Source: Hemerocallis citrina
Taxonomy: Eukaryota; Streptophyta; Magnoliopsida; Asparagales; Asphodelaceae
Length of the DNA: 64,000 bases
Assembly (NCBI GenBank): GCA_017893485.1
Contig: CM030365.1
Span: 33,199,000-33,262,999 of the forward strand
Direction: 5' to 3'
Made by a program: the position numbers and the translations under genes. Position 1 is the first letter of the stretch, and each line of letters begins with the position of its first letter. This document shows, piece by piece, positions 1 to 64,000 of the stretch. The notes beneath the pieces were generated by a model. It was not told the origin of the DNA, ran no database searches, and worked only from the letters and a program-made list of their open reading frames with translations.

Positions 1-600
1 GTGCCGAGCTGACGAGGTACCGACCCTCGTTTTGGGAAAAAATCACCCCGAGGTCAACACGCCGTTAGATCCTCTCAAATTGTGCGCCAAAGCGTGATGA
101 GTGGATCCAGTAGTGCCACGTGCCCACAAAACGACAAGATAACGTTTTCTTGGTACTCGTGCCTGCCTCTGGATTCGTGCCCCCATCCGACGGTTATGGA
201 CACCCCACGTCGATCGGCACCAAGAGCCGAACGGCGGAGTCAGAACAACACATTGTTGGAGAATTCGTTTCGGCCATCAATTGTGCCGAGCTGACGAGGT
301 ACCGACCCTCGTTTTGGGAAAAAATCACCCCGAGGTCAACTCGCCGTTAGATCCTCTCAAATTGTGTGCCAAAGCGTGATGAGTGGATCCAGTAGTGCCA
401 CGTGCCCACAAAACGACAAGATAACGTTTTCTTGGGACTTGTGCCTGCCTCTGGATTCGCGCCACCATCCAACGGTTGTAGACACCCCACATCGACGGGC
501 GTCAATAGCCGAGCGACAGGATCAGAATTGCGACAAAAGACTCGACGAACAGCCAATAGAAGACACTTCGGATAAATCGACCCCAATTTTATTAATGACT
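1..600. repeat. Tandem repeat, ~283 bp period, left of the antisense genes
   Basis: Two copies of a ~283 bp unit start at about 1 and 284. They share a block around ACCGACCCTCGTTTTGGGAA and a block containing AAAACGACAAGATAACG. The same two core blocks recur at 4140-6140 on the other side of the antisense genes, so the gene pair is embedded in one repeat family. Short ORFs here are by-products of the repeat. Confidence 0.75.
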
Positions 601-663
601 TGGACGAGTTTACAAAAAGATTACAACAGCGAGTTCAACAAAATATTAGAAGGCATGACCCGC

Positions 664-1353
664 TCATTTCCTCCGAGGAAGGGGGACACTCCGGTTCAAC
701 GACACTTTGGGTCGGCGCTTCTTAGCCTCCGAGCTCGTCTCCAGGCCGACGAACCGGGACGCCCCTTCGCCGCTGAGCCTCACAGTCGCCCCAACCGAAG
801 CGCCACTTGAAGACACCGCCACACCACTTTGTGCATCGGCGGCTGACGCCCCGATGATAGGAGTCCGGGACGCCGCTTGATAGAACGTGATACCTCGCTC
901 GATCTCTTCGCGGGTACACGAGGTGCTCCGGACGTTGGCCCTCACCGGCTGAGGCTTGAGCCGAGCGACCTCCTCCTCCAATTCGACGATCCGGTCCTTC
1001 AGTGCCTCGTCCTTCACGACAATTTTGAACCGAGGAAGCTTCGCCGATCCAGGGTATTCGGCGCTGTCAGATATGACACGACGCAGATGGGTCACCTCGA
1101 TACTCTTGTCGACTGTCACCCTTTGCAAATGCTCGACCTTCTTCACGAGCTCATCTCGTTCGGCCAAAACAGAAGCCAATTCTTCTTCCTTAGAAAATAG
1201 CTCGGCTTCGGCTATCCGCAAGTGGTACACTTCGGCCAACAGATCCCCGTTCTTCATCTCCATATTGTACAGCATCCTCCTCGTCAGGTCGATCTCGCCC
1301 TCAAGGCGTTTCACGAGAGATAGATGGAACAGCTCTACTTGTCGCCGAGCCAT
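664..1353 (-). CDS. R1 antisense ORF 2: coiled-coil protein of unknown function
   Basis: A 229-aa ORF read from 1353 down to 664, antisense to the element's gag-pol. I do not recognise a named domain. Residues ~1-140 are rich in Leu/Glu/Lys/Arg with heptad-like spacing, which looks like a coiled coil. The C-terminal part has TREE...RG, then DAQSGVA, SSGAS and GATVR, and ends in a basic tail (KKRRPK, LPRRK) that could be a nuclear signal. The same motifs (TREE..RG, NAQNGVA, SSGAS, GATVR) occur in R2 at 40585-40902, so the protein is conserved between diverged copies. It lies 167 bp downstream of antisense gene 1 on the same strand. It could be a separate gene or a further exon of that gene. 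There is no hint of enzymatic activity. Confidence 0.7.
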   Translation of the reverse strand: MARRQVELFHLSLVKRLEGEIDLTRRMLYNMEMKNGDLLAEVYHLRIAEAELFSKEEELASVLAERDELVKKVEHLQRVTVDKSIEVTHLRRVISDSAEYPGSAKLPRFKIVVKDEALKDRIVELEEEVARLKPQPVRANVRSTSCTREEIERGITFYQAASRTPIIGASAADAQSGVAVSSSGASVGATVRLSGEGASRFVGLETSSEAKKRRPKVSLNRSVPLPRRK

Positions 1354-1520
1354 CGTAGTGACGGGGGCCTACCCTACGACCGAACCAAACACTTAGACAA
1401 TTTCAAAGACAAAACGTTTTTTTTTTCATTTATCAAAAAGCGGTGGCCAGTCCGCAAAAGGCGTTACAAAGCTCGGAAGAAAAAGCAGAACAGAAACTAC
1501 AAAAAGATTTAACGAAAGAA

Positions 1521-3719
1521 TCAAGGGTCCACCTGCGTCTCCGCTCCCACCCCGGACGCATCGACGGGCGGTCCCTCGATCTCTCCCTTAGCCGGGTCAT
1601 CCTCTCCCCCTCCGTCTTCGCCTTCGACCTCGTCCTCGGCATCCCCCTCCTCGTCGTCCGCGGGCGACCCGGGCCACAGTTGATAGCCGACTCGCTCGAA
1701 GCCGGGGACACGAGCCTGGACATGGTCCAGGGCCGTCTGGTAGGATCGCTCCATGTTCTCAGCCATATGTTTCTTCGCCTCTGCCTCAATTTCGGCTTCG
1801 ACCTCCGCCCGGATCCTCGCGGCCTGCGCTTCCCTCTCCGCCTTCTCGTCGGCCAAGGACTTCAATGCCGCGGCAAGATCTTGGGCGGCCTTGGCAGCTT
1901 TGGCGGACTCCGCTTCGAGGCCCTCCTTCGCTTTCTTCAGGTCGGCGGTAAGGTCGGCCACCCGAACGTCCAGAGCCTCAGCCCGCCTCTGCTCGGCCTC
2001 GAGATCCTTGACCGCCCGGACCTTCGCCAGCCTGTCTTTCTCGCTGGCGGACTTCAGCTCCTTCTCCTGTGCGGCGAACGCCTCCATGAGATGGCCGAAG
2101 TGAACGGTGGCCTACAAAGACAACGATAAGTACGAAGTACGCACCGAGTAACAAACTTGAAGAAATTTGCGAACACTTACCGAAACAAGCCCCCGGGCGA
2201 CTTCGTAAGTGTCGTCGCCGACCCTCCCCGCATTCAGCGCGGCCTTATCCTTCGGGGTCGCCAAGTGTTTGACGACCTGCATTGACATCTGCGAGTTGCC
2301 GAGGAAACCATCATGATTCCTCACCAACCAGTTCGGCACAAACAACTGCTTGTGCTGCTCGGTCAGGATTTCCTCGGCATTCTGAGTCAATGGGGGAGGC
2401 TCGAGCGCCAGCGCCGCATTGACATCAAAGACACCCTCGTTCACGGACGGGGCGACATTGGCCGAGGTCTCCTCCACCACCACCACCTCCGAAGGCACCT
2501 CGGTAGCCGGGGGAGGCGGAGCAACGTTAGTGGCGACCGCGGGCTGAACACCCGAAGACGCACCCTCGGCCGCCCTCTTCCTTTTTCTGGTCCCGGTCAG
2601 CTTGGACCTATCGGCCATCATAGCTTTAAAGTCAATCTTCATCGACTCTGCATCAACAAAAAAAAAGGAGGGGGAGAAAACCGAATCAAAACAGACGAAT
2701 TGAAGACTTAGAAAAAAAAATGAATGAGATGTCAAGAGCGTACTCGGGTCGATGGGGCTTAGTCCGGACCCGAACAACACCTCTTCGGTCAACTCCCTCC
2801 AACTCAGTACCGGAAGGGCCGTGATCCTCCTCGCTACCTCCTCCTCGGCCTCAGATAGTGCGGGGTCGCCCCGCGCAAATTTCGGCACTTCCACCTTCCA
2901 CCGGGACGGAATGTGCCAAATCGGTTCGCCCCTTACGATAAAATACTTCTCCCTCCAACCCTTAAGAGAGTCGGGATTCTCTACAATCTTAACACCTCTC
3001 CTCGGCCCCAAATAGTACCGGTACTCCGAGCCGTGTTGCTTGTTTATCCGATAGAGGCCCCGGAAAACTGACAGATCCGGCGCTACCTCGGCTCGGTGAC
3101 ACTGAAGCAAGAATGCGTTCACATGACGCCAAGTGTTTGGACTGAACTGAGTAGCGGCGAGACAATACCAGCCGAGGATCTGAAGTATGAAAGGGTGCAG
3201 CGGAAAACGCAGTCCCGCGTTCAAGGAGTCGACGTCAAACATGCACATGTCCGACGAAGGCAACTTAGTGTTTGCTCGCACCCCGGGGCCAGCGACCATC
3301 AGCTTGTACTCCGACGGGATAGCGAAAGCCTTCCTGATCCGAAGAAGATCCTTCTCGGTCAACGACGAAATGAGCTCGTCAGCTTCGGAGGGATGGAATG
3401 GATTAGGCTCCTCGACGATCTTCGACTTTCCGTAGATCGCTTTCTCCAGAAGATCACCCTCGTACTGCCTGACTCCCGAATGCCCGGACAGGACGGAAGG
3501 ATATTGTCCTATCTCGGGAGCTCGTTTCGGGTTCTCCACAATCACCCCCACCATGGGGGGCGGGGTCTCCCCTGTCCTCTTCTTCTTCCCGACCCTCGAC
3601 TCGACAGCCAGCGGTTCGGCCATCTGCTTCCCCTTCCTGCGAGCTTCCGCCCTAATCCTCTCCCCGGCGCCATCACCGCCCGAGGACGAGGCACTACTAC
3701 CCGAGCTTACCCTTGACAT
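1521..3719 (-). CDS. R1 antisense gene 1: three-exon 'gypsy-type transposase' domain plus coiled-coil protein
   Basis: Proposed exons on the minus strand are 3719-2744, 2647-2181 and 2111-1521, total 2034 nt, giving 677 aa with no internal stop. Exon 1 encodes a Ser/Lys-rich N-terminus and a domain resembling the plant 'putative gypsy type transposon' family (Pfam PF04195), with EYKLMVAGPGVRAN, HPF...LGWYCLA and EYRYYLGPR. Exon 2 has a basic stretch (GTRKRKR), a Pro/Val-rich linker and VVKHLATPKDKAA. Exon 3 (ATVHFGHLME...) is a long coiled coil ending in an acidic tail. Donors are GTACG and GTAAGT; acceptors are GCAG and GTAG. Without splicing the frame ends inside intron 2. R2 has the same exon order, splice positions and phases. 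The function is unknown; despite the family name no transposase activity is established. The start at 3719 is the first ATG of the open frame. Confidence 0.75.
2112..2180 (-). other. Predicted intron 2 of R1 antisense gene 1
   Basis: A 69-nt intron with donor TCG|GTAAGT and acceptor TTTGTAG|GCC, phase 0. Reading through meets a stop within the intron. R2 has the equivalent at 39316-39399 (TCG|GTGAGT ... CTCAG|ATT). It is short but within the plant intron range. Confidence 0.7.
2648..2743 (-). other. Predicted intron 1 of R1 antisense gene 1
   Basis: A 96-nt, T-rich intron with donor A|GTACGC and acceptor TGATGCAG|AG, phase 1. It is a multiple of three without stops, so retention would add 32 residues rather than break the protein. 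R2 has an equivalent 102-nt intron at 38798-38899 with donor A|GTATGG and acceptor TTGCAG|AG in the same phase. Confidence 0.7.
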
Positions 3720-4030
3720 CCTTTGAAAAAGCTAAGGCAAAGACAAACTAACCTTTGAAGTGACGTTCACGGTCGGAGAATGCTCGCCGGAAATCGCCTG
3801 GCCCACGCGACAGCTAACGACAACACCGTGGAGCAAGAGCGCCGCTAGCAGAAGACTTAGAGAACAAAAGTAAATTCGTAGAGTGAAAAGTGAGAAATGA
3901 GCTCAGGGGTGAAGGGATGGTAACTTATAACCTCAACTGATAACGGGCCTCCTTGGGAATCCCAAAGGCCCACTAAGAATCCCAAACGCCCCACAAGAGA
4001 GAGGCGGCGGTATGAGAGGGATGGCGGAAC
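3720..4030 (-). promoter_or_regulatory. Candidate promoter/5' UTR of R1 antisense gene 1
   Basis: There is no credible ORF here. On the minus strand a TATAAG element lies at 3924-3929, about 205 bp before the ATG, followed by a C/T-rich leader. R2 has TATAAG at 37700-37705, about 170 bp before its start, in a similar pyrimidine-rich setting. Conservation suggests an internal antisense promoter; transcription itself is inferred. Confidence 0.45.
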
Positions 4031-6140
4031 TCCCCAAAAAACACAAGTTGCGACCCGGCCACCGGTCTAATGAGCCGAGCTATCGAACGAAACGCTCAGT
4101 GACCGAGCCACCGAGTTCGCCCTAAAATACCCAAATCCGCGCCCGGCAAACAGCGCGAGGTACGCGGACCGAGGTGACGAGATACCGACCCTCGTTTTTG
4201 GCAAAAAATCCTCCCGAATCAAAATCACCGTCGGATCTCTCCAAAATTCGCGTCAGGATCTGATGAACGGTTCAGATTGCGCCACGCCCACAAAACGACA
4301 AGATAGCGTTTTCTCGTGATCTGAACCCCATCCTCGTGATGCGTGCCAAAATGAACGGCCCAGATCCGTCCACGCAGACCTTCCAAACCGCTTGCCATCG
4401 GCTTGGTCGGTCGAGCTACCGAACAGCTCAGCCGAGCAACCGAGCCACTTAATACGGAATGGCGGAACCATCGAGAAGACAAGTAAACGACTCGGTCTCC
4501 GGCCCACCAAGCCGAGCCACCAAGTTCGCCCAAAAATACCCAACTCCGCGCCCGGCAAACAGCGCGAGGTATGCGGACCGAGGTGACGAGATACCGACCC
4601 TCGTTTTTGGCAAAAAATCCTCCCGAATCAAAATCACCGTCGGATCTCTCCAAAATTCGCATCAGGATCTGATGAACGGTTCAGATTGCGCCACGCCCAC
4701 AAAACGACAAGATAGCGTTTTCTCGTGATCTGAACCCCATCCTCGTGATGCGTGCCCAGATAAACGGCCCAGATCTTGCCACGTCGACAAAACGACAAGA
4801 TAGCGTTTTCTGGGGATCCACGCCAGAGATGGGCGGCCTAGACGATGCCACGTACCTCGGATGATCCGAACCGAGGGACCGACCCTTCCAACCGGGTCGC
4901 CGACCCCCCTAGCCGCGGCGCTACGCATCCGGGCCGTGGTGCTGGGGTACCGACCCTTCCAACCGAGTCGCCGACCCCCCTAGCCGCGGTGCTACGCATC
5001 CGGGCCGCGGTGCCGAGGTACCGACCCTCGTTTTTGGGAAAAAATCCTTCCGACCCTCAGGAGCCGTTGGATTTCGTAGGAAAGCGCGCTCGTCATGATG
5101 GACGTCCCAGATCTTGCCACGTCCACAAAACGACAAGATAGCGTTTTATGGGGATCCACGCCAAAGATGGACGGCCTAGATGATGCCACGTACCTCGGAT
5201 GCTTTGAACCGAGGCACCGACCCTTCCAACCGAGTCGCCGACCCCCCCCCAGCCGCGGTGCTACGCATCCGGGCCGCGGTGCCGAGGTACCGACCCTCGT
5301 TTTTGGGAAAAAATCCTTCCGACCCTCAGGAGCCGTTGGATCTCGTAGGAAAGCGCGCTCGTCATGGTGGACGTCCCAGATCTTGCCACGTCCACAAAAC
5401 GACAAGATAGCGTTTTATGGGGATCCACGCCAAAGATGGACGGCCTAGATGATGCCACGTACCTCGGATGCTTTGAACCGAGGCACCGACCCTTCCAACC
5501 AGGTCGCCGACCCCCCAAGCCGCGGCACTACGCATCCGGGCCGTGGTGCTGGGTTACCGACCCTTCCAACCGGGTCGCCGACCCCCCTAGCCGCGGCGCT
5601 ACGCGTCCGGGCCGTGGTGCTGGGGTACCGACCCTTCCAACCGGGTCGCCGACCCCCCTAGCCGCGGCGCTACGCATCCGGGCCGTGGTGCTGGGGTACC
5701 GACCCTTCCAACCGAGTCGCCGACCCCCCTAGCCGCGGTGCTACGCATCCGGGCCGCGGTGCCGAGGTACCGACCCTCGTTTTTGGGAAAAAATCCTTCC
5801 GACCCTCAGGAGCCGTTGGATCTCGTAGGAAAGCGCGCTCGTCATGATGGACGTCCCAGATCTTGCCACGTCCACAAAACGACAAGATAGCGTTCTATTG
5901 GGATCCCCGCTAAAGATGGACGGTCTAGATGGTGCCACGTACCTCGGATGATCCGAACCGAGGTACCGACCATTCGAACCAACTCGCCGACCCCTCGAAC
6001 CGCGGCGCAAAGCATCCGGGCCGGGGTGACGGAGTGCCGACCCTCGTTTTTGGGAAAAAATCCTTCCGAGGAGCAGGAGGCGTCTGATCGTTCCGAAATT
6101 CGCGCTCCATCTTGATCGAAGGCCCAGATGATGCCACGCC
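4031..6140. repeat. Complex tandem repeat block in the R1 3' region
   Basis: Diverged units of ~270-420 bp carry two landmarks: ACCGACCCTCGTTTTTGGGA (near 4184, 4596, 5018, 5286, 5766, 6038) and AAAACGACAAGATAGCG (near 4292, 4703, 4791, 5125, 5395, 5877). Nested within them are ~76-bp GC-rich subunits, about 4870-5000 and 5480-5750, with CCGACCCTTCCAACC and GCCGCGG. Long 3' UTR tandem arrays are typical of Tat elements. ORFs of 70-140 aa in this block are low-complexity by-products. Confidence 0.8.
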
Positions 6141-6503
6141 ATAAATAGGTATTAAAAATTGGTTTTTATTTATTTAAATCGGTTTATTTATTTAAAAAAT
6201 TGCGAAAAATCGCTAAAAATTCGGGAAAATTAGCTAAAAATTCCAGGAAATAATTAAAAATTCGGGGAATATTTCTAAGCCACCGAACGAGCAATTATTA
6301 CCTAGAATACGCGGTTAAAGCCCCCGAACAATTAGCCAACACATCGCAAAATTAAATAAATCATCCGGGAAAAATAGATAAAAACTCGACACAGCTTCGG
6401 AGCATCAAAGAAGGAGGAACTAGCCTACCCCCGTGCTCCAGGATTCAAAAATCACCCATTCGGACTGCGATACAGTTCCACCGACCACTGAGTTAGTCAA
6501 ACT
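6141..6503. other. Unique AT-rich spacer between repeats and purine tract of R1
   Basis: No ORF above background and no internal repeat beyond short AT-rich stretches. It is the non-repetitive 3' UTR segment of R1 leading into the hairpin and purine tract. Confidence 0.5.
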
Positions 6504-6550
6504 ACTCCTCAAAGACTGACCACCCTCAGTCTTTAGGAGTGGGGGGCTCG
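6504..6550 (+). promoter_or_regulatory. Hairpin plus polypurine tract before the R1 3' LTR
   Basis: Arms ACTCCT + AAAGACTGA (6504-6519, one unpaired C at 6510) pair with TCAGTCTTT + AGGAGT (6526-6540) around a 6-nt loop. The 3' arm runs directly into the G-rich tract ending at 6550, one base before the LTR. The tract is the expected plus-strand primer site. The R2 counterpart keeps the outer stem with a compensatory change. Confidence 0.7.
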
Positions 6551-7213
6551 TGATATGGTCAAAACAAGGGGTTCAATCGAGACCGTCCAAATGGGGCACG
6601 AATCCTACAGCTCAGGGACGAGACGGTAATTTCACATGCAAACGGGTCCGAAGCGGGTACTGGGTCTCCTTCTCACAGATCCAATAACCCGCAAACGGAT
6701 CCACCACAGCTGGGCACGGGTTTCAACCCGCTGCCAACTCGATCCAGCAAGACACAATCAAGGTCCCTGATTAGATCTAAATCAACGGCCATGATTCACG
6801 TCAATCTTTACACTGGGATTTAGGGATTAAAATCCCTTATCTGATTACCAGAATATACCTTATCAGATTACTTTCCCAATCTGTTTACAAGGAGATTATT
6901 CTATATCAGATTACGCGGATTACATTCCTAAATTGTTCTCTAAGACGCCTATAAATACCCCCCACCCATCTCCATTAAGAGGTAATCAATCTTTCTCTAG
7001 TTAAACGCTCTTTCATAGTCTATCAGATTACTGACTTGAGCGTCGGAGGGTGCGTCGCCGGGAACAACCCCGGTGTTTCGCACTTTTTGCAGGTGCACGG
7101 CGGGAGTCAACGGTCAGGATTCAACGGAACAGGTATACAGGTTCTCCTATTCAGTTTCCCCAAAGAACTCACAAATTCATCTGTTTGCCCCCACACCGAA
7201 TTTAGCGGCAACA
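6551..7213 (+). repeat. 3' LTR of R1
   Basis: A 663-bp LTR from TGATATGG to GCGGCAACA. It has TATAAATA at 6950-6957 and an R/U5 block (TTACTGACTTGAGCGTCGGA ... TTTTTGCAGGT) that also occurs in the LTRs of R2 and E. The start matches the R2 LTR read on the minus strand. Its partner LTR lies outside the window. Confidence 0.8.
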
Positions 7214-7303
7214 AGATCTATTTCAAAATTTATAATCCATAAGATCTCAACATGTAATCTATTCAATAATCATCTCATTTCACAACATATAATCAATTCA
7301 TCT
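7214..7303. other. 90-bp AT-rich remnant between R1 and B-rev
   Basis: No ORF, repeat or recognisable element. It is either pre-insertion target DNA or a scrap of another element. Confidence 0.4.
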
Positions 7304-7596
7304 TGTCACGCCCCGCTTCTCAAAAATACGGAATACGAGCACGTAATATTGGCCCAGCGAATAATTTTCATCATCCATAAGCTGTTCAGGAATTCTTTAC
7401 AATAATACCACAGGAATAATCAGAGTAGGAAGCCAGAAAAATATCAACCAACATGCATAATTGGAACACGATACCAACAGAAATTACTCGAAGACCAAAT
7501 ACAATAATCTCAAATAATCAGGTTCTGAACAAAACAAATATCCTGGGTCACATCGCCTAAATACAATACATATCCAAGTCATCAAGTACATTTTAT

Positions 7597-10500
7597 TCAA
7601 GTTCAAGCAACAATAATAATAATAATAATAAAGCAGAAACTCCAGCACTAATACATCATCTCGCCAATACCATCTGGCAGTCATCCATCCTGATCTGCAA
7701 TTAGTAAATTTGCAGGAGAAGGAAAGAGAAAAACAAGTACCCGTCAATTGCAAGTCGCGGGTCACAAATAATGTAGGATACAAGCACATGGGAAAACAAA
7801 CTAGCAACATGGTATACATGTGATGTCAACATAAACATCTAGCATGGTAATGTGATCAAGTGTAACTGGCATGAATCAAGTGTCAAGTAATCAAATAAAT
7901 AGGTAAACATGCAACATGTATCAGGAAACAGGTATACAAGTAAACAGGTAAACAGATAGTCAGGTATACAGGTAACAGGTATAGGTAAATAGATAAACAG
8001 GTAATCAGGTATACAGGTAATCATGTAATCATGTAACAGGATAGTCAGATTTATGTCATATCAAGTTTTGTTATTTTACTATCTAGCATTGGTATAAATA
8101 CCCGAAACCCGAATCCAATCCGGACCTGACCCGGACCCGGCATTGGACCGGAACTGACCCGACCTATCCGGGTCCGAGTCCGGGTCCGCTCAAAAGAAAC
8201 CCGACCCGGACCCGGACCCATTAAAAAAAACCCAAAAAATCAACATAAAATTAAATATTATATCCTCATCCATCCCCTCCTTCCTCCTCAATTCTAAATT
8301 TTTCTCTTCCAAACTCAAAACTCATGTATTTTTCTTCTTTCTTCTAGTCTAAATCATCCACTTGCCGCCTCCGCTCGTCGCTCATACTCCCGCTCCTACC
8401 CGAACGGGTAGGAATATTTTAATAGGACCCAGACCAGAAACCGGATCCGGTCCTCACGGGTCCGGGTCTGGGTCCAATTTTTGGACCCATAGGGGACTGG
8501 GTCCGGGTCTGGGTAGTGAAGGACCCGACCCGACCCGATACCAATGCTACTAGGTAGCACTTCATGCATACCGATTTTTACTACATGGTTGCTACAACGA
8601 ACAGTTGCATTTTAGATTTCATAGTAGAGTCCATAGGACAGTGTACTTAGGTACAGGAAACAAGAATAACAGGAACAGGTAGAATCTAGTGGTTCTTTTC
8701 TGAGTACACCTTCCTAAGGGAAGTATGCAATCAGGTACAGGAAAATAGACATAACCTAGTGGTTATCTTCCGAGTTCATCTTCCTATAAGGAAGCATGCA
8801 ATCAGGTACAGGTAACAGGATCGTGAATCATGTAGTCATGAACACGTAACAGGCAGGCAGGACACAGGTCCTCTTTCAAGTACACGTTTCTATATTTTCT
8901 ACTACTAGATCTTTCCCTTAAATTCCGGCTTGGTCATTTATTATTATAATCAGGTATGCAAGTAGGTGTCGCAAAACAAAGCAAGAATAACAATATATAA
9001 ACATGTATTAGTTTCAGGGTGCAAAATAAACAAGTACAGGGATAAGATATCACATAACAGGGTAAAACAACTAATTTTCTAATTCAGGACAGAAAGACAG
9101 TGTTGTACTAAAACAGTGATCCCCGCTACTAAAAACATCCAAATGTGGATCCGTCAATGGATCTGGAAAATAGCAGCGAGTATAAATAAGTTATATGGTA
9201 ATTCACAATTCATAACTCAAAACAGATTTGAAAATAGAAAACATGTTCAGTCAGAAATCAGGAAAACGAATCCTCTGTCAGGAAAACTGCATCAAAAACT
9301 CTCAAATAAATTCAGAAAAAATCTGGAGTATTCCCCTATATGTCTAGAATCAAAATATAAAGTTTCATAATATTCCAGTAAAATTTTTTTAGTCATCAAA
9401 ATTAAGAAAACATCAAGAAACAACACTTTGGAAAATCTGGAAGTCCCAATACTGCTGTACGAAAACTAAGATATCTCGCAACCAGTGAAACAAAATCCAA
9501 ATCCGCCAAAGGGAGGTGAAAATAGATAAAATATACTAACTTTCATATTTCCCAAACAATTTTCATACAGGATAAGGAATCATAGTGAAAATAGGATTCT
9601 TTATAGAACAGCGAGCAAAATACAGCACGTATAGATTTTATAGACAAGCATGAAACATCACATAAACTTACCAATAAAATTCACCAAAATTTTGAGTAAT
9701 CCCTAACTTAATAAAGAAACACTTACCAAAGTTTCAAATCAAAATAATATGTATAACATGGTTCTTGAAAATAGTTTGTTATCAAAATTACTGAAAAACA
9801 GAATCTGGAAAAGATCGACACCTCTGTACTAAAACAGTCATAACTCAGTCATACAAAATCAAAATAAAGCAAGGTCAGGGGGGTTTGAAAATAAACAAAA
9901 TTATCTAAAATTCATATTTTATACCGAAATCAAGATACTGACTCTAACCCAGTCGAAAACTGCAAATGAAACAAAACAGTGCCAAAAATACAGATTTTTC
10001 CCTTAGAAACAAAATCAACATAGATTCAAGAAAATTGCTCCAAACACATCCAAACTTGAAATAAAGTCTACCAAGTGTCTAAACATCATGATTTAGGGTT
10101 ATTAACATGTCCAAATAAAGTCTACCAAGCTACAAGAAATAATAATAACAAGATCCAGCGTTAATACTTCATATCACCAATACCATCTGGAACCTGTTCT
10201 CCAAAATCTGTAATTTAATAATTGCAGGGAAGAGGAAAAGAGTAAACAAGTACCCTTCAATTACAAGTTACGGGCCGCTTGTAATGCCGGATACAAGTAC
10301 ATGGGGAAAACTAACTAACAAGATGGAATAGGTATGATATCAAGCATAACAACTAGCATGGTAAGGTGAACAAATACAAGTGGCATGTATCAAGTGTCAA
10401 GTGAACAAGTATCATGTAAACGAGTGTCAAGTATCAAGTTTCATATATCAAGTGATCAAGTATCAAGTAAGTATGTATCATGTTCAAGTATCATATTCAC

Positions 10501-12076
10501 GTGTCATGTATCAAGTCTTGTAGCAGTTACTATCTAGGTAGCACTTCATGCAGCCCACCTTACATGGTTGCTACAACAAACAGTTTCGCTTTAGATTTCA
10601 TAGTGGACCATAGTGGGCAGTGTACTCAGGGACAAGTAATCCAAATCATATACCAAATTCCAAATTAACCAAATCATATACCAAATTCCAAATAATCCAA
10701 ATCATATACCAAATTCTAAATAATCTAAATCATATACCGAATTCCAAATTTCAAATTCCAAATTAACCAAATCGTATACCAAATTTCAATTGTGGGAAAC
10801 ACGGGCCCCCTTCCGAGTACACGTTTCTGAATTATCCACTATTTGATCTTTTCCTTAAACCCCGGCTTGGTTATTTATTATTAATGTCAAACAAGCATGT
10901 ATATGTGCAAAATATATCAAGTATAACATGGCATGGTCATGTAATAAGTTCAAGTTGTAAGATAAACATGTACGGGTGCAAGATATCTCATAAAAGAATA
11001 AAATAAACAAATCTCAAATTCAGGACAGCAAGACCACACTGCAGTAAAACAGTGATTTCCAGTGTTACAAATATGCAAATCTGAATCCATCTAAACGTCT
11101 AGAAACTAGACTCCCAACCAAATCCAGCGAGTATAAGTAAGTCATATATTAATTCAGAAAAACATAGTTCAAAACTGATTTGAATGCAGAAAACACGTTG
11201 AACAAGAAATCAGGAAATCGAGTTCAAGAGCAGGAAAACAGCATGAAAACAGATTAAATAATTCCACGAAAAATCTGGGGTATCCCCCTATCTGTCTAGT
11301 ATCAAAATATAAAGTTTCATAATTTTCCAGAAAAGTTAGATCAGTCATTAAAAATCAGAAAACATCAAAGAAATGATAGTTTGGAAAATCTGGAATTCCC
11401 AACACAGCTGTACGAAAACTGTAATATCTCGCAAACCGTGAAACGAAATCCAAATCCGCCACAGGGAGATGAAAATAGACAATATAAACTAACTTTCATG
11501 TTTCACAAATATTTTTCATACAGTCAAAGGAGTCAGGGTGAAAATACGATTCTTTACAGAACAGCAAGCAAAATACAGCAAGTATAGTTTTTATAAACGA
11601 GCATGAAACAACATATAAAACTCACAAACAAAATCCGCCAAAATTCTGGGTAATTCCTAGATAGACATAGAAAAATTGACCAAAGTTCTAGATCAAAATA
11701 ATATGTATAGAACAAGTATCAAAATGGTTTAGTCATCAAAATCACCAAGAAACGAAATCTGGAAAAGATCAACACCTCTGTAGTAAAACAGTCATATCTC
11801 ACACATATGAAAATGAAATTGAGCAAGGTTAGAGGGGTTGGAAAGAAGACAAATTTCTCTACAAATCATGTTTTATACTAAAATTAAGATTCTGACCTTA
11901 ATATGGTCTAAATTACTGATCAAGACAGAATATCGGCAAAACACAGAATTTCCTCAAAAACCAAAATCAACATAGATTCAACGAAACTTGATCCAAACGC
12001 AACCAAAGATGAAATCGAGTCTACCAAGTGTCCAAACATTATGAAATAGGGAAATTAACATGTCCACAACAAGTAT
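7597..12076. repeat. ~2 kb tandem duplication inside the B-rev LTR
   Basis: The segment starting near 7597 repeats from 10130. Parallel landmarks are 9426/11378 (TTGGAAAATCTGGAA), 9470/11420 (ATATCTCGCAA) and 8551/10533 (TAGGTAGCACTTCATGCA). Net of the 460-bp insert the first unit is ~2.06 kb and the second ~1.95 kb. B1 and B2 each have the segment once, so this is a local duplication, probably by unequal exchange. Confidence 0.7.
8087..8546. mobile_element. Non-autonomous hAT-like element (460 bp)
   Basis: Terminal inverted repeats CATTGGTAT / ATACCAATG are perfect. Subterminal arrays of CCCGACCCGG-type motifs run inward from both ends in opposite orientation, as in plant hAT elements. The target CTATCTAG (8079-8086) reappears after the insert as CTACTAG with one base lost, consistent with an 8-bp duplication. 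Uninterrupted sites exist at 10527, 21333 (reverse) and 58912 (reverse) in sister LTR copies. No transposase is encoded. Confidence 0.75.
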
Positions 12077-12462
12077 CTCACATGGATCCCACAAGCACAC
12101 GAGTTCTCATAATTGGTTCACATAAACATCATATCAAGAACGGGCAAAACCTAGGTTGTTTCATGTCAAATTATTATGTCGTGAGGCAACTATGGTCAAA
12201 ACACTATAGAGACAATACTCATCAAACATACATTACAGACATGAGTTGTCTTTAGAACCCAACTACACTACAAGTGGTATTTATGACTTGTATCATACAA
12301 AGGAATTTGAGTACAAGTTACTTGCCTGAAAGACGACGAGAACAACACAAGAGCATGAATAACGGGAACGAATTCCCGGGCACGAACTCAATGATCGAAT
12401 CACGAACCAATCACGAACACAAGGAAAAACAAATCACGAACACGATCAGACGACTGAGATAA

Positions 12463-12770
12463 AAAGATCAAGAGATCAAGGCGATCGAATCAGATCGAAA
12501 AACTTTGATCAAAGATCAAGATCAAGATCAAGATCAGGATGTGATCAGTATCTTGATGATGATGATGATGATGATCGGATCAGATCGAAGATCGGATGAC
12601 CACCAATTAAAGTGATCAAAGAACTCCATGACGATGATCATGATGATCAAGAACGGATGGACAAGATCAAGAGATCAAGAATCAAGATCATGAACAAGAT
12701 CAATCGGATGGCTAACAATCAATCAATCAAGATCAAGATGATCAAGAGATCATGATCATAACCAAACAGA
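12463..12770. repeat. GATCA-rich low-complexity tract in B-rev LTR
   Basis: Irregular repeats of GATCAAGATC and GATGAT occur here. The equivalent reverse-complement tract is at 56810-57000 in B2. The tract lies in the transcribed leader part of the LTR family. Confidence 0.6.
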
Positions 12771-14241
12771 CGGCCCACATTCAAAATCATCAAAACCCAC
12801 GATCAAGAACTCCTATCAACAACAACTCATGGACAAGAGGGTGCACTATCGTCGGCAAGGGCGGTGGCCGGTGGATGACGCGCAGAGGCAGCACCGGCGA
12901 GGCAGGCGGCGCTCAGGGTAGCGTCGGAGCTTAGCATTGGCTGCGCCACTGCAGCGGGAGTACAGGGCGCTGCAGTTGGGTCGTGGCTAACGCGACTGGC
13001 TACAGTGGTGTCATCGTGGTGCTCGGGAGGATGCAGCACAGGGGAGACGGGGTGATGAAGAGGCGGCTGGGTTTCATGAAGGGAGGGGAACAGGGTTAGT
13101 ATATATATAGGGGTAAAACAGTAGGTTTTAAGGTGGGTAATCGGGTATGGGTTATTAGGGGAAAACGGGTTGCCGGTTGGGCTGAATAGGGTAATTGGGT
13201 AAGTTTTATTTGGGTAATGGGTTTTTTCGCAAATTAATTTTTTCGGTTTTCAAATTCTTTTATCAAATTGTATTATTGGTACTCCTAATAAAAATCTGTT
13301 TTCGACCAATAATTTTATTTGTTATTTTATTTACTTATTTATTTACTTTAATTATTTATTTATTTGTGTTTACCCAAAAACTCATTTTTTCCCTTAATCC
13401 TATTATTTCCTACTATAAACCCACCTACTACTAATCCTATTTCCTAATACCATCATCAGATTATTACTTTTTCCCGTTAATTAACCTTTCCTAATACTAA
13501 TCCTATACCCTTTAATTAATCTACACCCACCTTTTATACCTTCCTAATTTATCCCCTAACCAAATACACCTACCTTCCTATTAAAACCATCTAATCCTAC
13601 CACCCATTACTCCCTAATACTACACCAAATCATCCTACCCGTGAGCATTTTTTTCCCCCACCCGGTTGCACCCAAACAACACCCGGCCCATCTCACTTTT
13701 CTCTTTGTAGCCGTCGCTTGCCCCCTCCCATCCTTCTCCTAACCCTATTTTGTATACATCCATATATATACCCATATATATTTTACTACCTTGCTGCTTT
13801 TATTTTTCCCAAACCATTGCACCCTACTTTCGTGCTTCATCTCTCCCGCTTTCACTCCATCTGCCGTCTCGTGCTCTCTTGCTCTTGGATTTTTATTGCG
13901 CGTGCTCGAGTACGCGTGTGGATCGTTCGTGAGTCCGTGGATTTTCATTCGTGGTAATTGCTCCCACTTTGATTTTCATCGTTCTTCATCTCCAAATTAA
14001 GGCAAGAAACTTGTACTACAATTCATTAGGTTGATATAAGTCAAAAAGTTCACATATAGTGTAGTTGGGTCTAGAGACAACAAAAAATTGTGTTTTCCTT
14101 GATGGGTTTTGTCTCTATTGTGATAATTTGGCCATAGATGACTTATGAAACCAATTTTGATAGGAGATAACCTAGGTTTTGCCCGATTCTTGATTTTTAG
14201 TCATGTAGGTGAATAATGGTGTGAATTTGTGTTTGGATGAA

Positions 14242-14762
14242 TGTAGGATAATGGCTCGATTCTGGTATTTGGTATCTGCAGTGTTCGAAAGTTTCAGATC
14301 TTCAGTCGACTGGATGGAGGAGCAGTCGACTGTCCAGAGAGGAGTTTTCGAAGACTGAGTATACAGCAGCAGCAGTCGACTATACGTGGGAGTCAGTCGA
14401 CCGTCCCGGAGATTATCAGTCGACTGGTATGAAGACCAGTCGACTGTCGGCGGGTTTTGGATCCAGATTCGGCCCAATTCGAAAGGCCCAATAGTTTCCC
14501 TATAAATACACCCGTTAGGGTTTTGTAAATTGTAACACCTAATTCGGATTTTGTAGCCGTCATCTCTTGTAAAGGCTTTGTTTGCCCATTGGATATCATA
14601 GTAAAGAAACCCCAACCGCCCCTTGTGGATGTAGGCATCGTTTTGCCGAACCACGTAAATCTTGTGTTCTTGTATTGCTTGTTTTTCTGTTTTTCTCTCG
14701 CTGGTTCTCTCTTTCTTTCCGCGTTGGTTTGATTGTTGGTTTGATTTGTATTCCGCACAACA
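14242..14762 (+). repeat. 5' LTR of the copia element
   Basis: 521 bp from TGTAGGATAATGG to CGCACAACA. U3 carries six CAGTCGACTG-type palindromes (14303, 14323, 14373, 14394, 14417, 14437; positions 3 and 4 have one mismatch each). TATAAATA is at 14501-14508. Confidence 0.95.
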
Positions 14763-14765
14763 AGT

Positions 14766-14777
14766 GGTATCAGAGCT
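14766..14777 (+). promoter_or_regulatory. Copia primer-binding site (initiator tRNA-Met)
   Basis: TGGTATCAGAGC, three bases after the 5' LTR, is complementary to the 3' end of plant initiator tRNA-Met. It is the site where minus-strand DNA synthesis would start. Confidence 0.95.
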
Positions 14778-14798
14778 GTTGGTTCGACCTAGAGGGAG

Positions 14799-17700
14799 AT
14801 GGCGGGTGATGCAGATGCAACCAAGGATGTTGTGGGATCAAGTTCGTCAAGAACAACGATTCACAACGCAAAATTTGAAGTTGAAAAATTTGATGGGACA
14901 AACAATTTCGGAATGTGGCAATGTGAGGTGTTGGATGTTCTTGTTCAACAAGAACAAGATGTTGCTTTGGAGAAAGAAAAACCTAAGGATATGTCCGAAG
15001 CAGATTGGAAGAAGTTGAATCGAGTTGCGTGTGGGACTATTCGGCTCTTTATTGAGAAGGCTCAGAAGTACGATTTGATGAGGGATACCATTGCTGCGGT
15101 GTTGTGGAAGAAACTCGAAGACAAATACATGAGGAAAAGTTTGGAGAATCGGCTGGATTTGAAGAAGAGACTTTTTCGCTTCACCTATACGGAAGGTATG
15201 TCTATGAATGCTCATGTTGAATCATTTAATAAATTATTGGCTGATTTGTTAAATTTGGATGAGCAAATTAAGGATGAGGATAAAGCCCTAATTCTGTTGA
15301 ATTCATTACCTGAAAGTTATGATCATTTAGCAACTACTTTATTATATGGAAAAGATACTGTGAAATATGAAGATGTTGCAAATGCTCTGTTGAATAATGA
15401 AACTAGGAGAAGGGATAAAATGGTTGATAGAGAAACTTCTGAAGCATTGATTGTAAGGGGCAGGACTGAGACCAGATCTGAGTCCAAATCTGGGAAAAAG
15501 GAAAACAAATCTCGTTCCAAATCGAGAGGAGTTTCGAAGGACAGGAAAATACCGGCCAAAGATGAATGTGCTTTCTGTCATGAAAGGGGGCATTGGAAAA
15601 AGGATTGTCCAAAGCTACGAAATAAGGGAAATTCGACTGCAAATGTGACTGTTGATAATTTAGAAAGTGGCGAGGATTTTTCTTTTGCACTGGCTTCTAG
15701 TCCCTCACTTTATCAAGAAGTATGGTTTCTTGATACAGCAGCCTCCTATCATATGTCTTGGAAAAAGGAGTGGTTTACTTCTTTGGAGTATATGGATGGT
15801 GGTGTAGTTTTGATGGGAAATGATGCACCTTGTAAGAAGGTAGGAATCGGGAAGATTGAATTGCTAATGCACGATGGTCTTATTAGGGAGCTTTCAGATG
15901 TATGGTATGTTCCAGATTTGAAAAAGAATCTGATTTCACTAGGTGCTTTGGAGGCCAGTGGATTGAAATTTGCTAGTGAAGGTGGCATTCTGAAGGTGAC
16001 TAGCGGATCACTCGTGGTGATGAAAGGGCAAAGAAAAAGGAACTTGTTTTTCTTGCAGGGAAAAACATATTTGGGTCAGGCTGCCAGTGTAACTGAGAAG
16101 CCTAAACAGGTTGTTCCCGACTCTACCAGGTTGTGGCATATGCGACTCGGGCATGCAGGAGAAAAGGCCTTGCAGGGGCTTGTGAAGCAAGGGTTGCTTA
16201 AGGATGCTAAAGGGTGCAAGTTGGAATTTTGTGAACATTGTGTTTTGGGTAAGCAAACTAGGGTGAAATTTGGTACAGCTGTACATCAGACAAAGGGTAT
16301 CCTCGATTATGTGCACACAGATGTTTGGGGCCCTACTCAGACACCTTCTATGAGTGATAGACACTGGTTTGTTACTTTTGTTGATGATTACTCCAGACGA
16401 GTTTGGGTATATACCATGAAGCACAAAGATGAAGTTTTGACATTGCTCACAAGTTGGAAGAAGAAAGTTGAAAATCAGACTGGTAGGAAGATTAAGGTTC
16501 TGAGGTCAGATAATGGAGGGGAATATAAGAATGATCCGTTTCTGAAATTGTGTGAAGATGAAGGGATCCAGAGGCACTTCACAGTTAGGAAGACTCCACA
16601 GCAAAATGGGGTTGCAGAAAGGATGAACAGAACCTTACTTGAGAAGGTGAGATGTATGTTAGCACAGTCTGGATTGAAGAAGACATTTTGGGCAGAAGCT
16701 GTTATATATGCAAGCCACATTGTCAACCGTTTACCATCAGCAGCACTTGAAGGCAAGACGCCTATTGAGGTATGGAGTGGTAAACCTGCATCTGATTATA
16801 GTTTTTTGCATATATTTGGTTGTCCTGCTTATTTTCATGTAACTGAAACTAAACTTGATGCAAGAGCCAAAAAGGCTATATTTGTTGGTTTTAGTACTGG
16901 TGTCAAAGGTTACAGGTTGTGGTGTCCAGAACAAAAGAAGTTAGTAATCAGCAGAGATGTGACTTTTGATGAGACCAGCATGATTAGCTCGGGACAGTCG
17001 ACTGGTGGTATAGGACAGTCGACTGGTGAGTAGCAGAAGAGTGGGACAGTTCTCCAACAGGTAAGTAGCAGAATCTCGGGACAGTCGACTGATGTACAGG
17101 AGCAGTCGACTGGTGGTCTAGAACAGCAGAAGAGTGGGAGCTCGGGACAGTCGACTGTTGGCAATAATCAGTCGACTGGTAGGAGAGTTCTCCAACAGGT
17201 GGAGTTAGAAAAGTTGTCAGTTGAGAATCCTGTTCCTGTCCAAGATGAAGATGATGTGGTTGATACTGAGAATGATGAAGAAGTTCCTATCCAGCAGGAA
17301 GAATCAATTGCAGTAAGAAGGCAAAGAAGAGATATCAAACGACCGTCTCGCTTTACAGATACAGTTGCATTTGCTCTTCCCATTGTGGATGATGAAGTTC
17401 CCTCCAACTTCAAAGAAGCCACTAGAAGTTCAGAAAATGCAGATTGGAAAGTTGCTATGGATGAAGAGATGAACTCTCTTCATAAGAATAAGACTTGGGA
17501 TCTAGTGCAACTACCAAAGGGGAAGAAAGCAATTGGTTGCAAGTGGGTGTATACGAAGAAAGAAGGTCCAAAAGGCAGTGTTCGGTTCAAGGCTAGACTA
17601 GTTGCAAAGGTGTATGCTCAACAGGAAGGTATTGACTATAATGAAGTGTTCTCTCCAGTTGTGAAGCATCCTTCTATTCGGATTTTGTTAGCTTTGGTAG

Positions 17701-18965
17701 CACAGTTTGATCTTGAATTGACACAGATGGATGTGAAGACTGCGTTCTTACATGGGGATCTAGATGAAGAAATTTATATGTCGCAGCCAGATGGGTTCAA
17801 AATTGCTGGGAAGGAAAATTGTGTTTGCAGGTTGAAGAAGTCTCTCTATGGGTTGAAGCAATCTCCAAGGCAGTGGTATTTGAGGTTTGACCAGTTTATG
17901 AAGGTGCAGAGATATTCCAGAAGTGAGTTTGATCATTGTGTCTACTTCAGGAAATTGCAGGATGGTTCTTTCATATATCTGTTATTATATGTGGATGACA
18001 TGTTGATTGCCTCTAAAAATGCTAAGGAGATTCAAAATTTGAAGAATCAGTTGAGTTCTGAATTCGAGATGAAGGATCTTGGTGAAGCCAAGAAGATACT
18101 TGGGATGGAGATAGCTAGAGACAGAGCAAAGGACATAGTGAGTTTGACACAGAAGCAATATCTTTTGAAGGTGCTGAAACGGTTCGGTATAGATGAGAAA
18201 ACTAAACCAGTCAGTACACCCTTAGCCACTCATTTCAGAATTAGTGCTTCTCAGTCTCCAAGTACAGATGAAGAGAGACAGTATATGGCTAATGTACCTT
18301 ACACTAGTGTGGTTGGCAGTTTGATGTATGCCATGGTTTGTACTCGAGCAGACATCTCTCAGGCGGTGAGTATGGTTAGTCGATATATGCATGATCCAGG
18401 CAAAGAGCATTGGCAAGCAGCTAAATGGATTTTGAGGTACATAAGTGGCACCACAGATGTGGGTTTGAAATTTGAAAGGGATGACAATATTAGCAGGTTA
18501 TTGGTTGGGTATGTTGATTCTGACTATGCAGGTGATCTAGATAAGAGGCGGTCTACTACAGGCTATTTGTTTACTATGGCTAGAGCACCTATAAGTTGGA
18601 GGTCAAATTTGCAGTCCACTGTAGCGTTGTCTACTACTGAGGCTGAATACATGGCGGTTGCTGAGGCCATGAAGGAAGCCATTTGGATACATGGACTTTT
18701 GAAGAGCTTGGGAATTCATCGGGAGAAGGTGGAGGTACACTGTGACAGTCAGAGTGCTATTCATTTAGCGAAGAACCAAGTTCATCATTCGAGGACCAAA
18801 CATATTGATGTTCGTTATCACTTTGTGCGTGATTTGATAAAGGATGGTGATATTCATTTGGTGAAGATTGGAACAGCTGATAATCCTGCTGATATGTTGA
18901 CCAAAGTTGTTGGGGCAGCCAAGTTCAAGCATTGCATGAACCTGGCTAATATTTTGCATGTTTGA
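14799..18965 (+). CDS. Copia gag-pol polyprotein with one in-frame amber codon
   Basis: 1387 sense codons in one frame, broken only by TAG at 17031-17033. Gag spans residues ~1-280 and ends in a zinc knuckle ([14 protein letters not shown], ~257). The protease has LDTAAS at ~312. Integrase has its HHCC zinc region (WHMRLGHAG ... CEHC, ~446-485), then the D-D-E residues in DVWGP (~509), SDNGGEY (~570) and NGVAERMNR (~607). A Gln/Ser/Thr/Gly-rich linker (~730-800) holds the amber and six QST motifs. RT follows with [12 protein letters not shown] and YVDD (17988-17999), then RNase H ([19 protein letters not shown]) up to 18965. The ATG at 14799 is the first in frame, 21 bp after the primer site. 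The polyprotein could give a truncated gag-PR-IN product, or the full chain by readthrough. Confidence 0.9.
16995..17178 (+). repeat. Palindrome array CAGTCGACTG in the integrase-RT linker
   Basis: Six perfect copies start at 16995, 17016, 17082, 17103, 17148 and 17169, forming three pairs each spaced exactly 21 bp. All lie in the same reading frame (Gln-Ser-Thr). The same palindrome forms three pairs in the U3 of both LTRs. Confidence 0.9.
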
Positions 18966-19107
18966 TAATTTGGCATGGGCAGTTGGGATAGTACTTTGCT
19001 ATTGGTTTGTTTAGTATGTGATATCATACTAAGGTGGAGTTTGGGTTCGTTTGTTACATTTGGTGATGAGCAGTTGTTTTGGAGTATTTGTGGAGATTGC
19101 TTGGGCT

Positions 19108-19171
19108 ACTTGGAAGATTTCACCAAGGTGGAGATTGTTGGATACTTGGAAGATCTCGCCAAGATGGAGAT
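19108..19171 (+). promoter_or_regulatory. Copia polypurine tract, in duplicated form
   Basis: Two ~35-bp near-copies lie in tandem. The first is TTGGAAGATTTCACC + AAGGTGGAGAT followed by TGTTGGATAC. The second is TTGGAAGATCTCGCC + AAGATGGAGAT followed directly by the 3' LTR start TGTAGGATAA. The second is positioned to prime plus-strand synthesis for the present LTR; the first has the more typical copia form. Confidence 0.7.
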
Positions 19172-19692
19172 TGTAGGATAATGGCTCGATTCTGGTATTT
19201 GGTATTTGCAGTGTTCGAAAGTTTCAGATCTTCAGTCGACTGGATGGAGGAGCAGTCGACTGTCCAGAGAGGAGTTTTCGAAGACTGAGTATATAGCAGC
19301 AGCAGTCGACTGTACGTGGGAGTCAGTCGACCGTCCCGGAGATTATCAGTCGACTGGTATGAAGACCAGTCAACTGTCGGCGGGTTTTGGATCCAGATTC
19401 GGCCCAATTCGAAAGGCCCAATAGTTTCCCTATAAATACACCCGTTAGGGTTTTGTAAATTGTAACACCTAATTCGGATTTTGTAGCCGTCATCTCTTGT
19501 AAAGGCTTTGTTTGCCCATTGGATATCATAGTAAAGAAACCCCAACCGCCCCTTGTGGATGTAGGCATCGTTTTGCCGAACCACGTAAATCTTGTGTTCT
19601 TGTGTTGCTTGTTTTTCTGTTTTTCTCTCGCTAGTTCTCTCTTTGTTTCCGCGTTGGTTTGATTGTTGGTTTGATTTGTATTCCGCACAACA
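19172..19692 (+). repeat. 3' LTR of the copia element
   Basis: 521 bp, about 7 substitutions from the 5' LTR, TATAAATA at 19431-19438. The palindromes start at 19233, 19253, 19303, 19324, 19347 and 19367. The third is perfect here although mutated in the 5' LTR, and the sixth is mutated here although perfect in the 5' LTR. Confidence 0.95.
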
Positions 19693-22115
19693 ATGAATAC
19701 CCATGTGATATAATAGGTGTGGACTTGTTAATAACCCTAAATCTTGATGTTTAGATGCTTGGTAGGTTGTATTTCAAGTTTGGATGTGTTTGGTGCAATA
19801 TTCTTGAAGAAATGTTGTTTTTGTTTGGGAGTGTGAAATCTGTATTTTCTGGATATTCTATGTTGTTTGCTGTTTTCGTCTATGCTACAGCCAGTATCTT
19901 GATTCCATTATAAAATATGAATTTTAGATAATTTTTTCTATTTTTAAACCTCACTAGTTTTGCTTAATTTAGATTTCGTATGACTGAGTTATGGCTGTTT
20001 TGGTACAGATGTATCGATCTATTCCAGATTTAGTTTTTTGTTGATTTTGTTAACAAACTATTTTCAAGAACTTTTTCTATACATATTTTCTCGATCTAAT
20101 ATTTTGGTCAGTGTTTCTTTATGAAGTTAGGGATTTCCCAGAAATTTTATGAATTCTATTGATGAGTTTTATGTGGTATTTCATGATCGTTTCTATAATC
20201 GACTTATGCTGTATTTTGCTCGCTGTGCTGTAAAGAACTCTATTTTCACTATAATTCTCTATATTTTATGAAAATTATTTGTGAAATGTGAAAGTTAGTA
20301 AAATCTATCTATTTTCATATCCCTTTGGCGGAATTGGATTTCGATTCACTGGTTGCGAGATATCTTAGTTTTCGTACAGCAGTGTCGAGATTTCCAGATT
20401 CGTTTAACTCTGTTTTCTTGATGCTTTGGTATTTTTGATGACTGACCTATACTTACTGGAATATTATGAAACTTGTTATTTTAAGTCTAGAATTATAGGG
20501 GAATACTCCAGATTTTTCGTGAATTTATTTAATGTGTTTTCATGCTGTTTTTATGCTCGTAAATTCGTTTTCCTGATTTCTGCCTGAACATCTTTTCTGT
20601 TTTCAAACTTGTTTTGAGTTAAGATGTTGTAAATTACTATATGACTTAATTATACTCGTTGGATTTGTGTGGATGTCTAGTTTCCAGATCATTTGACGGA
20701 TCCATATTTGCATTTCTGTAGAGACCAGAATCATTGTTTTAGTACTGATCTGTCATGCTGTCCTGATTATGAACCTACACCTTTTGGCTCGTTTATGTGA
20801 CCGTATATCATCCATACATGATTATTTGTTACACTGAAACTGATACATGTTTATACCCTGTTATTCTTGCTTTGTTTTGCGACACATACATGCATGCCTG
20901 ATTATAATAATAAATAACCAAGCCGGGGTTTAAGGAAAAGATCTAGTAGTGGATAATTCAGAAACGTGTACTCGGAAGGGTGCCCGTGTTTTCCATTACT
21001 TGTTGCCACGTTTCATGACTACATGATTCATGCTTGATATTAATTGTTGCCATGATTCATGAACACATGATTCATGCTAGATATTACTTGTTGCCACGTG
21101 ATCATGACTACATGACTCGTGCTTGATAATACTTGTTACCACGTGATCATGACTACATAACTCGTGCTTGATACTTGCTGCCACTTGTTCACGATTACGT
21201 GACTCGTGCTTGATACTGGTTACTTAACTTGTTCCTGAGTATACTGCCATCTATGGTCTACTATGAAATCTAAAGCGAAACTGCATTGACTGTAACAACC
21301 ATGTGATAAAAGGATGGCACATGAAGTGTTACCTAGATAGTAATTCACTATAAGACTTGATACATGCTACTTGAACATGATACGTGAACATGATACATGC
21401 TTGCTTGATACTGGACTACCTGATACCTGAGACTTGATACCTGAGACTTGATACATGATTACATGATATTTGATATTTGGTACATGTTACATGATTACCT
21501 GTTACCTGATTATCCGATTAAGCTGATTACCTGATACTCGATACATGTTTACCTGTTTACCTGTTGATCTGTTTACCTGACACTTGACACATGTTACCTG
21601 TACCTGTTAGTATGCCATGTTGCTAGTTAGTTTTCTTATGTACTTGTATCCTACATTATTTATGACCCGCAACTTGCAATTGACGGGTACTTATGTTTTC
21701 TCTTTTCCTCTTTCCTGCATTCGTTGTATTGCAAATTTTGGAGGACAGGTTCCAGACGGTATTGGTGACATGATGTACTAGATGCTGGAATTTTGCTATT
21801 ATTATTCTTGTTGCTTATTTTGAACAATAATTGTATTTTGAGACTTGGATTTATTCTTGTATTTGGGTAATGTGACCCAGGATTATTTGCGTATTTCAGA
21901 TCATGACTATTTGAGATTAATATATTTTATTTCAAGTATTCTTATTGGTATTTGGTTCATATGTGCATGTGGTTGACTTTTCTGGCTTCCGACTCTGATT
22001 ATATTGTGATATGTTGTAAAGAATTCTTGAACAGCTTATGGAGGATGAAAATCATTCGCTCGGCTTTTGTCTCATACCCGTATTTCGTATTCTTTTTGGG
22101 AAGCGGGGCATGACA

Positions 22116-22553
22116 AGGAAATAATAGGATTTAAAATCAAATAAAAATAACGGATTTGGGTTTTAAAACTAATAGGAAAATAAATAGCCAGTAAAATGTA
22201 GGTTTATACACAAAATATAATTTGTACAACAATATGGAAATTATTTAAAATAACCACAAATACAATTATCAATAGAACTAGATTTTTAAATAAACAATTA
22301 AAGTTATAATAATGACAATAATAACAAAAATCATAATAATAATAATAATAATAAAAATAACCGTATTAACAATAATACTAATAGGGTTGCATAAAAATCA
22401 TTGGACAAATAGCTACAAATAAAACTTTTAATCATAATTAGATTTTAATAGAAGATCCAAAAATAAATTTTAACAAAAGAGTTTAAGAGCGGAAAAATAA
22501 TTTACAAAAATTTAAAATACCGAAAATGCAATTTTCGAAAAATAAGGGTTACA
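22116..22553 (-). repeat. Start segment of the B-rev LTR
   Basis: Read on the minus strand it begins TGTAACCCTTATTTTTCG at 22553 and follows the first ~400 bp of B2, including an ATT-rich microsatellite-like stretch (22305-22380). It is separated from the rest of its LTR by B1. Confidence 0.75.
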
Positions 22554-22890
22554 AATCCTATCCATCTGACAACAAAATTTCGTTCTCGAAATTTCCTTAG
22601 GCAGTACATAGGATAGGACAAAAGCAAACTTGGTAAAGGGCAACAAAACAAAGGGTTAAAAGGGAAAGGACCAAGGCAGTGGCAACACCAGAAAAAAAGA
22701 AAGAAAATAGATAACAATGAGGTCAAATGGAATGCAAGAAAAGGAGCAAACGGTATCAAAAGAAGAGAAATGGCACAAGATAACAAAACAATATAGGGAG
22801 TAGGCAGAACTGGAATCAAGGAGATTAATGACAGGGTAGAATTGAATCAAACAATGAATGAGTGCATGATGGCAAAATACACTATAAATT
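22554..22890 (-). other. Internal tail of the B-rev element with pre-LTR hairpin
   Basis: Minus-strand sequence upstream of the LTR. A perfect 8-bp stem CGAAATTT/AAATTTCG (22575-22594, loop AGAA when read on the minus strand) ends 21 bp before the LTR. No conserved pol motif survives and small ORFs are not convincing. The boundary with element A near 22890 is approximate. Confidence 0.55.
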
Positions 22891-23470
22891 GTTTTGTCCT
22901 AAACACATACTAGTTAAATCTTGCATTAGAGTTTAAGTCATAGAATACACTGACACATCAATTATATATACACATTTCTCTTTTCATCAATCTGTTTATT
23001 TAAAGTTGAGAATCGCTACTAGTTATCAGCCTTAAAGTGTCAATATATGTACTGACGTCCCCACTTCTATAGGTACTAGATTGCAAAATCACAGGTACTG
23101 GATTCCAGAGCTACAGGTGCAGGATTCAGGAGGACTCAAGGCAAAAGAAGCAAAGTGTTGATTTATTTCCATTGTAATATATATTGTAATTTGTTTATGT
23201 TGTGGAGCATCCAAGTGAAGTACCGAGTGTTATTCATTTTTCATTGTACTCTGATATAATTTATTGAAGGTTTGTAACACTTGGGCTTGTAAAGGTATTA
23301 TTGTAACACTGATGTAATGTATTGCAGTTTTATAATATTCGGACTTGTAATATATTTGTGTTAAATAAAAAGTTTAAAATTTTCTTGTTTGTCTGTGTAT
23401 TGTGGCTAACTGAAGGAAAAGATTCTGGTTTATGTCACGATTTCCCGGTATATGAAAATGGGGGCATACA
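22891..23470 (+). repeat. 5' LTR of A (3' part only)
   Basis: It matches the last ~530 bp of the 3' LTR (29384-29912) with scattered differences and ends GGGGCATACA. The upstream ~3.8 kb of the LTR is missing. Confidence 0.8.
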
Positions 23471-23473
23471 GAG

Positions 23474-23485
23474 TGGTATCAGAGT
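23474..23485 (+). promoter_or_regulatory. Primer-binding site of A (tRNA-Met)
   Basis: TGGTATCAGAGT, three bases after the LTR end, with one mismatch to the initiator tRNA-Met complement. Confidence 0.85.
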
Positions 23486-23594
23486 CGACTTCAATTTACA
23501 GTCCAACACAGTCAAAAAATTAAACTTAGATGCCTTTTAGGAGTCAGATTTTAGCCAGTTGTAGACAGTTATAATTCCTATTGTTGTTTTAAGG

Positions 23595-24311
23595 ATGGTA
23601 TTCGAGGATATCCTAACCGAGGATGTGTTGATAGAAGAGAGTGAACCGATTACGATGGATGATCCGATAATCTTGAGCGAAGAGCCAAAGGAGATTTTAC
23701 TACAAGCTAACCTCAAGACGGACTCGCCTTCACCACCACAAGGGCTAAGTGTGGATCAACGCACAGCAGCGCCAGCCAGCATACATTAGGAAATGAAGAA
23801 GCTGAGGAAGTACAGGACCAGAAAAGATCGTCAAGCTAAGAAACTAAGAGATGCTTGTGGAGCTGCATTAGCAAGCCTAGCAAAGGAGCAGGAACACTTT
23901 GATTCCAGATTGGCACGACTACAGCATGAATGGGAGCAAGTCCTGGACACCACCGAGGTTGTAGTATGCCATTCCTGTGGGAGAGCGGGGCACGAGAAAT
24001 CAGTCTGTCCACGACTATGAGGAAAAAGTTCTGCACCAGCATCAGGGTTAGAGAACCAAGGTCACAAGCAAAAGACTCAGAAAGCGTAGGGAAAACTTGG
24101 AGGCGCCAAGCCAGTAAGTTGTTTTCTATGTGGGGAGCATGGTCATTTCAAAAGCCAGTGTCCGAGGAAAAACCCTCAGGTGGAGACCCACACATGTTAC
24201 AATTGTGGGGAGATTGGTCATGTTAGGCCGAACTGTCCCCAGCTTCATAAAAATGATGGCAGATTAGCCCCAAAGACAAACAATAAAGGAAAGGAGCCTG
24301 TTTACCAAGGG
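23595..24311 (+). pseudogene. gag remnant of A with three CCHC zinc knuckles
   Basis: A single frame starts with an acidic leader at 23595 and continues through stops at 23787-23789, 24018-24020 and 24087-24089 to 24311. Three zinc knuckles are intact in that frame: CHSCGRAGHEKSVC (23967), CFLCGEHGHFKSQC (24120) and CYNCGEIGHVRPNC (24195). The usual gag core is missing, probably by deletion. The acidic N-terminus resembles the start of D's gag at 47891. The protein would have bound RNA in the capsid but cannot be made intact now. Confidence 0.75.
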
Positions 24312-24459
24312 TGAGAGTTCGCACTTACTAAAGGCAAGTTGAAGTAGGCAGAAGAGCCATTACCACTATGTGCATATGGAGTTGCAACTAAGATTAAAAG
24401 TTGTATTTTGAAATTTTATTTGACTGAAGAAGTTATATATGATGTAACACTTTTGTAAC

Positions 24460-24462
<3 letters not shown>

Positions 24463-24498
<36 letters not shown>
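24463..24498. repeat. (AT)n microsatellite
   Basis: About 18 uninterrupted AT dinucleotides between the gag and protease remnants of A. Confidence 0.9.
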
Positions 24499-24503
<5 letters not shown>

Positions 24504-25470
24504 CCAGGCAACCGTTTTGTTCAATTTTGGTTCATCATATTCTTTTGTCTGAATTATTTTTCAAGAAGTTGGGATGTGTGCGGGAGGTATCTCTAGATTT
24601 GGTTTTGTTGATTACACCATTTGGAGCAATCCTCGTTGCAAATTTATGCTATAAGGGTGGTAAACTCCAAATTGGAGGAAAGACCCTAAGTATAAGATTT
24701 GTTAAAGTTGGGCCGTGCAAGAACGAAAAAAGGGCACGCTGAGCCATTGACTATAGTTCTGAACAAATACAGGAGCATCAGCTTTGTGCAAATTATAGGA
24801 GAGAATCCTGGAAGTTAGAAGTGATAATCGTAGGCCATGTCCTATTCTAAGGAGGGAGTGGATACCGAACCGCAAAAGGTCGAGAAAAGTGAAGGATTAG
24901 CCTCAGCCGAAGACCGTGAAGGAAGTAAGAAGCAAGATTATGAGATCAAGCAAGCCAATATTGGAGTGATTACTCAAGATTGGAGCTCAGTTTTGGCACG
25001 ATTGAAGCTGCAACCGAGTCTAAGTGAGCAAGTCAGAAGGCTTAGAATGAAGATGCAGGGATTTAAGCACTAAAGAGGCAAGTTGATAAAGGAAAATCTC
25101 AGAATGTCAGTATGGACTTCATCACAGGATTATCCAGAAATTCAGAAATGTAGGACTCAATTTGGGTTATTTGGGACCCGGTTGATAAAGTCTGCACATT
25201 TTTCCGATAAAGATGACTTAGTCTCTAGAGAAATTAGCGGAAGTCCACATTGAAGGCATAAGGAAGCAGCATGGAGTGCCAGCGTCAGTGGATTGGACCA
25301 AGATTCAAGAGTTATGTCTCGATTTTGGTAGAATCTGCTGGCAGATTTGGGAACAAGGTCGGGTTCTTTGGAGAACTAGTTCGTGGATGACTTACTTGGG
25401 AGCCGGAAATACGTATAAGCTTTCTTTCACCGAGTTATTTAGTGTATGGATATTTTTCTGTTCTCCTGAC
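24497..25470 (+). pseudogene. Protease and integrase scraps of A
   Basis: 24497-24742 resembles the region after the active site of a Ty3/gypsy aspartic protease (ILLSELFFKKLG, then KGGKLQIGGKTL); the catalytic Asp motif itself is missing. 25110-25190 reads MDFITGL...DSIWVI, an integrase core strand with an internal stop. 25267-25470 reads HGVPASV followed by a garbled integrase core. RT and RNase H are absent. This is a dead fragment. Confidence 0.65.
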
Positions 25471-25476
25471 TAAACG

Positions 25477-25510
25477 TAGTTCTGAGGACAGAACTATTCT
25501 AAAGGAGTAT
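25477..25510 (+). promoter_or_regulatory. Pre-LTR hairpin and purine tract of A
   Basis: A perfect 8-bp stem TAGTTCTG/CAGAACTA with loop AGGA (25477-25496) is followed by AAAGGAGTAT and then the LTR start at 25511. Element C has the same arrangement, and B-rev has a hairpin with a different stem. Confidence 0.7.
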
Positions 25511-28500
25511 TGTAATATCCCCGGTCGGATATTATAATTGTATTATTATTATTTTTAAAATTAAATTTTTTTTATAGAAACTTCTTGGTTTTACTAAATA
25601 AAAACTTACCTGTGAATATATCCTAGTAAGTATATATATGTGTTGTATCGATTTTGTGCACTTGTACAAATCCTGTAAAATGCGTTTTGAGAAAATGTCT
25701 GTAAAAATCTCAGGCCGATATTAAAAATTATTATTTTTATTATTATTTTATTTTTTATTTTCAGAGTTGAAATTTTTTTGGTGGATATCACCCGGTTTTG
25801 TTAATAAACATTATCTGTATATATATACTAGTCTGTATACATCTGTATTGTATCAAATTGGTAGTGTAATCTTCTGAGCCGATAATAAAATTTATTTTAT
25901 TAGTATTATCGGAATTAATTTATTTTTATACGGATTGTGCAGTTTAACAAACAAAAATTATCGGTATATATACGAATATATACGTATGCGTATTGTATCG
26001 ATTTCATACGTTTGTAAAAATCGTGTAGTAGGTGTTTTGGACAAAAATATCTTATTTTTGTCATGATTAATCAAAATTGGATGGCTATGATTTGTTTGGA
26101 GGGTTAAACCTAGGGTTTATGATTAAATGAGATACATAAGAGATTAAATAGGTGGATTTCTACTAGAACACTCTCCACCTCACCCATCTACCTCACCCCC
26201 TCCGCCTCATCATCTTTGGCCGGCCAACCTTGACCCAAGGGATTTTTTGCAAAACCCCTTGGTGCATTTGCACTCTCCCCCTTCTCATTCCTTCTATACC
26301 CCCCCCCCCCCCCCCCCCCTCACCTCTTGCCTCATTTGCCAAAAGAAAAAATAGAGAGGAAAAGAAAGAGAGGAAGAAACCCTAAAGAGTTCTTCATTTG
26401 TGGGTTTTTCATAGGAGATTTTCTATAGGAGCTTGGAGGAAGGAGAATGTTACTTGTCTAGTTCTTCCTACAAAGAAATCAATGGTGGGGGTTCTCTACT
26501 TCTCTTTTATTATTGTTGTAAGTGTAGAAAGAACCCATCTTTAGGGTTAATTATTGTTGCTTGTAAAAAGAATCCATCTTATGATGTTTTGTTGTTGTAG
26601 GTTAAAAAAACTCATCTTTATGATGTGTGGTTGTTGTATGTGTATGTTTCTAAATAACTTGGACTAAATCTTATGCATAAACATGGTTGTATGGATCAAA
26701 ATGATCCTATAAAAATATGGATGGTAGAACTCAAATAAATGACATAAAGATTGAGTCTTTAAGACTTTGTTATGGTTATTTTTGCTAAACTAACAACTTG
26801 GACTAATTGGTTTAGGCATATAAGTAGTGTGAGTCAAGATTGATCACATAAAAAGGTTTAAGGGTGGAACTTACTAAAAGCACATAAAGATAGAATCTTT
26901 AGCCTGGTTGTGATCATTGTTGTTATTATTGTCATTTTGCAAACACGAACTATGACAACTTGGACTAAATCTATGAGCATATAAAGATTAGTGTAGTAAA
27001 AATACTTACATGCTCATTTTGGGGTTGTAGAACTCAACAGGCTAATAAAAGACAAGTCTTTGTTGTATGTTGTTTTCCTACCACGTTAAAGATCAAGTCT
27101 TTACTAACAACTAGTTCATAAAAAGTGGGCCTTATTATATGTAGGAACTTGTAGGTTGAAGAAAAAAAGGTTTTGTAATATATAGGGTTTGTAGATTCAA
27201 TAAAAGTAATTTTTTGTATTTTGTAGAACTTGTAGATTAAATAAAAGTAGGTTTTGTAATATGTAGGAACTTGTAGATTCAATAAAGTTAGATTTTTGTA
27301 ATATGTAGGACTTGTAATTCCTAAAAGAAGTAGTGAGGAACCCATCATGCTTGAGTTTTTGTAGTTGTTCTAGTAAAGAATCCATGCTTGTTTTGTAGTT
27401 GTTCTAGTAAAGAACCCATCATGCTTGAGTTGTAGTTGTTCTAGTAAAGAACTCATCATGCTTGACTTGTATTTGTTCTAGTAAAGAACCCAACATGCTT
27501 GACTTGTAGTTGTTCTAGTAAGAAACCCATGCTTGAGATGTTGGTTGTTGTAGTAAAGAACCCATGCTTGAGTTATATGTGCTAAAGAACCCATGCTTAA
27601 GTTGTTGTAGTTGTTCTAGTAAAGAACACATGCTTGAGTTGTAGGTTGTTGTAGTAAAGAACCCATGCTTGAGTTGTATGTGCTAAAGAACTCATGCTTA
27701 AATTGTATGTGCTAAAGAACCCATGCTTGAGTTGTATGTGCTAAAAGAACCCATGCTTGAGTTGTAGTAAAGAACCCATGCTTGAGTTGTTGTAGTAGTT
27801 CTAGTAAAGAACCCATGCTTGAGCTGTTGTAGTTGTTCTAGTAAAGAACCCATGCTTGAGCTGTTGTAGTAGTTCTAGTAGAGAACCCATGCTTGAGTTG
27901 TTGTATTAGTTCTAATAAAGAACCCATACTTGAGATGTGTAGTTGTTATAGATTTAAAAGAACCCATGCTTGAGTTTGTATGGTTGTTTTAGATTCAAAA
28001 GAACCCATGCTTGAGTTTGTATAGTTGTTCTAGATTCAAAAGTACCCATGCATGCTTGAATTGTTTGTTGCAATGGTTTTTAAAAAGGAACCCAGGAATT
28101 TAGCTCGCATGCTAATCTAGTTAAACTATTGAAATGAACCCATGTTACACATTTGTTCTAGTTCGGCTTTTAAGAAGAAACCCATGAAACTAGTTCCATG
28201 ATTGTTTTAGCTCAAATTGATGAAGAACCCATGCATTTAGTTTCTAGGTAATTCTAGCTCAATCTTGAGAAAAAACCCATGAACCTAGTTGCATGTTGTT
28301 CTATTTCAAATTTGGGAAGAGAACCCGCGAATTCTAGTTGTATGGGGTTCTAATTAAAATTGGACCATATCATGTGAACGTCCTTCATCTTCAATGTATG
28401 GTGATAATGGTTGGGAAAGTCACTAGTATTGTTAGCTCGATAAAAGCTCGTCTAGGGTCTTATAGTTACCCTAGGGGTCATTGACCATCGAGACTCGTAT

Positions 28501-29912
28501 CTTACCACCTTGGAATCTATGGATAAATCATACCTCGTGCGCCAATGAATTTTTACTAGTGTGGGTTGATCGCGGGCCGAGAATGTTGACGAGATCTGAG
28601 TTAGGGGTAGTGATGAGTCAAGGAAATCCCTTCACCGGTGTCTTGGATCGATAGGCCATGAGTTGGACCGTGATAATCTTAAGAAAGTCTTTATTGAAAA
28701 CCCCGTAAGATTGTTTAGGTTTAGTGACATCATTAGGGTCGTAACTTCCAAAGATCATTACTTATCCTTTTTGCCAAAAGGGAAGGGTTGGTATTAGGGG
28801 TGATACCCTATGATCCAACTCGTCCTATAGGCCGACACTAGGTAGTGTTATTGGTTGTACCCTTCCTGTCTAAGGGATGCGGTCTGTGCCTCCTCTCGAG
28901 TTGGGAGCACGGGATCCGTATCTTGTCTATTAATTTCTGAAGTGTCATGATAAGGGTGGGAACAATTCTTGTTGGAGCTTAGGGGATGGACAACCAGAAC
29001 TCCGTCATGTTCTATATCTAAGGGCGAAAAGCTATAGACTACGATCTATCAGCTAGGGGGCCACAGAGGATGCCTCGAGCTAACCTGTGTCATAGTTAAC
29101 TCCAAGGGTTCGTCAGATTTTTGGGTGAGGTCCAATATGTCGGGCAATAGTTGCAAACAAAGACACCACTATATGATTGCGAATGACGGCATTAGACCAT
29201 TTCAGAGCAACCTCGTCAGTCACATCGTATCTTCATAAACAAGTCGAGTACAAGAAAAGAATTCATGGCGTGGGTTCAAATCTCTATATATGAAGAAACG
29301 GCTTGTTATGGGCGTATGTGGTATGGAACACATACTGTTTTGTAGACTTGCTTGCATTAGAATAAGCGCATCCTTCCAGTTGTTAAATCTTGTATTAGAG
29401 TCATAGCATACACTGACATATCAATTATATATACACATTTCTCTTTTCATCAATCTGTTTGTTTAAAGTTGAGAATAGCTGCTAGTCATCAGCCTTAAGG
29501 GTTCAGTATATGTACTGACGTCCCCACTTCAATAGGTACTGGATTGCAGAGCTACAGGTGCAAGATTCAAGAGGACTCAAGGCAAAAGAAGTAAAGTGTT
29601 GATTTATTTCCATTGTAATATATATTATAATTTATTTATTTTGAGGAGCATCCAAGTGAAGTACCAAGTGTTATTCATTATTCATTGTACTCTGGCGTAA
29701 TTTGTTGAAGATTTGTAACACTTGGGCTTGTAAATGTATTATTGTAACACTGATGTAAAGTATTGCAGTTTTATAACATTCGGACTTGTAACACATTTGT
29801 GTTAAATAAAAAGTTTTAAATTTTTCTATTTTTCTGTGTATTGTGGTTAACTAAAGGAAAAGATTCTGGCTTATGTCTAGGTTTCCCAGTATATGGAAAT
29901 CGGGGCGTTACA
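25511..29912 (+). repeat. 3' LTR of A, 4.4 kb
   Basis: From TGTAATATCCCCGG to GGGGCGTTACA. It contains a 21-nt C run (26299-26319), a minisatellite (about 27340-28065) and ~1.4 kb of non-coding sequence before the end shared with the 5' LTR. No ORF above ~100 aa. Confidence 0.8.
27340..28065. repeat. Minisatellite in the 3' LTR of A
   Basis: About 20 irregular copies of a 25-45 bp unit built on AGAACCCATGCTTGAG and TTGTAGTTGTTCTAGTAA. Related weaker units extend from ~27190 and to ~28330. Confidence 0.85.
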
Positions 29913-30839
29913 TGATGTCAGTGTCGTTTGAAGCAGAAAACGACAGAGAGGAGAGAGAGCGGTTTGACTTAGCAGCACGCAATTCGAGGTATCTCCATTT
30001 GTAATTTGTTTTTACAAAACAGTTCTTCGTATCTCTCTTCTCTTTATCTAAATTTATTATGCAATCTCAAACAATATTTTTTAGTTGCAATATTGTTATG
30101 AACTAAATTTAATTTTTCTAGGGCTTTGATATAGCCTAATTTTGAGAACACAATTTTAATTCCATATTATTTTTCTATTTTTCCATGGTTGTGTGTTTGA
30201 TTTTTTATCATAATGCTTACAATTGGTTGACCAACTTTTGTATGATTTATTAAATTACGGAGAGACCGAACTGGTAATTTTTTATTTTGAATTCATAAAA
30301 TTAAACACCGATACAAGAGCGTACCGCTGTTAATATGACCATTAAGAAATCTATAAATCTTAATGAATTTTCGATTAGTAATTTGTGCATGAACTATGAC
30401 AAATAATTAGTTGAGAATATTTTTGATATTGCTTGAGAGTGAGTATTGAATAATTTTGGGATTTTGGTCTACAACTTGGAAAAGTAATCTTTTTATTCAT
30501 ATGTAGTTATAAATTGTATGGGATTAACTAGGTAAAATCAAAAGCCCTAGAATTAATTTTGCAATTAATAAACAACAAAATTTCAGATTCTGCTCATTTT
30601 AATTAATTTAGTTGGTTTTTTAAGATTAATTTAATTTAGTTGTTTTCTTTATTGAATTTCAATTTTCCAAATATTGGTTAATCTAGTAATTTTGGTACTC
30701 GATAAAATAATTAGTCCTTGTGGGTTCGACACTCTTTTCACTTATCTATACTACTTGTTGCGATTTTGTACACTTGCAAAAATTATCACATCAAGTGTTT
30801 CACGGGTTTTCATTTGTGCACCAAATAATTTGTCTAATT
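29913..30839. other. Unassigned AT-rich DNA, possibly a retroelement LTR/leader
   Basis: No credible ORF. A stretch around 30715-30800 (CTTGTGGGTTCGACACTC ... GTACACTTGCAAAAATTA) resembles the ends of some plant gypsy LTRs just before a primer site, but no primer site follows and no second LTR is present. Confidence 0.35.
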
Positions 30840-31089
30840 ATTACAAGATGAAGTAACATTTCTTATTAGCTTAAAACAAGTTTAATTAAACATAATCTGG
30901 GTTATTTCAATCTAGTCTTTCCATGTGTTTAAAAATAAAAATTTAATATACACACTTCATTAATTTTATATTAAAAATGTAGTCAACATGTGCATTGAAA
31001 ACACGTGCATTGCACGTAACGGTACAAAATATATGTGCGTAACATACGGGGGGCAAAATTTTCATAACTCAATTTCGCGGGGAATTACA
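30840..31089 (-). repeat. Fragment of a C-type LTR in reverse orientation
   Basis: On the minus strand from 31089 it reads TGTAATTCCCCGCGAAATTG and continues like the first ~100 bp of LTR C (49085, 54137). A later patch (AAAATTAATGAAGTGT) resembles LTR C further in, implying an internal deletion. Confidence 0.6.
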
Positions 31090-31216
31090 ACTGTATAGAT
31101 GTTATTAGCTGAACTTTTCAAAATTAGTTTTATTTTTTTATTTTAAAAAAAATTATGTGCAATATTGCACCGGGTTATACTACATATTATATTATATTAT
31201 ATTATATAAGTTTGTG
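31090..31216. other. AT-rich gap with (ATATT)n
   Basis: No gene. A short ATATT-type repeat lies at about 31183-31207. Confidence 0.5.
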
Positions 31217-32245
31217 TGATGGAGGTAAAAATTATGGTTCATCCACCACCATTTGATCCCAGCACGGATCAGGAGGCACACTAGAACAGGATGGCAGTTC
31301 GTGGACGGAATTAGGTCCAAAGACAATTCATGGGACTTGCTCAGCCCAGTAGTCCATCTTGGCATGCCCACGAGGCTTTCTCATCTATCTATTGCCAGTA
31401 GTCAAATTCTGGATAATCAGGGATTTAATAGCTCAATCTTATCCCTAATCACCGAAATCTTATTAGGCAGCTATGAATCTTTCCCTAACAAGTTCCTACT
31501 GCCTTATAAATAGGGTCTCCTTCAATGTTACCAGGTAATCACATTTTTTCTACCTAATCCCTCGTTAATCCGCTGATTACTGACTTGATCGTCGAAGTGT
31601 CTGTCGCTAGGAATCCTCCCGGTGTCTCATACTTTTTTGCAGGTCTTCGGCGGTTGCTGTATCCACACATCCCACTCATATTAGCCTCACATCATGGTTA
31701 TACTTACGACTGAGATCTGAGTTTCCTCTCCAACAAAAGAAATCACTATTTGTTGCTTCTACATCCAGAAAACAACAGCATCAGATTGGCGTCATTTGTG
31801 GGAAACTGCAATCGATCCAGCATCATACTTGAATCTTACGTGCTTGCCATCTTCTTCCTTGGCTCCCAAGGCCAAGAAAATAGCAATAGTGGGTCGTCAA
31901 GCTGAACCCCCATTACCCCCTCCTCGTTCGACCCCCAGCCGAGTGATCACTCATAGGTTGCAACAGCATCAAGACAAACGTCGGTCGAGGTCCGTTCAAG
32001 TGCCTCCCGCTCGGTTGCACGACGAGCCAATCGCCCAGCCACATCTTACCTCCGGAATTTCTTCAGCAATCACCAGAATGAAGAGGACCTTTACCTTTGG
32101 CTCAACCATTCTAGGAACGAGGGACCCTCGAACCACCCTCCGACCCAAAGTTGTCCCTCTTGCAAGGGACGGGAGTGGGAGTGGGAGCGCAGTCTTTCCT
32201 TGAAGGGCCACCGACCCCCAAATACCCAAGGAGAAGGGGGCCATG
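31217..32245 (+). mobile_element. E: 5' end of a Tat-lineage element, truncated by D
   Basis: An LTR (31217-~31783) with TATAAATA at 31505-31512 and the R/U5 block shared with R1 and R2 is followed by ATTGGCGTCATTTGTGGGAA, which matches the start of Tat-type internal regions, and a short gag frame. D's LTR starts at 32246 and cuts it off. The LTR start is approximate. Confidence 0.65.
31796..32203 (+). pseudogene. N-terminal gag fragment of E
   Basis: A 135-aa frame beginning just after the Tat-type leader. It is Pro/Arg-rich with no zinc knuckle or capsid core. Position is the main evidence that it is gag. It ends 42 bp before the D insertion, so most of the gene is missing. Confidence 0.45.
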
Positions 32246-32840
32246 TGTAATATCCCCGAAACTATTAAAAATTATTTTTGAATGAAATATTTTCTGTTGT
32301 GCATAATTAAATCTATTTTTTAAGCATTGTCTAAAAAAATAGCATATGCATGTAAGTATTTGCTTTGATACATGAATGCTTGTATATATGCAAAATTGTA
32401 TGTAAGAATGTATGATACATAAATACTATTTTACCCTCCTTTTTTTTAAACCAATGATTAAATTTTTACCATGGGGCAAATTAAAAAACTATGTTCTTAA
32501 AGGACCATGGTTTTTTAGGAAAATGAGAATTCCCATGACCAATCGGTGGCACTCATGGAAATTTCCACCTCATCCCTCCACCTTGGCGGGCCACATACCA
32601 CCCCCCCCCCCCCCCCTCCTCCTAAATATTTTTAGTTGATAAATAAATTCACTTATTTATAATTGGATATATTTAAATTTTTGGAATTTTTCTGAAAAAG
32701 AAAAACTACTTTTATAAATATTTCAAAAGAATGAGACTTTTTTTGTAAACAGTCGTTTGGAGGTAAAATATGAATTCAAAAAATGGTTGGCTGCATTTTG
32801 GGGGCCAGTTTTGGTAGTGGGGAGATTTAGGGATGAAATT

Positions 32841-33180
32841 CTATCCATTTAAATTGATTTAATTTGATTTGGTTGAAAAAATAATTAATTATTAAAATTA
32901 GGACTTCTAGGGGGTTTATTTGTGAAATTTCCTCAAAGAAACCCTAGAAAGGGATCCCGACCTATTTGGAGGGCAGAAAATTTTTTGCCTCTCTTCTTTT
33001 ATTTTGGCTTCTATCCATTTAAATTGATTTAGTTTGATTTGGTTGAAAAAATAATTAATTATTAAAATTGGGACATCTAGGGGTTTTATTTGTGAAATTT
33101 CCTCAAAGAAACCCTAGAAAGGGATCTCGACCTATTTGCAGGGCAGAAAATTTTTCGCCTCTCTTCTTTTATTTTGGCTT
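32841..33180. repeat. 170-bp tandem duplication in the D LTR
   Basis: Two near-identical copies, each starting CTATCCATTTAAATTGATTT and ending TTTATTTTGGCTT. Confidence 0.9.
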
Positions 33181-34869
33181 TGGTGGTTTTTGAGATTGGA
33201 GAGTTGATCTATTGCTTCTTCGTATCAATTTTCTTCTTGAGGTGGGTAACACTCCAACTTTCTTGTTATTTTTATCTCATAAATATTTAGCATCATGCTA
33301 GGGATGAACTCTTGTTAGTCATGGACTGTTTATATCATGATTGTAGTACTTGTAGAGATGTATATGATATGAGATTGTTGATTATGAGGCATAAAGATTG
33401 AATCCTTATTGTGTACGGATCTAAAATAATTTGTTCTTGTATAATGGAGTTTTCTATGCATGAGAGATCTAATTTTTGTTGTAGAAATAGATCTAATGAA
33501 CCTATCTGTTATTGTAGATCCATAGATCTCATTGTTTGATAAAAGAAACATAGTTTGAGTAATTAAAAGATGAAATTTTTATGAGATATTTACCATTTTA
33601 ATGTGAATTCATGATGAGTTGAAAACTAAAATATTTATACATCGATTTCATGTTAAAACCCATTGAAAAAGACATTTTGATGTTGTGAACTTAAGATTAG
33701 GGTTTCGGGGTTAAACCCTAAACCTAGGGTTTGGGGGGCTCGGTTTGAGGGTTGTTGTGCAACCCAGGGTTGCACAGTGCCAACCCGAGCACTGTGCAGA
33801 CCCGGGGCTGCTGTTTGAGTGGTCTTGGGTTTTGGTTTGGAGAATTGAGTTCAGGTGTGTGTGTTTCTGAAGGTGTTGTGTGTGGGTTTGAGAACCCTAG
33901 TGTGCACATGGATGAGTATATGTATGTATTTAAATCTAGTATTTGCATGAAGTTTAACTTATTCTATTGATTGAGTTTCGAATGTGCAAATTTCAAATTT
34001 TGTTGAACTCTGGTTTTAGATTATAATGTATTCAAGTAATAATTTTGAGGTTGCAAATCTATAATTTTATGGAGTAAATTCTATGTTTTGAGGGGATATA
34101 TGTTTCAGTTTTTAGAGATGAAAACATTGAATTCTAAAGGGCTATTTTTAGTTTCAAAAGAGGTAAATTTCAGATTTTTAAGAACTAAAGAATTTCAGAT
34201 TTTAGGGATGGGATCCCACATAAATTTGAGACTTGTTTCAGTTTAAGTTGATTGGATTAAATAGAATTTTATTGGGTTTTATATATGTTTGGTTAGCGAG
34301 ATTTAAAAGTGAAATTTAAAGGATTTCGTGGATTGGATTTTTTTTCCTTATAAGAAAAAGTTTTATGGCAATAACAATTTATTAAAGAAATGTGAATAAT
34401 GAAGCGAATTGTGGATGTACCAATGCTTATTTTTGGAATGAGATACTCCTATTTGAGATTTTGATTCACAGCCGTGGTGTTGTAGGAAAAGTATTGTTTT
34501 TCAGAAAAGATTATATAAAGAGTATTTTGAATGATCGAACCAAGTAGGGTTTTTGCTTGTGATTAAGGTTATTGTGAGAACCCTTGATGGACGCTAGAGG
34601 TGTTGAGTTGGGAGCACTAGATACTGAGCGAGCTCAAGAGTACTGGCAGTGGATATTTTGATTGTAGGAAATTAGCCTGCAAGGCTAGTGTTTCTGGTTT
34701 GTCAAGTGAAGTCTGGTAGGGTAGAGCTAGTTCTAGGTGGCTCAAATTGTTATTATTACAAATCTAAGGACAAGCACTAAGTTGGAACAGAACTTGGGCA
34801 ACGTAAGTATGAGCCCTATTTTTAGTCAGGCAGATGTATTTTGGGACTGTGTATTTGTTGTGACTTTCT

Positions 34870-35070
34870 AGCATGTTCGCCCGTCCAGGGTCAGCAGGTC
34901 TATTCGCGGAATGTCTAGAAGTGAGACGAATTTGGTATGTTCGCGTGTCGAGGATCGGCAGGCCTATTCATGGGACGTACGGTATGTTTGCGCGTTGAAG
35001 GTCGGCATGCCTATTCGCGGAATATATGGTGTACCTGCGCATTGAGGGTCAGCAAGCCTATTCGCAGGAT
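34870..35070. repeat. Minisatellite of ~55-65 bp units in the D LTR
   Basis: Four diverged units share TCGGCAGGCCTATTCGCGG preceded by a TTCGCGCGTCGAGG-type block. Confidence 0.8.
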
Positions 35071-35480
35071 ATATGACATGGAGGTGATTCTCCAGAGTTA
35101 AAGCGATGCTTGCGGGCGTGTTTACCTTGTACAACTTGGCGGAGCTGGACTTTATTCACGGATTGTCTAATCTTGTCTCTGCCACTGATGTAGTTTTCAT
35201 GGTGAGGGATTGAACTCTAAAAAGTGGTGAACGCTAAAGGCTTGCCCTCGGACCTATGTAGAATGGGATGCATAGAATCCGAAAAGTATGCATTAGTGTC
35301 ATTGTGTGCAATGTGTTTTCTTGGATATTGTTTTATGCATTTTCCTTTTGCTTTTCCGACACACTTATTCATTAGTGTAGTTTCACTTGTTGATTTTGTG
35401 AATCGTTTATCATTGTTTTATTTTATGTTGTGCGACAAGTTTATGATTGTGAGATTTGGGAGGGTTACTATTATTATAGT

Positions 35481-36058
35481 TGTTGTCGCTGAATCTGGTG
35501 TGGAGGCAGTAGACAGAATTTGTAGATTTGTAGGAACTCGAACGGGCTGAATCTGACTTCTTCCCTTGTTGACAAGTTGACTCTTTGGTGCTCCCGCGAA
35601 CCTGTACAAACGTTCGAAACACCGGGATGGATTCCGGCGACGAACCCTCCGACGCTCTTGTCAGTACTTAGTAAAGAAAGGGGAAAGAGCTTAGGTAGAC
35701 AAAGAGTGATCACCCTATAACGGCAGGAGGTAGGGGGTATTTATAGTCGCCGTGGGGATCTACTTCGGGATAAGAGTGAATCCCTACTTCCCAGTGTGAC
35801 TGGATAGAAGTGGTTGGAACCACATTCCAGCAAATAAGAACGAGCCAGGCTTTCCTCCTATCATGTTGACCAGGTCCTTAGCGTGTTATGACCCGTTCTC
35901 AGTTGAACAGGTCCATGCATGGGTTAGCGAGCCCAAAAGGAGAGACCTGGTTCCTAGTCCGGACCCGTCTGTAGGTGAAATTACCATCTTGCCTCTGTAA
36001 CTTTAAGATTCGTGCCCAATTTGAACGGTTCCGATTAACCCCATTTTTAGCCATATCA
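35481..36058 (-). repeat. 3' LTR of R2
   Basis: 578 bp, read on the minus strand from TGATATGG (36058) to CGACAACA (35481). It contains the Tat R/U5 block shared with R1 and E. Confidence 0.9.
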
Positions 36059-36104
36059 TGAGCCCCCCACTCCCAAAGATTGTGTGTTACGGCCTTCGGG
36101 GAGT
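36059..36104 (-). promoter_or_regulatory. Polypurine tract and outer stem before the R2 3' LTR
   Basis: On the minus strand ACTCCC (36104-36099) can pair with GGGAGT (36074-36069), which leads straight into GGGGGGCTCA and the LTR. In R1 the equivalent arms are ACTCCT/AGGAGT, a paired change. The inner stem seen in R1 is mostly lost here. Confidence 0.6.
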
Positions 36105-36589
36105 AGTTTTGTTGTTTAATTGGTGTATAGGGCTTTATCGGAGTTCTCAAAGGGTGTTCGAATCGTGTTTAAGGGGTGATGGAGCTTTTCTAAGTTGGTA
36201 ATGTGCTCATGATTATTGTTAGGCACTTCTGGATTTTTCGGAGATTTTTTCCAATTTTTAAACTATTTTGCGGATCAGTTATTTAGTCTCGGGAAGCAAT
36301 AATTTGTCTCCAAGAAATATCAATTAATTAATCTAATAGATAATTATTTACTCAGGAGCTCCAAAATAATTTTTCCGAATTTATAATTATTTTTTAGAAT
36401 TTTTAATTAATTTTTCTGAATTTTAAATTATTTTTTACAATTTTAAAAAAATTAATCCGAATTTATAATTAAAATAAAAGGATTTATGAAACAAAATCGA
36501 CGTTGCGCAATTTGAGACGTTGATCAAACCGTGGCGCACCTTTCGGAGTGATCTGATGACTGAGAAGAGGGCAAAGTTTGCCCCTTTGA
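36105..36589. other. AT-rich 3' UTR spacer of R2
   Basis: No credible ORF. It corresponds to the AT-rich spacer 6141-6503 of R1. Confidence 0.5.
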
Positions 36590-37600
36590 AGGTCGGTGGC
36601 AACCGACCTCGGGGCGCTTCGCCGAAGTCCACGGGAGCGACACATGGTATGTGGGCTCCGACTTCTTCCCGTTTTGGACGTCGGTGGCAGACGACTTCGG
36701 AAAGCTTGCCGAAGTCTAGGGGATCGACACGTGGCATGTGGGCCCCTGTCCCTTCGTGCTTCAGATGTCGGTGGCAAGCGACCTCAGGGACGAAAAGGAG
36801 GGCGACACATGGCCAGTGGGTCCCAGTCAACGCAATTGCTAGCATTTGGACGTCGGTGGCAAACGAACTCGGAGACGAATGGGAGAGCGTCACGTCGCCA
36901 GTGGGTCCCAGCCACCGCTGACCAGTCAACGCAATTGCTTGCATTTGGACGTCGGTGGCAAACGACCTCGGGGACCAATAGGAGAGCACCATGTGGCCAA
37001 TGGGTCCCAGTCACCGTTGACCCGTCAATGCAATTGCTTGCGTTTGGACATCGGTGGCAAACGACCTCGGGGGCCAATGGGAGAGCGCCACGTGGCCAGT
37101 GGGTCCCAGCCACAGTTGACCTATCAACACAATTGTTTGCGTTTGGAGGTCGGTGGCAAACGACCTCGGGGACGAATGGGAGAGCGTCGCGTGGCCAGTG
37201 GGTCCCAGCCACCGTTGACCAGTCAACGCAATAGTTTGCGTTTGGACGTCGGTGGCAAGTGACTTCGGGGATGAATGGGAAAGCGCCACATGGCCAGTGG
37301 GTCCCAGCCATCGTCGACCAGTCAACGCAATAGTTTGCATTTGGACGTCGGTAGCAGACGACTTCGGGGACCAATGGGAAAGTGCCATGTGGACAGTGGG
37401 TCCCAATCACCGTTGACCAGTCAACACAATTGTTTGCATTTAGACGTCGGTGGTAGACCACTTCAGGGACCAATGGGAAAGCGCCACATGGCCAGTGGGT
37501 CTCAATCACCGTTGACCAGTCAACGCAATTGTTTGCGTGTGGATGTCGGTGGCAAGCAACTTCGGGGACGAATGGGAGAGCGCCACGTGGCCGTCTCTTG
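36590..37600. repeat. Tandem array, ~99-bp period, in R2
   Basis: About 11 units each contain GTCGGTGGCAAACGACCTCG, GGCCAGTGGGTCCCAGCC and TTGACCAGTCAACGCAAT. Because the period is 99, long frames stay open on both strands. The minus frame 37686-36784 encodes about eight 33-aa repeats with C-X8-C (CHRRPNANNC). Confidence 0.9.
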
Positions 37601-37699
37601 AGCTGCCCAGATACTTTTGTCGTTTCTGCTAAATGGGCTAAGCCTTTGCACTGTTGGGGGCCTTTTACCCTTGGGAAGTGCGCCAACTACCCTAATCCC

Positions 37700-37705
37700 T
37701 ATAAG
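37700..37705 (+). promoter_or_regulatory. Candidate TATA box of R2 antisense gene 1
   Basis: TATAAG in CCCTATAAGTCTCC, followed by a pyrimidine-rich leader. The R1 equivalent is at 3924-3929. Confidence 0.45.
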
Positions 37706-37871
37706 TCTCCACCCCCACTCTCATTTGCTCTTTATTCTCGTTTTTTACTCAGGCGAGATTTTCCACTAGCGAGAGCTTCCGGCGAGTTTTTACGGTGCTC
37801 TGGTGTGTTTTCCGACCGTTGCTGTCAACTGAAGGTAATTCTATACTTAGCTTATTTCCTTCCTTTAGAGA

Positions 37872-39879
37872 ATGTCTATCGAGCCCGTAAGGCACGAGCC
37901 CTCCCCTCCTCTCGCCGCCAAGGCCTCTCTAGTTATGTCCTCCCAAAAGACAAGGGAAAGGCCATAGTAGAGCCTTCTTCAGTAATTGTGGAGACAAGGG
38001 TTAGGGAGGAGCGGAGAATGGGAGAGTTCGGAAGGTTGCCAGGGGTGTTAACTGGACTGCAGAGGGTTCGGAAACTTCCGGAGGACCAGGCGGAGCGTAT
38101 TATGTATGGGATGGTTCGCAGCTTCAAGGAAAACGAAGCTAGAGAGACGACGGAGGCAGACGAGACGGTTTCTATCCTCACAGAGGAAGACCTGGGACGC
38201 ATTCGGGAAGGCTTCCAAATTCCGAGGGAGTATGCCCTAATGCTCCCTGGGGCAGGAATGAGGGCCAACTCGCCGATGCCCATTGACATGCGCTTCTGTC
38301 CTGTCGACGCATTCTTGGTAGGTGTTCGGCTCCTACTCCACCCCTTCTTCGTCAAAGTGCTGAGGTGGTTCCGCCTAAGCCTCGTTCAGTACATGCCGAA
38401 CGTGTGGATACTGATCAACGGATTCATCTTGCACTGCCAAGCAGCCGGCTTCGCACCGAGGCAGAGCGTTCTCCGGATAGTGTACTGGATTCACCAACAA
38501 CACAAGACGGAGTATCGTTTCTATCTTGCTCCGAGGTATGGGGCGAAGCTGGTAAGATTTCCGGACTCAATAAAGAATTGGAGGGACAAATACTTTTTAA
38601 TCCGAAGTCTGGTCCCTTGGGAGATCCCTGCAACTTGGGTAGAGGTGGTCTCGAAGAGAGTCAAGTAGTGTTCGACACTTGGTTCCGAGGAATAGGACAT
38701 GGTTCGGACGCTACTCAACCGCCCGAAGTTTGGTTGGAGGGACTTCACCGAGGAGGTGCTCTTCCAGGGGGGGGGGGGCTTAGCTCGATAAACCCCAGTA
38801 TGGTCTTGCTATATTTGTCTCCTCTCTCTTTTTTTTGACCGGTGCTAGTTTTAAGGTAGGCCATATTTTCTAACTTTTTTGCTTTTTCTCTTCTTGCAGA
38901 GGCTATGGACTTCGACGACCTACTGGCGATGAGGGGTGCCCTGGGCAGCAAAGCCCCGAAGAAGAGGAAGAAAGTAGCTTTGAAGGCGACCTCGCCGGGG
39001 GCAAAGGCGCATCGCACCATCGCAGAGCAGTTGGCGAGGTGGCCATTGGCTCCGATGCCATCGACGCCAGTGGTAGCATCAGCCTCTACCGACACGGGGG
39101 TCTTTCCACTATCGGCAGCCTTAGGTCTGGAGGCCCCGCCGCCAACTGCCGAAGCCGAGGTGTTCCTAATCGAAGAACACAAGAAGATATTCATCCTATA
39201 CTCGTCATCGTGCATGCAGGTTATTCGACATCTTGCAACGCCGAAGGACAAAGCAGCCATGGAGGAAGGGAGCGTGGGAGACGAAGTGCTCGAGGTCGCT
39301 CGTTCGGCCATGTCGGTGAGTCTTGAAGAGTTCTTTCTGTTGAGTACTTAATCTCCCCCCTTTTTTTGGTTCTTATAACTCAAGTCCTGCTCCACTCAGA
39401 TTACTTGCCACTTTGGCCATTTGATGGAGAAGATGGCCAAGCAGGAGAGGGAGCTAAAGCTGGAGGAAGACAAGGCTCGAGCGGAGAGCGTCCGGGTCAC
39501 TAAGGACCTTGAGCAGGCATGGCTTGAAGCCGAGTCGAAGAACTCGAGGTTGAGGCACCTCGAAGCCGTGGTCACCAAGCTGGAGGCTAATAACGCTCGA
39601 CTTCTTAAGGCTGCCGAGGAGGTGGCTAAGGACAAGGTGGACGTAGTGGCGGCGGCGAAGCTGGAAGTGCCGAAGATTGTCGAGGAGCAGGCCACGGTGA
39701 AAGTGCAGGGGTTCCTCATCATGAACATGGCGAAGGCGTATGCTCGAGCCATAGATCAAGTGACGGAGAAGTCCCCCGAAACAGTCTGTACCAGCTGGCG
39801 TCTCTTCCTGGACCCCATCCCCGGGTTTGATGATGTCTCGAAAGGGGACGAGGAGGGCAAAGGAGAAGAAGAGCTCTAG
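37872..39879 (+). pseudogene. R2 antisense gene 1: PF04195-like plus coiled-coil, three exons, disrupted
   Basis: Homologue of R1 1521-3719. Exon 1 runs from ~37872 (ATG-TCT-ATC) to 38797, exon 2 38900-39315, exon 3 39400-39879. The exon 1 domain is clear (EYALMLPGAGMRAN, HPFFVKVLRWF, EYRFYLAPRYGAK). A frameshift lies near the start, and stops occur at 38666-38668 and shortly after, before the conserved FTEEVLF. Exon 2 keeps KKRKK and VIRHLATPKDKAA. Exon 3 keeps TCHFGHLMEKMA and a coiled coil. Splice sites and phases match R1, and exons 2 and 3 remain open. A probable poly(A) region (AATGAAATGAAA, ~40070) follows. Function unknown. Confidence 0.75.
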
Positions 39880-40199
39880 GTCGAGGGGGGAGGTGCCAAG
39901 GCCGAGGGGGATGCTCTGTCGGAGGCTACGCCCTGGCCATCGTGGCTGTTGAGGAAGCATCTTCAGTAGTGGATCGCTCACAAGAGGTCGATCCTTGATT
40001 TGTTTTGTGTTTTTGCTTTCTTTTCATGTATTGCCTTGTTGCGAACTGGCCACCGCCTTTTGCATTCAATGAAATGAAATTTTTTTGTCTAAGTGTTGGA
40101 GAAGTTTCAAAACTGTGTCTTGTTTTTCTGAGTTGTTGGGTACAAGTCGTGTAAACTTAGTAGCTCCGTGCTCTGGCATTTTTCAAATCGTCGAAGCTC

Positions 40200-40902
40200 T
40201 ACAACTCGCCGAAGAGCCTCAGGTGGCCGAAGTGGCACGTCTCAAGGCTGGTCTAGGGGCGACGAGGTTGGGGATTGCTAGGAATCAAGAGCGGCTTCGT
40301 GAAGTGGAGTGGGAGCTTTGTAAAGTGGAGTGTGAGTTGAAGCATCTGAGACTGGTCTTAGCTCATCGAGACATAGAGAGGAGATGATTAGAAGAGAGGA
40401 TTAACAAGACGACCCTCGAAGGCGATGAGGTGTGTTCATCGGCGGCTGCCAACCTCGGCTTGAGACTTAGGCGCCTTTGTCACTCCCTGACTAAGGTGAC
40501 AATGGAGAGGGACGAACTGAAGAAGGTAACTGAAGAAGGTAACAGTTAGTAACGGAGAGGGATGCCTCTCGCGGTGCTGGCTCGATGCGACTGCGGCATT
40601 TGAAGATTACTGTGAAGGACAACTCGCTTAAAGAGCGAATTGTTGAGCTTGAGGCGGAGAACGCAAATCTTCGACCGCGACCTGAGGGAAGCACCGTCAG
40701 AACTACCTCTTCCACTCGGGAGGAGTATGATAGGGGGTTAAGGTTTCGTGAGCTCGCTCTTCGCTCACCCCCTATACATCGGAACACCGTAAATGCGCAA
40801 AATGGTGTGGCAGCTTTGTCGAGCGGAGCATCTATTGGGGCCACCGTTAGATCGGGTGCAGACGATGCTTCTCGGCTCGTCGGCCCAGGGATGTCCGTCT
40901 AA
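40200..40902 (+). pseudogene. R2 antisense ORF 2: coiled-coil protein, partly decayed
   Basis: Homologue of R1 664-1353. The C-terminal part (from ~40585) is open and keeps KITVKDNSLKERIVELEAE, STREEYDRG, NAQNGVA, SSGAS and GATVR, stopping at 40902. The N-terminal coiled coil survives as a frame at ~40200-40387 followed by stops. The basic tail present in R1 is missing. Conservation of the C-terminal motifs points to past selection. Confidence 0.65.
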
Positions 40903-41136
40903 GTAGGGCGTCGGCAACACAACATTCGTCGCCCACATGTGTCTCTTAACAGAAGTATCCCCGCCCCTAGGAGGGGCTGAAGTAGCTTTCTATGATCTTG
41001 TAATATCGGTTTCACAAGTTTTGTATCTCGATGTAAAGATGAGTAGTTGGTCTGTAATTAAACTTGTCTTTCAAACTTAAATGAAATAGTACTTGTTTTG
41101 TGAACTTGTGTGTTTTTCTAGCGTATGCAATTGTCA

Positions 41137-41480
41137 ACAGTTGTAGGAGCAATTCCGAATGGTGTACCACTTTGTACTCGCTTACAAGCAAGTAGTTGAA
41201 GTGCAACCGAACCAAGTGTTGGACTCCGAACTTGTCGTTTAAAGAGTACCAATGGCTGTAGGAGCAATTTCGAATGGTGAACCACTTCGTACTCGCTTAG
41301 AAGCAAGTAGTTAAAACAGAATCGAACCAAGTGTTGGACTCCAAGCGCGTCGTTTAGAAAATATCAACAACTGTAGGAGCAATTTCGAATGGTGAACTAC
41401 TTCATACTCGCTTAGAAGCTAGTAGTTGAAGCAGAATCGAACCAAGTGTTGGACTCCAAGTATTTCGTTTTAATGCAAAA
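41137..41480. repeat. Three tandem ~115-bp units between antisense genes and pol
   Basis: Units start near 41142, 41256 and 41371 with TGTAGGAGCAATTTCGAATG and share AACCAAGTGTTGGACTCC. They lie where the + antisense genes and the - pol converge. Confidence 0.85.
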
Positions 41481-41679
41481 ATGTCAAAAAAAAATTTTAA
41501 GTAGAATTAGACTGCTCAAAAAATAGATAACTTGCAACGAAAAGATTGCTTTTATTGGAAACAATTAGGCGGCCGCTTCTAAGTTGCGAGCTGCTTTTAC
41601 ACTTTGATAAAGAAAATACAGGTAAGAACTTTAGACATATTTTATGGAGCGCTCTAGGAGAAGTTGCTTGGAGTGGTGT

Positions 41680-42928
41680 TTACACACCCTCTTGGTATTT
41701 CATCAAGTGCTCCGCGTTCCATGTCCTCGGTATTCTCCTGCCCCCCGGGTCTTCAAGTTGATACGCTCCTGGGCGAATAACTCTGGAGACCCGATACGGT
41801 CCTTCCCAATTGGATGCCCACTTGCCTTTTTTGCTCGGGTTAGAGATCGACAACTTCCGCAGTACCGGTCCCCCTTTATAAGATTAGCTGGCCGTGCCTT
41901 CTTGTTGTAAGACTGAGTGATCCTACGGCGGTAGGTCTTTTGTCCAACGGCAGCTCATTCACGGACATTGTCTATGAGGTCTAAGCAGTTGTGAAGTTGG
42001 TTCGCATTCTGTGCTTCACTTTAGGCTATCAGTCAGGGTGAAGGCAGGCCCACCTCTAAGGGGATGAGGGCTTCGGAACCATAGGTAAGGTTGAAGGGGG
42101 CTCCCCTATCGGAGCTTTCTTGGTGGTGCGATAGTTCCATAGCACGTTGGGGAGCTGTTCGACCCACAGCCCCTTGGTGGATTTGTCGAGCCTCTTCTTC
42201 AAGCCAGAAAGGATTTGTCGATTTGCGTTCTCTGCTTGGCCATTGAACTGAAGGTGAGCTATCGAGGAGAACCGCTGCTGGATGTCGAGGTCAGTGCAAA
42301 AGTTGTGAAAGGTTGCTCCCACAAATTGAGTCGCATTATCGGTTACAAGGATGCGGGGTACTCCGAACCGGCAAACGATGTTCTTCCAAAAGAACTTTTG
42401 GACCCTGTGCTCAGTGATTATCGAAAGTGGTTCAGCCTCGATCCATTTTGAGAAGTAGTCTATCGCCATGACTAAGAACTTCAGCTGGCCAGGTGCTGGA
42501 GGGAAGGGTCCGAGCAAATCCATCCCCCACATTGCGAAGGGGATTGGGCTTGCCAGGGAAGTGAGTTGTACTTAAGGTAGGCAACGGATCAGGGCAAATT
42601 TCTGGCAGGAGTCGCACTGGCGGACGTACTCCTCGGAGTCACTCGGTAGTGTGGGCCAGAAGTAGCCATAGTTTAAGAGTTTACGGGCGAGGGATCTGGC
42701 TCCCGAGTGTGCACCACACAGACCGTCATGGGCCTCCTTTAGGGCATAGAGAGCTTCCTCCGGGGAGAGGCACCTCAGATAGGGTCTGCCGTCAATCTGA
42801 GTGTAAGAGCATTTGTACATGACTCCTTTAAGGAGTGTGTACCGCTCGGCTCGTGTCCTGATCCTCCTTGCCTCTTTCGAGTATTCGAGAAGGACTCCGT
42901 CTCTGAGGTACTCAAGGAGGGGCTTCAT
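41680..42928 (-). pseudogene. R2 integrase
   Basis: The minus-strand region has an HHCC zinc-binding part (HDGLCGAHSG ... CDSCQKF), the catalytic core with Asp in GMDLLGPFP, Asp in VTDNATQF and Glu in NGQAENANRQ, and a C-terminal part (GKWASNWEGPYRV ... PRTWNAEHLMKY) ending at stop 41680-41682. Several frame changes and stops separate the pieces, so it is not expressed intact. It would have inserted the cDNA into host DNA. Confidence 0.85.
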
Positions 42929-42958
42929 CCAGTTCTCCCCAAGTGTTAGGGGGTAGGC

Positions 42959-43591
42959 TTACATTTGCTCCGGGCTATCTTCATCAATACCTGGTCTGAA
43001 GAGGACCTCTATCAACACGGTCTGTTCTAGACCTTGGAGGGAGGACGAGGCAAGCTTCGAGAGAGCGTCCGCGTGTGCATTTTCCTCATGAGGAACCCGC
43101 TGAAGTTGAACATCTTTGAATAAGGCTAGTAGCTCCCTAACCTTCGCCAAGTATTTGGCCATTCGCTCGTCCCTTTCCTCGTATTCCCCAGACACTTGGT
43201 TGACAACCAACTGCGAATCACTGAAGACCCTTACGTGCTTGTCTCCCGCCTTGTGAGCCATACAGAGCCCTGCTATGAGGGCCTCATATTCTACCTCGTT
43301 GTTCGAAGCAGGGAAGCTTAAGTGTAGGGAGTATTGGAGGACGAAAGTGTCTGGGCCGGTCAAAATAAGGCCAGCCCCACTTCCGTCGGCGCAAGAAGAT
43401 CCATCCACATAAACGGTCCAGACAAGGGGGTCGGCGGATGACTCATAAGGGTTGGGGATGGTGCTCTTCACAATGAATTCTGCCAGAGCTTGGGCCTTAA
43501 TTGCTATCCTAGGCTGGTAGCTGATGTCATGTTGGCTTAGCTCGATGAACCACTTCATCAAGCGGCCCGAGGTTTCAGGCTTGTGGAGCAC
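42959..43591 (-). pseudogene. R2 RNase H
   Basis: A 210-aa open stretch with acidic catalytic positions in YVDGSS, NEVEYEAL, FSDSQLVV and AHADALSKLAS. Tat elements often carry an extra archaeal-like RNase H after the retroviral one; this domain has that character. The segment 43592-44213 upstream (RT thumb/connection, e.g. SGKFLGFMVS and GEKCLPFFKALR) is present but broken by stops. Confidence 0.8.
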
Positions 43592-44213
43592 CTGCTTCAG
43601 CGGTTGGCGGTGAGGACGACCACCGAATGAGATTGAAAGTACAGGCGGAGTCTCCTCGCCGCCATAATCATGGCAAGAGCCATCTTCTCCAGCTTCGGAT
43701 AACGCAGCTCAGCATCCCGGAGGACTTTACTCACATAATAGATGGACCTCTACGTTCTATCCTCTTCTCTTACAAGGACCGCGCTGAGGGTCTATTCCGA
43801 AGCGGCGAGATATAGGTAGAGGACCTCCCAGGCTCTGGCTTACTCAAGAGTGGGGGGTTAGCTAAGTATGCCTTAAGCTGGTCGAAGGACTCTTGTTGCT
43901 GTTACCCCCATTCGAAGCCTTTAGCCCCCCTGAGGGCCTTGAAGAAGGGGAGGCACTTTTCCCCGGACTTGGAGAGGAATCGCCCAATTGCTGCGATGCG
44001 CCCAGAGAGCTTCTGTACATCTTTGATGCTGGAGGGGGGAGCCATTTTGAGAATGGCCTAGATCTTCTCGGGGTTGGCCTCTATGCCTCCCTAGCTGACC
44101 ATAAACCCCAAGAACTTGCCGGATGAGACTCTGAACGCACACTTGTTCGGATTTAGCCTCATATTGTGCCTCCTGACCACCCCGAAGGCTTCTTGGAGGT
44201 CGAGAACATGCTC

Positions 44214-44743
44214 CTACCCTCGGGTGCTCTTGACCAACTTGTCATCTATATAGACTTCTATGTTTTGGCCAATCTGGTATCGGAAGACCCTATTTACGAG
44301 GTGCTGATAAGTAGCTCTCGTGTTCTTTAAGCCGAACGGCATAACTCGGTACCAATACAAGCCCTGATCCGTCACGAAGGAGGTCTTCGGGATGTCGGGA
44401 GGGAACATCCGAATCTGGTTGTACCCCGAGAAAGCGTCCATAAAACTGAGGAGCTCGTGCCTGGAGGTCGCACCGATCACGTGTCGATGCTTGGAAGGGG
44501 AAAAGGTTCCTTCGGGCACACCTTATTGAGATCGGTGAAGTCGATGCATATCCTCCAGCCCCTATTGGCTTTCTTGACCAACACCACATTGGATAGCCAC
44601 TCAGGATAGTTCATCTCCTGGATGAATTGGGCATTGAGGAGCTTTTCGACTTCTTCTTTGATTGCCTGTTGATGCCCGGGAGCAAACTTGCGTCGCTTCT
44701 GCTGAATGGGCTTGACACCCGGGGCAACACTGAGATGGTGCAT
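44214..44743 (-). pseudogene. R2 reverse transcriptase
   Basis: Two overlapping frames show RT: ANRGWRICIDFTDLNKVCPK upstream, then MDAFSGYNQIRMFPPD, MPFGLKN and the active site YIDDKLVKS. A frameshift near 44490 joins them. YIDDK replaces the usual YVDDM/YIDDM, a further sign of decay. Ty3/gypsy type. Confidence 0.85.
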
Positions 44744-46041
44744 TAGGAGCTCCTCGGAGATCCCAGGTATATTGGCCGCGGTCCAGGCGAAGAGATTGTG
44801 GTTCTCCCTAATGTACAGGGAGATGTCTTCTTTGATGGAGGGGAAAGTGCCTTCCTGACCCGGAACATTTTGGTGGGGTCTCCCTCTGAGAAGACCACTT
44901 CTTCTAGTTCATCCATCGGGTCGGAGATGGTTTGGCTACCCTTCGGTGGGAGCTCGAGGGCCTCTAGGGAGAGGACCGGGCCTTCCAATGAGGTCATATA
45001 GCACTTGCGAGCCGCTTCCTGACTCCCTCTCACTTCTCCTACTCCTGCGGGAGTGGGAAACTTCATCTTCATGTGGTAGGCCAAAAGGATAGCTTGGAGT
45101 GCGGCGAGGCCTGATCGACCCAGGATCACATTGTAGGCGGCTTTCACGTCCACCACCATGAAGTCCATTGGCTCTATGTGGGTGATCGGGGCCTTTCCAG
45201 CGGTTACGTCGAGGGTTATGATTCCTTCGATCGTCACCGGGACCCCAGTGAACCCATGAAGAGTGTAGCCATCCGGCTTGAGCCGGTCCCTTGATAGCTG
45301 GAGGCCCTTGAAAGCCTCCAAGAAGAGGATGTTGACCGAGCTGCCAATATCCACCAAGACTCGACGTACGTTGAAGTTGGCCATCCGGAGGTTAATGATG
45401 AGGGCGTCGCAGTGGGGTGTGTAGATGCCCTCCAGATCTCTGTCGGAGAACATGACTGGGACCCCCAGGCCCTTCGGAGGAGGATGGCTCTGACAGCGTT
45501 CACCTCCCGAACGAAGGCTTTCGAGAGGAGTTAGAATCTCCCCCATTGGGCCCCCGTGTATCAGGTGTAGGACGGCAACTATTTCATCCTCCTGAGTCTC
45601 CACTTGTTTCTCGACTCGTCTGTTAGCACCCCTAGGGAGCAGAAGTTGATCGGCCCTGTCCCTCCGGACGAAGCGAGTGAGCTGCTCTCTCCGGATGAGG
45701 GCTTCAATCTCGTCCTTCAGGGTGCGACATTCGTCTGTGTCGTGCCCATGGTCCCGATGGACACGGCACCATTTATCCCAATTTCTCTTCTTCTCGGGAG
45801 TGTTCATCTTAGGAGGCGGGGGTAGAAGACCCTCGTTCCCGATCTCCATCAAGATGGTGGGTACACTCGCGTTGAGCGGAGTGAATTTCTCGAAACGATG
45901 AGGGGGGGCAATGCTGACCCCCATTGTCTTTTTGGAGCTACTTAGCTCCTTCATCTTTTGTAGCTTTCCTCTTGTTCCCAGAAGACGATGCCTCAAAGGT
46001 GGGACAGTGGAGAGCTTCTTCTGCTCGGATGTACTTCTCAC
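44743..46041 (-). pseudogene. R2 gag C-terminus and protease
   Basis: A 432-aa open frame. It holds a zinc-finger-like CRVHRDHGHDTDEC followed by LKDEIEALIRREQL, as in Tat gag, and an aspartic protease with VLVDIGSSVNILF. The usual D-T/S-G is D-I-G here, so protease activity is doubtful. The frame continues into the region before RT. Confidence 0.8.
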
Positions 46042-46843
46042 TTCGGAGTAGGAGCTCTGAGAAGTCCCGAGGGGGCTTCTTGGCGAGGGATGCTCTGAGA
46101 TCAGCGTTGAGGACGTTGGACTGAAAGGCGACCGTGGCCCGGAGCCGGCCTAGGACTTAAGGAAAAGTGGTGATGGCTCGGGGCTGGCCGAGGACTGCGA
46201 GAGCGGCGATGATGTAGAGGAGCTGGCTGAAGGCTAGGAGCACGATGGCCATTGTTGGGGGCAGCGTTGAGTGCCCGAAGGACCACCTCCTGGAATTGTT
46301 GGAATTCTGCCCTTGTGACGGGGGCCTCCTGCTCCCGATGGGCTCGACCTGCAGGATGGCCAGCCGGGGAGTGACTTCGCCTTGGGCGATGTTGGGGTGA
46401 CTCTCTCCATCTCTGAGGAGAGTTGGACCCTCTGCAGTCTGATCAACGTGGTGACCAATCCCTCGTGTGCTCCCGGCGAGGGTTCGCCTCGCGGGTCTAC
46501 CTCTCGTCTAGATGGATCCGAAGGTCTGGCCGGGGCTCGTTCTGCCGGTTGTTAAGTACGTCCCGTAGATCCTTTGGCATTGGAGGGCTATGGGAGGCCA
46601 TAGAATCTGTGGAGGCATAATGGATGGAGACCCGGACTTGGAGTAGAGGATGCTTCTGGTGGCTTCACCGAGGGGGCTCCCTAAAAGTTGCTTGGGGCCC
46701 TCGAGGCTGCTGGGTGGACTGAGGGTTCAGTTGTTCGAGCTGTAGAGCCGGTTGGATGGGCGGAGGTAGGTCCTCCGGCGGAGGAGGAGGAATAGTGGAA
46801 GTGGTTCTTCGGTTGGAGTTTGCGAATTTCCTCTTGGGAGGCA
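46042..46843 (-). pseudogene. R2 gag N-terminal region, disrupted
   Basis: A start at 46843 (MPPKRKFANSN) lies ~72 nt after the LTR. The frame is Pro/Gln-rich and stops after ~60 codons; later pieces occur in other frames. Identification rests on position. Confidence 0.55.
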
Positions 46844-46892
46844 TTGTTGGAGTAGCTTTGGTAGTGGGAGGAAGGTTGGATCGCTATTCGAG

Positions 46893-46915
46893 GATTCCCA
46901 CATACGGTGTCAATT
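46893..46915 (-). promoter_or_regulatory. Primer-region of R2
   Basis: On the minus strand directly after the LTR: AATTGACACCGTATGTGGGA, a mutated form of the Tat consensus TTGGCGCCGTCTGTGGGA, also seen in E at 31785. Confidence 0.6.
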
Positions 46916-47493
46916 TTTTGCCGCTGAATCTGGTGTGGGGTAATAGACAGAATTTGTAGATTTGTAGGAACTCGAACGGGCTGAATCTGACTTCTTTCCT
47001 TGTTGACAACTTGACTCCTTGGTGCCCCCGCGGACCTGCACAAACGTTTGAAACACCAGGATGGATCCCGGCGACGAACCCTCTGACGCTCTTGTCAGTA
47101 CACAGTAAAGAAAAGGGGAAAGAGCTTAGGTAGACAAAGAGTGATCACCCTGGAACGGCAGGAGGTAGGGGGTGTTTATAGTTGCTGTGGGGATTTGCTT
47201 CGAGATAAGAGTGAATCCCTACTTTCCGATGTGACTAGATAGAAGTGGTTGGAACCACCTTCCAGCAGATAAGGACGAGCCAGGATTTCCTCCCATCCTG
47301 TTGACCTGGTCCTTAGCGGGTTGTGACCCATTCTCAGTTGAACATGTCCGTGCATGGGTTAGCGGGTCCAAGAGGAGAGACCCGGTTCCCAATTCGGACC
47401 CGTATGTAGGTGAAATTACCATCTTGCTCCTGTAACTTTAAGATTCATGCCCAATTTGAACGGTTCCGATTTAACCCCATTTTAGCCATATTA
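46916..47493 (-). repeat. 5' LTR of R2
   Basis: 578 bp like its partner. The start is TAATATGG (TG mutated to TA). CTATAAACACC on the minus strand (~47176) is the likely TATA box. By eye roughly 7-9% differs from the 3' LTR. Confidence 0.9.
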
Positions 47494-47719
47494 ATAGTAT
47501 TACGTGAGATGTATTCAACTAACATACCCACTTTTCTGACCAGTTTTGCAGGATTTGCGAGTAAGTGGCTTAAACAAGGTTAAAGCTTGGACTTCGAGAT
47601 GACTGAAGTTTAAGTGTTGGAATGTGCTGTAATAAATATGTTTAACTTTTGGATTACACTGAAGTAAAAATTCTGGAGTTGAGTCTCTTATTTCTGTTAT
47701 TGAAATTTGGGGCGCTACA
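47494..47719 (+). repeat. 5' LTR of D, last part
   Basis: It resumes D's LTR with the duplicated ATAGT and ends TTTGGGGCGCTACA. Confidence 0.8.
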
Positions 47720-47723
47720 GAAG

Positions 47724-47735
47724 TGGTATCAGTGC
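47724..47735 (+). promoter_or_regulatory. Primer-binding site of D (tRNA-Met)
   Basis: TGGTATCAGTGC, five bases after the LTR, with one mismatch to TGGTATCAGAGC. Confidence 0.8.
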
Positions 47736-47890
47736 ATGCTTCAATAAGTCACACTAAAAATGGTATAGGGAAACCGAGGTGGACATTATAGTGTGTATCA
47801 TTCTTAGAGTCATGAATGTGAAGTTGTTTGAACTTGCATTTGTGTTACTCTATACTTGTAATGATGTTCATTTTATTCCTTTTCTGTAGG

Positions 47891-49057
47891 ATGGTGGATA
47901 ATCACGATCCAATGGAAAATGTGGAAGAAGAAGATGCTTTTCACGAGGACCCCATGACGGATTCTGAGGATGATCTGGAGGAAGACCCGAAAGAGGAATC
48001 AGAAGAACCGGTGGAAGAGGAACCGCAGGAGTCTCGGGAGATTACTCCCCCTCCCAGGGAATCTTTGGGTGAATCTTTAGATGAATCACCTAGGTTGACC
48101 AGGAAGGATCGAGCCATCACATCAATTCGACGTGAGATGCATGTGTTCCAGTGGAGAGTTTCCAACTTGAGGGAACATCATGAGGAGAACCAGCAATGTA
48201 TGACGTCTATGCAGTAGATGATGAAGATTCTCGACGAAGGTCAACGTGTGGTAGAGGAGCGTTTCACTAAACTGGATGAATTCCCAAAGTGGGGAGAGAA
48301 CGTTTACAGTCGGCATTGCGAAAGGATGGAGATGAAGCTTGATGTATTGCAAGAGGAAATTCGAGAGATCAAGAGAAGCCGCAAAGATTGATTATTGTCA
48401 TGATTGTATTATTTAAGTTTTCTGAATTTTAAATAAAGTAGTTTAGTTATTTTTCAACAGATGTATGAACTACTTTGGTGAATAAATTTATTTATATTTT
48501 GGTATATGAAATTTTTGGCAATGTTTTATGTACTGAACATTGATGTGAATTCTTGTGATTTATTCTCCTAACCAAATGGTGTGTTTTGTAGACTCTGAGC
48601 AAATGGCAGGTCCTCACTAGAAGCAATGGTTATGGAGGTGAGAGCTCCAATGAGGGTAGACTTGACTTGGAAGCTGAGATTGTGAGAGTCAATCAGACTC
48701 TTAATTCTTTCATGACTGCTGGAATGGGTCGAAACCCTGGACCGAGACAAGAAAATCCAAATGTGGATTCTGTTAGACAGGAAATGAAGTTCTTGAGCCT
48801 ACAATAGGGTAAATTGTCAGTGAGAGAGTATAAGACTTTCATTCAGTTGTCGAGGTATGCTCCTAAGCTCATTGCAGATGAAGCTAAGAAGGCGAGGAAG
48901 TTCGAGCAGAGCATAAGGCCGAACCTAAGGTCTCGGATGATACCGTTGGGAATCCGAAGGTTCAACAAGCTCGTCAGCAGAGCAACAATGACGGAAGCAG
49001 ATATGGAACTATTCCAGTCGAAGAAGGAAACCTGGAACAAGAACAAGAGGCAGTAGT
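47891..49057 (+). pseudogene. gag of D, decayed
   Basis: 47891-48390 encodes a strongly acidic N-terminus (EEDPKEESEEPVEEEP) and a coiled coil, broken only by TAG at 48215-48217, then stops at TGA 48388-48390. After ~200 AT-rich bp a second part (48640-49057) has VNQTLNSFM, then QEMKFLSLQ, TAG at 48805-48807, GKLSVREYKTF and ARKFEQSIRPNLR. That is the C-terminal capsid signature of chromovirus gag; the capsid core is deleted. Both TAGs fall where Gln is expected, consistent with CAG-to-TAG transitions. LTR C begins 28 bp downstream. Confidence 0.75.
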
Positions 49058-49084
49058 AGTGACTCACAATAGAGGCAAGCTCCC

Positions 49085-51325
49085 TGTAACACCCCGCAAA
49101 ATTGAGTTATGACAATTTTGCCCTCGGGAGTTACGCACATATATTTTGTACCATTACGGGTAATTTCCGTAGCATATTTTAATATAAATATCCTACGTAT
49201 TTTTTATTTCAATTATTTATATATTTTTCTGTCATCACAAAATTCATTTTTATCCTATTTTGAGCCAACTCAATGCATGTGTTTTTACGTGTATTGCATG
49301 TGTTTTCAATACACGTTACATGTAACGTTTCTACGTATTTCAACTGTTTAATTTTTTAACACCTTCAGATTCATTTTATAAATTGAAATTCATTTTTCTC
49401 ATATTTTGACTCGAACTTTTTATACGTGTTTTCTATGTACGTATTGATTACATTGTCGTATATATAAAATTAATGAAATGTATTTTTCGTCTGTTGTATT
49501 TCGATTATTTAGAAATATTTTCCCGTTGATCAAATCCATTTCATATTTGCATATTTTTCTTTTACTTGCGACGCACGTGTTTGCAGTGCACATGTTGGTT
49601 CTTAAAGTTTTCTTCAGTCATGAATATTTTTCTTCTCATTTTTCTAGTCACAATTATGCGATTTGTTTTAATTAAAATCCACTGGGCCTAATTACAAATT
49701 TAAAGCCCATGATTGATTAAGGGTTATAGACACAATAATTTGAAGAAAATTATAACTACAAAGATATAGTAGACATGTTTACCTTTAATTTGAACACAAA
49801 TTTTATGAATTATAGAATTTTCTATAATTTTTACAAGTAGCATGAGCTGTAGTTTTCAGATTGTGAACCTACTATTTTGCAAAATAAATTAGACGAAGTA
49901 ATTGAGGATGAATGTGGATGATCTTAACTACGAAGATGTAGTAGACTCATTCATGATTCCTATAAAACTAATAAATCTATTTTTGGAGTAATATTGGAAT
50001 TTATATGATTTTCTCAATATAGGTTGATGTCTTTTATCTAATTGTCCTAAAACATTTACAACGTATAAAATAGGATTTAAAATTGGAATGTTAGTAAAAT
50101 GTACCATATGAGGAATTAAGAGGTAATTAAATGATGAAGTTGGAATATTAAACATGTGATGTTTAAAAGGGTTTTAACTCATCAACTGTTATTGGATGTT
50201 GCTATGAAAAGTTGGTTACTCCATGATTGATAATAGTAAAGAGAATGAATGAAAGAATTGATTGATTTGTAATGAATGAGAAATTGTTATGAAGAGGTTA
50301 AGATTAACCTAGAGGATCTCTTTGTTGAGATGGATGGTTTCTAGGAGCTGAGCAAGGCCCGTAATAAATGGTCAATATGGACCTGAAAAGTTGTTGAGTA
50401 AGTTTAAGTCCGGCAGGGTAAGCTAGTACTAGGCCATGATAACTAAAATTTAATTTAAGGATAGGCACTAGAAGAAGATGTGATAAAACTTGGACAAACG
50501 TAAGTGGGGCACTTCTATATAGTCTGACGGTGGATTTCTGGACTATAGACCCAGTCAGACGGTGGACTCCTGGATTGTGGTTGCTTGCGGGGTGAGACGA
50601 GCCCCAATTAAATCCAAGACTACTATTGATTTGATGGTAGATTCCAGGATCATAAATAGTCGGGCGGATGTGAGGCAGATTACTAAGATATATGTATATA
50701 CCGGGGCTAGAGCGGCACTTTCGGGATGTTCGCACGATGATGATTCTATATAGTCTGACGGTGGATTTCAAGACTGGAATCCGTACTCATGGAATGTCTA
50801 AACCGTATATTTGTTACCGTAGTAGGATTTGTATGGCAAGGGATTGAACCCTATAATGAGGAGTACGATAAGGGCTTGCCCTCGGACCTATATAGTGTGG
50901 GATGCATAGAATCGAACAAGTATGCATTAGTGCATCGTAAGTTTGAATGTCTGCATTAGGCATTAGGTCATATCATACACTGACATGTTTAGGATAGTCA
51001 CTTCTCACATTTTTTGTTTCGCATTCAAGTTTGTGTTTGCTAAAGTAAAAGAATCGTTGTATTATACCATTGCGTCAGTTGTAGACGTGCCCACAGTTTT
51101 CAGCTACAGAATTGGATTTAACCTGAACTTGAGGTCACTATGAAGATTGTCACAAGATTGAAGAGTTTAATTTATCATTTGTTGTATTCATTTATTTCCG
51201 CTGTGCCGTTGTAAAAAATTGCTGCAAATAAAAAGTTTTAATTTTTTTATAAATTTGTACGAATTTGAAGTAAAAGATCCTATATTTGCTACAAATTATC
51301 TGTTTATGGAATTTGGGGCATTACA
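49085..51325 (+). repeat. 5' LTR of C
   Basis: 2241 bp, ending TTTGGGGCATTACA. Relative to the 3' LTR it lacks ~730 bp between about 49722 and 49723, the part that in the 3' copy contains the TATA box (55064-55071) and leader. It contains four diverged copies of a GTCTGACGGTGGATT unit at 50515-50790. Confidence 0.85.
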
Positions 51326-51327
51326 AA

Positions 51328-51340
51328 TGGTATCAGAGCC
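51328..51340 (+). promoter_or_regulatory. Primer-binding site of C (tRNA-Met)
   Basis: TGGTATCAGAGCC, a perfect match, two bases after the LTR. Confidence 0.9.
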
Positions 51341-52314
51341 GACTTCAATGAGTAGTACAAAAATTATAAGGAAAACACAATTAGGGTGGACATTAGAGTG
51401 TGATTGTCAGTTTGGAGTCATGAATGATGAAGTTATTGAACTTACATTCATGATACTCCCCTCGTATACAATTGATGTGATATTGTATGCGAGCATGCTT
51501 TTCCTTGGTATCACGAGGGTTATGGTTGGTTTGAACCTACATTCATGATACGTTATACGTAGACTAACTTTCCTCTTTAATTTATCTTCGTGAATTTTCC
51601 TCGTAGTACTTTTCATCTTTAACCTTTAATATTTTTTTTTCAAATAATTATTTTCTTATACTTTTAATTCACTTTCATATTTATTATTTTATCTACAACC
51701 CTTAGTCTTTAATCTTTTAAAGTTCGACTTACTCATTTTCTTTTTTGATGTTTTATCCTCCTTACTTTTATGTGCTTTTACGTTACTTATTTACTTTTGC
51801 TATTACTTTTACGTATTCTATTAAGTTTTGAATTACTACTTATTAAATTATTATTAAGACTATCATTTTCCTTTGTTATTATTTCTATTAGATTTTGAAT
51901 TTTAATTTTTGTATGTTTACATTCACTTTACAAATACTTTGATTTCACGATACTATATTTTTCCATTATTTTATATTGTCTTATTTATTTCAATATATTT
52001 TAACATGATTGTAATATTTTTACTTATATAAATGCAATATACCTCCACACAATAAGATTCCCTTTTATTACTATCTTGTTATACTTATTATTTTCTACCT
52101 TTTGTTAAATTTACTTTTCACTATTAATAGCTACTTCTTAATTTGTAGCTTTACCCTTCTCTAATATAACACATACACTCACTATTTATATTTTAGTTAT
52201 ATTATCTTCACTTTCTTGGTTACTACGTATACTTTCTACTGATTTCCATATATATATCATGTATTTCAATGTACTTACTATACATATCATTTTGCCCTTA
52301 TCCAATTACTACAT

Positions 52315-52361
<47 letters not shown>

Positions 52362-54100
52362 TAATTATTTATGTTTATTATCCTAATTTACTACACTACA
52401 TAATTATTGTCTGCATTGTATTTAAGCTCAAGCATATACTTTATACTATTTTTGTCTTATTGTTATAAATCCTTTTCATTACTACTATATATTCGATATA
52501 AAAATCTATACTTCAATTTAATATTTTATCGTTGTATTTCTACTTCAACTTTTACATCTATTTCAAAAACTTAACATCATATTTCATTAAACATCCAATA
52601 TCCAAGTACATATGGAAAATTACATCATTCCATTCACTGTTTTGGTGCAACTTGATGTCGAGAGGGCAAATCTGCAACTAGACATCAATGGAGGCAAACT
52701 GCAACTTGATGTCGGGGAGGAAAAGTCTGCAACCGAATGTCCAGAAGGCAAACTGCAACCGGATGTTGCAGAAGCAAATCTGCAACTTGATGTTAAAGAG
52801 GCAAGCCTGCAGTTTGACACCAACGAGGCGAACTCACAACAAAAGAGATTTTTCTACTTTAACAACCCTCACTTTTATTTCTATATATATATTACTTACC
52901 ATTGTTCCATTTTTGTACTAGTTTATATCATTTTATAATGTTTAACAACTTAGCTTATACTACTTCAACTGTATTATTTATAATACAGACGTACTTATAT
53001 ACACATTTAATTAATTACCTTACTATTTATATTTGCTTCTACATCTATCAGGCATGCATTATTATTTTATTCTTTTTTCAGTCTATATTACTGGTTACTA
53101 TTATTTATTATATTATTTTGTATTTTTATACAATTGTATTTTTATATTTTACTCCTAACCTATCTTCGATATGTTTGCTACTCGTATAATATGATTTCCA
53201 TTATTTATACTTCCGTTTACTATCTACATTTTATTTCTATCCCAATTAATATTATATTGTATTTCAATTATATATTGCTACTTTTATTATTATTTTGTTT
53301 TGTTTCTCCAATTGCTTACAACTTTCATGTTAATTATAGTATTGTTGTTTCGTCATATAGTTTTTTCGCGTATTTACGTATAAAATATTATATGTTGATT
53401 TTCGTGCTATACCTAACAACTTATAAATATTTGATATATACTAATCATTATTCTATAAAATTATTATGTATATTTTACAAATGAAAATTTTATGATGTTA
53501 TTTTAACACATCATTAAAATTTATATTATTATACGTTTATTAGATTGTTTATACTTTTGTTAACAAAATTTAACGCTCATATATTTTCAGATTTCTTTTA
53601 TCCAACGTCATTCTCTGAAATTGCTAATTCAATTTTAATCTCGTAATATATAACACTAGTTCAGTTTGCGATTTTAATTATTCTACACCTTAATACTTTA
53701 ATAAATTTTGCTTACTAAGCCTATTAATAATTAATTAAAGTATCTATTTGACTATGTTTCTTTATATTCTTTCCAATTACTTTATTTTGCAATTTCTTTT
53801 ATAATTGATAACTTAAATTGTATTTTCTTTATACTATATTATCTAATGTTTCATCTAATATTATTTTGTATGAAAATTTCTTTCATTCTATATTACCTTT
53901 CATGGTCCCGTTTTCGTTCTACTATTTTTCAAGTTCTTTTTGTTTCGTTCTTATTAATTTTGATACTCATAGTTTTTTTATATAAGTTTACTTTGTTTTC
54001 ACATTACATACTACCTTTCTTTTCTTGGTATTGACAGTTTATCCATATACAATAATGATTTTTTTCTTTGGTGTGTACAAGATACAACTTTTGCCTTAGT
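51341..54100 (+). other. Interior of C: very AT-rich, no gag-pol
   Basis: After a ~200-bp leader homologous to D's the sequence is T-rich filler with an (AT)n tract (52319-52356). No reverse transcriptase, integrase or capsid motif is visible. ORFs here are short and of skewed composition. Confidence 0.75.
52612..52938 (+). CDS. Possible short repeat-peptide ORF in C
   Basis: A 108-aa frame whose first ~75 residues contain about six short repeats of the form (N/K/S)LQ(L/P/F)D(V/I/T), e.g. NLQLDI, KLQLDV, KLQPDV, NLQLDV, SLQFDT, on DNA units of 24-30 bp. It is the only GC-normal island in an AT-rich interior. The C-terminus is hydrophobic, AT-driven sequence. I do not recognise it; it may be a captured fragment or a non-coding minisatellite. 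Confidence 0.3.
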   Translation: MENYIIPFTVLVQLDVERANLQLDINGGKLQLDVGEEKSATECPEGKLQPDVAEANLQLDVKEASLQFDTNEANSQQKRFFYFNNPHFYFYIYITYHCSIFVLVYIIL

Positions 54101-54136
54101 AAGTTCTGAAAATAGAACTATTCTAAGAAGGGAGAT
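54101..54136 (+). promoter_or_regulatory. Pre-LTR hairpin and purine tract of C
   Basis: AGTTCTG/AAAA/TAGAACT (54102-54119) forms a stem with one G-U pair, then AAGAAGGGAGAT and the LTR. It aligns with 25477-25510 in A. Confidence 0.7.
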
Positions 54137-55567
54137 TGTAACACCCCGCAAAATTGAGTTATGACAATTTTGCCCACGGGTGTTATGCACATGTATTTTG
54201 TACCGTTACGGGTAATATCCATAGCTTATTTTCATATAAATATCCTACGTATTTTGTATTTCGATTATTTATATATTTTTCTGTCATCTCAAAATTCATT
54301 TTTATCCTATTTTGAGTCAACTCAATCTTTGTGTTTCACGTGTATTGCACGTATTTTCAATACACGTGACGATTACGTATATTCCACCGTTACGTGTAAT
54401 ATTTCTACGTATTTCAACTATTTATTTTTATAACTCGTTGGGATTCGTTTTATAAATTAAAATTTATTTTTCTCATATTTTGACTTGAATATATTTTTAT
54501 ACGTGTTTTCTATGTACGTGTTGATTACATTGTCGTATATATGAAATTAATGAAATGTATTTTTTCTCTATTGTAATTCGATTATTTATAAACTTTTTCC
54601 TGTTGATCAAATCCATTTCGTATTTGCATATTTATTTTTTTACGTGCGACGCACGTGTTTGCAGTGCACATGTTGGTTCCTAAAATTTTCTTCAGCCATG
54701 AATATTTTTCTTCTCATTTTCTAGTCACAATTATGTGATTTGTTTTAATTAAAATCCACTTGGCCTAAATCCATTTTGGTAGCCCACTAAAACTAGATAC
54801 AAATTTAAAGTCCATGATTAATTTTGTGTGTACTTAAATGTACATTTAAAATATAGTTAGTTTGGTACATCTTGCCATGTGTAACACATACACCTAACTT
54901 AATAAAAACTAATAATAAAATTTGTATGAAGAGTGTGCACACACATTGACTACACATGCACGTGTTTCCACCATTGTTGAGAATGAGGGAGAGTGGTATG
55001 AATTAGTGGGAAGTGGGAAGTTATTTTGGGAAGTGGGAAGCTATTTTCACCACACAGTTTTCCTATAAATAGTTCATACTTTTGTCATGAACAACACAAT
55101 TCAAACAAAAACAAAAGAGAAAGGAAGAGGGTGCTTGCGGACTGGAGCTTGGAGGAGGGCCGGCCATCTTTTGGGGAAGCTTTGGAGCAATTTTTTAGGG
55201 GTTCTATTATTAGGAATTCTACAATTGAGGTGGGTGTTTCTTCAATTTTCTAATTAGCAATTTTTTAGGGGTTCTACTATTTTAATAAAATCCAAACTTA
55301 TGACTGGTTGGCAGTTGGTTAGTTGCTGGTAATTTGTAGACATTTCGGATTTTGGTCATTTCAACATCTTAGATGTAGTATTTTGAGAAAAATCAAAGTT
55401 AAGAACATGAAGTAGACTTGTTAACCTTTCTTTAGAGTCTAAAAAGTCAATTTATCATAAAAATTAGAATTTATAATGAATTTTACAAGATTAAACAGTG
55501 GCAGTTTGTATAATATTTTGATCCGACTGTAGATTTCGAAGAATTCAGGGCTTAGAACCAATAATTT
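54137..55567 (+). repeat. 3' LTR of C, first part
   Basis: It matches 49085-49722, then holds the segment deleted from the 5' LTR, with TATAAATA at 55064-55071 and an A-rich leader. The 75-codon frame at 55026 is not convincing. Interrupted by B2 at AATTT. Confidence 0.85.
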
Positions 55568-58500
55568 TGTAACCCCTGTTTTCCCAAATATTTTCTGTAT
55601 TTAAAACTTTCGCAAATTATTTTTCGGTTTTCAAATTCTTTTGCCAAAATGTATTATTGGATCTCCTATTAAAATCTATTTCGATCGATAATTTTATTTG
55701 TGAATCTTATTATTGTTATTATTACTTTGATTTCTAGTATTATTACTATTACTGTTATTATTATTACTATTATTATTTTTCTTATTATTATTGTTGTTAT
55801 TATTGTTATTAATTTTGACTGGTTATTAAAAATCTATTTCTATTTGTATTAGTAGTTATTTCAAATTATTTCCTTATTATAGTACAAAATATATTTTTGT
55901 TATATAACCCTACATTTTATTGGTTAATTATTTTTCTATTAGTTTTTAAAATCCTATTTCCTTATTGGATTTCTTTTTTTTTAAAATCCATTTACCCATT
56001 ATATTTAACCCAAAACCCATTATCCACATATATACCTAACCATATCCCCCATACCCAGTTACATACCCAATAACCCAACATACTACCCTATTTTAATACC
56101 CCTACCCGTTAGCCTAATACTCAATATACTACCCATACCCGTTTCCTATACAACCCAAACCCGAAACCCCTATACCCCTCATCCGTCATCTTAACCCTAA
56201 CACATGTTCACCAAACCATCAGCCGCTCCCCCTACCTCCTGCACCCTCTCCCACTCTCTCTCCCGAAGCCAGGCGACGCGAGTGCCACCCTCTCCTCCTC
56301 GCCTCCTTAACCATCCCGACTCCCCTGCTTTTTCCCCCTACTGCCTCTCCCATTCTTCTCCGCCCGAGGTCGATGACAGCACGGCACCGCAGCTTCCCTG
56401 CGCCGTCGCGAGCCAAGCCGATAATAGCCGCGACAGTACAGCACCTCTCTCGGTGTCTCACCCTCACCCCGTCCTCCCGTTCATCCTTCCCTTCTCCTCT
56501 CTCACTGCAGTAGCGCAGCAGCCTACGGCAGCACTCACCCCCGCAGCCTCGCTACCTCCTGTTGCATGCACTGAGTCCTCTCGGCGACTGCACCGCAATC
56601 CGAATCCAGCAACCCTCGTCGGCAGCCCTGGGTCCCCCTCCTTGTTGTGCTCCTCCACCCTCCTGTGTGCGTAGCCAGACGACAGCAACCGCAGCCAGCG
56701 TGCTATCCTCCGCCTTGCCACCGCCGTGCCGTGCCTCCCTCTACCACCAGTCAGCAGTGACAGCCCCCCGGCTGTCCCTGTTTGTATGGTTGCGGATTGG
56801 TCAGTTGTGATCAAGCGGATTCTTGGCTATCAGATCTTCTTGATCATCACCATCGGGGTGATCCTGTCCATTCGATCATGATCATCATCAACTTCATCAT
56901 CAGATCTGGACCGTCCGATCTTGTTGATCTTGATCTCATCCGTGCTGATCTGCCCGATCGCTGTTTGATCATCTTGATCTTGATCGTCATCGTGATCTGT
57001 TCGTTGGTTTGTGTTCGTGATCCTTTCGTTGAGTTCATTCCCTGGGAATCCGTTCCCGTTATTCTTGATTTTCGTCGTTTTCATTGTTGGTTATAAGGCA
57101 AGTAACTTGTATTAAATTCCTTTGCATATACAAGTACTAAATACCGGTTGTAGTGTAGTTGGGTTCTAGAGACAATTTGTGTGTGAATCTCCTTGTTGAT
57201 ATTATCTCTATTGTGATAATTTGACCATAGTTGCCTCACGATACATATGACACGAATTAACCTAGGGTTGACCACTTTTGATGTATATATTCATGCTATC
57301 TTGAGATATCTATGTTTGATGTGTTATTCGTGTTATATTTGTCGAATACTTGTGAAATACCATATATCATGTTGCTTGGACATCTGGTATACTCTATTTC
57401 ATGTTTGGGTTGATTTGGATGAATTTCGTGTGATCTATGTTAAATTTTGTATGAAGAACAAATCTGGAATTTTCTGTTGCCCTGATGTTGATCAGTACTT
57501 TAGACCCTATTAAGGTCGGTATTTGAAAATATTTTGTGAACATGATTTGTAGAGAATTCTGTCTATCTTCTAACCCCTTTTACGGATCTCAGTTTCGATT
57601 TACGGTTTGTGAGTTATGTCGATTTTACTACAGTAGTGTCGAAAGATTTCCAGATTTCGTTTTCTATGAGTTCTGAAGAGTAATTTATTTTTATTTTGGT
57701 TTTAAAATTATTATTTTGATCTGAAACTTTGCTCAGTATTTCTTGACTTGATTGGGATTTACCCAGAATTTTGGTGGATTTATTTGAAGAGTTTTAAAAA
57801 CCTTTTCATGCTTGCAAATAAAGATTTTACATGCAAAATTTTACTACTGTTCAGTAAAGAACCTGATTTCGACCTATTTCTACTTGTTGTTTTCAAAATA
57901 TTTCTGAATATGAAATTTAGATTACTGTATCTATTTTATTAACCTTTTGGCGGATTTGGTTTTTGATTTATGGTTTGTGAGATATTGTTATTTTCGTACT
58001 GCATTGTTTGTGATTTCAGATTTACAAAACTACTGCAACTTGTTGTTTTCTGATTTTTCTGGACTACTCTACTTTTTTAAGAAAATTATGAAACTTTTTT
58101 TTCTGTTACTAAACATATAGGGGAATACCCCAGATTTTTTGTGGATTTAATTAATGAGTTTTCATGTTGTTTTCCTGTTCTTGAATACAATTTTCTGATT
58201 TCGAACTGAACACGTTTTTTGGATTCAAACATGTTTTGAGTTATGATTTTGTGAAATACTATATGACTTATATATGTTTGATGGATTCGGAAGGGAGACT
58301 ATTTTCCAGATTCTTCTACGGATCCAGAATTGCATTTTTGTAGCAACGAGAATCCCTATTTTAGTACAGTAGTGTCTTGTTGTCCTGAACTAGCAATTGC
58401 ATGATTCTATTCCTTTATGAACTGTCTATCACCTGAACATATTTATTCTTCATCCTGAACCTATTACTTGTTCATGCTATGTTATTCTTGACCTATTTTA

Positions 58501-59737
58501 TGACACATACATGCCTGTTTGCTAATAGTAACAATATAACCAAACCAGGGTTAAGGGAAAGATCAAGTAGTGGAAAATATACAAATGTGTACTGAGAATA
58601 GGACCTATGTCCTGCCGGTTACGTGTTCATGACTACATGATTCACGATCCTGTTTACCTGTACTTGACTGCATGCTTCCATATAGGAAGATGTACTCGGA
58701 AGAGAACCACTAGGTTATACCTGTTTCCTGTACCTGACTGCATACTTTCCTATAGGAAGGTGTACTCGGAAGAGAACCACTAGGTTCTACCTATTCCTGT
58801 TATTCCTGTTATCCTAATTTCTGAGTACACTGCCCTATGGACTGCACTACGAAATCTAAACGAAATTATTTGAATGTAGCAACCATGTAGTGTGGGCTGC
58901 ATGAAGTGCTACCTAGATAGTAATAATACAAGACTTGACCTAACCTGATACTTGATACCTGATACCTGTTACATGATTACCTCTACTTGTACATGTTTAC
59001 CTGTTTACCTGTACTTGTACCTTTACCGGTATACCTGATTACCTATTTATATGTCACCTGCATACCTGTTACCTGTATACCTGTTACATGTTTACCTGTT
59101 TACCTATTCACTTGACACCTGATACATGTTACCTATACCTGCTAGTATACCGTGCTACTTGTTTCTATTTTCCTGATTCATGTTAGATATTACATTTTTG
59201 TTGACACACTTATACCATGCTATGTTTATTTCTGCTGTTATTTTATATTTGTTATCCTTCCCTATGTACTTGTATCCTGCAATACAAGTGGCCAGTAACT
59301 TGCATTGACGGAAGTTTTTTTTTTCCTCTTCCTGCAATTTATTAAATTGCAGATTTTGGAGATCAACTGCCAGATTGAATAGGCGAGATGAGATACTAGA
59401 TGCTGAAATTTTGCTATTATTATTTCTTGTTGCTTAATTTGAACAATTGTACTTGATTACTTGGATTTATTTGTATTTGGCAATGTGACCCAGGATATTG
59501 ACTTATTCAGATCTGATTTATTTGAGATTATATTATATTTTGGTTTCAAGTAAATTTTTGTTGGTATATTTGATTCGATTATGCATACTTGATTGATTCT
59601 TTTCTGGCTTCCGACTCTGATTATTTCTGTGAGATGTTGTAAAAATTCTGAATAGCTTATGGATGATGAAAATCATTTGCTGTGCTTAGTCACGTATCCG
59701 TATTCCGTATTCTGTTTTTGGAAAGCGGAGCGTGACA
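55568..59737 (+). mobile_element. B2: solo LTR of the B family (4170 bp) with intact TSD
   Basis: It runs from TGTAACCCC to GGAGCGTGACA and is flanked by AATTT on both sides (55563-55567, 59738-59742). No internal sequence, so it arose by LTR-LTR recombination. It contains ATT-rich microsatellite-like DNA (55690-55810), a C-rich leader with ORF-like stretches (56204-56810), a GATC-rich tract and a long non-coding tail. It is the reference copy for B1 and B-rev. Confidence 0.9.
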
Positions 59738-61167
59738 AATTTGGAGAAACTTATAACTACAAAGATATAGTAGACTTGTATACCTTTAATTTGATATAAA
59801 GAAAACAAAATTTTATGAAGTATAGAATTATCTATGATCTTTACAAGTGGCATGAGCTGCAGTTTTCAAACTTGTGAACCTACTGTTTTGCAAATAAAAT
59901 TAGACAAAGTAATTGAGGATGAATTTGGATGATCTTAACTACAAAGATGTAGTATACTCGTTCATGATTCCTATAAAACTAATAAATATATTTTTTGAGT
60001 AGTATTGGAATTTATATAATTTTCTCAATACCATTGGGTTGATGTCTTTTATTTAGTTGTCCTAAAACTTTACAACGTATAAAATTAGATTTAAAATTGG
60101 AATGTTAGTAAAATGTACCTTATGAGGAATTAATAGGTAATTAAATGATGAAGTTAGAATATTAAACATGTGATGTTTATAAGGGTATTAACTCATCAAG
60201 TGTTATTCAATGTTGCTATAAAAAGTTGGTTACTTCATGATTGACAACAGTAAACAGAATGAATAAAAGAATTGAATGATTTGTAATGAATGAGAAATTG
60301 TTATGAAGAGGTTAAGATTAACCTAGATGATCTCTATGTTGAGATGGATGGTTTCTAGGAGCTGAGCGAGGCGCATAATGTCCGGCAATTTTGAAAAATA
60401 AAATTTTGTGAAATGGTCAATATGGACCTGAAATGTTGCTGAGTACAAGTACGGCAGGGTAAACTAGTCCTAGGCCATGATAACTAAAATTTAATTTAAG
60501 GATAGGCACTAGAAGAAGATGTGAAGAAACTTGGGCAAATGTAAGTGGGGCGCTTCTATATAGTCTGACGGTGGATTTCTGGACTATAGACCCAGTCAGA
60601 CAGTGGATTCCTGGACTGTGGTTGCTTGCAGGGTGAGACAAGCCTCAGGTAACTTCGGGACTATGATTGATCTGACGGTGGATTCCAGGATCATGAATAG
60701 TCGGGTGGATGGGAGGCAGATCACCAATATATATGTATATACCGGGGCTAAAGCGGCACTTGTAGGATGTTCACACAACGATGATTCTGTATAGTCTGAC
60801 GATGGATTCCAGGACTGGAATCCGTACTCGTGGAATGTCTAAACCTTACTTTTGTTACCTTAGTACGATTTTCATGGCGAGGGATTGAACCTATAATGAG
60901 GAGTACGATAAGAGCTTGCCCTCGGACCTATGTAGTATGAGATGCATAGAATCGAACAGGTATGCATTAGTGCATCGTAAGTGTGAATGTCTGCATTAGG
61001 CATTAGGTCATATCATACAATGACATGTTTAGTATAGTCACTTCTCACATTTTTGTTTCTCATTCAAGTTTGTGTTTGCTAAAGTAGAAGAACCGCTGTA
61101 TTATAGCATTGCGTCAGTTGTATGCAACTGACGTGCCTATAGTTTTCAGTTGCAAGATTGGATTTTA
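59738..61167 (+). repeat. 3' LTR of C, second part
   Basis: It starts with the duplicated AATTT and aligns with 49735-51115 of the 5' LTR, including the GTCTGACGGTGGATT minisatellite (60550-60820) and the block GCTTGCCCTCGGACCTATG (~60916). It stops where F begins. Confidence 0.85.
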
Positions 61168-64000
61168 TGTAACTACCGTTCCCGCTATTTTTCACTTTTC
61201 CCCTTTTGTAATATTTTATTTGATATTGAATAAAATACTCTATTTTGGCTCTTGATTATTTTAATTAGATCGTGTTCATGAAATTCTTCGTTCTTTGATC
61301 GGGCTATTCTTGTTGTTCCTATTGTTCCCTTATTTAATTGTGGGTATTTTGATTCGAACCATATTGATTTAAATCTACCTCTTATTGAACCCTAAAACCC
61401 AATTTCATTTGTTCTTAGCCCAAACTCACTGTTATTGGACCCTAATTCGACAACCTAGTACCCTAATTGTACCCTATAAATACAACCCTAATGCAAACCC
61501 CTAAAATTGCACAAATTTCGAAACCCTAGCTGTCCACTCTCTCTCCTACTCTCTCTCTCTCCTCCAATTCTCTCTCTTCCGGTTGATTTTTTCCCACAAA
61601 AAACCCAAAGACCCACTTTCGATCGTCTTTCCCGACCACCCCGTGTTTCGGTGACCTCCCTCGTCATCGTCCCTCATCGATGCACCACCAGAACACCCCA
61701 AATCCCCCTTCACCTCCTTCTCTGTTCTCTTCGCCATCAACGCCACAACCAAAAACCCCGACCTTTCTCTCTCGGTTCGATCGCCGACCAGCGCGCCAGC
61801 GCCACCCCCATGCGCCCTCGACCACTCGCCATCGCCCCCCTTGGCCGGCCTTGCCTATGGTTGTTGCTGCCATTTTCTCTTGCTCTGTTGCTGATTGTCT
61901 CTTTGTGTGCGGTGTTGTTATTTGAACGTATATTGCACATGTTGTTGGTGGGTTGTGCTAGTTCGTGGGTTCGTTGCTTCGGGATCCTTATCCCGTTATT
62001 CTTGGTATTCAAATTCACCATTTATAAGGCAAGTCACCGTCCACCTGAATTTTTAATTGTATCAAATTCAAGTTTTGTTGAAACTCTTGCAAGTAGATCT
62101 GTTTGTTATCGTATTATCCATTGTTCATCTCTTCGTTGGGTCTATTGAGGGTTTACACGAGCTAACCCCAATATTCTTGACATCATGACACTTTTGACTC
62201 TAAAGTTTATATCTTTCATGAGTGTATATAGAATTGATAATAGGGTTGTTCACTTTATTGTAGAGACAATTGATAGGTTGTATGTTGTTTAATCGATTGA
62301 TGATTGATTGATGATTAATTGATGTGTGAGCGTGTTCTAATTTTATTAATTATGTTTTGACTCCCATCATGTTGATTACACAATTTATAGACTAAAGAAT
62401 CGATACCCATATAGTCTAATTAATTTATTTTCAAGAGAACTACCCAAAATCCTGTATATGCTTGCTGACCTGAATGTTAACTCCTATCTTCGAACCAGTA
62501 AACGATCTTCAAATGAATTACTTTCTGAATATGAATTGTAGACTTATCTTTCTAGTTTCCAGAACATCTAGAATTTTTGAATTCCGAGTTCTGTAGCAAA
62601 AGTTATACCCGTTTTACTACAGCAGTGTTTTTACTTTCAGATTTTCAAATTCTCGTACCTTTCATATTTAAACAGTAAAAAGGCTGATCAAATGATAAAA
62701 TTTTGCTCTGAAAATTTCCAGATACTTAAATTATATGTTTAGGAATCTAATAAGTATTTTTAATGAATTTAATATAGAGTAATTTCTGTTTCTAAAATTA
62801 AATTAGCAAGATGTCGAATTTCTGCCTGAACATAGAATCTGTAAACAATCATGTGTTTGACCTAGGTACTGTTGTCGGAATTTGAACTTTAAATATGCGT
62901 TGGAACCATGTGGAAGTCTAGTTTCTAGAATTTCTAGCGGATTCAACTTTCGATTTTTGAGTCAGCGGAAAACTGCATTTTTGTACAGGCTGCACTTGCA
63001 GTCCAGAATTTTTGATTCCACTTTTTAATAGATTAATCATTCTTATATTGTACTATTGCATGAATTAATAAATGTATGTTGCATTGCATGTTCCTAATGA
63101 GTTATTGTCACTATTCTAACCTTCCTATCCATGTTATAAACCTATTGTTCCCCTGCTGATACTATCGTTCACCGAAATATCCATTGATTGCATATTGTAT
63201 TGTTGCATTGATAAATAATTAATAAGTCGGGGTTAAAGGGAGATTTGAGTAGTGAACAGAGTAGTGAATGTACTTGTAGGTAGGGCCCATGTTTCCCTAA
63301 TTATCGTTTCGGCTACCGTTTTATCATGTGATTGTGGTTATGGCAGTAACCCAATCTATCGTGTACCGTATTATTGCCGATGATCGTATCATACACCGAA
63401 AGGTGAATAGTGTTTACCGTTACCGTTGCCAAGTACATGATTTACCGAGTGCACCACTTGAGTCTGAAACGAAATGGATTGTATGCATCGAACCTGTAGT
63501 ATGGGATGCAGTAGTACATGCATTAGTTAGGATTAAAATAAATGATAGACATAAGGATTGACACATCACGGACATTGCATATTGTTCATCATTGTTCCTA
63601 TTTGTATCCAATATTGTCTATGTGTTATTTATATCAACCGTTAATTACCATAACCGAAGATTGAATCATTGTTACACCGTTGCATTGATTACGATGTTTT
63701 TGATTATTATTATCGTGCCATGTTATTGATTCCTATTGATCCATTAATTCATTGTTATACCGTTATTCCATTGTTCCCTGCTTTCTTTACTTACTGTTCA
63801 TGACTTGCTCTAAGGACATATTTTTTCCTTTTTTTAGAAGAAGTGTATACAGGTAATGAAGGAGAATTGCCTACTAGAATTGGAGAACAAACATTCTCAA
63901 AACTACTGCTTTCTAATTGCTAATTGCTTTAATAAACTTAATGTATTGAGACTTGTTATTATTTTGGATTGAATTATTATTGTTTTTGGCATATGTCCTG
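61168..64000 (+). mobile_element. F: 5' part of an LTR related to family B, running off the window
   Basis: It starts TGTAACTACCGTTCCCGC inside LTR C. TATAAATA lies at 61475-61482, followed by a CT-rich leader (CTCTCTCTC, ~61540-61580). A GGGGTTAAAGGGA segment near 63230 matches the equivalent place in B1 (20937) and B2 (58548). The 213-aa frame 61507-62148 is in the C-rich leader and has no recognisable domain. The other end is outside the window. Confidence 0.7.

Follow-up and report, generated by a model that had tools for sequence, protein, structure and literature searches.

A two-turn pair of palindromic decamers common to Ty1/copia and Ty3/gypsy retrotransposons of Hemerocallis citrina: a candidate two-site operator

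A palindromic decamer, CAGTCGACTG, set in pairs whose members mostly start 20 or 21 bp apart, recurs in LTR retrotransposons of both the Ty1/copia and the Ty3/gypsy superfamily in the genome of Hemerocallis citrina, in their LTRs as well as inside their ORFs. We consider it probable, with moderate confidence, that CAGTCGACT-n11..14-AGTCGACTG is a two-site operator for one DNA-binding protein, used by several LTR-retrotransposon families. The window, that is, the whole stretch of DNA analyzed, is C8:33199000-33262999 (64,000 nucleotides) of a genome of 3,775,421,867 bases (3.78 Gb) in 701 contigs. The original prediction on this stretch had treated the feature as confined to one element, which is too narrow, as several families carry the pair.

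The features of the element in the window are collected in Table 1. Its TG...CA LTRs, its 5-bp target-site duplication and the primer-site word TGGTATCAGAGC after the 5' LTR (which we take to be of the initiator-Met type), together with the domain order gag, integrase, RVT_2 and RNase H in a single frame broken by one TAG (17031-17033, separating the two ORFs), are those of a Tnt1-like Ty1/copia element, and some of its protein matches carry the name TNT 1-94; the RNase H match (RVT_3) in the downstream ORF scores below its cut-off. The insertion is supported by two other places in the window, 12330-11014 and 57065-58388, whose related sequences align across its joined flanks. Its two LTRs differ by 7 substitutions (divergence 0.0136), two of which sit within decamer sites, and at the substitution rates we assume, the insertion would presumably be roughly 0.5-1 million years old. 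Two further pairs of repeats in the window are free of sites. The words that follow the U3 array are, judging by their letters, probably the core promoter; TATAAATA starts 55 bp after the end of the 5' U3 array, which spans 55-200 bp upstream of it, and the U3 thus has the layout of an enhancer array, with a repeated motif 5' of a TATA box.

Table 1. Features of the Ty1/copia element and its decamer pairs (positions in the window; all starts are first letters of decamers)
Feature	Position	Strand	Details
Ty1/copia element	14242..19692	+	5.45 kb; 5-bp target-site duplication ATGAA on either side
5' LTR	14242..14762	+	521 bp, TG...CA
U3 pair 1	14303..14332	+	starts 14303/14323, step 20, both perfect
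U3 pair 2	14373..14403	+	starts 14373/14394, step 21, CAGTCGACTA and CAGTCGACCG
U3 pair 3	14417..14446	+	starts 14417/14437, step 20, both perfect
Probable promoter words	14471..14508	+	two GGCCCAAT words (14471, 14485) and TATAAATA (14501-14508), immediately 3' of the U3 array
ORF with gag, Pol_BBD, integrase, SH3 domain and first linker pair	14799..17033	+	terminates at the in-frame TAG within the linker
Linker pair 1	16995..17025	+	starts 16995/17016, step 21, in frame QST....QST
Linker pair 2	17082..17112	+	starts 17082/17103, step 21
Linker pair 3	17148..17178	+	starts 17148/17169, step 21
ORF with reverse transcriptase (RVT_2) and RNase H region	17199..18965	+	same frame as the upstream ORF
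3' LTR	19172..19692	+	same three U3 pairs
3' U3 pairs	19233-19262, 19303-19333, 19347-19376	+	starts 19233/19253, 19303/19324, 19347/19367; within the 3' LTR

The original prediction had placed pairs 20-21 bp apart in both U3s and in the protein-coding linker, which lies between integrase and reverse transcriptase, and a recount returned every coordinate, 14 perfect copies among 18 (the four at 14373, 14394, 19324 and 19367 having one mismatch each) and the reading of all six linker copies as Gln-Ser-Thr in the gag-pol frame. The internal region holds these 6 sites where 0.001 are expected (2000 Markov sequences), and the 4 perfect sites of the 5' LTR compare with 0 in 4000. Even given the sites, their pairing exceeds chance, with all three steps falling at 20-21 in 12 of 66,417 random placements for the U3 and 2 of 91,812 for the linker. 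When the 5' U3 and linker sites are pooled, the first eight decamer letters agree in 12/12 and the last two in 11/12, while no flanking column exceeds 7/12; the likeness ends sharply at the decamer, which is thus the repeat unit. The linker itself is long, at 125 positions; among the best 120 of 7,062 protein relatives, the 60 with an excisable linker range from 34 to 100 positions, with a median of 86. Protein searches with the linker alone and with the antisense reading of the U3 gave no match, and viral and GTDB scans gave no relative.

Genome-wide, exact CAGTCGACTG occurs 337,030 times, compared with 756 occurrences of a control word, the reversed decamer, which is likewise palindromic and lacks CpG; these counts take exact letters, so that variants are missed, and cover one genome. 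Exact pairs number 41,259 at step 20 and 24,525 at step 21, compared with 1,015 at step 19, 2,750 at step 22 and 25,600 at steps 23-50 together (~914 per step), and the control gives 0, 0, 0, 0 and 1 pairs at steps 19, 20, 21, 22 and 23-50, respectively. Selection in these counts is independent of pairing, as it is for the first 100 decamers on C1, where steps shorter than 40 bp number 19, made up of 20 (12 cases), 21 (6) and 29 (1). Cores that appear unpaired mostly have a degenerate partner: in the fetched loci, one stands at 19-22 bp from 45 of 52 distinct unpaired cores, compared with 1, 2, 2 and 3 of the same cores at control offsets (near-identical contexts collapsed, and the kind of pair that had selected the locus left out). 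The unit looks like the pair rather than the single site. As a separate observation on background occurrence, 35 places with two decamers were found in a contig collection, all of them prokaryotic by title at the level of the listing. Among the open-licence papers listed as containing the decamer in full text (20 of 29), none has a title on a plant transposon, and among those listed for AGTCGACT together with retrotransposon (12 of 16), none has a title on this pair (one concerns a fluke retrotransposon).

Within the copia family of the window, the array is present in all of the seven linkers and nine U3s that were read (two U3s of the window and seven others). We note that the linkers L070-L074 were found through an exact step-21 pair, so that array-less copies would be missed, and the U3s L080 and L081 through the pair itself; independent of the array are the L053 linker, since it was the U3 that led to this locus, and the U3s L075-L079, which were located by their distance from linkers. 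In these independent copies the array is found in 1/1 linker and 5/5 U3s, which partly tests the expectation that close relatives keep it in both places, though one pair stands at 12 bp in those five U3s (five of the nine, from three elements). Three linker pairs occur in the window, L070, L071 and L072 and two in L053, L073 and L074, with step 21 throughout. Compared with the window, linker cores differ at 0 of 34, 48, 48, 32 and 32 sites and at 1 of 48 in the sixth, and non-core linker sites at 1 to 31 of 200-272; a stop is absent from this stretch in some family linkers and present once in others. The seven other U3s differ from those of the window at 18/312 core and 263/1,553 other sites. 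In one sibling, the linker differs at only 1/272 non-core sites and the U3s at 32 and 33 of 215, such that either LTR and body have different histories or the U3 evolves much faster. The suggestion that U3 material was copied into pol in bulk is not supported, in view of this sibling, with its near-identical linker but different U3, and of the lack of shared sequence above chance outside the decamer: the longest word common to U3 and linker is 7, matched by 267/500 shuffles, and their spacers give a pooled p = 0.10, with a best single pair at p = 0.026, uncorrected, of nine. Spacer inversion through recombination between palindromes was likewise rejected, the inverted score exceeding the direct one in 1/15 comparisons and never being positive.

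The carriers extend well beyond this family, in a survey of twenty 10-kb loci and ten small loci in which L040-L059 had been selected for an exact step-20 pair, biasing pair counts there. The Ty3/gypsy carrier L050 has Retrotrans_gag, RVT_1, RT_RNaseH, Integrase_H2C2 and rve, and L044, L051, L055 and L058 have parts of this set; a second Ty3/gypsy group comprises L047 and L048 with RVP_2 and RVT_1 (L048 also with SH3_Tf2-1) and L059 with Ty3_capsid, and the copia-family carriers are L053 (by domains) and L054 (by LTR similarity). With cores masked, ten LTR-like blocks (intervals that are BLAST repeats in 10-kb pieces and not always exact LTR ends) form three groups, and 0/18 matched block pairs cross groups by BLAST. 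Altogether, 139 motif pairs stand in 15 contexts without detected mutual homology, some of these contexts lying within one element. Nine site-bearing blocks are repeated at 98-99.9% identity inside their own locus, indicating that their bearers moved recently.

Such a distribution could also have arisen if the pair module was copied between elements that gained nothing from it, with the palindromes serving as points of template switching, recombination or gene conversion. The very high copy number across different families would suit such neutral spread, as would the varying number of linker pairs, the differing histories of the sibling's U3 and linker, and 3 of 25 listed homologues that lack exactly one site plus spacer. 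Furthermore, the copia LTR L054 and the Ty3-group block L059 have in common a pair together with its spacer, which has one extra base in L054, and, with a single mismatch, the adjoining 12 bp, at a masked local score of 24 that is reached by 1/300 shuffles (L053-L059 score 18, reached by 26/300), and 3/1,478 comparisons of spacers between non-homologous contexts come within one mismatch, where a hand estimate expects ~0.1; two of these three link the copia LTRs L053 and L054 to an L059 spacer. The module common to L054 and L059 makes it probable that an array piece moved at least once between a copia LTR and a Ty3-group LTR, and together with the near-shared spacers this shifts weight slightly from the operator to neutral spread. 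We nevertheless consider neutral spread an unlikely explanation, since recent copying of a module should carry its spacer along, yet none of 96 distinct spacers recurs unchanged in a second one of the 15 contexts, and spacers are as divergent as flanks; moreover, core variants are limited to few positions, and the step is kept while spacers gain and lose bases.

These last points come from comparisons of conservation. In 352 inter-locus alignments (leaving out those below 300 bp, above 96% identity, from the same locus or without cores), which overlap in families, are not independent and can be biased by repeats, the core AGTCGACT, counted wherever one or both partners had it, shows differences at 458/13,251 positions (3.5%), compared with 16,152/76,195 (21.2%) for flanks within 60 bp. 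The contrast holds by identity class, at 0.9% vs 10.8% for alignments of 90-96% identity and 4.4% vs 28.6% for those of 60-70%. Between repeat blocks of the same locus, on the other hand, whose differences mostly date from after insertion, sites and surroundings differ alike, at 8/560 (1.4%) and 264/16,797 (1.6%), in a sum over 12 rows with sites that are mostly LTR pairs, with near-identical contexts collapsed, and that includes L056, 90.7% identical and possibly no LTR pair. The core is thus not a mutational cold spot; it is maintained in the replicating lineage alone. Where flanks are identical, core identity is 0.924 (n = 9), below that of the flanks, which fits free decay after insertion, in a small set.

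In the 208 comparisons of intact pairs at 80-96% identity, the step differs in 108 but stays within 19-22 in 207. A small comparison had hinted at hypervariable spacers, which this set does not bear out, since spacers differ at 25.9% and flanks 2-12 bp away at 26.0% (19.5% at 32-62 bp). Within the pair, outer letters differ at 7.2% and inner letters at 21.6%, and in a separate count, with near-identical contexts collapsed and the kind of pair that had selected the locus left out, canonical letters are found at 104/130 outer vs 83/130 inner positions (p = 0.006). The decay of a methylated CpG is expected to change C5 to T; as this change accounts for only 3/66 distinct in-array variants, and position 1 C>A or its mirror for 34/66, the variants do not reflect CpG decay. 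Taken as alignments of letters, these data support DNA-level constraint on the core, part of which may reflect exchange between copies. The original reading of a binding-type array with a two-turn step is supported, as the step is strongly favoured genome-wide and persists among relatives whose spacers differ, with conservation of the core at the level of DNA.

Sites inside ORFs raise the question of a selected peptide. ORFs of 494 codons or more hold 24 pairs, counting homologous copies, and 17 of these read Gln/Lys-Ser-Thr twice, as would be expected if the Gln-Ser-Thr repeats were under selection in the protein. However, the other seven include a Val-Asp or Ser-Arg-Leu site, even inside one pair (5/24 read QST then Ser-Arg-Leu, 1/24 Val-Asp-Trp then QST and 1/24 Val-Asp-Cys twice); identical DNA sits in the non-coding U3, and the linkers of 0/111 scorable relatives, among the best 120 of 7,062, contain QST. 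A selected peptide is thus already contradicted and can be given almost no credence: what is common is the DNA and not the peptide, and all three reading frames are used, the QST frame most. Nor is the 21-bp step purely a product of staying in frame, since non-coding U3s use both 20 and 21 and both steps are present within ORFs. In L050, the sites lie near the gag start and in the gag-protease, protease-RT and RNase H-integrase intervals.

A pair could instead act in RNA, as a 10-bp stem with a 10-11-nt loop or through pairing between genomic RNAs, serving packaging, dimerization or protection. Both arrays of the window element do have better folds than their shuffled versions, at z = -3.50 and -3.56, but such scores follow from repeated palindromes as such, and a stem requires its two arms to be complementary without requiring either of them to be a palindrome. 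When letters were tested for association within pairs (near-identical contexts collapsed), the outer letters L1-R10 were weakly associated (OR 5, p = 0.025), as a stem would predict, but the inner letters L10-R1 were not (OR 1.18, p = 0.79, pairing in only 50/85), and the strongest association, L10-R10 (OR 11.7, p = 0.0003), is one that a stem does not predict. With no Rfam family match either, we regard an RNA-level function as distinctly unlikely.

Still less likely, in our view, is a host silencing or restriction factor that recognizes the sites and from which the elements have yet to escape. Read from its letters, each decamer would offer symmetric CHG, CG and CHG methylation contexts to such a factor. 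Loss of the sites would then benefit the elements, yet the core is kept between loci and the nine bearing block pairs, at 98-99.9% identity, belong to elements that moved recently.

Returning to the operator, the sites, 19-22 and mostly 20-21 bp apart in double-stranded DNA, would be occupied by one sequence-specific protein at two neighbouring positions on the same helix face, and the bound protein would raise the expression of its Ty1/copia and Ty3/gypsy bearers or hold silencing off. Bearers would carry the pair in LTRs and in linkers between protein domains, array pieces having moved between families at least once; in the window element, three pairs would act from just 5' of the TATA box and three from the linker between integrase and RT, in which they encode Gln-Ser-Thr. 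The palindromic core suggests a symmetric protein, the stronger conservation of outer than of inner letters points to joint use of the two sites, and the position of the array 5' of the TATA box suggests activation, while copies in the body of the element suggest further enhancers or, by analogy with the density of VANC motifs in VANDAL elements, protection from silencing. Three steps of this reading are inferred: a protein as the agent, its sharing, and an effect that benefits the elements. Weighing against the operator are the 12-bp pair in five of the nine U3s of the copia family, the two LTR substitutions of the window element that fall in sites, the lower core identity where flanks are identical, the preponderance of the QST/KST frame in long ORFs, and the share of inter-locus conservation that exchange may account for. 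As a lead only, every perfect site contains GTCGAC, which matches RYCGAC; GTCGAC is listed as the 'Core CRT/DRE motif' (CRTDREHVCBF2) and RYCGAC as CBFHV in a table of PMC9138379, so that a CBF/DREB-type or similar host factor would be a candidate binder.

More broadly, we see it as a serious but tentative possibility that families from different retrotransposon superfamilies have come, by convergence or by exchange, to carry one operator in promoters and coding DNA, and that all of them answer a single trans-acting factor, whether from the host or from one element. Here, one operator-like two-turn pair is common to Ty1/copia and Ty3/gypsy elements and extends into their ORFs. A single factor, if one binds it, would reach much of the mobile DNA in a 3.8-Gb genome, and it would become testable whether a shared regulator aided genome expansion and how unrelated elements gain the same switch.

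To our knowledge, the cis elements of transposons are usually considered private to a family. The repeated U3 boxes of Tnt1 are short cis elements in an LTR promoter. As far as we know, such elements of Tto1 and Tnt1 are each restricted to one family and do not occur beyond the LTR, unlike the pair described here. The likeness lies in short cis elements of tobacco Ty1/copia LTR promoters, to judge from excerpts that present the 13-bp LTR element of Tto1 (PMC10794571) and NtMYB2 (PMC6762207). The tomato element Rider similarly has a CBF site in its U3, yet is not activated by cold according to the excerpt of PMC6762207; the pair resembles it in placing a CBF/DRE-type motif in a copia U3, but differs in forming dense paired arrays common to several families. 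Sites in both the LTR and the body of the element recall foamy virus Tas (PMC8670036) and the intragenic elements of HIV-1 (PMC8746790), for which the excerpted text describes regulatory activity in the LTR and inside the provirus; there, the activity involves a viral transactivator or mixed host sites, whereas the sites described here are one paired palindrome across families. A close parallel is the VANDAL/VANC system of Arabidopsis, in which, as far as the excerpts of PMC5735166 and PMC10398659 describe it, a 9-bp motif, YAGTATTAY, forms dense arrays that were spread by tandem repeats and are bound by a sequence-specific anti-silencing protein. Both systems have a short motif in high-density arrays inside transposons; however, in VANDAL the motif and protein belong to one family, and the motif is mainly non-coding and in one orientation, whereas the paired palindrome is common to LTR retrotransposons of two superfamilies and is also present in their ORFs.

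On contig C1 of the same genome, a sibling of the window's copia element was located at C1:4148300-4153630 (the source of the linker and U3 loci L071, L075 and L076), and comparison of the two elements shows a linker that is near-identical and a U3 that differs by ~15%. The window's element itself is inserted inside one copy of a diverged repeat (see the table). Towards its 3' end lies a 36-bp repeat (2.5 copies, 19090-19180), which contains the polypurine-tract-like AAGGTGGAGATTG and within the last copy of which the 3' LTR starts. Between linker pairs 1 and 2, we note the word CAG|GTAAGT (17058-17066), which we take, from the consensus, to be a perfect-looking 5' splice-site word, and which occurs nowhere else in the element on this strand.

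Features of the window and decamer-pair regions shared between LTRs
Feature	Sequence	Coordinates	Basis
Tandem array, unit ~99 bp, 7.8 copies	Window	36823-37592	
Tandem array, unit ~37 bp, 20.1 copies	Window	27331-28033	
A single repeat in diverged copies, some of them inverted	Window	8824-12085, 19701-21030, 56998-58593	
ORFs carrying a Transposase_28 domain (described as "putative gypsy type transposon")	Window	2115-3731, 37457-38665	
Shared decamer-pair region	L054	4733-4808	Sequence comparison
Shared decamer-pair region	L059	4402-4509	Sequence comparison

Decamers also form longer runs elsewhere in the genome. Those at C1:3775716-3775784 and C1:3776226-3776294 are spaced at 20, 19 and 20 bp and include the telomere-like spacer TTAGGGTTAG. 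In loci L042 (3134-3206) and L055 (2897-2969) four consecutive variants follow one another at 21-bp steps within an ORF, translating as Lys-Ser-Thr heptads; the ORF of L055 also carries a gag domain. Transposase_28 recurs, together with decamers, in locus L040.

A decamer pair, its spacer and 12 bp beyond are common to L054, a copia LTR, and L059, a Ty3-group LTR block, as is a second pair with a similar spacer. Judging from sequence, this common module may reflect exchange between the superfamilies.

Among 35 prokaryote matches, four Sporosarcina genomes (L001, L012, L016 and L026) carry two CAGTCGACTG spaced 20-23 bp, perhaps an unrelated bacterial operator.
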